This document shows positions 1 through 64,000 of a stretch of 64,000 nt of DNA, piece after piece. The stretch's first letter is position 1. Every line of letters starts with the position of its first letter. The position numbers were made by a program, and so were the translations under genes. This stretch comes from Porpolomopsis calyptriformis (taxonomy: Eukaryota > Basidiomycota > Agaricomycetes > Agaricales > Hygrophoraceae). The DNA is taken from assembly GCA_951640195.1 (NCBI GenBank), contig OX621163.1, forward strand, positions 3,844,001-3,908,000, in the 5' to 3' direction. The notes under the pieces were generated by a model. That model had not been told where the DNA came from. It saw only the letters and a program-made list of their open reading frames with translations, and did not search any database.

Positions 1-239
1 CCTCAATCACAGAATAACTCAATGTTGTTAAGTAATCTTGGTATTGAGGTACGAGGCATCTTATACAAGGCATATTCTGAGACTATACAAATATACAGCA
101 CTGTGATATTACTGACTACACACCAGTCCAGTTGCAGCGGCTGAGGTCTGAAGTCTTTTTTAGCACCCTGGTCGGACCAGCAGAGATGTCAGAGGTTAAA
201 GCATTTGATGAAGGACTGCGTATCAAAATTGATGATTCA

Positions 240-1075
240 ATCCCTGACATCTCATCTGTGTGTATTTCCTTACTGTGCAGTAAGCCCTGATAACTTACTT
301 CCGATGCTATATAGGCATTTCGTGGCCCATTTGGTTTGTCATTGCTGAAAGAACTTTATTCCTGACGTATCATCAATCCTACCCAAGTTCTCGAGCTTAT
401 CCATTTCAAGTCGATTCCACCCAACGACATCCTTCCCACTGAGTGGTCTGGTCAAGAAGTGGAACCAGGTGCACCCGCTGATGGTCTTCAGCTAGATGCA
501 CTATCCCAACGATTCATGAAACACCTTGGCTACTACTTGAATGGGGCAGGCCATCCAGACTGCAAACAATTCAATGAATTCATCCCCTTCGCAAAGCAAG
601 AAGAGGTGGAAATGGATATCGCTTTTCGTGCTCGCCAATTCAAGTCACATATGACGGGCACTATTTTCCTTGATTCACCACCTCAGAAGATGGAAGTGAG
701 TGTCATCACGTCCATTACATCCTGTGCCCTGACTTCCAACACCGCAATACACAGATTCGATTTGTACGATCTCTCACCAGCGAGCATAAACAACCTGTTA
801 CAGCAGCCGCAGATTGGAAGGTATGTCCTTGGTCACTTCAATATTTCGACCTGGATTCAAGTTGAATGCAACTACAGACACCTGCACAACCACTCTACTT
901 CCATTCGTGTGGCCATTATGCTGAACTTGCTGTCACCCTCGGTCTCATTGATCTCCTTGAGGCCAAGGTCCCTGACAATCCCAACATCGTCACTGAATTC
1001 GACCTCTGGTTGCACCAAGCCATCTTTCCAATGTCTTCCATAGAGAATGGCTCTGAGACCTTCAATAAGGTGTGA
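240..1075 (+). pseudogene. Unrecognised multi-exon gene remnant
   Basis: I do not recognise the family. An open frame from about 459 to 699 reads as a normal acidic protein segment (for example LDALSQRFMKHLGYYLNGAG). It is followed by a plausible intron starting GTGAGT near 700 and ending at a CACAG near 752. Coding-like sequence continues in another frame near 866-1075 and ends in a TGA. No start, promoter or known domain could be fixed, and the left part may begin outside the window. It could be a transposon-associated gene, given the neighbours. Confidence that something was coding here is moderate; confidence in any function is nil. Confidence 0.35.
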
Positions 1076-1425
1076 ACATGCTCTTTTACTGTATACACAC
1101 TCGTTATCGCAACATTCACCCTGCAAAATCACTATTACCCCCATTCTTTGTTCCATTAACATTATTACATGTGTGCTTTGCCACGTCATTCCATCATTGT
1201 ATTTCTAGCTGCATTCTACATCCTCAACTGCTCCCTTTATCACACGCTACATCGCCATTCATTGTATCGTAGTTTAAACTATGCAACTGTACACTCCTTG
1301 AGACTTGTATGGGGGTCTGAATCCAGAGCGTAACCCTGGTTGATGTAATCGCTGACCACCATCACACATGAATGGTCAAAGTTCTCTTGGAAACCATGAC
1401 CAACGTCATGCTCTGTTGGTGCCTT
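1076..1425. other. Intergenic, nothing recognised
   Basis: AT-rich sequence without a supported gene, repeat or RNA. Short open frames on both strands have no domain character. Confidence 0.4.
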
Positions 1426-2580
1426 GTTGTAAGGTCATCATGAGTTGTAAACGCACGTGAGATTGTTCATCAACGTAAGCATGTCTGGATGATCAGCGCC
1501 CAGATGTTCCTCATCGCCAGCTAATCCCCACTTGAAGAGGGTCTCAGTCTCATCGTATCGTCCTCGTGAGTGGTAAACACCTGCGAGATTGTTTAACCGA
1601 TGTAAGCGTGAATGAGTGGTCCGCACCTAGATAGTCCTCTCTACCAGTTAATGTCTGCTCATAGAGCGTCCCCTTGTATCATCCCTTGTGAGTAGTAAAC
1701 ACTGGCGAGGTTGCTCACCGACATAAGTGTGGAAGGGTGGTCGGCATTCAGATGGTCCTCTCTGCCAGCTGACGTCTGCTTGAAGAGTGTTTCAACCTCG
1801 TCGTATTGTTCTTATGAGTTGTAAACAAGTGCGAGGTTACCCACCGATGTAAGTGTGAATGGGTGGTCAGTGCCCAGGTGGTCCTCGCAACCAGCTAGCA
1901 CTCGCTTGAAGAGTGTTTCAGCCTCGTCGTGTCGTCCTTGTGAGTTGTAAACAAGTGCGAGATTGTTAACCGACGTGAGTGTGTATGGGGGTAGTAAATG
2001 CCCGTGGGGTTACTCACCGACGTAAGCGTGAATGGGTGATTAGCACCCAGATGGTCCTCATTGCTGGCTGAGAGTGTCTCAGCCTCGTCATACCATCCTT
2101 GTGAGTCATAAACGCCTGCGAGATTGTTCACTGACGCAAGCGTGTCTGGGTGGTCGGTACCTAGATGGTCCTCTCTGCCAGCGGAGAATCTCAGCCACGT
2201 CGTATCATTCTTGTGAGTCGTAAACAAGTGCGAGGCTGCTCACCGATGTAAGCATGAATGGGTGATCAGCACCCAGATGACCCTCTCTCTGCTGCCCGCT
2301 TGAAGAGTCTCAGCCTTGTCGTACTGTCCTTGTGAGTCGTAAACGCACACGAGATTGTTCATCGATGTAAGGGTGTCTGGGTGTTCGGTACCCAGGTGGT
2401 CCTCGCAACCAGCTAACGCTTGTTTGAAGAGTCTCAGCCTCGTCGTATCATCCTCATGAGTCATAAACGCCTGCGAGATTGTTCACCAATGTAAGCATGT
2501 CTGGGTGATCAGCTAACTCCTGCTTGGAGAGAGTCTCAGCCTCATCATACTGTCCTCATGAGTTGTAAACAAGTGCAGTT
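1426..2580 (-). pseudogene. Broken tetratricopeptide (kinesin-light-chain type) repeat array
   Basis: About eleven tandem units with a period near 125 bp run on the minus strand. Each encodes part of the 42-residue fungal TPR unit: a segment like NNLAGVYHSRGRYDE, then a helix ending LAG, then LGADHPDTLT. On the plus strand the units are marked by gtaaacNNNNgcgag and by cagatggtcctc. The frame changes several times and units are cut short, so no continuous protein remains; the longest open pieces are 60-110 residues. In fungi such arrays form the C-terminal sensor of NB-ARC/TPR or AAA/TPR proteins. No nucleotide-binding domain is visible here, so this is a detached, decayed C-terminal part. 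Confidence 0.8.
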
Positions 2581-2625
2581 TCTTTCAATGATAAGCCCAC
2601 AGCTTGTCACAATGGGAGGGTGATA

Positions 2626-4429
2626 TTATATTGCAAACATGGATCTACATATGTGCAATGCATTGATCCAGGAGAGACGATACGAGTCAATGCTGCGAGA
2701 ATGCCAAAAATCATATTGCATTAATTGAGAATCCAAAAACTGCACCTGTTCGAGTGTCAAACTACACCTAGGCTCCTGTACCTCAACGTTTGAGAGGTGG
2801 TCGGGTACTTGAGGGAGGTAAGTGATGGCATCATTGTCGAGGTCACCATCTGCAGCATTGAATGCGTCATGATGGGCACGTATACATTCATCACTTAAAT
2901 CCTCCCAATCAACCCCATACTCAGCTAAATCATCTTCCTCAAGCTCTTCCTCCATTTCGGCAAGTCCTCGAGGACCTTCCTGAAGCATCCCAAAGAAAAA
3001 CATCTCACGAGGGCTGTTTGAGCCCACTCCTGGTGTGCTGAGCCTATGATTGTTCCATGCTCCTTGCCAGTCTTGTGCATCTGCATTGATTGCAGGCAGG
3101 AATAGATAATGTAGGAGCCAGAGGTGACCATCGTTCTCAACATCAAGGCCGTTCCATTGCTCAAGATCTTGAAAAAATTTCTTCCACTTTTGGCTAAACC
3201 CAGCTGTGACGTCTACCCAAAGTCGCTCGATGCGAATATTGTGGACACTCCTAGAATGATTTAACCTCAGTGAAAAATGAGAAAAGTCAAAAGAAAGATA
3301 TACCTTCCCCATATATATGACCCGCATTCAACACCATGTGCTTCCTCCATGTAGGTGGCAACAAGGACATTCTCAGTCCCATGATCACCACGGACACGAC
3401 TGGGCAATCCATGCCATGGAATAGCAGTTTGAAAAATATCAAGGACTGTTGCAGCCTGATTGTTGTTGCTTGCCTGAATTGTGGTGACCAAACAAGAATA
3501 ACCATCAATAAAGGCATGGATTACAATCTTCCAATGTATAAGTCCTGGATTTACTGTGAATTTTCAGCCAGAGAGGTATAGAATGTACACACTGTGCTGT
3601 CCATCATGGTGCCATAATGAGTTTGGGCCAGGAACTGAGTAAGTTTGCCACTCCACTATCCTTCGCCCACTGAATGATGCGGCAGGAGGACCATGGACTC
3701 GTAAATAGGAGGCTCGTAAACGTGATTGGGGGACTCGGATTCCAAGAGAAGATAAATGACCAGCAATCATTCTTCGCCCAAATGTTGGAAAATTTTCGAT
3801 TATCTGCTGAGTGATACTATCCAAGGTATCATCAGAGATATCAGACATTGGGGCAGTGGAGGAGGTATGGTAGCGATGAGAAGAACCATCATCAGCCACA
3901 TATTCAGCATTGACTGGAGGTCCAGGTTCTACAAGTCCAAACTCAAGTGCCTGACGTCAAACAGTCCTAGAAGATGTCCCAAATACTGGGGCAAGAGCAG
4001 TAGGACCACGCATTTCTAGTGCAGTAGCAAGGATATCATGGTTGAATTCAATCCGAGGGCGACCTTGTCAGCCAGTATGTGTAACATAAGTCAGTTCGAT
4101 ATAAGGTGCATCGGGAGGATCGGCTGAAATCGTAGCTGCATGATCTAGATGACTGATCATGGACTGAAGACTTGCATTGATAACAGATATATGCTCAAGC
4201 AACAAGACTGCTGCATGCTGAATAGCAATTATTAGCAGAACTGAACATATATCAAAGCTGAAAACATAACTATCCAAACAGTTTCCTGCAATCGTAAGCA
4301 CTCACTCCTATGGATTCCTAGACAGGCTACATCCCCTACCTGGGTTTGTAGTGCAGTACGCACTTGATTGCCTAGTACCTGAAAAGCAGCTTGAATAGTC
4401 TCCCGAGGGAGCTGGTTTGGTGTGGACAT
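2626..4429 (-). pseudogene. Integrase-catalytic-domain (DDE) protein of fungal type, two premature TGA codons
   Basis: Minus-strand gene of the integrase-core family common in Agaricomycetes. Read 5' to 3': start ATG at 4429 (MSTPNQLP), an intron beginning near 4339, then a helix-turn-helix-like part (3900-4070), then the catalytic core. The core shows D in WHHDGQH, D in RGDHGTEN and E in IRIERLWVD, a complete DDE triad. An acidic tail follows 'MFFFGMLQEGPRG' (about 2960). Two introns splice in frame: one around 3550-3590 (GTGTGT...CCAG) and one at 3251-3303 (GTATAT...TCTAG, 53 nt). In-frame TGA codons at 4068-4070 and 3957-3959 both sit where an Arg fits (CGA to TGA). There are no frameshifts. 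It lies between the TPR array and a 21-bp repeat and is probably a domesticated or transposon integrase. Family assignment is firm; whether it is still made is doubtful. Confidence 0.8.
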
Positions 4430-4497
4430 GGGAATGTATTACATAAGTATTTGATTGGGAAAGTTGCGTCTATTGCTTCGGGAAGTTGGACGTAATC

Positions 4498-4623
4498 ATT
4501 GGGAAGTTGGTGAAATTTATTGGGAGACTTGGTGAAATCATTGGGAAGTTTGGTGAAATTGTCGGGAAATTTGATAAAGCTATTGGGAAATTTGACAAAA
4601 CCATTGGGAAATTTAGCATGCAT
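4498..4623. repeat. 21-bp tandem repeat, about 6 copies
   Basis: Six consecutive 21-bp units begin at 4498, 4519, 4540, 4561, 4582 and 4603, with consensus attgggaaatttggtgaaatt. A partial, diverged copy lies just to the left (4472-4497). Read on the plus strand each unit gives a 7-residue repeat (IGKFDKT-like). The open frame that covers it (4486-4698) has no other support as a gene. Confidence 0.85.
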
Positions 4624-5040
4624 GGAAAGTTTGAGACATGGTCCAGAAAGTTCAGAAATGATCACTCATTTTGGGAAATTTGGCTAAAATATGACTAACT
4701 TTCTACATACATTTTAGTTTTTCCATCTCACACATTTATTTCTCCAATACAGTCCAGAAGGCCTTTGGGAAATTTGTTTATTTATGTCCAGTACCAACCC
4801 TGAAATTCCAGAGCTAAATGCTGACAAAAATATTTGGTCAAATGGAAAGGTTATCCAATCAAAGAAGCTACTTGGGAAGAATGATCGAATGTCTTATGAC
4901 ATGCCAAGGAAATTGTGAAGACTTATGAAGACTCAATTCAAATGGCAACTTAATTCATTTGTCATCATTCCGGCTATCCATTTTGTTACTTTATTTTTAG
5001 ATCCAAATGGCGCTTATAAACCCAGAGATGTTGATACATC
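4624..5040. other. AT-rich sequence, no gene recognised
   Basis: Holds further scattered gggaaattt words but no clear repeat. It leads into the element B remnant. No 5' LTR of the B/D family (TGTCACAG start) is present here, so element B is truncated on its left side. Confidence 0.4.
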
Positions 5041-5079
5041 TCTATTCAATCTTTTGCCCACCTTTGACAAACACCCTAA

Positions 5080-5837
5080 CTACTACAATTCACTCAAAGA
5101 TGCCTACCACTTGATCTCCTTCTCCTCAAGTTGCCATCCCTCATGCTGGACAAATCTCACCATCCCACCTCCAATCCCCTACTCCTGGTCCCTCCTCCAC
5201 CACTACCATCCCTGCTTCCAGACAATTGCACTGACAACATTGCATGACTACTGCCAACCTTTTTGAAAACAACTTGACCCCTCCTCCCGAAGACCCTGCT
5301 GTCACCATCTCTCATCTTACAGTCCACAGCAACAGCGTCAGCCAGTGGAACTGAGAGTTTCATCAGGAGGGCAATGCCTTGCAAGCCAAAAACAAATTGC
5401 TGCAGAACAGTATTCAATTTTGGAAGGATCATTGGGATAACAGCGAGCTCAAGCTTTGGGAGCTCCAATGCGAAAAGAAATGAACATGGGTGGATTGCAG
5501 TAATGTTACCACTCGCGCCCACATCATCAAGTTCCTGGAGGACTGTCGTCAGGCCGAAAGGCTTACAAGAGAAGACGTCAGGTTGACTTGGGAGGATCTT
5601 GCGATGAGAGAAATGTTGATTGAATACAGAAAATTGGTTGAGTACCCCATTGACCTCGATTTAGAATACCTGGATGACAACGATGACATTGTGACAGTCA
5701 GAGCCTCTTCCCCAGTAGAGGCAACTTGGGAAGCTGACCCCATCACTTCCCTCTCAGTGGCCATCGAGGCCCCCACCACTGAGGAAATCCAGACTCAGGC
5801 CTCAGAGAATGAAACGACCGACATCACCCAAGTTTGA
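5080..5837 (+). pseudogene. 3'-terminal accessory ORF of element B (helical protein)
   Basis: One reading frame of about 250 codons runs to a TGA at 5835, just upstream of a polypurine tract and a 3' LTR. The first part is Pro/Ser rich. From about 5370 it becomes a long charged helical segment (for example KLWELQCEKK, FLEDCRQAERLTRED). It ends in an acidic tail. Three in-frame TGA codons (near 5228, 5358 and 5482) lie at positions where Arg would fit. It has no gag, protease or polymerase signature. Its position matches the extra ORFs found downstream of integrase in elements A and E, so I infer an accessory retrotransposon protein of unknown role. Confidence 0.55.
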
Positions 5838-5857
5838 AATTTGGGTTGAATTTCCTG

Positions 5858-5871
5858 AAAAGCGAGGTGTA
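5858..5871 (+). promoter_or_regulatory. Polypurine tract of element B
   Basis: Purine-rich aaaagcgaggtgta abuts the TG start of the LTR at 5872, the expected plus-strand primer position. It shows that the LTR at 5872 is a 3' LTR and that the element lay to its left. Confidence 0.6.
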
Positions 5872-6284
5872 TGTCACAGATGTAAATTTTCATTCTTCTT
5901 CTATGTTTGTCCTTGTAGTCTAGTCGGACTCCTTGTATCTTGCTTGGGATTCCCCACAGTTTCATCATGGGATTCCCCATGACCTTATCTTTTTTTCATT
6001 TACCTTAAGTAGGATACAATTCATTTCTGACTCTTATGTTTCATCCCTTCACATGCTCCACATTGTTATCATGCCTATCTCTTATCTACCACATGTGTTC
6101 CTCATTGTAACACTGACTCATCTGCAGTAGCATAGTCAGTATAAAAACCCCTAGTTAGTTGTACTCAGACTTTAAGTCTGATTCCTCATTAGACACCCCA
6201 ATAACTAGGACTTGAGACATTGTCATTGTCTTGGGACAGAGCACTCCAAAGTAAAACTGTCTCAACAACAACCAGTTTATAACA
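5872..6284 (+). repeat. 3' LTR of element B (B/D family)
   Basis: A 413-bp LTR beginning TGTCACAG and ending TTTATAACA. The same sequence, diverged, recurs at 7686-8096 and 26060-26468. It contains a TATA-like tataaaaacc near 6154. The sequence to its right (from 6285) is the 3' end of gene X copy 1, so the element inserted into that gene. The left partner LTR is absent. Confidence 0.85.
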
Positions 6285-7337
6285 ATCTCCTACACCATAC
6301 TATCCCTCAGGAACTCCACAAAACTCAAGACTACTTGACCATCTAATGTGGCTAACTTATTTCCCTAATAGATTGCCCCATTAGTATCCCCACCAGAGGC
6401 CTGCAACTCAGCAGCCTTCCCCTCCACAAAACTTATTGTGATCTTTCTCACTTCCTCACCCAACCAATCATTGGTGGGACTCCACAACAAACTAGGTGGA
6501 ATCTCAATCTTGACATTGACATTGGTGAATGATGCTGACAAGTCTTCAACTAAAAGAAGTAGGAATGAATAACTATGAAGAGAGTGAGAGAGTTGACAGC
6601 CTTACCACTAGACAAAGAACTCAATGGACTAGGGGTCCAAGGATGGAAGGGGGGACTGGCAGCCTAGTCAACTACCTCCTTCTTAACAGAAGGAAGAGAG
6701 TCTGCTCACTTATCAGACCCCCAATTAACCTGCTCCTCCAAAGGGAGCTGGGAAGTAGGGGGAGGGGTGTCATTATCCCAAGCTAAGAAGGGGGAAGCAT
6801 ATTATTAACAAATAAAGACTAATAAAGACAAAACAAGATACTTATCAAGTGGGTCCTCCATCAGACCACAAGCATGTTGGATTGGCTAGTAAACATATAG
6901 ACACTTCTTGACCTTGTGCTTGCCACCACAAGCAAAGCAGGAAAAAGATGACTAGCAGAGGTTGGCATTGGAGGGAATATGCTGAAGATAATAGTGAAAC
7001 AAATCACAGTCAAGAAAGACAGGGGTAGTGCAATGCACAACCCTAGACTGCTTGAAGAATCGGACATAGTGGCCTTGGTAAGAGGGGGTGATAATGATTG
7101 AATGAAGATTGAACTGGAGTAATAATAATACAACCCAGTCCTTTTTATACTAAAGAACACAAAGGGAACCCCAAAAGGAGCCTCAGTAGAAGAAGGGAAA
7201 CCTGATATGCTAAACAAGACATAGAAACAGCAGTGATCTCATAACTAAGAACAATAGGAACAAGTCATAAGACAATACAGCCTAGACTGTGGAGGCTGAC
7301 TCATAATGACTCCAGATTTAGAAATACTATATAAACC
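6285..7337 (-). pseudogene. Gene X copy 1 (decayed)
   Basis: This is the minus-strand copy of the gene seen at 9056-22441. It has a promoter with tataaaaagg (about 7142-7151), then a segment equivalent to SYQGHYVRFFKQS, then a Cys-rich CFACGGKHKVKKC motif (C-x2-C-x3-H-x4-C), then downstream exons ending at the LTR of element B. It contains in-frame stops and has lost its last codons to that LTR. Upstream it abuts a polypurine-like tract and an LTR C fragment pointing the other way. This suggests gene X lies antisense near the 3' LTR of a gypsy element (inference). Confidence 0.6.
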
Positions 7338-7352
7338 CTGAGGGCAAAGTAG
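7338..7352 (+). promoter_or_regulatory. Polypurine-like tract before LTR C fragment
   Basis: The sequence ctgagggcaaagtag directly precedes TGATACAACC, the coding-orientation start of an LTR of family C. This is the position of a polypurine tract, so the fragment at 7353 is read as a 3' LTR. Confidence 0.45.
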
Positions 7353-7685
7353 TGATACAACCCCTCCATCCCCTGAGCCCTGTATATTCAACTATACAAA
7401 TACTAGACAGCTATCAAGTCCTTCAAACATGAATATGAAACCTTTGAATACCCCTGATAGCTTCTGAATGTCCCAAACAAGTTTGAGAATCATCAAACTC
7501 TCCAAATGCAATTGAAGCTTTCCAAATGCAAATGAAAGTTTGCATATCAAAGGGAAGACTATATACAAAGGCTTCTATTTCTCTTCTATTTCTCCCTTTT
7601 TATTTGATTTCTTCATTCCCATTTACTACATTCCCCTTAGATCATTAGAGAGGCTCCCTTTTATTATATACACTCAAAGGGATCC
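7353..7685 (+). repeat. Truncated LTR of family C
   Basis: 333 bp matching, in reverse orientation, the 609-bp LTRs at 28219-28827 and 36616-37224. It starts TGATACAACC and breaks off at the family B/D LTR at 7686, so that element inserted into it. Confidence 0.8.
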
Positions 7686-8096
7686 TATCACGGACATAAT
7701 TTTTCCTTCTCTCTCTATGTTTGTCATTGTAGTTAGTCGGACTCATCTTATCTTGCTTGGGATTCCCCACGATCACACTATGGGATTCCCCATAGTCTTA
7801 TCTTTTTCATTTACCTAAAGTAGGATATATTTCATTTCCGACTACTTATGTTTCATCCTTTCACATGCTCCACATTGTTATCATGCTTATCTTTGACTTA
7901 CCACATGTATTCCTCGTTGTAACACTAACTCATCTGCAGTAGCATAGTCAGTATATAAACACCTAGTTAGTCATACTCAGACCATAAGTCTGATTCCTTG
8001 TTAGACACCCCAATAACTAGGACTTGAGACCATCATCATTGTCTTGGACAGAGCACCTGGAAGTAAAACCATCTCAACAGCAACTAGTTTATAACA
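7686..8096 (+). repeat. 5' LTR of a B/D-family element fragment
   Basis: 411-bp LTR beginning TATCACGG (the others begin TGTCACAG) and ending TTATAACA. It is followed by the leader agaatcagacttcc that also follows the element D 5' LTR at 26469, so it is a 5' LTR. The rest of the element is lost after about 250 bp. Confidence 0.85.
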
Positions 8097-8345
8097 AGAA
8101 TCAGACTTCCTTCTTGCTCTCTCCTCTCTACTTGATCCACCCTTGCTTTCACACTGGATGACAAAGAAGATCTCTATGATTCTTCTGAATGAAATCCTCT
8201 CTCTCAATTGCTTTACTCACAAACCTAGCTCTTCCCAGATCCAACAGAGGAAGCTAGTCAAGCTGCCCCTCTACCAAGAACCTCACAGGTTTTAGGAAGA
8301 ACTCAAAGTGAAACAACTCGATTACTCGCCGCCACTGTCACAACT
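8097..8345 (+). mobile_element. Leader and start of a B/D-family element, truncated
   Basis: The first bases after the LTR match the leader of element D. A short open stretch follows with an acidic sequence comparable to the element D N-terminal region (ASTDNSDAEQYED there). Similarity stops near 8345. Confidence 0.55.
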
Positions 8346-8680
8346 GTAGTTGCAAGTCTTTTCATTAATCACAAGGCAGGCCTTGGAGCTTAATAAGTCT
8401 AGAAGGATGTAGAAAAAGGTTCTGACAGGAACGTCTTTATAAAGGGCAATGATTCCCTCAGTATTTAGTTTGACTTCTATGAAGAAGTTCTGTTGTGGGT
8501 TAAATCCGTTTCATGCCTCTACTGAGAGTTTAGGGAATATAGGCATGAACAGTTGGCTTAATAGTTTTCAAGTTTATGTTTCTCTTTCCTTGTTCTGATG
8601 GAAAGGAAGTCTGATGATTCTGATTGCGTTTGTGCTACTACAAGTAATCTCACAGGAGGATGAAGTGATGATCCGCTTCG
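8346..8680. other. Unassigned noncoding stretch, possibly an LTR remnant
   Basis: No gene is visible. It lies immediately upstream of gene X copy 2, where copy 1 has an LTR. It could therefore be the 3' LTR of the element that carries this copy, but I could not find matching ends or a second copy. Confidence 0.25.
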
Positions 8681-9122
8681 CCCTCAGGGTTTATATAGTA
8701 TTTCTAAAATAGGAGTCATTATGAGTCAGCCTCCGCAGTTACCCCATTTTCTATTATTCACAGCCTCCTATTTAAGGTTTGCTATTGTTCCTAGTCATAC
8801 TGCGGAAGGCTGTGTGTTTCTGATAACTCATTTATATTAGGCATAGCCTTCCGCAGCACTAGGCCATGTTGTCTCATGACTTGTTCTTATTGTTCTTCTG
8901 GTCATGAGATCGCCATTGTTTCTATCTCTTTATCTAGTGTATTGGGTTTCTCTTCTTTGACTGAGGAAGCTCTATTTAGTCCTCCCTTTGTTTGTGGATG
9001 TATAAAAGGTGTAGGGTTGTACCCCTATGCTTCAGTTCAATCCTCATCAATCATCATGACTCCCTCCCACCAAGGCCACTACATTCGATTCTTCAAGCAG
9101 TCTGGAGTGGTGCACTGCACTG
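8680..9122 (+). pseudogene. Gene X copy 2: promoter and first exon, left of element A
   Basis: Promoter sequence with tataaaag at 9001-9008 is followed by ATG at 9056 (MTPSHQGHYIRFFKQSG). The exon is cut after ACTG (9119-9122) by element A and resumes at 21680. The intact junction can be checked against copy 1 (6285-7337), which is uninterrupted here. Upstream are TGAGTCA-like words and a GC-rich inverted pair (ctgcggaaggct / agccttccgcag). Confidence 0.7.
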
Positions 9123-10151
9123 TATCAGGTGAAATATAAATACTTCACTTCTAGGACTACTGGAGTTATACGTCAATCAAGTAGGTCCTAGTTGTTCGGG
9201 GGAGATGTGAGTTGATTGGGTAATGATCACTTCCTCCTTTGATGGGGCTTGAGTAATCCTTGGCTAGGATGTACAGATGAGCAGGCTATCCAAACTCAAT
9301 GGATAGTATTGACTGGGAGAGCAAGAATGAAGTCAACGGCTGACTTAGAAGAATATGTATCACAGTGAGGTCTCTCCAATAAGGACTGAGACTTAGAGAA
9401 TGTGATGAATAAGCAGGGGCTGAAGTAAGATAAGATAGTCCTCAGTGGCTATCTTCAACTTACAGAAATACGTCAAGGGGTGATTCCTAAGTTGGTTCTT
9501 AACGTAAGAGGGCTTAGGTGAAATCACACAGGGTATAAGCTTAATAGACTAGATTGGATTGGATGTATTGACTACAGACAAGTAGTATCAATAAGGGGTA
9601 GTACTAGGTACTGAGTACTAGGGGTGAGTTCAAGGGAAAAGGGGGAGAGTGGACTAGGGGAGGGGAGTGGGGTAAAAGTGGGTTGAAAGTGAACTGAACT
9701 CCTCACTGGTGAAAAGGGGGCCCTTTATATATGTTTGAGAACAATGGGTAATGAGAACAATAGGAAATAAGAACAATGGACAAAAGAACAATGAGGAGTT
9801 TGAATTGTGACTCACTATGAGTCAGACAATGAGGAGAACAATGGGGAAGATTAATATGAGTCATAGTGACTCAGAGAACAATGGAGTGATGACAGAACAA
9901 TAGAGAAATGGGATATGAGTCATTCTGACTCAGAGAACAATGGGAAGAATGCTATTATCCATGATAAGATAGCATAAGTAAAGATAGTAGTGTATCTTAT
10001 CTGAGATAAGATAATGTGTGAAGGACAGTGATATCTTATCTAAGATAAGATCAGATAAGATAAGATAAAGGATATTTGAGCTATGGATGCTACTTGCTGA
10101 ATGCATGATCTTTGGTTAAGTTTGATACCAAATCAGTTTGGGATCATGACA
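9123..10151 (-). repeat. 3' LTR of element A
   Basis: In coding orientation it begins TGTCATGATCCC and ends CACCTGATA. Differences from the 5' LTR noted by eye: A/G near 9449, T/C near 9520, T/C near 9752 and A/G near 9956. Confidence 0.93.
9720..10075 (-). promoter_or_regulatory. U3 promoter of element A LTR with arrays of transcription-factor-like sites
   Basis: In coding orientation a TATA box (TATATAAAG, 9723-9731) is preceded by about ten copies of AACAAT(G/A) (9735-9950). Six TGACTCA/TGAGTCA words (about 9811-9935) are interleaved with them. Further upstream is a cluster of GATAAG/CTTATC words (about 9960-10072). AACAATG fits HMG-box proteins, TGACTCA fits bZIP/Gcn4-type proteins and GATAAG fits GATA factors. 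Binding is inferred from motif only. The same array is in the 5' LTR at about 21244-21597. Confidence 0.65.
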
Positions 10152-10227
10152 TCTGCAGGGGACAAAGAAATTACAACTGCCCTCAGTTGATTCTTGTATA
10201 TACAATGTCTATTGACCTAGTAATCTT

Positions 10228-10788
10228 TTATACAGACGAGGTCTCATATTCGGTACAGCAAGGGAAGAACCTTCCCAACCATCCATTCCAAGGTTCCTTC
10301 TTTTCCATCCTAGCATCTTTCCAATCCACCACAAGCAAAATATCAACGTCTTCTCGCTCCAAATGTGCCTCCAACACCCAATACGATTTTGCGACGATCC
10401 AGACGCTAGTAATTATTGCTCGTCCTTGTCTTTGGACTTGGTTGCTTGGGTAGCGGAATTGAACTAGGGATCCCAGTTGAATAGGACCACCTTGAATGCG
10501 GCTGAGACGGAAAACAAACCCCTCCCAGTTGAGGGACTGAAAACCGCTTTGTAGTCGTTGAGCGGTAGCGAGTACAGTGGGGGTGGAGGTAGCTTGGGGT
10601 GGGGGATATGAGTGGTCTGGAAGAATTAGGCCAGTTCTTGGCCCAGAGACATATATGGGGGGTGGCCGTTCAACTTCGACCGAGGCACGGAAAAGACGAG
10701 ATTCGCGAAGGAGAGTGCGTGTGGATGAGTTGGCGGTGTCCTCATAGTTAGATTCGGGGATAGAAGTGAGGGAAGTGGATGACTGCAT
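10228..10788 (-). CDS. Element A accessory ORF 3 (186 aa), unknown
   Basis: Intact frame of 186 codons between integrase and the 3' LTR, on the coding strand. The N-terminal 90 residues are Ser/Thr/Pro rich. The C-terminal half looks globular (WEGFVFRLSRIQ, IITSVWIVAKSYWVLEAHL). It has no retroviral signature, transmembrane segment or signal peptide. It has no stops even though gag-pol has several, which argues that it is short or recently constrained. It lies 300 bp downstream of ORF 2 and 77 bp before the LTR. Role unknown. Confidence 0.6.
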   Translation of the reverse strand: MQSSTSLTSIPESNYEDTANSSTRTLLRESRLFRASVEVERPPPIYVSGPRTGLILPDHSYPPPQATSTPTVLATAQRLQSGFQSLNWEGFVFRLSRIQGGPIQLGSLVQFRYPSNQVQRQGRAIITSVWIVAKSYWVLEAHLEREDVDILLVVDWKDARMEKKEPWNGWLGRFFPCCTEYETSSV

Positions 10789-11090
10789 TGTAATAAAAAA
10801 GAGTAAAGGCTGAGGGCGGTGTTGGATAGTGGTGAGTGCGATATCGTGGCTTGTGAACTAAACCCGGTTTATAGGCACGTGACTAGCCTGAGCTGAAATC
10901 TTAGTCAATCCTTTAACGATTCTGTTGCTTGTAGAGGGTTTACATATTTAATTATTTACCCAATGTCTCTCCTATTTACAGGGATTACTCCTAATAAGAG
11001 ATTCTTTCTGTGACATTGTGGTAAAAAGAGTAAAAAGGACTATACAAAAATAAAACAAATAATTGGCGGCGCGTGTATGAGGAACAAATA

Positions 11091-11612
11091 CTACTCCCTA
11101 TCTAAGGGTTCTTCCTCCATGGGGCCATTGGCACCAATGAGAGATGAAGGAGGGATAATGACATTGGGGGGAAGGGGGGGAATAGATGGGATGAACGCGC
11201 TTTGCCCATATGCTGTTACATACCTAGACTCCCAGTATGTAGCTTGATCCATCCAATACTCAATCATTTCCGCCCTTAAACGTAGCGCTAGCTCCTGCCC
11301 TACAAGTTTGCCATTGAGCTCAAAGAGCTCGCTCTCGAGCTTCCGAAGGTACACGTCTTGCTGATGTCGATCCCTAAGTAGGGTCGCGATGATTTCGTCC
11401 TTTGACGGATTAGCCGGTGCCTCATCCATTGCAGGCATGAGGGTATAAAGGGGTTGGTGGGGGTTATGGCAATTGTAGGCAGTGAGAGGTGGGGGCAGCA
11501 GTACGTGTGTCGTAGGTGGGGGGAGGTTGCTAGACGTGGCTTGGTTATTCGGGTTTGCCTGGTCCCAGTTGAACCATTGGCATTGTGCTTCAGCGGAATA
11601 GGGTGTCGACAT
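11091..11612 (-). CDS. Element A accessory ORF 2 (173 aa), helical
   Basis: Intact frame starting at an ATG on the coding strand, 148 bp after integrase. The first 60 residues are Gln/Asn/Pro rich. Residues about 65-135 form a long amphipathic helix (LRKLESELFELNGKLVGQEL, then LRAEMIEYWMDQ). A Pro-rich segment and an acidic tail follow. It resembles in position, and loosely in composition, the helical accessory ORFs of elements B and E. It may be a structural or assembly protein; this is inference. Confidence 0.6.
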   Translation of the reverse strand: MSTPYSAEAQCQWFNWDQANPNNQATSSNLPPPTTHVLLPPPLTAYNCHNPHQPLYTLMPAMDEAPANPSKDEIIATLLRDRHQQDVYLRKLESELFELNGKLVGQELALRLRAEMIEYWMDQATYWESRYVTAYGQSAFIPSIPPLPPNVIIPPSSLIGANGPMEEEPLDRE

Positions 11613-11759
11613 GATGAGCGGTTTGATTTCAAGTGGAGGGGAGGGACTTTGCAGCAGGAGGTAGCTTGTCGTTGTCTAGATTGAAGGAAAGTAATAAGCG
11701 AGTGTGGGGGCATGCAGTTTACATCAGGTGGCTAGATCTGATCGACGATTAAGTCTTGA

Positions 11760-13055
11760 TTAGGAAGTCTCATTACTTAAACTTCCCATTTCAATATCAG
11801 TGTCCAGATCGCTGGGTTCTGATCGATGATCGGAGTCCTCGGAAGCTGTTTGCCCATCGGCAATCTCATCATCATGGGATAATCTATATAGGGTAGGGCT
11901 ATCTCGATAGACGTAGGGGAGTAAGCGGAATGCAGCATAACGTTCCACATGTTCGGCTCCATCCAGTTCCTGGAGGATGTAGGCTCCTCTTGTCGTTCTC
12001 TTGGCTACCTTATATGGGCCAAGGTACCTTGGTTCTGTCTTGAGCCTTCCTAAGGTAGATTCTAATCGGCTATTTCTAACAAGGACTAGTTCTCCTGGTC
12101 TATAATATCTTCTGATGAGACGCTTCCTGAAATGGTGTTCAAACTGTTGCTTAGACTTGAAACGAGCTTTCTTTAGAGTTTCAGCAGCTTTGTCAATATC
12201 TTCTTGACGTCGTTCTAGCTGTCTAATCCTTAGGGCAAGGAGATCAGAGGTTGATAATCCTGATTGGAAACCCTCAACCATGAAGGTAGCTTCTGCAAGA
12301 TCAAAGGGTAATAAGGGATGCATTCCATGAAGGAGATAATATGGGGAATATCCTGTAACACTACTGACTGTAACTCGGTCAGCAAAGGCTGCTATCTCCA
12401 CCTGTTTGTGCCAGTTTCTGATCCTTCCAAATTTATCTTTGTCACTTGACTTGACGATAGCCTCTCGTAATGTGAAGTGACCACGTTCCACAACTCCATT
12501 GGCATGCTTGTTATATGGAGAGATCCGAACTTGGGGTATATTCAGTCTCTGCAGCAGTATTTCAAATGCTCCTCTGACTTCACTTCCATTATCTGTCACA
12601 ACATGACCAATTGCTCCATATCGGCAATAAAGTTGTTCCCAGAAGAACTTAGCTAGGCTCTGGGAATCATTTCTACGTAAGGCCTTGGCTTCAACTATTC
12701 CAGTAAGGTCATCACGAGCTGCGACAATGAAGTGGAATCTAGCAGATGGAGGCATGAACATAACATCAATATACACTTTTTCGAAAAGAGTAGTAGGCAT
12801 GGAATTTGTAGGAGGTAACTCCATTCGTTTGAGGCTTCGGATTTGGCACTCATGGCATGAGGAGATATGATGGTGGACATCTGTTCTAAGATGTGGCCAG
12901 AAGAATCGTATGCGGATAATTTCAAAGACTGCTTGTTCTCCCTTATGGCCTAGGTTTTCGTGGGCTTGAGTGAGGATAGCAAGCCTCTTCTTTGGCTTTA
13001 GAATTACTAGTAATGGTGACTTATTGCTTCTTTTAAACATCTTTTCTTCTTTCAC
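11760..13055 (-). CDS. pol: Element A integrase region of pol
   Basis: Open frame of 431 codons in the same frame as the RT segment. The zinc-binding part has HENLGHKG and CHEC (about residues 31-71). The core carries D in VYIDVMFMP, D in VVTDNGSEV and E in NGVVERGH, a full DDE set. A C-terminal part with RYLGPYKVAKR follows, and then an acidic tail. No chromodomain is evident. It is separated from the RT segment only by a TAG at 13095-13097 that replaces a likely Gln codon. Confidence 0.88.
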   Translation of the reverse strand: MKEEKMFKRSNKSPLLVILKPKKRLAILTQAHENLGHKGEQAVFEIIRIRFFWPHLRTDVHHHISSCHECQIRSLKRMELPPTNSMPTTLFEKVYIDVMFMPPSARFHFIVAARDDLTGIVEAKALRRNDSQSLAKFFWEQLYCRYGAIGHVVTDNGSEVRGAFEILLQRLNIPQVRISPYNKHANGVVERGHFTLREAIVKSSDKDKFGRIRNWHKQVEIAAFADRVTVSSVTGYSPYYLLHGMHPLLPFDLAEATFMVEGFQSGLSTSDLLALRIRQLERRQEDIDKAAETLKKARFKSKQQFEHHFRKRLIRRYYRPGELVLVRNSRLESTLGRLKTEPRYLGPYKVAKRTTRGAYILQELDGAEHVERYAAFRLLPYVYRDSPTLYRLSHDDEIADGQTASEDSDHRSEPSDLDTDIEMGSLSNETS

Positions 13056-13094
13056 AAAGAACTGTGTGGCTTTCTTGATAAATCTTTTTCGCTC

Positions 13095-14663
13095 CTATAA
13101 ACTTGAGAAATGGGGTAGATGAAAAGTAGAAAGGAATTTATAAATTTCTAATAATAAAAGGTCTTGGCGTGATCTTGTGGATGATGAAGGGAGGGCATAT
13201 GAAGAGTAAGGGAGGGGTGTAGCAGTTACAAATGAAAAATCTTTAATTGATTGAAGTAAAGGAACGTGGATAAGTAATGCAAGATCATCTAACCATGCAT
13301 CACTATGAATAGGGAATTCTTCATCCTCTGCTAACTCTCTTCTAGAAAGGGCATCTGGTCCTCTGAATTGAGTAGCAGGTATATGAATAAGTTTGAAATC
13401 AAATAAGAGAATCCCTTGGATCCATCTGTTAACAGCAGCATTGGGTTGGAGATCTGGTTCATTAAGCATGCCTTTGATATACTTGGCATCAACTTCTACA
13501 TGGAGATTCTTAACTCCAATAAGATATAGCCTCCAATGGCGTAGTGCACGATATAGTCCATATAATTCAAGTTTAGGCTGGGAATACCTGGCCTCTCTTT
13601 CATTCATGGGTAGTGAGCCATATCTAGCTGGTCGACGTTTTCCTTCATCATCAATTTGGGACAGGATAAATCCTGTAGCAATAAAGCTGCTATCTACAGA
13701 TAATATAACTGGATTGTCTGATTGATAGTCAATTGGACGTAAGGCTGGGGCTGAGGCGATTTTCTGTTTTAGTGTATCAAAGGCTTCTTGTCTTCTATCA
13801 TCCCAAATGAACTCTGCATCTTTATGAACCAATTCTGTGAGAGGTCTGGCCAGATGAGAGTAGTCTTGAATCCAAATACGTACTGTTCCACATAATCCTA
13901 AGAAGCCTCGTACTTCTTTAGGAGTCTTGAGAGGGGGCCATTTGAGGATCTTGGATACTTTGTCATCCTCTGGACAACGTCCTTCAGGGGTACACTTCTG
14001 TCCAACTATAAGCACATTAGGTCTACATATCTGGGATTTCTTAGCAGCAAAGGTTCCACCTGCACATTTTACTTGGTGCATAACACGGTGTACATCTAAG
14101 GTATGTTCCCAAATAAATCTTCTGATTCCAGGGTTATCAGGAAGTACTTCTGGCTTTCCATCTTTATCAAGAAATCTTGAGGGAGGCCCTTTAATTGGCA
14201 GGTCATCAATAAAGATGTTTGCAACTACAGGGATTTCATCTTGAAGAATGAAAGTCATACATTTCTGGAATTCAGCTGGTGAGTTAGTGAATCCCATGGG
14301 CAATGAAGTGATACGAAGAAGTCCAAGTGGTGTATAAAAGGCAGTAAGATCTCGTGAGGCTGGATGGACCTTTCTAGCATCAAATCCCCAGAAAAGGTCA
14401 AAGACTGTGTAACATTGGCGTCCTGCAAATGGTTCTACAAAATCATCCACAATGGGAGGGAAACCAGCATCTCTAATGGTGACTTTATTTAGAGGCTGAA
14501 GGTCATGAACAATTCTTAGGGTTCCATTCTTTTTCAAGACGCAGAACCATCGTGATCGATAGGATGATTGACTTGGCTCATAGACTCCTGCATCAATCTT
14601 GGTTTTCAAGAGTTCTATGACTTTCTCATGAATCCCTGGAGGGATAGGGATATTCTTATACAC
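13095..14663 (-). CDS. pol: Element A reverse transcriptase and RNase H region of pol
   Basis: 522 codons. RT motifs: SSYRSRWFCVLKK, LRIVHDLQPLN, FDLFWGFDAR, LPMGFTNSPAEFQ, and the catalytic FIDD (IFIDDLPIKG, about residues 150-160), with Phe in place of the usual Tyr. RNase H follows (SVDSSFIATGFILSQ, LELYGLYRALRHWR), ending with PDALSRREL. The frame continues upstream to a TGA at 14727-14729 that replaces an Arg codon. Architecture is typical of the gypsy order PR-RT-RH-IN. Confidence 0.92.
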   Translation of the reverse strand: MYKNIPIPPGIHEKVIELLKTKIDAGVYEPSQSSYRSRWFCVLKKNGTLRIVHDLQPLNKVTIRDAGFPPIVDDFVEPFAGRQCYTVFDLFWGFDARKVHPASRDLTAFYTPLGLLRITSLPMGFTNSPAEFQKCMTFILQDEIPVVANIFIDDLPIKGPPSRFLDKDGKPEVLPDNPGIRRFIWEHTLDVHRVMHQVKCAGGTFAAKKSQICRPNVLIVGQKCTPEGRCPEDDKVSKILKWPPLKTPKEVRGFLGLCGTVRIWIQDYSHLARPLTELVHKDAEFIWDDRRQEAFDTLKQKIASAPALRPIDYQSDNPVILSVDSSFIATGFILSQIDDEGKRRPARYGSLPMNEREARYSQPKLELYGLYRALRHWRLYLIGVKNLHVEVDAKYIKGMLNEPDLQPNAAVNRWIQGILLFDFKLIHIPATQFRGPDALSRRELAEDEEFPIHSDAWLDDLALLIHVPLLQSIKDFSFVTATPLPYSSYALPSSSTRSRQDLLLLEIYKFLSTFHLPHFSSL

Positions 14664-14726
14664 CCAAGGGGTGTGCGGGATAGTTGGAATAATATATGGT
14701 GAAAAGTATGACTCTTTGAGTGTTCC

Positions 14727-16812
14727 TCATTCTGGATCTTCAAAGGCAATGGCTTCCTGGTTAAGCCACATAACATGATTGAATAGTTTCTCTTCTTCAG
14801 GGAGAAGGAACCCTTCTTCATTTACCTTTAGAAATTCTAGTCGAGCTTCAGTGAGTCTTGGGGTTGGAGAGAAATCAGGGGGCTGTCTTGGCAAGAAGGG
14901 GAGGCTGGATAAAGGGTTGTGAGGGAACTTTCTGATTACTCTAGCAGCTTCAGGGAATGTCCCAGACACTGGGTAAGTCCTTTGGCTAACCTTCTTGTAG
15001 GCTGTGAACACTTTGGGGAAACCTTCGCTATCTAGGTTATCAGATGGAATCATAACAGTGTCGTCAATGTTGAGGTATTCTCTTGCCATCTCATTTTCAT
15101 CTGTAAAGTAGTAGTAGTCGGCTTCTGAATCGGCAGGTGTAGTTTCATTATCATCTTCAGGGTAGGCTAGCTCTGGTTCATAAGAGGGGGTGTACTCGGT
15201 ATCTTCATTTATAGTCATTGAGTAACATTTGATGTGATGACTCTGAGGATTGTTGATTTGAGGTGTGCATAATGCATGTAGTTTCTTATTACTAGGATTG
15301 GGTGACATGGGGTTGGTATGGAGAGTAGCTAAACTAGGTGGGATTGCCTTGGTATAAATCATATTTAAGGAGAACAGTGGGCAAAATGATTGGTCTGAGC
15401 ATAGAAGAGGGTATCTTGGTGCAGGGGACAAAGTAAGTGAGTTTTGCATATGGGAGAGGGAGTTGGCTGTAGGTTTAATCCTGAGGATAAACCTGAAGGT
15501 CTCTGGTGTTAAAGTAAGGACCAAAGTACCCTTCATTAAACAGATCTGAGATGAGGGAGGGGTTACGAAATTCCATGTTAAGAACTGCATTGATTGCATC
15601 AGCAAGAAGTAGTCTGTTTGCTGCTTGAAATACAGCAGCTGAATACAGAAAAAACTCTGCTTCCTCTTCTGAGAGCAATGGGTTACACCCAGCTCTCTCC
15701 TGCTCAACAGGAAAAACAAATGGACTAGGATGAGGGCACCAAGGCATCTGGTATGGGGTGCATGAGTCTTCTTTCCTCCAATGAGGGAACAGTTGGCTGT
15801 GGTATAGAAAGTAATGGTGGGCTGGGTTACTGACTGGCATGGTATGGACATAAGTCTTCCAGGCAGGGGTGTTGAGGATAGTGGCAGTATGCCCAATACA
15901 TGTATGAAGGGCCTTGCGGATTCCAGCCAAGAAGGCTAGGTGGACCTTGGCACTGTCAATGAAATGGTCAGGCCCAATGAGGGACTGCATAGTGGGGCGT
16001 GTGGGTAAAGGCAAGCCTTCCCCCTTGGCTGTGATATTCAGGATGTAGATGGGCTCTGCTGAGCTGAGTACAGGCTCTGCCTGCAACTGGTTGAGCAGGT
16101 TCTGCTCTGGATAGTGGGTTGACTGAAGGGAAGTAAGGGTATTGGGGGTGTCTCTGAAGATCATAGGTTTCATAGGGGGGGGAGGACAGATATCAGTCTC
16201 TTGATTGTGACTTAGATCAGACATGTAAAGAGAAGATAATGTATTAGAGGGGTATACAAAAGATACATCATCTTCCGAGGAAATATCAGAATCAGAGGAA
16301 GCATCTGATTCCGTGCGGACATCCCAATGGTGCCCGGCACCATTTACATACTCGTGATATCTATCATACGACGTATTTATGAAGGGGTCCCCACGCTCGC
16401 GCAGGGACACACTGCTGTCGTACATTACGTCAGTGGGTGAGTACGGGGTATATGGGGGGGAATCGAGGGAAGGGCGCGACGGGCGGTAAACGCCGTTGTC
16501 ATCGGACACGGAAGTGGGCGGTGACGGGAGGAACAAGGGGGTGCGACGAGCGGTCGGGCGCTCGTCGCATGTGTCGATGGGGGGGAGTGGGGAATAGCAA
16601 AGTGCGGGGGCTGGTGGGCAGTCATATGCGCCGTGGTCCCACTCTGGGTAGGACTGAGCGCAGGGGCGCACGTAGGTGCGCCCATACGAATGGACTAATG
16701 ACGTCGGGGTGTCGTTAGCGGGGCATCGGGCGGGGACATGGATGGCTGTGGTTGTGGGGGCTGGGCCGACCGCGTTGAATGGGGAAGTCGGCGGTGGAGG
16801 CGGGGGCGACAC
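14727..16812 (-). pseudogene. Element A pol linker region with a frame change
   Basis: The region between protease and RT is Pro/Ser/acid rich and low in motifs. From 16812 it is open in the frame of the protease segment to 15475. From there to 14727 the coding-like sequence (acidic, rich in D/E/Y, for example SYEPELAYPEDDNE) is in the frame used by RT. A single indel near 15.48 kb, or a programmed shift, would join them. A TGA at 16873-16875 separates it from the protease segment. The stretch 16.4-17.2 kb is GC rich compared with the rest of the element. Confidence 0.6.
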
Positions 16813-16872
16813 TGAGTCGCGGGTCCGGGCCCACTGTGCGTCGAGTGACGACTGGGCATCACTGAGGGGGCG

Positions 16873-18792
16873 TCAGAGCGGGAGAGGGTGATGAACAGGT
16901 GGGGGGGGTCGCGCAGATGTAGCGAGTAAAACCATGGGCGGGGGCGACGGGGGTGCGCGCAGCTCCTGACTGTCGACTGGGTAATCGCCCCACCCGCGCT
17001 CTACCTCCATGGGCGACGACATCTCCGTGTTGGCGTCGTCACCCTCATAGTCGTGGTCGACGGACGAGGGGGCAGGGACGTAGCGATTGGACCCGGGTGG
17101 GTCCATTCGCGGGTCGCAAGTGGGGGGATGGAAAGCGTCGACGCACCGCGTCACTGGAGGTACGTCAGTTTCCATTTGATTTACTTCTTCCGGGTACTCA
17201 CAAATTACTTCTGGGCCACTTCTCCAGGCTGGAGATGGCTTGGTGGGGATGCGAGAGCCCCCAGCACCCGGGGAAGGAGGGGGCGCGGCCAGGGCTACTT
17301 CCCCGACTGCCAACGCGTTGGGGTAAAACTTGAAGTACAGTTGCCCCACCCTCACAGAGGGGGGGGTGTAAGGATTGTCAGATGTGATGGCTGCGAGAGT
17401 AGCGTTGAGGAGGATCCCGTGTTTGAACGGGATCCTGCGCTCGTCCAATTGTGGAGGGAACCGTTGGGCGTAAGGGGACACGACCATGAAGGTAGCGGAG
17501 GGAGCCGTGGGGTGGACTATCCGCTCAGCGATGGCTCGCATCATCAGACTGAACATATCGGGGCCCTCATGAGGGAGGGGTCCCCAGTCGACGTGTACTG
17601 GGAGCGGGAGAATGTTGGGGGAAAAGGGGGGCGGTAAAAAGGGGGTCACATGGACGTAGGGAGCGCTTTGGGACATAGTCTGGGCATGAGGCATCGTTTT
17701 TAGCAGTAACGATTGCCTCTTTGGAATAAATTTTGGACTTATATGCTTATTGGGAACAATGGTGGCGTCTTTAAAAATAGAATTCCCATTGTTAGTAACT
17801 AATTCAGTCAGATATGCGCTAAAAAACAATAAACCTCCGTCTCGGAGTCCGTTTTTCGGAGGATTTGTAATACCCATAATAGGATATATCACGTCTGAGC
17901 TCGAATTCTTATTGTTCTCTGTCGGTCCTGAGGTTATGGTTAGTACCGACGCTTTTGGAAGTAAGTTCGAGCAGAGCTTAGAACTCACAGGCCCATCGAC
18001 GGCTGGGCTTGAACTACTTCCAGTGGCCGTATTGGTAAGTGCAGCACATACTGCTACCTCAGGCCTAACAAGTGGGCTTGGATTAATGTGGTACCCTAAG
18101 GAGGGAACCTGAGGGGCTACAAATATCTCATATTTGGCCTCTGGATTCTTTGGGTGCTTGAACAAGAGGTAAGTTCCCTCTGTTCTTTCATCAATGGTAA
18201 CTAGATTATCATGTAGCCATGGGCGTCCAAGTAACAAATAAAAGGGGACTGACTCCCCAATAAAGAGATTGGCATAGGTAGTAATACCTCCACAGGTTAA
18301 TGGGACATTAGATACCAATCCAGCAAGGGTTCCTACACCTCCATTAGCATCATTCATAACTAATGTCTTAGTTAGGTCCCTAGGTCTCTGAAGGATTAAT
18401 TTCCATGCATCCTTACTAACCACATTCAATTGGGATCCTGTGTCAATGATAGCAGATACAGGGCACTTATCACATTCAACCTGGAGCTTGATCAGTTCCT
18501 CTCTGTCTCTAGTGAGAAAGGAAGTAGCTAAAACAGCAGTCTTCACATTCTTCCTTTTGATCATTTCTGAGAGTTTATCAGATATTTCCTTGGATGATCC
18601 CAGGACTTCTCTGACTTTCAGGGTAACTGATGTATCAAGAATCTGATTAACTACCTGGTTGTCGCCAATTGTAGAGGATATCTCTGATTGACGTACTGGA
18701 GATTTAGTAGAGACTTGGGGTGCTAATTCTGTGGTATCTTGGGGTAGGGGTGCAGTCTGTTTAGCTCTGGATTTTCTAGTTATATCCTTCAT
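16873..18792 (-). CDS. Element A aspartic protease segment
   Basis: 639 codons. Retropepsin motif IIDTGSQLNVV at about residues 113-125 with the second conserved patch LLLGRPWLHD. A long Pro-rich, low-motif extension follows. Upstream in the same frame are TGA codons at 18826-18828 and 18922-18924, both at likely Arg positions, which detach it from Gag. The three segments 20535-18922, 18792-16873 and 16812-15475 share one frame, so the ancestor was a single gag-pro ORF. Confidence 0.85.
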   Translation of the reverse strand: MKDITRKSRAKQTAPLPQDTTELAPQVSTKSPVRQSEISSTIGDNQVVNQILDTSVTLKVREVLGSSKEISDKLSEMIKRKNVKTAVLATSFLTRDREELIKLQVECDKCPVSAIIDTGSQLNVVSKDAWKLILQRPRDLTKTLVMNDANGGVGTLAGLVSNVPLTCGGITTYANLFIGESVPFYLLLGRPWLHDNLVTIDERTEGTYLLFKHPKNPEAKYEIFVAPQVPSLGYHINPSPLVRPEVAVCAALTNTATGSSSSPAVDGPVSSKLCSNLLPKASVLTITSGPTENNKNSSSDVIYPIMGITNPPKNGLRDGGLLFFSAYLTELVTNNGNSIFKDATIVPNKHISPKFIPKRQSLLLKTMPHAQTMSQSAPYVHVTPFLPPPFSPNILPLPVHVDWGPLPHEGPDMFSLMMRAIAERIVHPTAPSATFMVVSPYAQRFPPQLDERRIPFKHGILLNATLAAITSDNPYTPPSVRVGQLYFKFYPNALAVGEVALAAPPPSPGAGGSRIPTKPSPAWRSGPEVICEYPEEVNQMETDVPPVTRCVDAFHPPTCDPRMDPPGSNRYVPAPSSVDHDYEGDDANTEMSSPMEVERGWGDYPVDSQELRAPPSPPPMVLLATSARPPPPVHHPLPL

Positions 18793-18921
18793 GTCAATAT
18801 CTTTATTAATTTCTGTGGGAGGAATTCATTTAACTCTGGCATCAATAGGTGTAGGCAGTGCCTTAATAAAGTCTTTGTCGTGATGAGGCTTCAGTACCTC
18901 AGTTGGGAGATGAGTTTGGAA

Positions 18922-20535
18922 TCATAAGGGGGCAGCTTTAGGTGTAGTGCTTGGGAATGGGTGAGAACCTTGGGTAGCAGCTGTGCTTTCTTTCCCTTTG
19001 GTCCTAGACTTTATAGGGGGATAGACTCCATCAAATACTTCCTTCCTAGCTGTAGTAATCTTGTGAGGGACTCTGTCTGCTGCCATAACTTGTACATCCT
19101 CATCCTGGACTTCTGGCTCATACTCAGTGGCTGGGATTACATATACACCTGAATCATCTTTTTCAAACTCAGGTTCTGATAGGTAGTAATCTGAGCAATC
19201 ACTTTGCAGAGTAAGGAAATGAGTCTGGATGGGCTTAGTCTTGTCTTGAGTGAGTCTTGCTACAGCTTGGATAAAGGTCTCTTCAGGGAGTCGACGAATA
19301 AAAGCACCATTCTTGAATACTAGCTTCCTATTTGCATCACGTATAAGTGTGCCTGAAGCAATGAGTTCATCAATCTTGGGACAACTAGACATTCCATGTC
19401 CTTTACTTCCACAACCATAACAGGTGATTGTGTCTCCAGTATTCCTGGGACTAGTATTGGATATAGGGAATGTGTTTGAAGAGGGAAGCATAGAAGATCT
19501 TGGTGAAGATACTCGAAGAGTAGGTGGTTTGATACACCTAGCTATATCAGGATCAAGTTTGAGGGCTTTATAGTAGGCAAGTCCATAGCGTAAATCATCT
19601 AGGGAGAGTTTTCCCATCTCTTTGACAAGAGATTCTACTTCATCTTGGACTGGAGTAGTAGACTTGCTAGATGCCTTCTTACCCTTGTGATCTTCTTTCT
19701 TCTGACTGGTCTTCTTTGAGGGTTTCTTGAGATCTTCATCATCAGAATCCCATCTGCTCTTATGGGACTTCTTACCATTATTCTTCTTCTTCCTTCTAGG
19801 TCTCCTTTCGACTTCACTTTCTTCATCAAATGATGAAGAGTTATCACTAGATGTGTCTGACTCTGTTTCATCATCCCTTCCAGGAATATCTGAGTCAGAG
19901 TCAGCTAGGTTGATATCAAACTGATTACGTTCAAATAACACTTCAGCTACTTTGATTACTTTCTTCATAGGGAATGGGGAAGTAACATCCAGAGGGGTGG
20001 TTCCAGAAGCATTAATAAGTCTGGCTTCAATCACCTGTCTGAGAGTCTTGTTAATTCCATTCCAGAAATAAGCAGCTTGTTCGTCTTCTGAGATTCTCTG
20101 CTTGGCTTGTAGCCATCCTGCAATAGTGATGAATCTTCTTTCATACTTCTTCCAACGTGTTAATGAATGGATTTGCCTAGTCTTCCACTTACGAGTGAAA
20201 GAGAGGAGGTCTTTGACAATGTATCGAGTTTCCTTTAAGGCAGCATCATAGTACCTATTGAGATCAGCTTCCAGCTTGGGCCAATCATTGGTCCTATAGC
20301 TTTCAAGGGCTTCAATTAACTGGACTACTTTACTAGAACAGTAGTCAATGAGGTGTTCACCCTTCTCCACATCAGGTACATTGTAAACTTTACATAACTG
20401 ATTAAAGTGTCTGAGGAAGTGCTTGATTTGTTCATGGCTTCCACTGAACTTAGATGGAGCAGACTTCTGTCCCAGAAGGGGCATCATGTCTGGGGTGCGT
20501 GTAAACTGAGATTGGACTTGAGACTGTCCAGACAT
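18922..20535 (-). CDS. gag: Element A Gag with CCHC zinc knuckle
   Basis: 537 codons from an ATG (MSGQSQVQSQ). A capsid-like domain covers about residues 25-215 (FSGSHEQIKHFLRHF, WPKLEADLNRYYD, FWNGINKTLRQVIEARL). A Ser/acid stretch and a Lys-rich stretch follow (215-300). A zinc knuckle CYGCGSKGHGMSSC (C-x2-C-x4-H-x4-C) lies near residue 370. The start is chosen because the 5' LTR and primer site lie about 95 bp upstream with no earlier ATG in frame. It packages the element RNA by family knowledge. Confidence 0.9.
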   Translation of the reverse strand: MSGQSQVQSQFTRTPDMMPLLGQKSAPSKFSGSHEQIKHFLRHFNQLCKVYNVPDVEKGEHLIDYCSSKVVQLIEALESYRTNDWPKLEADLNRYYDAALKETRYIVKDLLSFTRKWKTRQIHSLTRWKKYERRFITIAGWLQAKQRISEDEQAAYFWNGINKTLRQVIEARLINASGTTPLDVTSPFPMKKVIKVAEVLFERNQFDINLADSDSDIPGRDDETESDTSSDNSSSFDEESEVERRPRRKKKNNGKKSHKSRWDSDDEDLKKPSKKTSQKKEDHKGKKASSKSTTPVQDEVESLVKEMGKLSLDDLRYGLAYYKALKLDPDIARCIKPPTLRVSSPRSSMLPSSNTFPISNTSPRNTGDTITCYGCGSKGHGMSSCPKIDELIASGTLIRDANRKLVFKNGAFIRRLPEETFIQAVARLTQDKTKPIQTHFLTLQSDCSDYYLSEPEFEKDDSGVYVIPATEYEPEVQDEDVQVMAADRVPHKITTARKEVFDGVYPPIKSRTKGKESTAATQGSHPFPSTTPKAAPL

Positions 20536-20630
20536 AGTAAGTGTTGAATACTAAGTTGGGAGTTATGTTGATGAGTGGGGTCTGAATAAGTTGGGGAGTG
20601 AGATTACAATCAATCACAATCACCCCTCGC

Positions 20631-20641
20631 GGTGGGCTCCA
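20631..20641 (-). promoter_or_regulatory. Primer-binding-like site of element A
   Basis: TGGAGCCCACC in coding orientation, five bases after the 5' LTR end. The same 11 bases occupy the same place in element C (36602-36612). It begins TGG, as expected for pairing with a tRNA CCA end. The tRNA was not identified. Confidence 0.65.
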
Positions 20642-20646
20642 AATTA

Positions 20647-21675
20647 TATCAGGTGAAATATAAATACTTCACTTCTAGGACTACTGGAGTTATACGTCAA
20701 TCAAGTAGGTCCTAGTTGTTCGGGGGAGATGTGAGTTGATTGGGTAATGATCACTTCCTCCTTTGATGGGGCTTGAGTAATCCTTGGCTAGGATGTACAG
20801 ATGAGCAGGCTATCCAAACTCAATGGATAGTATTGACTGGGAGAGCAAGAATGAAGTCAACGGCTGACTTAGAAGAATATGTATCACAGTGAGGTCTCTC
20901 CAATAAGGACTGAGACTTAGAGAATGTGATGAATAAGCAGGGGCTGAAGTAAGATAAGATAGTCCTCGGTGGCTATCTTCAACTTACAGAAATACGTCAA
21001 GGGGTGATTCCTAAGTTGGTTCTTAACGTAAGAGGGCTTAGGCGAAATCACACAGGGTATAAGCTTAATAGACTAGATTGGATTGGATGTATTGACTACA
21101 GACAAGTAGTATCAATAAGGGGTAGTACTAGGTACTGAGTACTAGGGGTGAGTTCAAGGGAAAAGGGGGAGAGTGGACTAGGGGAGGGGAGTGGGGTAAA
21201 AGTGGGTTGAAAGTGAACTGAACTCCTCACTGGTGAAAAGGGGGCCCTTTATATATGTTTGAGAACAATGGGCAATGAGAACAATAGGAAATAAGAACAA
21301 TGGACAAAAGAACAATGAGGAGTTTGAATTGTGACTCACTATGAGTCAGACAATGAGGAGAACAATGGGGAAGATTAATATGAGTCATAGTGACTCAGAG
21401 AACAATGGAGTGATGACAGAACAATAGAGAAATGGGATATGAGTCATTCTGACTCAGAGAACAATGGGAAGAATGCTATTGTCCATGATAAGATAGCATA
21501 AGTAAAGATAGTAGTGTATCTTATCTGAGATAAGATAATGTGTGAAGGACAGTGATATCTTATCTAAGATAAGATCAGATAAGATAAGATAAAGGATATT
21601 TGAGCTATGGATGCTACTTGCTGAATGCATGATCTTTGGTTAAGTTTGATACCAAATCAGTTTGGGATCATGACA
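20647..21675 (-). repeat. 5' LTR of element A
   Basis: 1029 bp, nearly identical to 9123-10151, with the same TATA box and motif arrays at 21244-21597. Flanked on the right by the target duplicate ACTG. Confidence 0.93.
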
Positions 21676-22441
21676 ACTGCCCCTGTCTTTCTTGATTGTG
21701 ATTCCTTTCACTACCATCTCCAGCGCATCCCCTCTGATGCTGACCTCTGTTGGTCTTCTTTCTGCTGTTTCACTTGCGGTGGCAAGCATAAAGTCAAGAA
21801 GTGTCTGTTCATTCGCTAGCCAATCTAGCATGCTTGCAGTCTGATGGAGGATCCGCTTGGTGAGTGTCTTGTTTTGTCTTCATTAGTCTCTGTTTATTGA
21901 TAATAGGCTTTCCCTTTCTTAGTTTGGGATGATGACGCCCCTCCCCCTACTTCCCAGCTCCCTTTAGAGGAGCACGTTGATTGGAGTTCTGATCGTTGGG
22001 GGCACCCTCTCCCTTTTGCTGATCCTAAGCCTGAGCACTGGGCTGTCAGTCCCCCCTTCCATCCTTGGACCCCTAGTCCAAGTCCTGTTTCTAGTTGTAA
22101 GCTCTCAACTCTCTCACTCTTTTTATGTTCATTGACTCCTTATCTCTTTAGTGGAAGATTTATCGACATCATTGACCAATGTCAATGTCAAGATCGAGGA
22201 GGAAGAAGTTCCTCCCAGTTTGTTGTGGAGTTCTACCAATGATTGGTTGGGCAAAGAAGCAAGAAAGATTGCGATGAGTTTTGTCAAGGGGAAGGCTGCT
22301 GAGTTGCAGGCCTCTGGTGGAGATACCAATGGGGCAATCTACTGGGGCAATAAGTTGGCCACATTGGATGGTCAAGTAGTCTCAAGTTTCATAGAGTTCC
22401 TAAGGGATAGTATGGTGCAGGAGATTACCAAGACGGACTAG
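21676..22441 (+). pseudogene. Gene X copy 2: remainder of exon 1 and exons 2-3
   Basis: After the ACTG duplicate the frame resumes: FLDCDSFHYHLQRIP, then CFTCGGKHKVKKC, a small Cys/His motif. Exon 1 ends at 21859. Introns are 21860-21922 (GTGAGT...CTTAG, 63 nt) and 22097-22151 (GTAAGC...TTTAG, 55 nt). Both splice in frame. Exon 3 (SLTNVNVKIEEEEVPPS, WLGKEARKIAMSF) ends with TAG at 22439. An in-frame TAG at 21817 is present in both copies, so either the short 68-residue product is real or the stop is ancestral. Function unknown. Exon structure is well supported by the copy at 6285-7337. Confidence 0.65.
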
Positions 22442-22597
22442 TCTAATTAGTTAGTCAGACATAGACCTCCCCTTTGTACAAATAGTCTCTGCTGCTAATA
22501 AAGACAGCCCCCATCCAAAGAAAATAGGCATAGAAAAGAGAGGAAAAGAATAGAATTTTTAAGAGAGTGAACGCCAATTTCATGACAGCTACCTAGT

Positions 22598-23377
22598 CAC
22601 AATGTCCCATTACTCCCCCTACTGTCAGGTATCAACCCTTCCCATTCCAACAACCTACTCAACCTTCTTCACCTTTAACAACACCTTCACCTTCACTATC
22701 ACCACCACCAATGGGTTCTCACGCTAATCCCCCTGTTCCCAACCTCAATGAAATCCTCACAATCATGAATAACTTGCAGAGAGAAGTAGCTGCTCTCCAA
22801 GCTTCCAACATGCAACAGGCAATGGAGATTCATCATCTCATTCAACAACTTGCTGCCCAAGCTCAGCCTTAGCCCCCACTGCAACCTCAACCGCAACCTC
22901 CTACCACTCCCACTATTGAAATTAAGATGGCCAAACCAGATGAGTTTACTGGTCGACAGCAGGACGTTGACAAATTTATTAACAGCTGCAAGTTATATTT
23001 CATGGGAAAACTGTACCGCAATGAACACAAGATTCCCTTTGCCCTTTCTTTCATAAAAGGGACCATGGCCCAAACCTGGGCTGAAAAGGAGACCAATGAT
23101 ATGAGAGCTGTCAACTGGACTAGCCCAACTGCTACCTGGGCTGCATTTGTAGCTCAATTCTGATCTACATTTGAAGGAATCAACAGACAGTCTCACGCTC
23201 GTAATGACATCAAGAACCTCCAACAGGGAAGAAAGAAGATTGAAGATTATAGCCTGCGCTTTGGCACTTTACAGGTTGATACTGGTTTTAATGATGCCAC
23301 CCTCATCAATCTTTACCAAGCTGGACTTGACAGCAAGTTTATAGAATTTATTTACCGACTCCCTGCTATCCCCACCA
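22598..23377 (+). pseudogene. gag: Element F gag fragment
   Basis: Gag of a chromovirus-type gypsy element. A Pro/Gln-rich N-terminus with a short coiled coil (22711-22870) is followed by the capsid part (KMAKPDEFTG, LYFMGKLYRNEHK, FVAQF). A TAG near 22870 and a TGA near 23161 replace Gln/Arg-type codons. It is cut at 23377 by the LTR of element G within the segment YRLPAIPT. No 5' LTR was found. Confidence 0.7.
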
Positions 23378-23757
23378 TATTATATCGGCAGTAGTAACTC
23401 AGGTCGCTTTGATGTAAATCACAGAGAAGCTAGTGCATAAACTAGCAGTGACAACATTGAAGAACAGAACTGGGGTATGTACAAGCATTCTGTACTCTAC
23501 TTATACTCCACCCAGGTCTGGACTGTGATTGTGATAACCACAACAACAATCCATGGAATGGCTGACTAATGTGCAGTATTGCGCAGCCTTGCGCAGCTAC
23601 TGCAGAGTTGCTGCACAGCATGTCTTCATCAGCCAATAGCGTTATTGCCTCTAATCTAGGAGAATATAAATAGAAAGATTAGATAAGGGAAGATAACATA
23701 AGATAAGACCAAAGATAAGGAAAGTGGTTGAGACAACAAAATGAAGTAGCCGTGACA
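23378..23757 (-). repeat. 3' LTR of element G
   Basis: 380 bp. In coding orientation it starts TGTCACGGCTAC just after a purine tract (gaagagagggtga) and ends GCCGATATAATA next to the element F gag. Only one copy is in the window. It contains AT-rich GATAAG-like words (23670-23710). Confidence 0.6.
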
Positions 23758-23769
23758 TCACCCTCTCTT

Positions 23770-26059
23770 CAAATTCACATCCACACAACCTTAGAACAGG
23801 CATTGGAGATGTCTTGAACAGTCTCATAGTAACCACTGAGGTGCATAACAGGGAGAGGTTGGGAGATGATATTGGTATCACCAATGGATTTCCAGGGTAG
23901 ACAGAGGGGAAACAAGTTAGTACATTCAGAGCATTTAACCATAACTATCTAGTTGTAGAATAGCCATGATTGCATTGATAGGACTGGTTTCATAGATCCA
24001 TGCTTAATGAGTGGTTGAAGGCAAATGAGGGAAGAAGATAGAACCATTGAAATCACAGTCAAGTAGTTAGTCGACTTCTGTGGGGTGGAGAGTAATGAGA
24101 ACGTCAATATTGTCACTGACCTTTGGCGGTTTGTAATCCTCACCAGTGGAGTCTGTGATTGGATCATAGAGACATTTGTCAATTCCAAAGAAGTTATCCA
24201 TTCGAATGACACATAGTCGGAGTTGAGGGGCTGGTCATTCAGGGTGGAGAGTGTGAAACTCATCAACCAATTCCTGGGTGTTCTTGATGTTTGATTCAGG
24301 CTCCCAAGTGTTTTCTTCACTGGTGTAGCCTTCCCAGTGTACCAAGTATTGGAGTTTTCCTCATCGCAGATGAGAGTCTAGGATTTCATTAACGAAGTAT
24401 TCAGAGTCACCTTCGAGTTGGATAGGAGGAGGGGGGGCAGGTTTTTTCTGATTAGGAAATGAAGGAGATCGATAAGGAGAGAGGTATGATTCATTGAAGA
24501 CTGGATAGAGTCCCAGCCATTCGGGAGGGAGTTCGAGCTTATAGGCAGAGTAGCTAACTTTCTCAACAACCTTAAAAGGACCGAAGCATTTGTTATCAAG
24601 CTTCTTCATTAGTCATTTGGTTTTGATGTTGGTGGCAGCTAACTATACCTTGTCTCCTGGTGAGTATTCTTGAGTAGCTTGGATGTGCTTGTCATGAGCA
24701 GTCTTCATCATTTCGTTGGCTCTCCTGAGAGTAGCTTTGGCTTCCTGGTGGACATTTTTCATACAATCGGCAAATTGAGTTGCAGATTCGTTTCAGACTT
24801 CTCTCATAGTATTGTTTCCTTTCCAGGGGTTCTGACCATAGTTGACAAAGAAGGGAGTTTGTTGTGTGGCTGTGTGGACTGAGTTATTGTATGAGAACTT
24901 TGCTAACGCAAGCCATTCCTTCCAATTGTCTTGATGATGATTGATGAAGATGCGAAGGTATTGTTCGAGCATCTGGTTCATTTGTTCAGACTGGCTGTCA
25001 GTCTGGGGATGATAAGCTGTGGAAATGTTTGGGGAGGTGCCCAGAAGATGGAAGAGATTGGTTATAAACTTGGAAACAAATTGCGGATCGTGATTGTGGA
25101 TGATGCATCAGGGGATACCGTGATCTCAGATGACACAATCCTGGATGATTTTTGCGAACCCTTCAGAGTTCAGCTCGATATGGGTGGCCTCGAACTTGGC
25201 GGCCTTTGAGAAGTGATCAATGATCATGAGGATCGCGTTATAGCCCTGACATTCAGGTATAGGGCCAATGAGATTGACCATGATCATATCCCAGGGTTGA
25301 GGAGGAGGGTCAAAGGGATGGAGCAGGGTTTTCATGGGTAATCGGGATGCCTTGGTTCACTGGCACATTTCACAACCACAGATATAAGTCTCAACATCTC
25401 TCCTGATGGTGGGCCACCAGTAGTTGCAACACACAGCTTCAGAGGTCTTGAAGGAGCCATAGTGTCCAGAGAGAGGATTATCGTGGTATTGAGCAATGAT
25501 TTCACTGTGGAGTGGGGTGTCCTTTGAGATGTAAGTCTGGTCCAAGAAGGTCTTGATACCGTTATCTCAGGTTTTCCAATCGGTTTTGCATTTTTCTTGA
25601 AGGAGTGTGGCTTGTTTTTCTTCATTTCAGTACAAATTTTGAATCCAAGAGTGGAAATTAGTGGGTTCAACTTCATGCTGAACCTGATGGAGGTCTACAG
25701 TAGGATGATCTGGGGTGGGGAAGAGATTAGCTGGGAGTAAAATAACATTGTCATTATTGTTCACCCCCTCTTAAAACCTAGTCGTCTCAACAGGATATCA
25801 GCCTTGGAGTTGGCCTTGCCGGTGACATAGTGGAGAGTGAAGTGATAGTCTTGAAGCTCTGTGAGCCACCTAGCCTAGCACCTATTCAGCTTCTGAGGCA
25901 GTTTGAAGTATTGGAGGTTGGTGCGATCCATCCAAACCTCAAAGACTTGCTTAGCAGATAGTAGCTATTTGCAGAATTCTTAGAGCGCAGTTATGATTGC
26001 AAGCAACTCGTGGTCATAAATCTGATAATTTCATTCCATGGGGTAAAAGCCTTGGAGAC
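23770..26059 (-). pseudogene. pol: Element G pol remnant: RNase H end, integrase, chromodomain
   Basis: Minus-strand chromovirus pol truncated at 26059 by the element D LTR. The end of RNase H (YDHELLAIITAL, then FTLHYVTGKAN) is followed by the integrase zinc part (GHYGSF, CGCEMCQ). In the core the first catalytic Asp appears as Asn (MIMVNLIGP). The second is in NHDPQFVSKF and the Glu is in SQSEQMNQ. A C-terminal chromodomain follows (YFVNEILDSHLR, LQYLVHWEGY, NTWEPESNI; about 24270-24420). At least ten in-frame stops are present. In chromoviruses this domain directs insertion to heterochromatin. RT and Gag are missing. Confidence 0.8.
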
Positions 26060-26468
26060 TGTCACAGTTGCAATTTTTCTTCTTTTCTTTATCTTATCAT
26101 ATGCAAACCTGTATCTTATCTTGGGAATCCCCACCATCTTTCCTTATCTCATCTAGGGATTCCCCATTGCCTTTCTCTGGGATTCCCCATTACTCTATCC
26201 ATATGTGGACACCTTTCATTTCCATTATGTTTCAACCCCTTATCATTCGTCATTGGTCACGATGACTCATCCCTTATCTCTACACATGTTTATGTTGCAC
26301 TGACTCACACAGATAAGTAGTCAGTATATAAAGGGTACCTTCTGTATGTATCAGACCTTAAGTCTGATTCCTTATTAGCTACTCATAACAAGGACTTAGA
26401 ACAATACCTTCATCTCTTGGGACAGAACACCCGAAGTAAAACGCATTCTAAACAACCGGTTTATAACA
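26060..26468 (+). repeat. 5' LTR of element D
   Basis: 409 bp, TGTCACAG...TTATAACA, same family as 5872-6284 and 7686-8096. TATA-like tatataaagg at about 26326. Followed by the shared leader agaatcagacttcc. Confidence 0.88.
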
Positions 26469-26920
26469 AGAATCAGACTTCCTTCTGGTTCTCTCCCACT
26501 TGCTTATCCAAACACTCTTTGTCACTGTGATTATCGACATCACCCCTCCTACCCTTACCCACTTCCATCCTGGCTTCCACTGACAACTCAGATGCTGAAC
26601 AATATGAAGACCCTCTCTCGAGATCAACCTTCTCAGCTACCATCCGAGATCAAGAACCTTCTTTCTCCTCTGATCTTGAAGAAACCCTAGCTGCCCCCAC
26701 CCCTACTCCTGTCCCTGCTCCTACTCCTCTAGGATCATGAACTCAATCAAGAACAAGAGGACTCTTCTCTTCATCTTCAGCCCCAGCAACTAGACCAGTT
26801 CATCAACAGACTGCCACCCCACTAGGACGATATAGTTCCCTTTATTCCCAACTTCCCTCTGCAACATCAACACCAACACCAACAGCTCCAACAACCCCAC
26901 TACCCACGACATCTACCAAC
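26469..26920 (+). other. Element D leader
   Basis: Leader between the LTR and gag. It contains a decayed acidic open stretch (STDNSDAEQYED-like) and Pro/Thr-rich sequence. No primer site starting TGG is obvious directly after the LTR. Confidence 0.5.
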
Positions 26921-28218
26921 ATGTCAGGAACATCCACCAATGCCCCCACCAACCCCCCTACCATTGATATTACAACCTTAATGGCCACTGTTCACCAACT
27001 TGAGCAGACCATTGCTCAACAAACTCAGCTGATCACTCAGTTTTAACAACAACAACAGCCTCAACCTCCTCAACCCCCTCAACTGCCCCAACAACCTCCT
27101 TTGCCTCAACAACCCACTCCTCCCCCCATCAAGATTGCCAAACCCAATGAATACAACGGGTCTGCAGCCAAATGCCTGAACTTCATCCAGGCTTGTCGTC
27201 TAGTCCTTGATGACAGCCAGTGGTCCAACAGACAGAAGATTACCTACGTCTTGTCATTTATGAAGATCAGTGTCGCCCAATCATGGGCCCAACAGCAGAC
27301 CCAAGAATTTAATCGTACCCAATGGGTTGAGCTGACTACGAGGATTTTATGGAAGAAATTGAGGACTGTTTTGGAGATGTAGATGCTAAGGCAACAGCGC
27401 AGGTCAAGATTCAAAAGGTAACTCAAGGACTTTCCACTGTGGACAATTATAATATATGATTTGGAGCTCTTGCGGATGAAACTGGTTTCAACGACAACGC
27501 GCTCAAAGTTTTTTACTGAAACAGCCTCAATCCCAGGATCCTCGAAAAGATCTATGCCCTCAATCCAATCCCCGCCACCCTCAACACTTGGAAGAGAAAA
27601 GCTTCCACTTTCAACCGACAATGTCTTGAACTCGCACTTGAGTGTTGTGCCGCTCCCAGGAAAACCATGGCTTGACCAGCGACCTGAACTCCCTCCTCTG
27701 CTCCTATCAAACAGGAGACAACTTCCTCTTCATCAATATCACGCATTCCATGAGGCAACTGCTATTGCTGCAGAGAACCAGGTCATTGGGTGAACAAGTG
27801 TCCAAATTCCCCTCTCACCTCTTCTTCGTCAGCGCGCCCATTGAGTAGTGCCCCTGCCGGACATCGAGGAAGACCAAACACAGGGCGAGGTCAAGGATGA
27901 AACATATGAGGTATCGAGATGGAACAAGTTGACGAAATGGTTTCCCCAGCTACTACAGAGGAAACTATCTGAGTGGTGGACAACTGTGGGATCAATTATT
28001 GGCCAAAGGAGAGAAAAGCTCAGCTCATCAAGGAACTGAAAGAACAGGGTTTTTAGAGAGTCCAAACATTTTGCCTGCTGTTATGGACGTATCTACTCAA
28101 GAATGTATCATCACCCCATGCAATCTATTTCAAATTCTTAGTACTCTTGAAGAAGGCAATCTCGGACTCATTTTGGATGTTTGGATTGAAGCTACTAATA
28201 CTGGTTGATGTGTTCCGG
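26921..28218 (+). pseudogene. gag: Element D gag and start of protease
   Basis: ATG at 26921, then a Gln/Pro-rich stretch, capsid part (KIAKPNEYNG, CRLVLDDSQW) and a zinc knuckle CYCCREPGHWVNKC (27760-27801, C-x2-C-x4-H-x4-C). Several stops are present, mostly TGA or TAA at Arg/Gln-like positions. Coding is broken at 28218 by the insertion of element C and resumes at 37229 with the protease motif ALVDSGASGNF. Confidence 0.75.
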
Positions 28219-28827
28219 TGATATGTCTGCTTCGTGTATGAGAACCGAACACAGAACAAGGTGCGAGGACGACTATTAAGAGTGTCAACACAGTCTATGA
28301 TCGATGATCGTTGATAGGGAGTCTTCGATCATTCATGAATGTGATCAATCGGGGAATCGGAAGAATTGGAAGATCGAAAGAGGAAGTTTTTAGAAGTTCT
28401 ACAGAGGATCTAGACTTGAGAGCAAGAGAGAAGCGAATATCTAACTTGTTGGATCACTAGCTACAACATACAGTATATATATCTTCTAGTACAAGGATCC
28501 CTTTGAATGTATATGATAAAAGGGGAGCCTCTCTAATGATCTAAGGGGAAAGTAGTGAATGGGAATGAAGGAATCGAATGAAAAGGGAGAAATAGAAGAG
28601 AACTGATGCCTTTGAATAGTGTCTTCCCTTTGATATACAAACTTTTGTTCGCATTCAGAAAGCTTCGATTGTATTCAGAGCATTCAATGATTCTCGAAGT
28701 CATTCAGGACATTCAGGAGCTATCGAGAGCATTCGGAGGGTTCAAGTTCGTGTTCGAAGGACTTGGTAGGCGTCTAGCATTCGTATAGTTGAATATATGG
28801 TGCTCAGGGGATGGAGGGGTTGTATTA
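28219..28827 (-). repeat. 3' LTR of element C
   Basis: 609 bp. Read on the plus strand it starts tgatatgtctgc and ends ttgtatta. Its coding-orientation start is preceded by the purine tract TTCAGTGAGGAGGAGA (28828-28843). Confidence 0.9.
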
Positions 28828-28879
28828 TCTCCTCCTCACTGAAATGTTGACTGTCCTCAGTCAATCACGTGATTTGCCG

Positions 28880-30573
28880 GTAATTGCCGAGGTGCATTTA
28901 TAAGTGTGACCAGTGTGTTACATTCATCTTCAGACATGACCGTCTTCAAATCGCGTACCACGACGCCAAGAAAACTGCAACAAACCATTCAAAAATGTCA
29001 AAGAACATCATCACTATCGCAAAACAGAAGATTTGTGACCAAATGAGGTCACTTCCGGATGGGGTTGCTGAACCCGAAGATTACAAGATCTGGGGGCAAC
29101 AATTCTGCAAGTTGCTCATAAGTTTTTGTTTTTCTAATCATTTTCTTTTGCTAATCCATCTTTTAGATCGCATATAATCGGGTTGTGAAGACCCTGAAAG
29201 AGACATCGATGGACGACGAGGTCATTGCGTGGCAAAAGGAGGCCCGCGAGACCTTCGATGTTTTCGAAGAATGAGGGTGGTTGGATTGGGCGGGGGAGAT
29301 ACTGATGCCAAGGTTGGCAGAGGTGGTTCATCAGGAGGTTGAGGAAAAAGCAGAGGTGGAGAGGGTAGAGCGAGAGCGAAGGGCAGAAGAGGAACGTGAG
29401 GTGAGGGAGAGGGCAGAGACATCTGCGTGGGAGGAACAAGAGAAAGTCAAGCGCGAGGAGTGAGAGGAGCGAGAGCGAGTGGAGCGTGAGGAACGAGAGG
29501 AATGAGAGGAGCGCGAGTGGGTCGAGAGGGCAGAATGGGAGGTGTGAGAGAAGTGGGAGCGAGAGGAACGAGAAGAATGAGAATGGGAGGAATGGGATGT
29601 GGAGGATCGGAAGCAGGTGGAGGAGACCTACGAGAGGCTCCTCCAGTTGCTTCTGGATAGAAAAATTGACAAGGAAGAGTTCCGTCGAGAGACAAGGCAT
29701 TGGGCAAAGGTGGAATGAAGGTGGCGGAGGTGTCAGCAGACATGCAAGACACGACGGGGGCGATGACAGAGATGATGGAGGATGGGCACGAGCCCCTGAA
29801 CGATGAAGGCGAATTGGCGGCAGCAGCACAATCACTGACTGCTGAAGAACTGGTCAAGCAGTCGAAGGCAGCTTACTGGGAGAGGATGGCAGAGAAGGGA
29901 TGGTCCCTTCCGGTGATAATGATGCGGGAGTACCACAAGTGAAAGGCAATAGAGGAGACCTTGTGCCCAGTTGAGGGCAAGGTAAGTTTTCTTTCTTGTA
30001 TCTTATTTTTGTTTCACTAATAGACTTCTTTATTTCACAGTGTGATTTTTGCGAGAAGGTCAGCGCGGAGTGCAAGATCGACCCTGCTGATCCGTTATGC
30101 GCCAAGTGCGTAACGGACAAGCGCAGGTGCTATTGGAAGGGGGAAACCCACTTGGGCAAGAAGTTCAAGCTGCAGCCCAAGGCGGAATCGAAGGGCGCGA
30201 CCAAGTTGGCGACGGTGGAAGAGTCGAAGAAGGGGGTTCGGAAATCGGCAAGGGCCGTGTCTCGTAAGTGTTTCTTTTTCTATCGTTGTCTTTATTTTAA
30301 TCTCTTCTTTCTATAGGTCCAGTAGTCTACATCGATGAGACCCCACCTCTTGAGGAGGAGATGATGGGCAAGAGTTCGAAGGAAATGGCGCAGCCAATCG
30401 CGGGTCAGAAAGGGAAGGCAAAGGCAAAGGCGGCTGATGAAGAGAAATCGTGGGAGGTTTTGGCAGCGATCGCGGAGGAGAAATCACGCGTAAAAGCGCG
30501 AATCGTCGTTCTAGAAGAGATCCTAAGGGGTTTAGAAGAGAAAGAGGAGGAAATGGTCTGTGAGAATTTGTAG
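28880..30573 (+). pseudogene. Antisense gene inside element C: charged coiled coil plus Zn(II)2Cys6-like motif
   Basis: Opposite in strand to gag-pol, with its own TATA box (tttataag, about 28897) and a likely ATG at 28995 (MSKNIITIAKQK). The middle (29281-29700) is almost pure Glu/Arg, a coiled-coil type, broken by TGA codons at Arg-like positions. Introns at about 29991-30040 (GTAAGT...CACAG) and about 30265-30316 (GTAAGT...TATAG) splice in frame. The first intron donor near 29117 reads ATAAGT where GTAAGT is expected. Residues CDFCEKVSAEC, then CAKC, then C (30041-30130) fit C-x2-C-x6-C-x8-C-x2-C-x6-C, the fungal Zn(II)2Cys6 spacing. A Lys/Ala-rich tail and a final coiled coil end at TAG 30571. 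A DNA-binding role is only suggested by spacing. Confidence 0.7.
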
Positions 30574-30823
30574 GCTTGTTTGTCTTGTATAATTTGTAGG
30601 CTTTAGTCTTCTCCTCTTTTTTAAAAATTGTATTTCTGTCTCTTGAAAAAAAAATGAAAGAACTTGAAATGAAAAAAAAAAATATTGCATAGAGGTGTGT
30701 TATGGCAGGTTACAAGTCCTCAATCGCAACGCTATCGAGTGGTTCGCTAGCTAGCGAATGTTCCATGTCTCTAAGTCATGAAGTTGATATATCGAGGAAT
30801 TATTCGGGAATTGTGATCAACCT

Positions 30824-31970
30824 TCAAGTGAAATATGGGATGACTCTAAATGCAGTGATCGGGCGATGTAAGATGGATCCATCAAGCTCTGTGATGATAT
30901 AAGCTTTCCCTAGGTTTCGAGATATCACAACTAGGGGTCCTAGGTATCGAGGACGCATCTTCCGATTGAGAGACTTCTCGATTTTCGTGTTCCGAATGAG
31001 TATGAGATCGCCAGTCTTGAAGTCATAGTCGCGAATGGTCTTCTCGTGTCTCTTCTTGAATCGAATGGCAGATCGTAGGCGAGTGGCAAGAACCTTCAAT
31101 CAGAGTTGCTCTAAGTCAGTGTCTCGTTTCTGTAGAGCAATCGCGCATTGCAATATTAGATCAGTTGTCGAGAGAACCGAATCTGGAGTGGGCAGGAGAT
31201 ATGTCACTTTGGAAATATCTAGAAGAAGCAATGGCTGAGATCCAGTGACGGAGAAGTAGGGTGAGCATCCCAATTGCTTTCAGGTAGTGATGCGCTCAGC
31301 CCAGAATATGGAGTAGGCTCCGATCAACCATTGCTTCTGATTGCCATTGACAGCTTTGAATAGCGATTGTCATATGTTGAAGTGAGATCATTCAACTATC
31401 CTGTTCACTCAGGAGTTGTATCCACTGATGCAAATGTGGTTGATTTGATAGCACTTGGTGAGGTGATCTATGGCTCCTAAGAAGGCCACTCCATTATCTG
31501 TGATGATTTCTCGAAGAGAGCCCCAATGACAGATTATATCCTTGAAGATCCATTCACCAATCGATTTTGCTGTTTCTGAATGAAGCATTTGAAATTCAGG
31601 ATAGTGGGTGAGGGAGCATTGCCCTTGGATGATATATCGAAATGGGCTGGATCAGGGCATATGCATGGTGTCAACGTAGATTTTGGTGAATAGGGGAGCT
31701 GGCATGGAGACGGTTGGGGGGATGAGGGCTTGCGTGGTTTGACAGACCTGACAGGTATGACATGTCCGAATGAACCAGACTATGTCGGGGGCCATATGGG
31801 GCCACCAGAAGCATTCGGAAATGATCGATCAGGTAGTGAAAATAGCCTTGTGGCCTGTTCAATCATGAAGTTCCGTCATGATCACTAATCGGCGATCCAG
31901 ATCGATGACTAATTTGTGAGCTCCTTGTCTATCTTTTCACCATAGTCGGTCATTGTCGATAAAGAACTCT
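30824..31970 (-). pseudogene. pol: Element C integrase
   Basis: Zinc part (TELHD...TGHKA, CHTCQVCQ), core with D in IYVDTMHMP, D in IITDNGVAF and E in NRIVE, then the C-terminal part with PRYLGPLVVISRN (about 30960). Several TGA and TAG codons interrupt it. It ends close to 30824. Same type as the element A integrase. Confidence 0.75.
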
Positions 31971-32059
31971 TCGCAGTATTGTATAAAGCTCGCATAGTCA
32001 TTGTCGGACATGTTGCTCAGTCGTTTGAGATCTGAGAGCCATTTTCAAATGAGGATAAG

Positions 32060-33700
32060 TCATCGATCATCTTGCTGAGCTGCTTCCAATCGCAGAACGA
32101 TGTTATAGGAATCAGTACATGGATGGATTGGGTCCTCCTCCTCCTCACTGAAATGTTTACTCTGCGAGTAAACTGAGGTGGGCATTTGGAGGGTTTTCAT
32201 TCGTATTGCGGGTGAATCGTTGATATGGTGCATTAATCCATGAACACAATCGATCCAATCATCGAAGTCTTTATCGGTCGGCTCTTCATCATCTTGGTCA
32301 TCAGGCTGTTGGGGGCATCGAGAGAGACCGTTGGGACCATGGTTCGAACCAGCAACATATACCAAGGTAAAATGGAACATTAGGATTGCTACGATCCATC
32401 TGTTAATACTGGCTTGAGGTGCAATGTCTGGGTTCGCTAGCATTCCTTTGATATATCGAGTGTCGACTTCTATAATGAGGTTCCGAACGCCGATGAGGTA
32501 TAGTTGGAGTGATCACAAGGCTTGATAGAGACTGTAGATTTTGAGTTTCAGCTGAGAGAACCTTCTCTCTCGATCGTTCAATGTGATCAAACTGAAACGA
32601 TTATAGTACCATTTCTTCAGGTCATCAGGATTGCATTAGCACAAGTGAAAGCCAACAGCGATATAGGAGGTCTTGATGGTGAGTATCACAGGGGCATCAG
32701 AAATATAATCGAGAACTCATAGAGCGGGCGATTCTAGAAGGGCTTGTTTCAAGTCCTCTTGGGCAGTGAGCTGATTGGGACCAAATTCGAAGGGCATATC
32801 CTTCCTAGTAAGCTTGACTAGATGGTTCACTCGATGCGCAAAGTTGCGAATGAATATCTGAATGATGCTGATAGTGCCAAGGAAGGCTCGAACTTCAGAG
32901 AGGTCTTTACAGGGACCCCAGTTTTGGATCGCTGAGACACACGATTCGTTGGGTAGTCATCCTAAGTGAGTACATCAATGTCCAAGAACGGTGGTCTCTT
33001 CTGCGCACAGGAACGATTTATAGCCTGACATAGTTCCACTGCAATATTTCATTCGCTGAACTATTCGATTGAGATTCCCGAAGTGTTCCCACACGAATCG
33101 TCGGATTCCGTCATTCTCTGGAATCGTTTTGTAGGATCCGTCGGGGAGTACATATCGAGTCGTGGGACCCTTTACAGGGATATCGTCGATATAAGGGATC
33201 GTGAACTCAGGAATCTCCGGTTGGAGGATATAGGTGACATCGTCGTGAAAAACGGGCACAGAATTGGTCCATCCCATGGGTAGGGTAACTAGTCGATGAG
33301 CCCCATAGGGTGTTTGGAACATGGTTAGATCGCGAGGTGAAGGTGTGATCACTCGTTCGTCATATCCGACATAAAGATTGAACATAGCGCCACAGGATCG
33401 TCCTCTGAACCGTTCGGCCAAGTGTTCAGGGATTGGCGTCACTCCTGAATGTCAAATTGTGACTTGATTGAGTGGTTTGAGACTGTGAACGATTCTAAGT
33501 TCTTTCCCTCCTTTCTTTAGGACAGTGAACCATCGCGATCGGTAGGAGGAGTTCGAGGGTTCATAGACACCAGCATCAATTTTTCGCTAGATAACTTTGC
33601 AGACTTTGTGATAGATACCTGGGGGAATCGGGATATTCTTTTGTACCCAAGGTGTATGTGGTACAACTGGAAGATCGATGGGAGGGAAAAAGTTGGATCT
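32060..33700 (-). pseudogene. pol: Element C reverse transcriptase and RNase H
   Basis: RT motifs: SSYRSRWFTVLKK-like start (about 33560), LPMGWTNSVPVF, and the catalytic YIDD (PYIDDIPVKG, about 33190). RNase H is partly open (SINRWIVAILMFHF, NGLSRCPQ). Stops include a TGA at 33452-33454 where Arg is expected. Longest open piece 155 codons (33442-32975). Confidence 0.8.
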
Positions 33701-33841
33701 GAAATGTCCTCATTCAGAGTCGTTCCAGGTGAAAGCGAGATCTTGCTTTCTCATGAAATCGTAAAGGAGGGCCCTTTCTTGAGGCTAAAGGAAATCTCCA
33801 GGGTGAGCTTTATCGAGAAGCTCCATTCATTCGATCATATA

Positions 33842-34884
33842 TCATTCGGTCAGAGTAAACATCAGGGGGTTCAGGTCGAGTGTTGGCATGTCTGCGAGTG
33901 GATCGCCAAGGATTTTTCGGATTATTCGGAATTTATCGGGGAGTTCAGCTACTATGGAGCGAACTTTCTTTGAGACAGGTTTGTATTTCTTTTTCGACGC
34001 GAGGAAGGTTGCAATTTCCATCGATCGATCGAGATGGTCAGAATCGGAAGGTTGATCGCTAGTCAATCGAGATTTAGAGATTAGGTTGGGAAGGTCACAA
34101 GCAGATAAATAGGCATGGGAAACTGTTGAAACTTTATTTGATGCGCATAGAGGCACACAGGAATTGACAGATAGCATAGACATAGCGTGGTCATAATCTA
34201 GAATTATCGTGATCTCTCCTTGATCAGGAATCAAATCCTCAATGAGCAAAAATCTGAACGATGCTTCGGTAGTCCTTGTGGAACCATTGGTATCGTGATG
34301 GTCCTTCTGCTATTTGGATCGCAAATAGTAATTGCCTGGTTTTCATTGGCAAAATTCTTGATGAGGCTTTGAGCTAACACATCGAACAGTCTTCCGAGCA
34401 GGATATCATAGGTGGGAGCGCGAATCACATGAATCTGGAGGTAGAGGGTTATGTCGCTGATCTGACAGGGGACATTCCTCGCGAGACCTAATGATTGGTC
34501 TATTTCGCCATTGGCCGATTGCATATTGAGTTGGATAGTCGAGTCGTAGATTAGTCCTAAATCGTGACAAACGGCTTCGGACATAGTGATTATCTGAGAT
34601 CCGGGATCGACGATACATTCGATTGTCTCTTTATGATCGATCAACATGATGATCAATCAGAGAGCGTGTGATTCCTTCATGACAGTAATGGTGTGAGGGG
34701 TTTCATCGGTTGAGAGGGTGTCCAGATACAATTCGTAGGGGTCGGGAACGGTGATGGAACAATCATCGTTGTCGCAATAGGGCAGGGCATCGTTTGGAAT
34801 CGCTTCCACTTCAACGGTTTTAACTGCGATTGGTTGACCAGTCGGCTGAGTCCATTTAGGGGTCACTGCCTCTTGAACCTTCAA
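33842..34884 (-). pseudogene. Element C protease and linker
   Basis: Protease motif IVDPGSQIITMSE (about 34600) with DPG instead of DTG, followed by YDILLGRLFDVLAQ. The 34231-34656 piece is open for 141 codons. The linker toward RT is acidic and interrupted. Confidence 0.7.
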
Positions 34885-36358
34885 TTAGACTTTGGGTGAG
34901 AGGGATAGCAACTCCTCAGGGGATAGCGTGACGCAAGGGGTTTTCATCAAACGAGTATAGACGTCGGAAGCGATTTTCGAGTCTTGAATTGGTGCTTGAG
35001 TGTAGTAAGAGGGGTCTTTGTCTCTCTTCACCATCGGAGAGCCAAAGTTTCAGATGTGGGGCAGTACGTAGTTAGACTCTTTCACTTTTGTGAATGGATG
35101 TTCCATTGTAGCTGGCTGAGTTGGGGTGGTTGCGATCGGAGCGCTTGATGGTTTGTCGGCTGCTTTCTCTTTGTCAGGTTCCTGTCATCAAGGCCGAACG
35201 ATCTCTACTCCATCGAACATCTTCTTGCTCCTTAATGTGAAAATCTCTTTTTCAAAGGCGGCAATCTGTTCGTTGGCAGTCAGTTGGTATGTTTCGGTTG
35301 CTGGATCGCATTGGATACTGGCTGAAATTCCATACATCATTCCAGCAGTTGGAGTTAGGTTTTGCTTATACCATTCATCCATTCATTCTTTCAAGGTTTT
35401 TCCCAGCATTTGCTGGGGGACGAACCTGTCATTTGGGAGTACGATCCTTCCTTCGAAGTTCTTCTTGCATCGACTGTTTTTGATATATTCGTGGCAGGTT
35501 GGGCAGCTTCCGATGAAGTGATCGGGACTTCCACAGAAGACGCAAGTTTTTGGCTCAAATGGGTTGGGAGCATTGGGTCATCTTTCCGATGTTTGTAGTG
35601 ATCGAGGGGGTGGGTTTCATTTCGGGGGACCTCTATTGTCCAAAGTCTTGACCAGTGTAGTCATTAATTTCTCCATGAAGACACTGAGGTCTTCTTGGTT
35701 AGTGGCAGGGGTAGTAGTCGCCGTTGAAGTCATAGTTTCGCGCAGTAGGAAGGTGTTCGGAGACATTCCATAAAGAACGAAATGGGCCGCCTCGTTGATA
35801 TCGTTTACCCCGTAAGGATCATCGGGGAAGTGATCGGGGAACTTGATTTCCAGTTGTCGGATGATCCTAGACCAGAGTTTGGGTTGGAATCCTCAGATGA
35901 AGGCATGACTTTGTTCTGCTTCGGAGATTCTGTTTTTCGATTGCAGGAATTTAGTAATCGCAAGGAACAATTGGAAATACGCTCCGAGTTCGTTTGTGTT
36001 CATGATTCCTAGTCGAAGCTGTTTTCTGACTATCTTGTCCATATCGGCAATGGACCACTTTCGATCGTCTTCCGATCCTGGGTATAGCTTATAGATGGCG
36101 GCGACGAATTCATTGAATGTATGTCCAGCTTGGAACTCTGTTTGGTATTCCCAGAGTTTGGAGGTATCAATGTCGACATATTTGCAGGCATAAGTCTTCT
36201 TAGCATTGTCATCGTTGATGCTACAGTTAGTGAAGAGACCTCTGAGGTCTTAGAAGTACCTTCGAAGTTCACAAGGTTGTTCGGGATTAAACTTCGGGGC
36301 AGTCGAGTAACTGTGAGCAGGCATAACTAGAGTTGGTGGAGTCATCATATTTGTCATA
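34885..36358 (-). pseudogene. gag: Element C Gag with CCHC knuckle
   Basis: ATG at 36358, then a capsid part resembling element A Gag (YSTAPKFNPEQPCELRRYF, DMDKIVRKQLRLG). One TAA near 36250 replaces a Gln-type codon. A knuckle CVFCGSPDHFIGSC (C-x2-C-x4-H-x4-C) lies near 35490-35535. Most of the capsid frame is open over several hundred bases. Confidence 0.75.
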
Positions 36359-36601
36359 GAAATAGAAGATAATGATGAAAGCGATAAGGTAGAAGAGGGT
36401 TCGTCAGGTGAATCAGGTTGGTTGATCGAAGTTGAATTTCGATTTATTTGAGAGCTGGGAAGTGTTAGTTGGGTCAGATTGGTGTTCTGAGTGAATCTAT
36501 CTTGTAGGGTAGTGCTTTGAGTGACTCGATTGTGTGTTGGGAACGCCGGTTTGAAGGACTGAGTTGAAGGAATCTTTTAAGATTTAATAGTGGGCCCTCA
36601 T

Positions 36602-36612
36602 GGTGGGCTCCA
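36602..36612 (-). promoter_or_regulatory. Primer-binding-like site of element C
   Basis: TGGAGCCCACC in coding orientation, three bases inside the 5' LTR and identical to the site in element A. Confidence 0.65.
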
Positions 36613-36615
36613 AAA

Positions 36616-37224
36616 TGATACGTCTGCTTCGTGTATGAGAACCGAACACAGAACAAGGTGCGAGGATGACTATTAAGAGTCTCGACACAGTCTATGATCA
36701 ATGATCATCAATAGGGAGTCTTCAATCGTTCATGAACGTGATTAATCAGGGAATTGGAAGAATTGGAAGATCGAAAGAGGAAGTTTTTAGAAGATCTAGA
36801 GAGGATCTAGACTCGAGAGCGAGAGAGAAGCGAATATCTAACTTGTTGGATCACTAGCTACAACATACAGTATATATATCTTCTAGTACAAGGATCCCTT
36901 TGAATGTATATGATAAAAGGGGAGCCTCTCTAATGATCTAAGGGGAAAGTAGTGAATGGGAATGAAGGAATCGAATGAAAAGGGAGAAATACAAGAGAAC
37001 TGATGCCTTTGAATAGTGCCTTCCCTTTGATATACAAACTTTCATTCGCGTTCAGAAATCTTCGATCGTGTTCAGAGCGTTTGATGATTCTTGAAGTCGT
37101 TTGGGATGTTCGGGAGCTATCGAGAGCATTTGGAGGGTTCAAGTTTGTGTTTGAAGGACTTGGTAGGCATCTAGCATTCGTATAGTTGAATATACAGTGC
37201 TCAGGGGATGGAGGGGTTGTATCA
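36616..37224 (-). repeat. 5' LTR of element C
   Basis: 609 bp, coding-orientation start TGATACAACC, end GACGTATCA, so the ends are inverted repeats. TATA-like tatatata at about 36868. Confidence 0.9.
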
Positions 37225-37228
37225 CTGG

Positions 37229-38996
37229 CCACTGCTCTGGTTGATAGCGGAGCCTCTGGAAACTTCGTGGACGAATCCTTTACAACTTGCCACAATTTTA
37301 CTCTAACATGATTGGAAACCCCAATCCCCATATGGAATGCTAATAGATCTGAAAACTGAGGTGGACCCATCGAGAACGATATTGATATTTGGTTAGAGGC
37401 TCCTGGAGGATACAATGAATGGATCCAATTAGAAGTGACCGATCTCAGATCTAAGATGGATATTATCCTCGGCTTCCTGTGGCTTAGAAAGCACAATCCC
37501 AACATCGATTGGAAAGAGGCAACACTGGCTCTAGATAGCAAAGAGATCCTCCATCAATAGATAGTCAGCGATGCAGAGTCACTGGGAATGGAATTGGTCA
37601 TGCTGGCTATGAATCGATGCGTATCGAAGTCAGATGAATCCTGAGCCAGCATGGTGGAAGAAGATATGCGAAAGTTTGTACCAGAGGTATACTGGAAAGA
37701 CTACTCTAGCGTCTTTGCCAAAGAATCCTTCAACTGCCTTCGACCACATTCAGAATTTGACCACACTATAGAACTGGATGAAACCTTCAAACCAGTCAAA
37801 GGCATGAAATATGCAATGTCCCCTCTTGAGATGGATCACTTATACAAGTTCATCGATGAAAACCTATCTACTGGACGAATACGAACTTCCAAGTCGAAAC
37901 AAGTCTCTCCATTCTTCTTTGGGAAGAAAGCTGAAGAAGTGAATGCTAAAGGTAAAAGCACTGGTTTACGCCCTATTGAGGACTATCACTACCTCAATGA
38001 ACACACAGTTCCTGACTACTATCCCCTCCCCCTTCTTCACCAGATACTCCAACAACCAAAGCTTTTAACAGCATCTCTGTTTACATTCATGGATATCCAA
38101 TGGGGATTCAACATCAGGATCAAGGAAGGCAACAAATGGAAAGCCACTTTCATCACTGAAGCAGGTGCCTTCGAACCTACTGTAATGTTCTTTGGTTTGT
38201 GAAACTCTCCAGCCACCTTTCAATGGATGATTGACACAAGATTCAAAGAAGTCCTAGATTCTAGAAACATTTTCATCTATATTGATGACGTGCTTGTTTG
38301 TGGAGACGATTTACAAGAACTGCGATACTGGACCTTTAAAACTCTGGATATCATAAAGAGATATGGACTCTCATGCAAACCCATCAAGTGCCAGTTCGAG
38401 AAGGAAGAAGTCATCTACCTCGGAGTAGTCCTATCCAAAGGACGAATCACCACTAATCCAATGAAGGTCAACGCTATCATGTCCTGGCCTATTCCAGAAA
38501 TAGTGAAACAACTCCAATCCTTCTTAGGCAGTGCGAACTTTTGGTGAAGATACATCAAGGGTTTTTCCAAAGTCACTACCCCTCTCTACAAACTCTTGCA
38601 CAATGAAACTGTGTGGGAATGGACCCCTCAAAGACAAGAAGCTTTTGACAACATCAAATCACTTTTGACGAATGCACCCATCCTTTATATTCCTGATCAC
38701 GATCTCCCTTATTGTCTAGAAACTGATGCCTCTATCATCAGAATCGCAGGAATACTCTCCCAACTTCATGATGGACATTGGAAACCTGTTGGCTATCATT
38801 CAAGATCTACCTCCCCTGCTGAAAAGAACTACCCTACTCATGATCTGGAACTCCTGGCGATCATTGACTCTTTCGAACAATGGCACCACCTCCTCGAAGG
38901 AGCAAGACATGATATCCTCATCAAAACAGACAGTCTGGCTTTACGATATTTCTCCAAGAATCTTCGCTTGTCGAATCGCCAGACTCATTGGTCTGA
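37229..38996 (+). pseudogene. pol: Element D protease, reverse transcriptase and RNase H (truncated)
   Basis: Continues element D after element C. Protease ALVDSGASGNFVDE; RT with HSEFDHTIEL, FGKKAEEVNAKGKSTGLRPI, DIQWGFNIRIKEG, the catalytic YIDD (FIYIDDVLVCGDD, about 38276) and SFLGSANFW; RNase H with CLETDASIIRIAGILSQ and YPTHDLELLAII. In-frame TGA at 38200 and 38545, the latter at an Arg position. The frame is otherwise open over 1.3 kb. It is cut within RNase H at 38996 by element E. Integrase and 3' LTR are missing from the window. Confidence 0.88.
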
Positions 38997-39191
38997 TGTA
39001 ACAGATATGTTACATACAGCCACCGTGCTGTGTTTGTACATATTTGTACCGGATACCTTAAGTACTGGTTATGCTTAGGTAAACAATAAGTTTACATCCC
39101 ACTCCCACTTATACCAGATTGCCCTAATACATTGGTTCTGTGCATATCCTAGTATTGAGCAAAGTGTGATAACTTATCCCCAACCCTTACA
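38997..39191 (+). repeat. 5' LTR of element E
   Basis: 195 bp. Contains inverted pairs TGTAAC/GTTACA and GTAAAC/GTTTAC. Unusually short for a gypsy element. Confidence 0.9.
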
Positions 39192-39802
39192 CTTTTTTGC
39201 ACATCCACAAGAAATTGTGGAATATCTGTGTAAATCAACCTTGATTGAAAAAGCTTCCCTGTAAACGACATGGCCTCCATCAATGATGAAGATCCACATG
39301 AAGACTCGAATCACGTGGGCCTCAACGGCGCGCAACTTGCAAGGCAAACCGCCTAACGACGATGACCTGGGAATGGCGCAGATGAGCACCGTCGCTGATT
39401 CCGGTGTGCTATGTCACGACCTCAGTGACACCCAAAGACGGCCAGCGTTGGCCATAAATTCACCCCAGAGTGAACGAAGACATCGTGCCAACTTAGATGA
39501 TGGCAGTTCCTAACTTACGGAAAGAGAGGAGTCAGCGTGTAAGTATGACAATCGACCCAACGCTCGATACATTAATGCACACCCTCACTAAGGGTCAAAC
39601 AAGGACAGGAGTCCCTTCCTCATCATGAATCCTGAATGAACAAGTATACGTTCATCAAATGTTAAATCTATTACAGTGTAATGAAATAGACGATCAATAT
39701 GAGCAATGAGACCTGTCGCCCACACCCAGTCAGATGTCGACTGTGACCCATACTAAGAGATGAAAAGAAAAGCGCCTGCAGAACTGCAAGGCACCAAGCG
39801 AG
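39192..39802 (+). other. Element E leader, no primer site recognised
   Basis: No TGG-starting primer site follows the LTR. The first 30 bases contain a perfect hairpin with stems TCCACAA and TTGTGGA and a GAAA loop (39204-39221). More inverted pairs follow (TGTCAC/GTGACA near 39411, ATGAAC/GTTCAT near 39636). Confidence 0.6.
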
Positions 39803-41500
39803 ATGCTCTCCAACATAGTTGATAGGGTCAATGCACTCATTCAGACAAGAACGGGTGGAATAAGTCATGATGAATTCATGAAGCTAGCCAACAACCTTAA
39901 CAAGGTTATAGTGCATAAGAATAGCGACAACACCTGTCGAAATAAGATGGATATAACCATTCGTCCAGATAGGGACAAAGAAGATGAACTTCTGCAACAA
40001 GCGGAAGCTGAGCTTCGCCATCCTCGACAAGACGAGGCGAGTTCCATCTATCAGAGACAGCAAGCCGCGGCTGATCAAGTCGATAAACATCGACATGGAA
40101 GTAAGAAAAGGAACAACCGGAACAGATCGTTTGAACAAGAAAATGAAGTGGCCTTGAGACTGGGCACATTCACACTCAAGGATAGAGTGGCTATCCAAAG
40201 GTTGAGAAATGGCGACATCTATGAAACCGGAAGATCCGGCCTGGACGATCAAGGCATCACCTTTGACACCTCTGGAGAAACCATAGATTTATGGGCAGAA
40301 GGACAAAATGAGTGGTCCAAACGAGACCACAGGCTGCCCTCAGATAGAAGGCAGTATCACCAGTCAGACGATGGTGATTCAGACGACCCAGATCAAGGAT
40401 CGTCTTCTGATGATGAGTCCGATCGTAGCGAAACGACAGACACTGGAAGTGACCAGTCGAGAAATCGACCATCCGATGCTACTGGACATGGTAGTAAGAG
40501 AACGTCTAAACAGACGTCAAAAACAACAATACGACACAGAAGTTGTAGCCATAAACCTCATAAATATGAGGGGAAAGATTGATGCTCTGATTACCTCAGA
40601 GACATTCATTGTAAATATCATAAATTAATTGATGATCAAGTGGGCAAACCACTGAAAGGAAACCTATCCAGTCTCCGAACCTCATCACCTAAACTGCCTA
40701 CTCCAAAAGAGTATAGCGATGAGGAGGACATTGAGAAATTTGATGGGTGGCTTCAATCATTCTTGAGATGGTTGAAATTGTCCAACTATGCTGGACCTAA
40801 TACTGAGCCAGAGTGTATCGCTTGAATGGCTATTTATCTTGTGGACAAAGCAAGACAATGGTTTAACGACAATGTCGACAGCGTGTCTAGGCAGAAACGC
40901 CAATGGACATTTAAAGAGGTCATCACCGGACCGTACAACCAGTTCATTCATGAAGCATCCATACAGGATGCTACGACAAAATTCTATTCGAGAAAGTACA
41001 CCACGGAAGGTGGTGTCTCAGGATTTTTCTATGACCTTGAGAGGTACGCAGGTCATATGATACACGAGCCTGACTTGTATATGTTTAAAACCCAATTGTT
41101 ATTGGGTCTACCTGCAAGGATAACCAACGCAGTTGTCCAGAAAGGTGTTACCACCAAAACCTCGTCACTTGAGATGATCCTTAAAGTTGCTTGACGTGTT
41201 GAAGAGAGTATTCGAATAAAGCATCGCTACGATGAGCGATGCAAGGTGACATCTGGAGTAACCAGTCAGCCTAAAGCAACTGCGAATATGCAGCCGCCAA
41301 CAAATCAGATGATGAATAAAGAGACGCCATCGTATTCGAAGCCAGTGTACAATAAGTACGCTAACAAACGAGGTCCATACTGACCATATAGACCGACTGA
41401 CAACCATCAGCCTTACAGACCACCGCCAAATAGACCTAGTGGTTCTGGAAGTAAACCGACGCCGCAGGCGCCAGCATATAATAAGAACCAGACAGGATCG
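39803..41500 (+). pseudogene. gag: Element E Gag (N-terminal acidic domain and capsid)
   Basis: Start ATG at 39803. The first 259 codons are charged: a helical part, then an acidic Ser/Asp stretch (DDGDSDDPDQGSSSDDES), then a Lys/Arg-rich end. After a TGA (40580) the same frame continues as a capsid domain (PKEYSDEEDIEKF, MAIYLVDKARQWF, YMFKTQLLLGLPARI). Further TGA codons at 40823, 41192 and about 41381 are at Arg-like positions. One frame throughout. Confidence 0.82.
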
Positions 41501-41506
41501 TCTGGT

Positions 41507-42385
41507 GTGAAATGCTACGCGTGTGGCAAATTTGGCCACTATGCGACCAATCCGAAATGTCCCAATTTTGGGAAACCCCGAATGGCAGCAATCCAAGAGG
41601 GGGAGGATGCATTCAAAATGGTAGCAGAAGACGCTATCAATGAGAACGACCAAGAGGCAGATGAGCTTCACAACAACTACAGAATCGTAGTTGAGGAAGA
41701 GGAGGATGATCCTTTACAAGGATCGCAGTATACATCACAAGGTGAAGAGTATCACCTCCAAGAATATGATGAGTATGAGGAGTACTCACAAGAGGAAGAC
41801 GACAATAACATCGTCAACAAACAAATACGTTCAATAAGAGAAACAAGTAACTCTGCTCGTGAATTTATAGCATCTATAAATGACAAACAAGTGTTCAAAG
41901 AGGACACTCAACCCAAATCATGGGTTTGTAAGTCCAGCAGACAGCAGGACTGCCCAGCGAAGCTCAGCACGAAAGTAAGGCCTTTAGTGGCTCGCATGGA
42001 ATTAAACAGCCTCGTAGCCATTGTAATGTTTGATACAGGCAGCACCTCTGATGCCATTAGCCCAGAATTTGCGAGAGTTGCAAATTTGAAAATATATCAG
42101 TTGAAGGACCCTGTTCCGATCCAACTAGGATGCTGCAGTAGCAGATCGCGGATTAACTACAGTACTTACTGTCCTGTGCGATACTTTCGTATCGCAAAGA
42201 AATACTACTTCGATATCGTAAATATCAACAGATTCGACGCTATAATTGGCATCAGTTTCATGCGTGAATTCGAAATTATGCTAGAGCCTAGCGCGAACCA
42301 GATAATGGTCCGCAGGGTAGCTGCTCCCGCTCTTACTGAAGGGGAGGAAAATGACGAAATCGTGTGCAGACAATCACTGCAATGA
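41507..42385 (+). pseudogene. Element E zinc knuckle and protease
   Basis: Same frame as Gag. A knuckle VKCYACGKFGHYATNPKC (C-x2-C-x4-H-x6-C, longer last spacing than the usual x4) is followed by a very acidic stretch, then the retropepsin motif IVMFDTGSTSDAISP (about 42020) and IIGISFMREF (about 42245). Ends at a TGA (42383); another TGA follows at 42407. Confidence 0.82.
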
Positions 42386-42412
42386 ACTGAACAAAGGTCT
42401 GCTGAATGACTA

Positions 42413-44185
42413 GTGGATGCAGAACCAAAAGGTTCTGCAGGGAAGACGTCTGGACAGGACATCATAGAAACTGACAAACCAAAAGAGTTTGTCAAGGAGT
42501 TTTCAAGAAAAAGGTGTTCAGACGCGAACACAAAGAAAATAAAAGAGAGTACCCCTACCGGGTCTAATGAAAAGATGCTACTGAGTGTAGCTCAAATTGT
42601 TCAACCGAATGAAAGGACCAAAACGTCCCTCACACATGAGGACAGACCTTGCCTTCGAGCCAAATGGATCGAAGTGTGCCAAGATATCATGCACAGAGTA
42701 CCCAAGGAATTGCCTCTGGTATGTGGTGTCAATCACCACATACCTCTTATCAATGAAGATAAGAAGTACAATTATTACCTTCCAAGATGTCCAGACTCAC
42801 TAAAGCCTCAGCTTATAGTGAAGATCGCACAGTATACCCACACTGGATGGTGGGAATCGGTGCAAACTGATCAAGCAGCTCCGATGCTGTGCATTCCAAA
42901 GAAGAATGGCACTCTACAGATGCCAATTGATTGTCGTAAATGCAATGACAATACTTTGAAGGACATTACGCCCTTTCCTAACCAAGACCAGATCAGATAT
43001 GATGTGGCCAGCGGAACAATAAGGTCAAAAATCGACCTATCAGATGCTTATGAGCAGCTACAGACAGTACCTGAAGACGTGCATAAAAGTGCATTTGCAA
43101 CTATATATGGCACCTACGTGAGCCATATAATGCAGATAGGAGACTGCAACGCACCCGCTATGTTCCAGCAGGTAATGACAATGATCTTTTGAGATTTTAT
43201 TGGCATATTCATGCATGCCTATCTTGACGATCTATTTGTCTATAGTGCTTCTGTCTCAGAGCACGAAAAACACTTGGGTCTTGTGTTTGGTAAACTACGA
43301 GAATACAAGTTCTACCTCCAAGAGGAGAAGTGCAAACTGTATGCTGATGTAATCGACTGTCTAGGTCATAAGATAGATGACAAAGGGCTACACACAGATG
43401 CCGATAAAATGGCGAGAATATGCGATTGGCGACAACCGTGCAATTACAATGATGTCCAGAAATTTATAGGACTCATACAATATCTGGTGCATTTCCTGCC
43501 AGATATCTCAAGTTATACAGGGCCGTTAGCAGCCATGACAGTGAATGGGCAACCGTTCGCGTGGAGACCAATCCACGATAAATGCTTTGAAACAATAAAG
43601 CAGATATGCTGCTTGACACCTATACTAGTGCCGATACATCACAAGAAAGATGAACCTATATGGGTCATCTGCGACGCCTCAATACATGGCATCAGTGCAA
43701 TGTACAGACAAGGTCCTACCTGGCAAACCTGCAGACCAGCAGGATTTATGTCGCGAAAGTTTACAGATGCTCAATGGAATTATTGTATGTTCGAGCATGA
43801 AACAATCGCGATACTTGAAGCCCTACTTAAATGGGAGGACAAACTGATAGGATATCGGGTTCACGTTGTGACCGACCATCAAGCTCTTGAGTTTTTCAAG
43901 ATGCAAAGATGCCTGTCTAGCCGACAAGCTCGTTGGATGGAATACCTATCAAGATTTCACTTTGACATAACATACATCAAAGGGCAACTGAATAAAGTTG
44001 CCGATGCATTGTCACGTTATTATGAAAGTGATACATGGTATGACGCTCATCCTATGAGTGAATACGTAGATGTAGATATATGTCTAGACCCAGAAAAGGA
44101 TGATCTCCCTTGGGATCGTCTAAATGAAATTAATACTGGAGCCATCAAAATGAAGGCTATCCAGGTCATCGAAGACATTCAATGA
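42413..44185 (+). pseudogene. pol: Element E reverse transcriptase and RNase H
   Basis: RT: CIPKKNGTLQMPIDCRKCN, SKIDLSDAYEQLQ, GDCNAPAMFQQVM, then after a TGA at 43190 (Arg position) the catalytic YLDD (HAYLDDLFVYS, about 43213-43245). RNase H: WVICDASIHGISAM, EHETIAILEALLKWED, VVTDHQALEF, VADALSRYY. Both pieces are in one frame, which is also the Gag frame. Confidence 0.9.
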
Positions 44186-45865
44186 CGCTGAAGCAATCGT
44201 CTTCTTGAAAGAGAAGAAGATAGAGATGTGCAAGTGGCAGCACTCGCGCTAGTTCCAATTCCAGAAACAGAACCGATGAAAAAATTAAGATCGTCCCCAG
44301 ACGATCCAACAATATTCCAATCCCATAAATGAGGAGAGAACTTGCGCGCTTGTATAGAGCATGATGAATCACTGACAGTAGCAATTCGCGGAGGATACAT
44401 ATCCGACGCATTATTCAGCAAGGTTCTCAAGAAACCTGATCACCATAAGGCATTCACTGTCCATGAAGGCCTGATTTGGTCCAAGAATTTGGGGGGAGAG
44501 GAAGTACTATGTATCCCATCTGCAAAGATGGGACAAGAATCAATTTTCGGCCTGATCATTGATCAAGCACACTCAATAGTGGGCCATTTTGGTCCATAAT
44601 GTACCGCCGACTATGTAAGATGATGGTACTGGTGGCCTAAGATATTTAGCCACGTCAAACAATTCTGCAAGTCATGTCAGACTTGTCAAATGTCGAAAGA
44701 CGATATGCAGCACCCGACAGGACTGTTGCATTCATTACCCATACCCACGAAACTGTGGCAATCAATAGGAATGGACTTTATTGGTCTGTTTCCTGAAATT
44801 GATGGGTACAATTACCTATGGGTAGTCATTTGTTGAATGACATCAATGATCCACCTAATTCCGGTGAATACCAAAACGAAAGCGTTAGAGCTTTCATGGA
44901 TCTACTTAAAAGAAGTAGTAAGGCTTCACGGCCTTTCCAAAAGTATAGTCTCAGACAGAGACTCGAAATTTACCTCCAAATGGTGGAGCAAACTTCACAG
45001 GCTCTTAGGAGCTAAACTATTGATGTCTACATCTTTCCATCCTCAGATGGATGGCGCAACTGAACAAGCTAATTGTTCAATAGGTCAAATCCTCTGAGCA
45101 ACCATAAGCTCGGATCAACGAGACTGGATCACAAAGATCCTGATGACCAAATTCGCAATTAACGCAAGTATCAGTGAAGCTACAGGCTTCGCCCCATTCA
45201 AGCTGAACGGAGCATATATGCCCGCTATGATTAAGCAGGTAGAAAATACTGCTGAGACACCGCCAGGTATCCAAGCATTTGCTCAACAAGTGCTGCAGAA
45301 TCTGGCAGCTGCTCACGACGCGATCATTGCGCATCACGTATTTCAAAGATACTACGCTAATCAGCGTAGAAGGGAAGAACCGTCAATTAAAGTAAATGAC
45401 TTCGTGTACCTATTGACTAAGAACCTTAAACTACCGCAAGGTAGAGCAGGGAAACTACTGCCAAGGTTCGTTGGGCTGTACAAAGTCGTACGGGCTTTTC
45501 CTAATGAATCCAACTATGAGTTGGAACTCCCCGACGAGCTCGCGAAGTGACGGATTCATCCGCACTTTCACATAAATTTGCTGCATCCGCACCATCCGAA
45601 TGATGATGCGTTATTCCCTAACCGAGCGTCAGTAGATGCTTATGATTTCGGTGAACCACTTCAAACTGAATGGTTAGTCAACGAAATAGTCGGCCATAGG
45701 TGGGACAACTGAAAACTTGAGCTAGAGGTTCGTTGGAACCTCAGAGACATGACTTGGGAGCCCATATCATTGTGTAAAGAGCTTAGCACTCTAGATAAAT
45801 ATCTAACCCTAATGGGTGTAGATACCCCTCATCAACTGCCGAGATGGCCAGTTAAGAGGCACTGA
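44186..45865 (+). pseudogene. pol: Element E integrase with chromodomain-like C-terminus
   Basis: Zinc part (HSIVGHFG; CKSCQTCQ). Core with D in GMDFIGLF, D in VSDRDSKFTS and E in GATEQANCS, a full set. C-terminal part PRFVGLYKV, then a chromodomain-like end (EWLVNEIVGHRW, LEVRWNLRDMTWEP, about 45670-45760). Stops: TGA at 44834, 45095, 45548, 45709 and 45863, TAA at 44597; all but the last interrupt conserved stretches. No frame changes. By family knowledge a chromodomain steers insertion to methylated-histone chromatin. Confidence 0.85.
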
Positions 45866-46110
45866 ATGCTGACTGCACTCAGAGCCTTGAGGTGTGCCAA
45901 CAAGCACACTTTGTATGCGCGCTAAACCGAGCATGACTGATAATTGCCTTAATCGGCAATCAACGGACCGGACATACCTGGTCTGGTGGCAGACTCACCC
46001 CAATTGGGGTAATTAGAGGCACCAGAATGATGCCACAAGTCTAAGTGTGACTTGTATAAAAGCACGATAAACAAAAAACAACAGTAGAAAATTTTCTACC
46101 CCATACGACA
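45866..46110 (+). other. Element E spacer with a row of perfect hairpins
   Basis: Noncoding. In order: GTGTGC/GCACAC (about 45892), ATTGCC/GGCAAT (about 45945), the 14-base palindrome ACCCCAATTGGGGT (45997-46010), ACAAGTC/GACTTGT (46035-46055) and the 16-base palindrome GTAGAAAATTTTCTAC (46084-46099) just before the ORF2 ATG. A TATA-like tataaaag at about 46055 could start a separate ORF2 transcript. Confidence 0.7.
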
Positions 46111-47172
46111 ATGTTGAATGAAAACAACACGCCCACAAGCGTAAGAACAAGCCCCCGCCCTGTAGACCCAAGACCACTGGAAATGGTGGAAGACAACGGG
46201 GATCAGCTAATGGCTGGTCCCGACGAAGTCATCAGATCCCCACACCAGACACGGCGTAGGCCCTCTTCTGAAGGGGAGAGAGAGTACCGCTCTCGACAAA
46301 ACACAAGTAACTTATCAGAGTTACCCCCGAAAACATGGGTGTGTAACAGCACCATCAATGTCGCGATACACTCCAGTCACCAGAGGTGTAAAGTCTGCAA
46401 AGACTATGTAATCCATGTTGTCGAAGACAGTGTATACCAAGACGCCTCATTGAAAGAGGCATTCGATGACTGCCGCAAGGCACACCAAGAGGAACTTATC
46501 ACAAAGATCCGAAACCTAACCGTCTCACTCGAGAAGGCTCAAGATGATGGTGATTACTATTGCGCTTGTTATGAACAAACTCAAGATGAGCTTTATCAAG
46601 CCAATCAGCTCATAGCCAAGCTGAACAAGTCTAACGACACTAGCGAAGCCGAATCACTAGGAAAGCGCAAGCGCTCCTGTACCGAGGGATTGCATTCACA
46701 ATTGTCAGAATACACAAGGGCGGCCAGCCCTGTGACCAAGACCCCCTCTGCCCAAGACAAGGGCAAGGAAAAAGAAACTGACGAGGAGGCTTAACAAAGA
46801 GCTGATATGGAACATTTTGATCCATACTTGGACGACGAGTTAGCAGGCTGTAGCCTGATGTTCAAAGACCTCGACAAGGAGGATAACGCATACATCAAGA
46901 GACGCTTCCCTCAAATCATTCAAGAGAATGAGGAACTGAAGGCTCACCTTCAACCTACCTCGTATGTCGAGTTCCCAAACCTCCTAGATCCCGGAGTGAA
47001 TAATCAATCTGGCCCTAGTGGCGAGATGATCAAAAAGCGCAAGAAGTGCTTGACCATTACTGCTTGGCCCAGCATCCCTGCTGGGGCCCATTACTCACCC
47101 ATTGACCAGACCATCTGGGTTGGCGCAAGCGCTGAAGCAGCGCGTGTCACGAATCTGAAATTCGAGACATGA
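46111..47172 (+). pseudogene. Element E ORF2 (about 353 codons, one internal TAA)
   Basis: ATG at 46111. The N-terminal 75 residues are Pro/Arg rich. A Cys pair (CKVCKDYVIHVVED) follows, then a coiled coil (about 125-180: LVSLEKAQ-like, QDELYQANQLIAKLNKS) and a basic patch (GKRKRSC) that could be a nuclear signal. A TAA at 46792 fits a Gln codon (CAA). The frame goes on as MEHFDPYLDDELAG... to a TGA at 47170. No known domain. Position after integrase matches the accessory ORFs of A and B. Role unknown. Confidence 0.6.
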
Positions 47173-47245
47173 GATCGAACACGCTGAGGCCGTCTCTCAT
47201 GAACGTTGAGCAGATTCTAGCCGGTCACATGTAATATGGTATATA

Positions 47246-47335
47246 CACTGGGAACAACCGAACTGGGTAAGTCCAGTTCTGCGACGTTTTGGCTTAGTGG
47301 TCTAAGCCGTTGCCAAGAAGCACATGTTCCCAGTG
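47246..47335 (+). ncRNA. Possible three-arm structured RNA in element E
   Basis: Perfect outer stem CACTGGGAACA (47246-47256) with TGTTCCCAGTG (47325-47335), 11 bp. It encloses two perfect 7-bp hairpins: GAACTGG/CCAGTTC with a 6-base loop (47260-47279) and GGCTTAG/CTAAGCC with loop TGGT (47291-47308). The second hairpin contains TGGCTTAGTGG (47290-47300), which fits a tRNA A-box. A convincing B-box is not seen. It lies in the gap between ORF2 and ORF3. Structure is seen; function is a guess. Confidence 0.5.
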
Positions 47336-47365
47336 CAATTCTTAACAGCGCAATGAAATGAAGCA

Positions 47366-48568
47366 ATGGGATTGCCCCCTCTGCGTGGAACTCAATCTGC
47401 GGATGACCGTGGATACCCCATCAATGCGCGCCAATGGCACGCTCTGTTCATTCAAGCCCAAGAATCAGGCAACAACAAGGCTCTCAAACTTGCGCGATCG
47501 TTCGTCACGACAGCACAGGCGACTCCTCGAGAGAGCAGAACGGACACTCAATGCATCATGTTAATCAATTGGAGAGTTCCCACCTGGGCTTCAGGTGATT
47601 CCACCGACACACCTGTACAGGTGCCGACCTCTTCTGTACCTGGATGGATTAACCTGTCTCAGCTAACCACCACGAGTTCCCCGGAAGAGTGGGCTCATTG
47701 GTTCTACATAAACTGCTGTGCCGCGCACCCTGGAGTGCGCTTAGAATGAGATGGCAGCATTTCACTGCGAAGCCTCCGCAGGATGCTTTTGGTTAGTCGA
47801 CACAAACCAAAGTCACCTAAGACCCGTGCTCCCGCTGGATCATCGACAGACGCCGACCAGATATGGTCGCAATACATCAGAGCAGCAGCCCTCCTGTTTG
47901 GAATGCCCAGCCGCTATCGCTCACTTGTGACGGGATCAAACCTGTCCATTGCGGAACCCACCAGAGAACCAGCCTAGTACTCTGGATCATCCAATGTCAT
48001 GGAACAATCCCTCATTCTGTTCTTCACCAGACAAGGTATTACATTTGAACAGGTGGACAACGCCTTTGCCTATGCCTTTCAATGGCTTGAGGACACCCTC
48101 CAGGGTAATGTCTCAGACTTATCCTCCCTCGAGACATACAGAGAGTCTGTGTGTAATACATTGGCAAGGAATGGTGTTCCTTCATCACTTCGTGACAGAA
48201 ATGACACATGGTTCCTGGATGGATGTCCTCACCAACGTCCCCAGTCTCGTATCTCGTCTAATGACAAGTCTGTCACCCCATCCGCAGGCCTTATCACCCA
48301 AGACGCGTTTGATGCATCTAACTCGTTCACTCGGTGTGGACAAATCACATACACGCTTGCCGAGCATGGATCACCCCATGGCTGGGACTCATCCCACACT
48401 TCGCGATGCTGTTTATGGCGCAATTCACAAGACAGCGCTGCACCACCAGGCAGCGATAGCGAGCAAGTTTCACTTGGCTTGCCGATACCTGAACCTGAGC
48501 CAGCTTCGCTTCAGGAATGTATTGATAGTACGTCAGAGATACCTGACATCCCAATGGACTACGGATGA
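47366..48568 (+). pseudogene. Element E ORF3 (about 400 codons, two internal stops)
   Basis: One frame from ATG 47366 to TGA 48566, broken by TGA at 47747 (Arg-like) and TAG at 47975 (Gln-like). It begins RGYPINARQWHALFIQAQ and continues as helical segments (NKALKLARSFVTTAQ; SPEEWAHWFYINC; IRAAALLFGMPSRYRSL; FEQVDNAFAYAFQWLED) and a Ser/Pro/acid-rich tail. As far as I recall, proteins of this kind are common hypothetical proteins in mushroom genomes, and their position here ties them to a gypsy element. No catalytic motif is seen. Confidence 0.6.
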
Positions 48569-48700
48569 ATGTAGTCGTTGCCGCAGTTGTATTACTATGG
48601 CGTTTATTTTCTATTTCCCTTAGTTATTTCTATGCAGTATATAGATTGTTTTATGTGTGTTCTGCCTGGCTATCAGGCTTAACTTACCCTGGCAGTTAAG

Positions 48701-48714
48701 CCAAAGGGGGAGGA
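48701..48714 (+). promoter_or_regulatory. Polypurine tract of element E
   Basis: ccaaagggggagga directly before the TG of the 3' LTR. Confidence 0.85.
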
Positions 48715-48909
48715 TGTAACAGATATGTTACATACAGCCACCATGCTGTGTTTGTACATATTTGTACCGGATACCTTAAGTACTGGTTACGCTTAGGTAA
48801 ACAATAAGTTTATATCCCACTCCCGCTTATACCAGATTGCCCCAATACATTGGTTCTGTGCATATCCTGGTATTGAGCAAAGTGTGATAACTTATCCCCA
48901 ACCCTTACA
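48715..48909 (+). repeat. 3' LTR of element E
   Basis: 195 bp, same ends and hairpins as the 5' LTR. Confidence 0.9.
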
Positions 48910-49414
48910 TATTCTTAAATTCCATTTTGCAAAGAAGTAAAGTTATGAAAGGTAGCAAAAATATGCATAGGAGTGCAGTCACCCTAGCATTGTTATTCAA
49001 GTCAACCAAAACTATTTATATACATATCATACACAACACTGTAGTCGAGACAAGTTAAATTTCATGTACCAATCCTAATCACATAATAAATAAGATTTTG
49101 GAATATGTTAGCTGTCGCAGATGAAAATTAGGCAAAATTCATATCTTTTTGATAATGAGATGATCAGTGCAAGATCTGTTTTCCTCTCTATCTCTTTGTT
49201 ACAATGACTAGGTACAATCAAAGGTAGTCACCACTATGCCAAAAGCATCACAATACCAAGCTCATTTTGGTATGTGGTACCCAGTATATATACAGTTGCA
49301 CATTGCATGCCAGGGTTATGACTGGACCCTAACACTCTTGGCCTCCAACTCATAGGTGTGGTGGGCTTGGGGGTTTGAATGCTCCATCTGCCAGAACACA
49401 TATGAAGACAACAA
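48910..49414. other. AT-rich intergenic sequence, nothing recognised
   Basis: No gene, LTR or continuation of element D pol is visible, so the right flank of element E is not the sequence that its left flank would predict. Confidence 0.5.
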
Positions 49415-49591
49415 CATCAGCAAAACCTGATATGTCTACAGGAAACTACATAGTTACTTGTAGTTGGACTGTAGATAGTTGTAGAAAAGGTTATGTGTCT
49501 GTGTAGATCTGTCAATCTACAGAGTTCTACAGAGTACTGTGTAGCTTTCTGTAGATTGTTGTAGAATCCTTAAAATCGGGTTTTGCTGATG
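49415..49591. mobile_element. MITE-like unit, 177 bp, with 17-bp terminal inverted repeats
   Basis: Left end CATCAGCAAAACCTGAT (49415-49431) pairs with right end ATCGGGTTTTGCTGATG (49575-49591), one mismatch (G.T type). The interior is filled with about eleven copies of TGTAGA/CTACA in both orientations, as in subterminal repeats. No coding capacity. A target duplication is not clear. Confidence 0.6.
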
Positions 49592-50125
49592 AAGTCCAGT
49601 CCTATCAAGCCAGTGATTAATGCAGACAATGTGGAGAATAAAAACACATGACAATGGACAGATCATTGAATCTACAGTGAGTTTTAGTACCCAAGTAGAT
49701 TCTAAGACCCACTACCATAGGTAGTGGGAATGTAATATAATGGGTGAGAATACCCTGTTCTTGCAAACTGACCAGGTTAGTTGAACCTGGCCTACAAAAG
49801 ATGTGGGGGTTTTGCATTACAAGGTGGGGGTCTTCCAGGTGGTCCAGATAGACAATACCTGGCAAGGACCAACCAGGTAAACTTCTTGGACTTTTGCTAA
49901 TAGACCATCATGCTTTTCAAGTAGTAATATAACCTCTCACTCCTCTTCCCTTACTACAAGCACCCTCCCCTTTTCCCTCTTGTCTGTCTTAAATTAATGT
50001 TATTTAACTTATTTCATTTTGATCATCTTAGCTGCCTTACTCTTATGAAAATACTAAGATGATTAAGTGGATTGGTGTTTTCCTGATGGCCAACTGACAA
50101 CTTTCCACCTAATCTCCAAAACACA
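49592..50125. other. Intergenic, 3' side of the JmjC-like gene
   Basis: No supported gene. Contains AT-rich and pyrimidine-rich stretches (49960-50010). Expected to include the 3' end region of the gene that stops at 50126. Confidence 0.5.
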
Positions 50126-53100
50126 TCATGGCAGAATGCATCGGCGCTTGACAGAATAGTGCCATGTGTCAAAATCTTTGAAAAAAATGCCTTGAGATAC
50201 AACCAATACTAAAAAGGGCTGACAGCCGGACTTACTAGGGGGTTTGCGCTTTTTTGTAACGCGTCGATTGGTGGCCGGGTGAAATTTTAATCCGCCATCC
50301 TTGGCACGTCGACAAGGAGACAAACCAGTAGTTTTCGGACCTAGTTTATCTAATGAGATGGTATCGATGTATGGGCCATCGCTAACCACAAAGTTGGTAT
50401 TGGTCCAATCGAAGCTACGGAGATATGGGAGATCCTCTTGAGGTCGTTGGACGTCCTGTATGAATCGCTTGGAAAGAGATTGATGAAATTTAGCTAGATG
50501 GTTTTCAATTTGCTGCCTGAGTTCTAGAGGTGTGAAGGCACCGTCGAACTCCAGTTTCTTCATCTTGTATCGGACGAGAGTTACGGAAAACTGGAGAAGG
50601 GAGAGACGAAAGAATTGTGTCATGGGATCAACTCTTCTTGTGCCGTATCTTAGATGCTGGTGCGCGCAAAACACAGACTTGAAACTGGAGAAGGCAAGTC
50701 TTGCATATTCAATTTCAGCTTCTTCTGACGGTGGGATGTCCCCAGTGTAATAACATCTGTCCAAATATGGCAGCAATTCAAGGAGATTCCCAAGGGCGGC
50801 TAGATCGAGTAAGCCGTCGCTCGACCGGGGATTGATGCGGTGTTCGCTGGCGGGACGCTCTGTATTTGATTGCGAGGACTCATAAACCGTACGTTCGTAG
50901 TCTTGTAGGGACCAAAGCAGAATCCGACGCAAAAGCTGGGTAGTGCGCGGGTGTTCAGTGTGTGTTAACGTATTGTTTCCGATCGTACAGTGGACAATTG
51001 CCCAGCAAGTGTCGCGAATGGTGGAAGTAGCGTAAAAGTAGCGCCCATAAGTAATTGAGTGGCCCAGGGTCAAGACGTAATGCGGTGTATTTGGTCTCAT
51101 AAAACTGTTCCAAGAGTAATCAGAAGTTGCGAGGCTGCATGTCGAAATCAGACGTACAACAAACACCCCGGCGTGAGAAGTATGCCTTCATGTTCAAAAA
51201 CCCCGCATCCAGACGACCACGCTTTCCAACTATCAGGGAAAGCTTCCGGTGATGACATGTCACTGCAAGGGTTGTCCCGGGATGCTCCGCGACGCCGATT
51301 CAGGAGGACCCAATACTTCGCGCCGGCGACATTGTTTACATACGCGCCCAAGCCGTTGGCATTGATATGGACCCAGGAGGTTGCACCTGCCAGTGCAGTG
51401 GTCCCCCAGATGAGTTCATCTGAGGGTGGGTTCTCACGCACAAGTCCTTTTTGTCCTCGTGTTTGTTGCCAGGCCATTTGATTCGATGCAAGGGACCTGG
51501 TCGAGCTCGGACGTGAATACCACAGATATATATATCGCGATAGGACTGACGTGTATTGAACAGTATCTGAGACATCGATGGCGCCCATTGGGAGGTCCAA
51601 AACATTCAAAATTTTACCGTTGCTACCTTTCGTTGACTCTTCATAGAACTCTGCGAGTGTGCCGCCACGCATGCACACCTGAGGGTTCTCCTTCGTACGG
51701 AGTTGTATATCTGGAAATCCTGTCAATTGGTATCAAGCATGGCAAAGTTTGGTTTACCTTGAATGGGGCGAACCTTGTCGATAGAGCCAAGCTTACTTAG
51801 CGATTCTAAACTGAAATCTTGTTTTTCTGACGGAGAATTGAGAACAAGGATATGCCTGTGTTTGAAAACTTCTTGTAAGGTTCCCGTCCTCATCTTGATG
51901 AAAGCATCGTATTCTACAATGAAAATAGAGGATTGGTAAGGATCATTGGCGTTGAACCATAGGCTACGAGCGCTATCGCGGTGGTAAAGTGGTCGACCGT
52001 CCACATACAGCGCCTCGACGCTGGTTTGAATGTCCCTGAGTAATGGGTATTCACACCCTGCCTGTAGAATGTGATTAATTTGCTTCACATGGAGCTCGGA
52101 AGGTGGCAGAAGACTCGCCATGGATTTGGGGGATCGAAAATCATACAGTACTTGAGGAGATAGATGACGAGGAAGCCATAATTTCAGGGAAATTTTGTCA
52201 TCAGATAACTGCGACATGTTATATGATTAGACAAAGTCGACATCAGAATGATTACTCACGACAGAAGGCGGTTTCTCGAACAGGTTGTGCTCCTGGAATG
52301 CCTGCGGCCAACATTACTCTTAGCTCAATCTTGCAATGTCCGTCGCCGGAGAACTTACATCACCGTCCAGATCTACATAAATGGGGAAGGTTTTGGAACC
52401 TTGAGCTGTAGGCTCATCTGGGCCGCGCTGATTTCTTGAACTGGCTTTACGATGTCTCTTGTTCATCTTCCTACAACTCTGGCCAAACACGGACCTTGTG
52501 GCACAATCGTTACGTCTACATCCGCCCTGTAAGGTCGTAACCTCATCCTGGCCACCACCCAGTGTACTTGAGGTTGTTTGGTCCAGATTTTCCCTTTCAC
52601 GTTCGGCCTCCTCTTGGCGATCCTGGACAATTCTCGTGGAGGAAGAGCTGTCCCAACCACAGCTTGACAAACTTGAAGGCGAGTCAGTCGTCGGCCCATC
52701 TGACCCACCGAAATCTGTGTCTGAGGCTAGAGCAGGATTACTGCCCTGGTCTTCCCTTATGTTGGATCCAGCCGTGTTGTTTTCGCGATGGATAACATCA
52801 CGTCGCTGTGAGATCCGTTCCTTAACTACATCGTTGGAGCAAGCCGCAATCAATAGCTTAGACATATTAACACCACTTGAATGAGGGGAAGGCAACAGGG
52901 ATAGTTCATCTATGCTAGTGTGATAGACATGAAGGGAGGCGCCATTCATGGGGTGATCGTCTTGAGTTCTCGGGATCCTGAGTTGGAGGGCGGAGGAAGC
53001 AGAAAGGGATCGATTCGTTACGCGATTAGTGTATTCTGAAGGATCAAAAAATGTAACTGTTAATAAGGCGAGCATCAGGATACAACTACCAGCAGACCTT

Positions 53101-54427
53101 GAGAGAACCAGTCAAATATTAGAGGTTTCCCCGAAGTTACAATGTCATCAAATTCCTTGAAAATTTCTGACATTCCGACACTTGAATCGCCTCCTGTGGC
53201 AACCGAGCATACAACTCGCCAAATTTTAGCCTCGAGTGACCCCAATGCAGGTGGTTTAGTTCCCAATGATACAGCGTACTGTAACATGATTTTTGCAATG
53301 TTGATAATCAGACCAAACACTCGAGATAGACACTTGCCTCGATGAGAACATCTCTGCTGAAGGATTCACTAACACCCCACTGAGACATGAGTAACACCAA
53401 GGGGCTAAGGCTCAACGCAACCTGAGTCAAGTTCACCATTCTGTCGATGGGAACCTGATGGAGGTTTGGGGTAATATTAATATTGGCGTTTCCAGCCCGA
53501 CTACAATTGATTGAATGCATACAACTCTGGAGATCAGACGGAGGCGCAAAGCAGTGAAATAAAACCCACCTCAAGAATTGTTTCAGAAACGAATCGGCAG
53601 GTTTGGAAGCTTGCAGATTCAACTAGTTATATGCCGAATAAGCAGTCAAAAGGAGACACCTCAAAAACTTACAGGCGAGTGCCATCGTACAATGAACGCT
53701 ACTGAATGGATATTCATTAAGATATGATGCCAGTGAGATGCTCGGTAATGTGTGATGCCGTGCTGTAGATTTTTCATAGCGATGGCATAAGTGATATCTT
53801 CAGCGCTTTGTACATCAGACGGTATCCAAGATGTCGTAGTATGGGGTTCGTCTCTCCGTGCTTTCCTGGCCTTCGAGATCAAGTCTGGCCAGTTACCTAA
53901 CGCTTTCACGATTGCAAGCAACTTCCTTGGCATCAGAAGGGGGGTCGGCCTTCTCTCAATGACCGAAAGCGCAGCGTGAGAAATCCAAGATGAGGACCAA
54001 AGAAGAGCGTCAATGAGTTGATACCCAAGCATCAGGTGGCCAAAGTAGCCAGATTGCCCAGAAAATGTCGCCTTGCTGGGCTTTCCAGTTAGTAGGGACC
54101 AAGCATGATTCCGGTAAGGATGTTGAAAGAACCCGTCTTTATCAAAGACATCAATAGCAAAAGAAAGCGACTGAAGAGAAATGCGAGAGAACATTATCAG
54201 AACAGCAAAGAATGACAAAAACAAATAGAACTCACTTTAATGATATGGGTGAGTAAGGGATCACTGTAAGGCGGTTCGTGGTTGACCACCCAAGAATACA
54301 GGCTTTCACGTTCGAGGACCACGCCATTTCGCCAGGGATATGATGTTAAGAGGCTGGAGTTGCACCTGTAAGGTGCGGGGTGGCTTTGTGCGATCACCAG
54401 TTGAGCGGTATAGTCTTCTGTCGACAT
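50126..54427 (-). CDS. JmjC-like domain protein, 9 exons, 1295 aa
   Basis: Intact minus-strand gene. Exons: 54427-54236, 54170-53673, 53622-53338, 53278-53098, 53056-52359, 52301-52260, 52208-51758, 51719-51158, 51104-50126. All phases agree and total 3888 nt. Introns are 38-65 nt. The one at 53279-53337 has a GC donor (GCAAGT). The N-terminal 390 residues are helical and unrecognised. A Ser/Glu/Arg-rich, probably disordered segment follows (about 390-620). From about 630 the fold resembles fungal JmjC-type proteins: TSWVHINANGLG (about 912), AKYWVLLN and MRPNTPHYVLTLG (about 970-982). The metal motif would be H-x-N...H rather than H-x-D/E...H. The C-terminus is helical with a basic patch (VTKKRKPPSK). 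JmjC enzymes use Fe(II) and 2-oxoglutarate; activity here is uncertain. Confidence 0.78.
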
Positions 54428-54490
54428 CAAAGACTAGGGTGACATTGAAGCACAGGTGAAGTCTAACCTTATTAGCAATTGCTGGCAGCC
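54428..54490. promoter_or_regulatory. Divergent promoter region, about 60 bp
   Basis: Only 63 bp separate the ATG of the JmjC-like gene (54427, minus) from the ATG of the SNARE-like gene (54491, plus). No TATA box is visible. Core promoters must overlap the coding starts or share this gap. Confidence 0.5.
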
Positions 54491-55300
54491 ATGATGACGC
54501 TCCAAAAACTTACCGCCCTTTCCACCCAAGCTTTCTCTCCTCCTGGAACGTCAGCGCTTGCAGAACATTCCTCGCTAGGCCGCGCGTCATCTCTGCCTCC
54601 CTCTCTACCTCCCACAGACCACACGAAACTTGAAAGAGCTCCACGCAGGGATTATCGAGCTCGGGGCGAACGGCGCCGAGCCAGAAGCCGCGGAGGTACT
54701 CAGAGGCCAGTATGAACGGATGAGGGGCATGCTCGGTCAGGACGGTCGAGAGTTGGCCAGGTATGTATCCTTTCCGCAGTTCCCAACGATCAAAGCCACC
54801 TCACACGATCCAAGTCAGCGCCGCAAGTTCATGTCAAATCCCCACCGAACCCTGATCCATTATCGCGCTTCGTCAAACGCGTTGCAAATGGCACCATCAC
54901 CAACGGCCAGCCACCCCGTTTCGCCCGGTACAAAGATGACCCCGAATTGGGCCACGCATACCAAGATACCCTGCTGCAGACGCAAAGACCCCTATGGGCC
55001 GCCGCACATGCCAATAAACTCAACCCATGCTCACATCTTATGACAGAACAAGACGGCCACCTCGACCTCTTATCAGGTTCCACCAGCTGCCAGCGTGACC
55101 TCTCATTGCAGATCAACGACGGGCTAGACGTGCATGTCGACCCGCTCCAAGAACTTGATACTGATCTCGAGCATACAGAAAGCCAACTCAGTCGCGCGGT
55201 GCCGGGTCTTGAACGAGTAGCTCGAGGCCTAAGGGAGAACGGTCGGTTTCCACTCCATTTCCATATCCCTTGGAAGTCCTGTAAAAGATTTCTGTTTTAG
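54491..55300 (+). pseudogene. Syntaxin-8-like SNARE, disrupted
   Basis: Reads as a fungal Qc-SNARE. N-terminal helix MTLQKLTALSTQ, then after a frame change LLLERQRLQNI and, past a TAG near 54581, TRNLKELHAGIIELG and VLRGQYERMRGMLGQDG, ending at a GTATGT donor near 54762. Downstream: KSPPNPDPLSRFVKRV, KDDPELGHAYQDTLLQTQ and the SNARE helix EQDGHLDLLSGSTSCQRDLS, LQINDGLDVHVDPLQELDTD (about 55037-55170). The frame change near 54532, the TAG and degraded heptads suggest a decayed copy. No transmembrane tail is seen. Such proteins act in endosomal membrane fusion. Family call is from pattern only. Confidence 0.6.
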
Positions 55301-55329
55301 AGTTCAACCGTCATGAGTATGACCTACCA

Positions 55330-56823
55330 AAAAATCCCCCCAGGCCGTGCCCGATTATCACCCATCCTCACCTCACCTCATCACAGCAAGCACCTCTTTA
55401 CCCAGCACCCAAATCCACGACAGCACGGTCAATCTTTCCAGGCGTGATCAGTACAACGCGAACCAAAACATCAATGTCTATCCGGAAGGTGAGTCGGCGG
55501 GTGGTTTTGTTTTTCGCTGCGTTCTCAAAAAGCGATATAATGAAAATGACTGATGTGTTCTAGACGAACACCACCCCTCTTTGCTTTCAACTGCTAAGAT
55601 CGACCGCGATGTATAAGGGCTGACATTATTGATCAGATTTATTGCTGGATTGATATCCGCGATTCACGACCTGGTTGTGATCCGGTTGTGAGCAGATACC
55701 AATACTGTTGCGGAGGATACTTGTGTATTTTGAATCAACAGATTGGTAGAGCAACTGGTGTGCTCGGCGCAAGCCTCTTCTGCTCCCGGGACCATGCGGA
55801 TTACAGCAACCCGAATATAATCTTCACCACTATCGCATGCCAGCTCAGATCTCGAACCCTTTATTCAGAACGGAGGTTACTCCTGCTATGAAATCAAATC
55901 CCGACATTGGCTATACAACTCCTGATATAAACCTGAAGAACTCATTATACAGCCATGTCGCAACCTCAGAAACTCGATCTCTCCATGCGTTGTTGTATTG
56001 GATGCACTGGACGAAGAGACTGGGACGTCATCTTATCGTCACTCTCTCGTCATGTCAACTAACTATTCCCATTAAAGTTCTTATTGACGAGCCGACCGGA
56101 AAGGCATATTTCCGCCCTCTTTAAATCATTCCAATTGAACCCAGTTACTCAAAGATACGTTTTGCACCAAGTGGAATTAAGCGTCCTGCAGAGTGACATT
56201 AAACACTACCTTTCGGCGAAGCTTGCTTCCACGCGAGACCTCCATCATCTTGAAAACGATCGGCCCTCTGGAGCCAGATATCTGAGCCCTGACGCGGATG
56301 TCGTTTGGACTGTTCATCTTTGCGTCAACCACAATCAGATTCATTTAGGACCCGAAAAGTCAACTTTCCCATCCTCCATGTAATGCACCCATGGTAACGG
56401 AAGACTCTTCTCCGCATTATAATCTTGGTCGCTTACACACTCAAGTGTTGAATGATGCATTCTCCAACATATCCCTTCCTCTTTCTGTACGGCTGAAAGC
56501 GAACCTAGGTAGTTTCTCCCGGATCACCAATTGCTCTCGAACGATTACTAGGCATGCCCTCACGTACGGTGGGAGTGGTACTTCAACATCTCCGTTCGAT
56601 GATTATGGTGCCTGATGACGCCAAAGTGATCCAAACACTTCATCCATCAATTTTCGACTTTATCACATATCCGGCCCGATGTCTGAATCCGAAATATGTC
56701 ATTGACCTTCAGGCGCAACATACGATTCTTCCGTGCGCTTGTCTATTTGCTATGAACATGTTGAAGCGAGATATCTGGAATCGAAAAATCCGTCTTTGCT
56801 CAATATCGAAGTGGGCCATCTAA
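55330..56823 (+). pseudogene. NACHT-type NTPase part of a NACHT-WD40 gene, decayed
   Basis: An N-terminal exon (STQIHDSTVNLSRRDQ, NQNINVYPE) ends at a GTGAGT donor (about 55488). It rejoins after ...TTCTAG at 55563 (DEHHPSLLSTAK). Then come LGASLFCSRDHADYSNPNI, a Walker-B-like patch near 55998-56020, FASTTIRFI-like and LHPSIFDFITYPARCLNPKY. The Walker A GxxGxGKS is absent where it should precede LGASLF, and the frame breaks many times. Fungal NACHT-WD40 proteins are STAND-type signal receptors involved in self/non-self responses. This one cannot work as it stands. Confidence 0.7.
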
Positions 56824-57239
56824 AGTGCAGTATGCATGTCGTCGTTGGTCTTGGCACCTAGAAAACGCGACGTTTTCTGGCATTCTTGTCGACCTCATAA
56901 ACGAGTTTTGTTTGAAATATCTGTTGTACTGGGTTGAGGCACTCAGTCTGATGGGAGATGTCCGAAATGTCTTCCTGCATTAGATGTAGCACAAAAAACG
57001 AATGTCGTATGTTGTCTTCTCCCTCTCCAATGGGCAGCGCTCATCTGAAAACAAACAGAGACATCACTGATGCCAAGGATTTACTTCAAGGTTGCGAGCG
57101 GTTTACCCGGGAATTTTTTTGAATCGTCAGCCGCTCTTCGCTTCAAATATACCGCTCCGCGTTACTGTTCACTCCTCAGGTAACCTCAATGAAAAGGACA
57201 TATAGGAGAGAGCTGGGCCTTCCGGTGAAAATATACCAG

Positions 57240-57960
57240 AGGTGGGATTCATGCATACGGACGATACAAGCACATTCCGCTGGTGTTCATTCAGTCGCAT
57301 TCTTTGCAGATGGCACGTGTATTGTGTCTGGATCTGGCGGCAGGACTATTCGGTGCACATCTGACCACCACCAAGGGATATTACGGTTCTGTACTATCGG
57401 TCACATTCTCCTCCGATGGCACGCGTATCGCTTCTGGATCTGCCAATGATACCATCCAGCTATGGGACGCAATCAGCAGTGCACATCTGCACACCCTCGA
57501 GGGACATTCCGACTTGGTAGGATCGGTCGCATTCTCCCTCAATGACACGCATATTGTGTCTGGATTCTGGGACCATACCATTCGGTTGTGGGACGCTGTC
57601 AGCGGAGTACATCTGAATACCCTTGAGGGGCATTCCGGCTGGGTAAACTCGGTTGCATTTTCCACAGATGGCACGCGTATTGTGTCTGGATCGGTCTGGT
57701 CGTCGCGACCAGACTGTTTGCGCAGTCAGCGGTGCACATTTGAAGACCCTGATGGGACATTTCTTGGCCCATAAGCTCGGTTGCATTCTCCCCTGATGGC
57801 ATGAAAATTGTGTCTGAATCCAACGACCAGACTGTTCGGCGGTTGGACGCAGTTAGCGGGCGCCTTTGAACACCCTTAAAGCGGCTGTGTTCTCTCCCGA
57901 TGGCTTGTATATAGTCTCTGGATCCTTTAATAATACCCTCTACACTACCCTGAAACGCGG
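57240..57960 (+). pseudogene. WD40 repeat part of the NACHT-WD40 gene, decayed
   Basis: At least six units with a period of about 129 bp (43 residues): VTFSSDGTRIASGS, TIQLWDAISSAHLHTLEGH, VAFSTDGTRIVSGS and others. Units 2-4 (57390-57690) are in one frame; flanking units need frame changes. It lies in order behind the NACHT part and ends near 57960. The near-identity of neighbouring units is typical of fast-evolving fungal NACHT-WD40 genes. Confidence 0.8.
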
Positions 57961-58130
57961 TCTAGACTGCTGTCCCGACTGACCTTTAAGTGACTGTACG
58001 TGACTAACTCAATTTTTCGCTTTCACTGAGGGTCAATCCAATCCTCACAATAATATTGGTACTTAGGGAACAAGTGACCAACATAAGAGCCCAATACAAA
58101 TGGGGGTTGAACCACACCTGTATGTCGGGT

Positions 58131-61100
58131 CTAGGAGCGATTATATCCCAACAACAACATCTGCGTGTGAAACCAAAAGTCGAATGCAGTCGGAATTTCA
58201 TCTCCCAATGTGCAAGGTTGTCGGAGTGCATTCTGAACCCAAGCATCCATTGTAACTACCATGCGGCTATCGCAAGTGTGAAAATGGATAGGTGGGCATG
58301 CTGCGACCGTAGTTGGGCTGATGGCATATGGAATATTCAGAACAATCTGCTCAATTAAACCCACGTTAGAGCAAGAAGTCTCTGCGTAAGGAAACCTACG
58401 TTTAGCCGAAAAGATGGATTCAATGGGATTAAATCCGAGTCTGACACGGCGCGAAGCAACAACCTAGCCCTAATTAGCTCATCATGTTCCTCGGCAGCGT
58501 ATAAGTCGTCGGAAACATAAGTTCCTTTGAGTGGTGGTGGATGGCCTCGGCCATGGAGCCAGCGTAAGACTCGGAATTGAAATGCTCTCTGTATCAGTTT
58601 GTCCAAGTCGGACGACAGGTAATCCTTTGTGGAAAACGTCAATAGTTCCAAGACATCAGAGAGAGATGTGATTTGGCGATTGCTCATAGCAGTAAGGAGA
58701 GATTTTCCAAGTTCTGGACATTCAGTCGACTGAAGAGTCTACAGGTTTGTTGGATCAATATCGGCAAGAAAACTTAACAGTCCACCCCTTATCTCTGCCG
58801 GTGGGGAGATAATAACTTACCTCAAATAGGCGCTTTCCACACAATTGAAGATTAAGTCCTTCTCTGAAAGCCAAGAATTCCGGATGCGCCCAAGGTTCGC
58901 GGTGACCGACAAGGATGGAGGATATAAGTGCTTTTGTAATCTGATGATGGAAATCAGGAGAGCGAGGTTTCTGAAACATTTCCGACTTGACCGTTTCATG
59001 GGTGTGAAAATGACGGTCATAGAGATTGGTCAAAAACTCACGTCATTGAGGTCCAAATATACAATTAACAACTGCCGAACAGAAGACTGGGCATCTGTAC
59101 CCAGAACATCTGACGGCTTGAAGCTAAACCATGGTTCGAGGATAGCGGCCGAGGCCGGATCGAGGGCGAGAATAGATTCAAGGTCGTTGGGGAGACCATC
59201 CTGTCCCCACACGGCAGCATAAAGCCACCACAGGGAAATTGGTTCCGGTGCCAATCCTAAATGAATGAGGTGAAGGGCACACCATGTCCCCGCTGCCCAA
59301 AAGTCCTTATTTCGCAGGGAACAATTCAAAGGAAAGAGAATTGGATGGTAGTGGTCCCCACGGCGTCCCCACTGTGGCGAATCCTCGATGAGGCTCTTAA
59401 CCCCTGCCCGAAACACGGCGCGAGTCGGTCCATCACCACATCCAGCTTCGCCACCTTCGGTTCCACTTGTTCTGGAGTTAACAGAGACCGAGGGAAATGT
59501 GTAACCGGGACTTACATCTCAATGGAGTGGAACTCTTTAACAAACGCGCTAAGTCCCTGCAAGGTGCACGTCACACCAGGTGAAGGCTGAAAACTTGAAA
59601 CTCCCTCGTGGGAGGGGTAATGGTATCGAAGAAGATTGAGAAGGGTCGTTGCGATTGATTGAGCACTTGGACCAGATATTGCAAGTCCGTCACTGATATC
59701 GTCATCTGCAAAAGCAAATACTGAGCGTCTCCAACGCAGAAGATCACGAAAGGAAGCTTTCGCGACAGGTAAAGTCGCCGAAGAAAGAGATTGCCCATCG
59801 GATGGCGAGAAATCCTGTGTTTAGGTACGAGTCTACATCAGAAACGAGAAAGGATGAGGAAAACGGTTTTGTTACCGTTTGACTGCGTTGATTTGGTGTT
59901 GACCGATGCACCCGATGATTTTGATTGGATGGAGACCCAGACTGTCCAGAGCCCGCCCGGCCTATCGATGGCGTCAAAGTAACATCTGCATGACTCTCTG
60001 ATGGCAAAGGAGAACCAGTCACGATTGGAAAGGGTGACGAAGCCTGCAGAAATGAGTGTCAGGCAGAATACAGAAAATGTGTGGATATTACCATATTTTC
60101 TTGTGCCATGACTCTGGCCCTTGCGCGAGGGGGCTGTTCGCAGATATCTGAAGAATCCTAGAGTGTGAGATCAGCCTATTTTATCACAAAGTTCAGATTA
60201 TGTTCAACTTTACCGTATCAGACCTCGCTCTCCGGAGGGATCCTGAACGATGAACGCTTGCGCTCTGTGCGCTACCGATACTTTCGGGCTGTCAACACAG
60301 TAAGCAGGATAGCATCTCAACAGCTTGAAAAAGAGCTACCTGTCCTGGGCAACTCTGTATACAACGCCCTCCTTCATTTGTTGTCGTGGGTGAGAATGGT
60401 CGCAGGCGGTGCCATGCCTTCCACGGAAAACAAGGATGGGGTATATTGTCATCCTGTACAGGGCCCCATAGGTTTCGGAACCGGGGGGCTAAAAGAGGTT
60501 AAAAACGACTACTAATGACGGTCATTGACTGTTACACACCAAAAAATAGAACGGGACGTTCATCCCCAGGACATGGATTCGTGAGTTTGTTAGCTTGTAG
60601 GACAAGGGCAGGAACCTTGAAGTCACCACCAACAAGATCCGTTTGAACGAATGGCCTTGCATCTGATTGCCTGTTCCCGCGAGGTGCAACGAGGATCATG
60701 GGAGACTGAAAGTATAAGTCTCCAGAAATTGTGGGGCTGCTGGACATCGGAGGTGAAACAAGAAGTTCGATCTTGAAGTTCTTTAGGTGGTTCATCAGCT
60801 GATTGTTAACACATCGCCATACTTCACCCCGCGACATCAAGGATAAGTTACACGTAAGGTTGTGAGACTGAAGCACAGCGATGAGGGATGCTATCTCCTC
60901 TAGCGTGAATTTATAAATCGGAGCTGGATGCGCGGGTTCCCCTTTATCCGATTTGATCTAAGGAGAAACGTTAATCAAATAAATACAAAGATGCCTGGAA
61001 ACTTGCAGTGAAAGGGAGACAAACTGCCAAAAACTCTGTATTTGGCAATAAAGAAAATTCCTCCGATACCCTTCCACCAAGATGTCCTCCGCCACTTCCC

Positions 61101-61755
61101 CGCATTCCACTTCTGGCACCTCCCCTTCTCCCGCGAGTGGTGCTGACCCGAATGTGAGGAAGGCTTCTCTGTGCAGCAGCCATACGTCGGTCATTGGCAT
61201 TTCCATCACGATTGGGCTGAGGTGTGATAAATGCGTTAATGGGCGGATGCAATGCAATCTCGGTTGAAGATAATAGTGCTCGGTCAATAGGAGTAGCAGG
61301 GAAGCTAGAGGAAGACGCTGCGAGCATACTCTGTAACTCTGTAGGTCCTTTTTGAGCGGCGGCATTGGAACTTCTGAGTCAAAGTCAATCGAGGCACAAA
61401 AAGGATTAATAAGTGCGGACTCACAAGCAGAGAGTAGTATGAGACATCCAAGGCTTAGAGCAAGCACAGAGTGAGTGCGGAGACCAGTCACCATCACCGA
61501 GCATCTGTAAGAAGCTTGAAAAGTCAAACTCTTCAGGTGGAGAATTCGAACCTACAGGATGGAACCCCCCGCAAGAGCTCTCTAGATTGCCGCCACGTCC
61601 GTGTGAAAGGTCATTGGGCGCGTCGATGAGGTGCTGCCACCAAAAGTGACCGCAGATGCAAACATCCACGCAATCGAGTGGAATCTGTTGCAAGATAGGT
61701 CGTGACAGAATTTTTGGGAAAGACGACATCTCACCGGTGATGAGAAGTCTGCCAT
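58131..61755 (-). CDS. Uncharacterised 13-exon protein with Cys/Trp/His motif, 979 aa
   Basis: Intact minus-strand gene. Exons: 61755-61735, 61684-61425, 61373-61025, 60957-60540, 60488-60340, 60288-60214, 60157-60092, 60043-59876, 59814-59516, 59471-59042, 58970-58821, 58738-58400, 58346-58131. All phases agree (2940 nt); introns are 44-82 nt. The start MADFSSP is chosen to precede the first motif; an upstream in-frame ATG at 61818 would add 21 residues. N-terminus: CICGHFWWQH, then CGGF, then CACSKPWMSH, i.e. C-x-C-x3-W-x2-H twice, possibly metal binding. A Ser/Arg/Gly-rich stretch follows. Then globular parts (VLQSHNLTCNLSL, RPVLFFGAP, LLRWRRSVFAFADDDISDGL, LAPEPISLWWLYAAVWGQDG, LDPASAAILEPWFSF, IHFHTC...FDFWFH). 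I recall similar hypothetical proteins in mushrooms but no function. Confidence 0.8.
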
Positions 61756-61829
61756 CAAAAACCCTCCACATTCACAAGCTAAAAATTGACAACGTCCTCG
61801 AGCATAGAGCGCAACCATAGCGAGATTGG

Positions 61830-63430
61830 GAAAGATATGAGTTACTGTAAATCGATCCACTATTAATACGTTTGGGGTTGTATAATCCAGCCGGAGTTCG
61901 ACCGCTAACACTTTAGCGATCCGCCGCTTTCTGGAAACGAGTTTGATGACTGCGAGAAATTCGGAACGGATTACCAAACGATTATTTCAATCCCGATTAT
62001 TACAGCCGACCCCCCTAACCTACAGCACCAGCACAACGTGGAAACAATCGACTACAGTGGTGAAGCCATTTCTGCTCCTCGGGCCAGGAGTATGAGGAGA
62101 ACTTAACCCATTCCGTCTTTGCTTTCCCTCCTTAACGAATACCCATGAAACTGCCTTAATTTGATGAGCGTTGCTTGAGAATAAACAAACGATTCAATCG
62201 CCGTGTGTGCTAATCGATACGTACCATTTCAGCTTATTATTAATAAGGATTTTGCGGATGTTTTTTCCTGCACTAATCGGACCGGACATCTCATCCCTCT
62301 TGTTACGTTACAGGGAGGTCAGAGATCCAGAGCTGTTCACCGCAATGTATAATTTCTTCCGTTGTAGCGCATTGCTGATCTATCCTCCTGCATCAAAAAT
62401 GATGAGTTCTCAATCACGCAATCGTAAATGACACTCCTCACCCTGAACCTGCACTGGCTCCTCTCTAAGCACCTCAAGCTGATAGACTAAGAAACGCGAT
62501 ATGTTAATCTCACCTTTCCTCATGACGTGAAGTGGATCTTCACCACTGGGAGCAACTGTACCCAGCCACTCTATTTGTTGGTGGGCTAAGTTGTGTGTAC
62601 GAAATTAGGTGGATGTGTAGGCACGGGGTGGTTTGCCGTGATAATCCCGAGTCTACCGACCAAAACGGATGTCAGTTATGCGGACTCAGTAGAAATAGGA
62701 GCACTGGCTAATTGAGTTCTGCACAGGGAAGATTGTTTGTCTTCTCCAAATGGTACACTCAATCGGAGATGATGTCTATGAGTTTCCCAGTCTGAAACCA
62801 CGCGTTATATCACACACGCTCCAATCGGCACACATCTCTGGTAATTTAATTAGTTGTCGGGTCCAAAAATGCATGATAAAATGGAATTTGGGAAAAGCAC
62901 AGTATCGAACCTGGTTCTAGCCATACAGTAAGTTTTGCACTAATTGAGGTACCGATCAGCTCGAAGATAAATTCCAGAAACCGAACGGAAATGATGGCTG
63001 TGGTGGTAGCCTGAGCGGATTTCTTTTGATTTACGTTTCATAGCCAGACAATCGGTGTTTGCAACCATTTGCTCCCGTCGAACTTCGACTGGCTTGGACT
63101 CGTGGTTCTCGCTTGGACTCGTGGTTCTATCGGAGATCTCTTATTCTGAACAAGATCAACCCTGGGGAACCCAGTATACCGGAAAGCAAGTACTCATCCT
63201 TATAGTATTTTTTCGTTTGCGTTAAAAGTTCTGACACCACATAGGTTGGCCACTCGACCAATTTATTGTAACAAAGTCGTACTCACTAACGGTGATTCAA
63301 GAGACATCACATTTCCCCAAATTGCTCAGACTCTGCCCCATCTGTCCACTTATAAGCACCCCATGAAGTTGCGTCGATTCCAATCAGACCGCGATAACTG
63401 ATTGATCAATCCTACAACAGATGAAGTGGG
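61830..63430. other. Intergenic, no gene recognised
   Basis: Contains one 86-codon open frame (62171-62431) without domain character and many stops in all frames elsewhere. Includes the upstream region of the gene at 58131-61755 and of the gene at 63473. Confidence 0.45.
63092..63128. repeat. 19-bp tandem duplication
   Basis: gcttggactcgtggttct occurs at 63092-63109 and 63111-63128, separated by one base. Confidence 0.8.
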
Positions 63431-63438
63431 GGATGCCA

Positions 63439-63447
63439 CTTTATATT
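63439..63447 (+). promoter_or_regulatory. TATA-like box
   Basis: ctttatatt lies about 30 bp before the ATG at 63473, so the 5' leader would be very short. Confidence 0.4.
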
Positions 63448-63472
63448 CCCTCCCACCCTAAAAACACCATCA

Positions 63473-64000
63473 ATGGCCATGCAAACTATCATGTCTCACC
63501 TCAAACTTGCGCCGCCTTCTCCCATTAGAAGGCAGGTACGAAAAAGTGGTGCGCTGCTGGCCGTGGGTACAATATCGGAGTTTACTATGGATGGCGAGTC
63601 AAGCAGGCTATCCCACAGATGGATTCAACCACCGGTTTAGGCCACTTAAGGGTGGTGAAGCCTTGTTCCGGAGAGCGAGAAATACGGAAGAAATGGAAGC
63701 CTTCAAGATTTTTAATCGATGGGAATCTCGGGGCTGACGGCGCTAATTCGTCTGGATTGAATGTATTTGTTCTTCCTCCATTCTTCTCGTGTTCACCTGA
63801 TAATGGCGACGCCAAAAGATCCCGCCGTGACAAGGTAAGTGCGCAGGGACTTTAACATTATTGCGCATTGATATAAGACCACTCTGCCAGCACTATTCAC
63901 TATTGCACCTTATGTCGTCTCCTTCACAGAGGCAGGCTGAAACACCTCGTCGCAGTTCTCGTCCAAGAACTCTCCGCACCAGAGACGATCATATCTCCCC
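63473..64000 (+). CDS. 5' part of an unrecognised gene, runs off the window
   Basis: Exon 1 63473-63535 (MAMQTIMSHLKLAPPSPIRR). Intron 63536-63618 (GTACGA...CACAG, 83 nt). Exon 2 63619-63834 (72 codons). Intron 63835-63929 (GTAAGT...TTCACAG, 95 nt). Exon 3 from 63930, open to the edge and Arg/Ser rich (RQAETPRRSSRPRTLRTR). Phases agree throughout. The nearer acceptor at 63877 would lead to a stop. No domain seen. The basic, Ser-rich start could be a nuclear or disordered region. Confidence 0.5.

Follow-up and report, generated by a model that had tools for sequence, protein, structure and literature searches.

Architecture of element E

The window analysed here comprises 64,000 nt of Porpolomopsis calyptriformis DNA (assembly GCA_951640195.1, contig OX621163.1, positions 3,844,001 to 3,908,000) and carries, on the plus strand at 38997..48909, a decayed LTR retrotransposon of the Ty3/gypsy type, termed element E, which is full of short perfect hairpins. 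Its 195-nt LTRs (38997..39191 and 48715..48909, both on the plus strand) form a TG...CA pair that is unlike at 6 of 195 positions, by transitions only, and a purine tract lies immediately 5' of the 3' LTR. No target-site duplication was found at E (flanks TCTGA and TATTC); it may have been lost or recombined. The gag-pol frame (39803..45748, plus strand) runs without frameshift and contains 16 in-frame stop codons (15 TGA, one TAA). Within it, on the same strand, a zinc knuckle and aspartyl protease piece at 41507..42382 (zf-CCHC_6, RVP_2) and the end of the reverse transcriptase (RT) with RNase H at 43211..44182 (RVT_1, RT_RNaseH, RT_RNaseH_2) scored above the Pfam cut-off, while the SH3-like integrase tail at 45143..45547 (SH3_Tf2-1) was barely above it; the integrase core, upstream of this tail, was recognised by eye. 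The order protease, RT, RNase H, integrase in a single frame, together with the LTR pair and the purine tract, identifies E as Ty3/gypsy. Four more open stretches on the plus strand, at 46111..48568, had no accepted Pfam match.

Among the matches listed (120 of 410 protein matches), Ty3/gypsy elements of Agaricomycetes were 51–76% identical to E across RT and RNase H, with Hypsizygus, Pisolithus, Trametes and Moniliophthora as named relatives, compared as proteins only. Searches of viral contigs and genome contigs found no DNA of the E clade outside this genome, only protein matches.

Hairpin excess in E

Hairpins were counted as perfect stems of at least 6 bp enclosing loops of 3–10 nt. By this definition E holds 77, compared to 16.7 ± 3.9 in 200 local dinucleotide shuffles, and the corresponding counts were 33 against 4.3 for stems of at least 7 bp and 10 against 1.1 for stems of at least 8 bp. 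In the gag-pol frame, 300 codon-preserving shuffles gave a mean of 12.7 and a maximum of 25 where the real sequence has 50 (24 against 3.8 for at least 7 bp, 8 against 0.9 for at least 8 bp), which bears out the proposal of the initial annotation that synonymous choices form the hairpins. The downstream frame at 46111..46791 by itself has merely 2 hairpins, against 0.9 in codon shuffles. Since the excess persists at 4–8 times whether E is compared with dinucleotide shuffles, with codon shuffles or with span controls, an artefact of composition or codon usage is rejected, and the excess is real, at about five times chance.

The loops are characteristically short, with 20, 16 and 17 hairpins at loop sizes 4, 5 and 6 (2.7, 1.7 and 2.0 when shuffled), and there is no excess at loops of 11–40 nt (54 against about 58 expected from dinucleotide shuffles). 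Coding and non-coding parts are both enriched, by 2.7–7.2 times in 11 segments, as had been claimed, although the mean spacing of 131 nt is sparser than the one hairpin every 50–100 bases noted initially. The three codon registers are represented by 15, 15 and 20 hairpins against 4.8, 4.1 and 4.0, a distribution that does not discriminate between mechanisms. All 13 hairpins singled out initially are perfect inverted repeats and lie where they had been placed, except that the stem at 41221–41242 is 8 bp and not 7; likewise, the count of eight stems of at least 6 bp with loops of 3–7 nt in 44830–45530 was reproduced, two of them overlapping. Stems had also been noticed inside conserved motifs, and in the RT piece they indeed fall at conserved residues as often as elsewhere, with no cost in residue conservation.

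The longest perfect hairpin in E, at 42718..42744, has an 11-bp stem and a 5-nt loop, and in many copies its stem is interrupted by a single A.C mismatch where a CpG/TpG site lies. Others include one at 42418..42439 (9 bp, loop of 4 nt), one at 44514..44533 (8 bp, loop GCAA), which is among the best conserved across copies, and one at 47068..47085 (7 bp, loop of 4 nt), which is identical in all four other copies examined for that end.

Restriction to the E family

All 30 E-family pieces, E included, were enriched in hairpins by 3.1–7.1 times, while 20 loci of other gypsy families ranged from 0.9 to 2.3 times. In element A, codon shuffles left no excess in the integrase (2 hairpins against 2.0) or the RT (4 against 3.7), whereas two further frames had 7 against 2.8 and 7 against 2.9. 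The excess is far weaker in the integrase of A, as the initial annotation had judged by eye, and also in the RT of A and in the 20 gypsy loci. The remaining 8-kb blocks of the window gave 0.97–2.9 times, the top value belonging to 16001–24000 (41 against 14.2, loops of 3–4 nt). Perfect 7-bp stems exceeded control spans by 3.0 times in loci L031–L038, which are related copies and not independent, by 1.7 times in L039–L050, by 2.3 times at 10–21 kb of the window, by 1.9 times at 21–37 kb and by 1.2 times at 50–64 kb. Among the loci compared within this genome, hairpin saturation is limited to the E family.

Variation between copies

E differs from its 99% identical sister copy, L002, at 38 positions, of which 33 are transitions, one is an isolated transversion and four form a single cluster. 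The cluster is an exact inversion of the loop (42185–42188) of the 8-bp hairpin at 42177..42196, and the state found in E occurs in only one other of the 30 copies, L015. This loop inversion was the only clean template-switch event among the 30 copies, in which no multi-base rewrite of a hairpin arm was identified; a second candidate inversion, at 44422, was dropped because CpG decay accounts for the change.

Compensatory changes, proposed as a mark of RNA selection, were not widespread. Of 701 column pairs, 60 showed two Watson–Crick types, each in at least 2 copies; as 54 of the 60 lie in a CpG context and double CpG decay explains most of them, this covariation was not counted as evidence. 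Variants shared between copies were depleted in stems of at least 6 bp (0.43–0.60 times), whereas singletons were not (0.87–1.09 times); the depletion is of modest significance, with single-copy p values of 0.009–0.17. The shared variants do not show repair of the stems: 6 led to A.C, 5 to G.U, 1 to another mismatch, 1 was compensated and 2 went towards pairing (one position counted twice).

Stem perfection and wobble pairs

Since the copies differ mostly by CpG decay, raw tallies of G.U and A.C (252 against 316; 1250 against 1215 cells) are confounded and carry little information. Fixed mismatches, present in at least 90% of 21 of the 30 copies, were used instead. At hairpin spans, perfect stems of 6, 7 and 8 bp were 4.9, 9.2 and 21 times as frequent as at control spans, compared to 1.0–1.6 times (6 bp) and 0.9–2.6 times (7 bp) for stems with one fixed mismatch. 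Fixed imperfect repeats, whose near-absence is the mark of template switching, were thus nearly lacking at these lengths; at 8 bp several kinds of fixed mismatch reached 2–4 times, still far under perfect stems. Fixed G.U (1.2 and 1.6 times at 6 and 7 bp) was not more enriched than fixed A.C (1.6 and 1.9 times), which argues against ordinary selection for sense-RNA folding and towards template switching. The G.U-tolerant sense-strand pairing of genome-scale ordered RNA structure (GORS) was not seen in E. An apparent strand-specific excess of A-containing mismatches relative to shuffles was rejected, as AA, AG and AC stood at 1.1–1.9 times span controls (6–7 bp).

The stems end abruptly, with no pairing past the first mismatch, and G.U at that position is not enriched (6 against 10.4). 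Among 6-bp stems with one mismatch, those closable by a synonymous change were scarcer in E (48 of 225) than at control spans (319 of 1042; p 0.006); stems of 7 and 8 bp tended in the same direction, not significantly.

Folding energy and selective explanations

The folding energy of E was 19–23% better than that of shuffled sequence, as against about zero in neighbouring gene-bearing DNA. In 80 overlapping 350-nt windows compared with dinucleotide shuffles the excess was 19.3%, of the kind that marks GORS, and it was present on both strands. Shuffled E with 60–90 planted hairpins reached only 6–15%. A difference between strands, 5.0 ± 1.65 and 5.3 ± 1.6 in two runs, was discarded: shifting the windows reduced it to 1.9 ± 1.8, and symmetric nulls with planted hairpins spanned −1.3 to +4.4. 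An enrichment of A in loops and flanks occurs on the plus strand only, the stems are GC-rich, and hairpins in the sense orientation exceed antisense ones in stability by 0.23 kcal/mol (p 0.009).

A possible though rather unlikely explanation is selection for folded sense RNA across the whole of E, shielding it from RNA silencing or serving packaging or translation control. The energy excess speaks for this, as it surpasses both the planted hairpins and the 15% of SARS-CoV-2 and comes near the maximum of 23.4% named in PMC7642675; so do the synonymous choices in the pol frame, the A-rich loops with GC-rich stems, the slightly more stable sense hairpins, and the depletion of shared but not singleton variants, a pattern also described there. 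However, G.U is handled like any other mismatch, longer-range stems (loops of 11–40 nt) are absent, the strand difference in energy is not robust and the variant depletion is only modestly significant. GORS as described in PMC7642675, e.g. of coronaviruses, resembles E in the size of its genome-wide energy excess, in hairpins spread over coding and non-coding sequence and in having fewer shared variants at paired sites. It differs in that the stems of E are short, perfect, wobble-blind and abruptly ending, and in that E is an LTR retrotransposon.

Hairpins might instead be selected on both strands at once (in DNA, in cDNA, or in sense plus antisense RNA), for example to slow sense–antisense annealing, and such selection would tolerate neither G.U nor A.C. 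Watson–Crick-only stems in which the two are treated equally, the energy excess on both strands and the constraint on stems agree with it, but such a function is without direct support and the loops are A-rich on one strand only, which makes it improbable. Finally, it is very improbable that the pattern is an artefact of composition, codons or repeats, or that a DNA process acting throughout the host makes hairpins everywhere: other elements show a mild excess (1.7–3.0 times for 7-bp stems) and 16001–24000 reaches 2.9 times, but E stands 4–8 times above shuffles and span controls, and 50–64 kb has no energy excess.

Proposed origin by template switching

The reading somewhat favoured here, unproven and given a probability of roughly 0.45, is that template switching during replication of E made the hairpins, rather than selection for folded RNA. 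The growing strand would fold back or switch template, so that near-palindromes become perfect; such copying would homogenise the arms and sometimes invert the loop, and the perfected hairpins would be kept wherever the protein tolerates them. The ancestor of the E family would already have been saturated with discrete perfect Watson–Crick hairpins, with stems mostly of 6–9 bp and loops of 4–6 nt, and the inserted copies have since decayed, chiefly by C-to-T change at CpG. Judging from the family limits only, the site may be the element's own reverse transcriptase or a long single-stranded cDNA stage, which is likelier than host replication because other gypsy families of this genome show little excess; we infer that any such switching occurred during reverse transcription. 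Counted in favour of template switching are the perfection of the stems with its blindness to G.U, their abrupt ends, the scarcity of synonymously closable one-mismatch stems, the exact loop inversion, the restriction of the excess to short loops, its presence in coding and non-coding sequence alike and its limitation to one family. The single switch event, the unrepaired shared variants, the A-rich loops of the plus strand, the greater stability of sense hairpins, the placing of stems at conserved RT residues as often as elsewhere, the 2–4 times enrichment of fixed mismatches at 8 bp and the lower variability of stems count against it. The depletion of shared variants in stems fits selection, though arm correction would also produce it.

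Template switching at inverted repeats is known to make arms perfect and to turn loops round (PMC8794818, PMC8604942), and E likewise has perfect arms and one exact loop inversion; those cases concern DNA replication at single loci, whereas saturation of a whole element, putatively through reverse transcription, is proposed here. A further parallel is provided by the coding palindromes of nematomorph mitochondria, in which perfect inverted repeats also lie within conserved coding regions (PMC6649704). Few extra imperfect repeats accompany them, which the authors of that study take as suggesting a repeat-conversion mechanism, and this scarcity is common to both systems. The nematomorph palindromes, however, reach 284 bp and lie in mitochondrial genes, in contrast to 6–11 bp in a nuclear mobile element. 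Judged by titles, no literature report of hairpin saturation of an LTR retrotransposon was found.

The initial reading, of a whole-element property shaped by synonymous choice through either RNA selection or DNA template switching, is thus partly supported: the comparison of G.U with A.C, once freed of the CpG-confounded raw counts, leaned to template switching and away from RNA selection, and the evidence falls short of a functional "hairpin code" and of proof for either mechanism. A more tentative suggestion is that the lineage's own reverse transcription continually perfects near-palindromes, the element growing self-complementary where the protein permits, and that hairpins spread by mutation bias and not by use. 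If the hairpins arose by copying, a mobile element can acquire an energy excess, synonymous choice and constrained stems with no RNA selection at work, and the comparison of fixed G.U with fixed A.C would offer a simple test to apply to other genomes. If they arose by selection, E would be a retrotransposon that matches the most structured RNA viruses in folding-energy excess. With either origin, the question can be tested directly in the relatives that other mushroom-forming fungi carry.

Element E and its copies

Element E (38997–48909, + strand) is a decayed Ty3/gypsy-type LTR retrotransposon with LTRs of 195 nt each, which differ at six sites, by transitions only. A purine tract precedes the 3' LTR, and no 5-bp target-site duplication was found around the element (TCTGA at 38992–38996, TATTC at 48910–48914). 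By eye, no TGG-type tRNA primer site was seen directly 3' of the 5' LTR (39192–39221), and a 7-bp hairpin begins 12 nt downstream of this LTR. Gag-pol occupies a single frame (39803 to about 45748) that has no frameshift but is interrupted by 16 in-frame stops, of which 15 are TGA; the RT piece of other family copies holds 0–8. These stops fit CpG C-to-T decay rather than recoding. Among eight pieces scanned, Pfam accepted one with zinc knuckle and protease, one with RT and RNase H, and one with an SH3-like integrase tail, but neither the gag piece nor four downstream open stretches; the integrase core was identified by visual inspection alone. The RT/RNase H piece shares 51–76% identity with the best 120 of 410 protein relatives, and the named relatives among the matches listed are Agaricomycetes, which makes a basidiomycete of mushroom type the probable host.

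A search of the genome (33.5 Mb, 17 contigs) gave 123 scored matches, 37 of which span at least 305 of the 324 query residues at 81–100% identity, followed by shorter fragments of the family and then by other families at 30–33%. A 201-nt segment (47145–47345) with two 7-bp hairpins is shared by E and its sister L055 but missing from three of the four other aligned 3' copies (L056–L058), and most genome matches skip it.

Hairpin excess and folding

All hairpins listed in the initial annotation, which had called E saturated with perfect inverted repeats, were confirmed. Counting perfect stems of at least 6 bp with loops of 3–10 nt, E holds 77 hairpins compared to 16.7 ± 3.9 in local dinucleotide shuffles, and its pol frame 50 compared to 12.7 ± 3.6 in codon-preserving shuffles. 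The hairpins are dense, as claimed, but their mean spacing is 131 nt rather than 50–100 bases, and slightly more even than chance placement would give (CV 0.71, compared to 0.72–1.12 at random). All 11 tested segments show the excess (2.7–7.2-fold; RT/RNase H 3.2-fold), which is lowest at the 3' end. The excess is limited to short loops: loops of 4, 5 and 6 nt occur in 20, 16 and 17 hairpins (2.7, 1.7 and 2.0 expected), the excess is near background by loop 10, and loops of 11–40 nt, pooled, show none (54 compared to about 58 expected). With loops of 4–6 nt, enrichment by exact stem length is 1.0, 1.5 and 2.1 at 3, 4 and 5 bp, and 7.0, 14.6 and 14.6 at 6, 7 and 8 bp.

Local folding energy was likewise better than shuffled, by 23.0% (+ strand) and 18.0% (− strand) in 66 windows of 150 nt, by 19.9% and 18.0% in shifted windows, and by 19.3% in 80 overlapping 350-nt windows, compared to −0.8% in the control at 50–64 kb (55 windows of 350 nt). 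Since shuffled E with 60 or 90 planted hairpins reached only 6–15%, E has structure beyond the counted perfect stems, which we infer to be partly decayed hairpins.

The excess recurs in 30 of 30 family pieces, E included, fetched from the 37 long matches and homologous to 41711–45682, some with unrelated flanks (hairpins 3.1–7.1-fold, folding energy 11.6–29.3%), while 20 loci from gypsy families other than that of E, in the same genome, gave 0.9–2.3-fold and −2.2 to +7.6%. The two end regions, in four further copies each, hold 10–16 and 9–12 hairpins (11 and 12 in E). In element A, another element of the window, integrase and RT are at chance level, and two other frames at 2.4–2.5-fold. Perfect 7-bp stems exceed control spans 7.5-fold in E, 3.0-fold in L031–L038 (related copies, not independent), 2.3-fold in the element A region, 1.9-fold at 21–37 kb, 1.7-fold in L039–L050 and 1.2-fold at 50–64 kb; E is thus an outlier on a scale where other elements are mildly raised.

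Two further regions of the window drew attention. Element A carries GC-rich perfect stems of 8–11 bp with loops of 3–7 nt at 16289–17436, with a weaker hairpin excess. A non-coding cluster of short near-palindromes at 21123–21575 (types TGAGTCA... and TATCTTATC...) has a motif that also flanks L022, a copy of the E family, and therefore belongs to another repeat.

Origin of the hairpins

The 60 closest copy pairs show 15,150 differences, and 11,223 of these are transitions of the CpG type, that is, decay after insertion. Because this decay dominates, raw counts of G.U (1250) and A.C (1215) are equal, and of the 60 apparent compensations 54 are in CpG context, so that neither count speaks for or against selection. 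To remove the decay, mismatches were counted only if at least 90% of 21 copies carried them, and stems at spans 12–47 served as control. Perfect stems were then enriched 4.9-, 9.2- and 21-fold at 6, 7 and 8 bp, while stems with one fixed mismatch reached 1.0–1.6-fold at 6 bp, 0.9–2.6-fold at 7 bp and, for several kinds with small counts, 2–4-fold at 8 bp. One-mismatch stems of 6 bp that are synonymously closable were rarer at hairpin spans (48/225) than in the control (319/1042; p 0.006), with the same direction, not significant, at 7 bp (24/97 and 120/386) and 8 bp (12/54 and 37/118).

Selection for sense RNA structure, the less probable though still plausible explanation, accounts for the constraint on stems. 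Shared non-CpG variants in each copy's own stems of at least 6 bp occur at 0.58–0.60 of the rate elsewhere (third positions 0.43–0.47) and singletons at 0.87–1.09; the values are 0.57–0.81 and 0.78–0.98 for stems of at least 5 bp, and 0.91–1.07 for shared variants at spans 15–30. Tested singly, six copies gave p from 0.009 to 0.17. Depletion of shared but not singleton variants is the pattern given by selection, although repeated arm correction would also produce it. Of the shared stem changes, 6 went to A.C, 5 to G.U and 1 to another state, 1 was compensated and 2 moved in the direction of pairing, with a single position entering twice; such correction was thus not seen keeping pace in the recent burst. 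Sense selection also accounts for the A-rich loops. Loops and flanks are A-rich on the + strand only, sense hairpins are more stable than antisense by 0.23 kcal/mol (p 0.009), and stems of 6 and 7 bp have higher GC than chance stems. Stem-coded residues of the RT piece are conserved as much as others. Sense selection does not, however, account for the treatment of G.U, tolerance of which should be expected under ordinary sense-RNA folding selection and not under Watson-Crick copying. Fixed G.U was no more enriched than A.C: at 6, 7 and 8 bp, fixed G.U numbered 28, 13 and 7 (control 23.2, 8.2 and 2.5) and fixed A.C 46, 21 and 14 (control 28.7, 11.3 and 3.7). Immediately past stem ends, pairing is at background with no G.U enrichment. 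The gypsy family of L031–L038 (G000 loci) shows the opposite of E, with a G.U excess of 1.4-fold and A.C of 1.0-fold. Selection on both strands, which we consider improbable, would match most facts.

Between E and its 99% sister L002, 38 of 3972 sites are different: 33 by transition and one by an isolated transversion, while the other four are neighbouring bases (42185–42188) that make up the loop of an 8-bp hairpin and read as exact reverse complements in the two copies. We take this block as a template-switch event. Among 30 copies, E's state is common to L015 only. No further clean loop inversion was found among the family copies; another candidate was dropped, as CpG decay accounts for its differences. 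Stems that are perfect and blind to wobble, that end abruptly, enclose short loops and ignore whether the sequence is coding, together with this one loop inversion, lead us to favour, tentatively and with a probability of 0.45, templated perfection of the hairpins within the element's own replication. Weighing against this are the constraint on stems, the one-strand A-richness with GC-rich stems and more stable sense hairpins, the course of the shared stem changes, the folding energy beyond that of planted hairpins, and the unremarkable conservation of stem-coded residues. The hairpin trait itself is real, extreme and family-wide within this genome.
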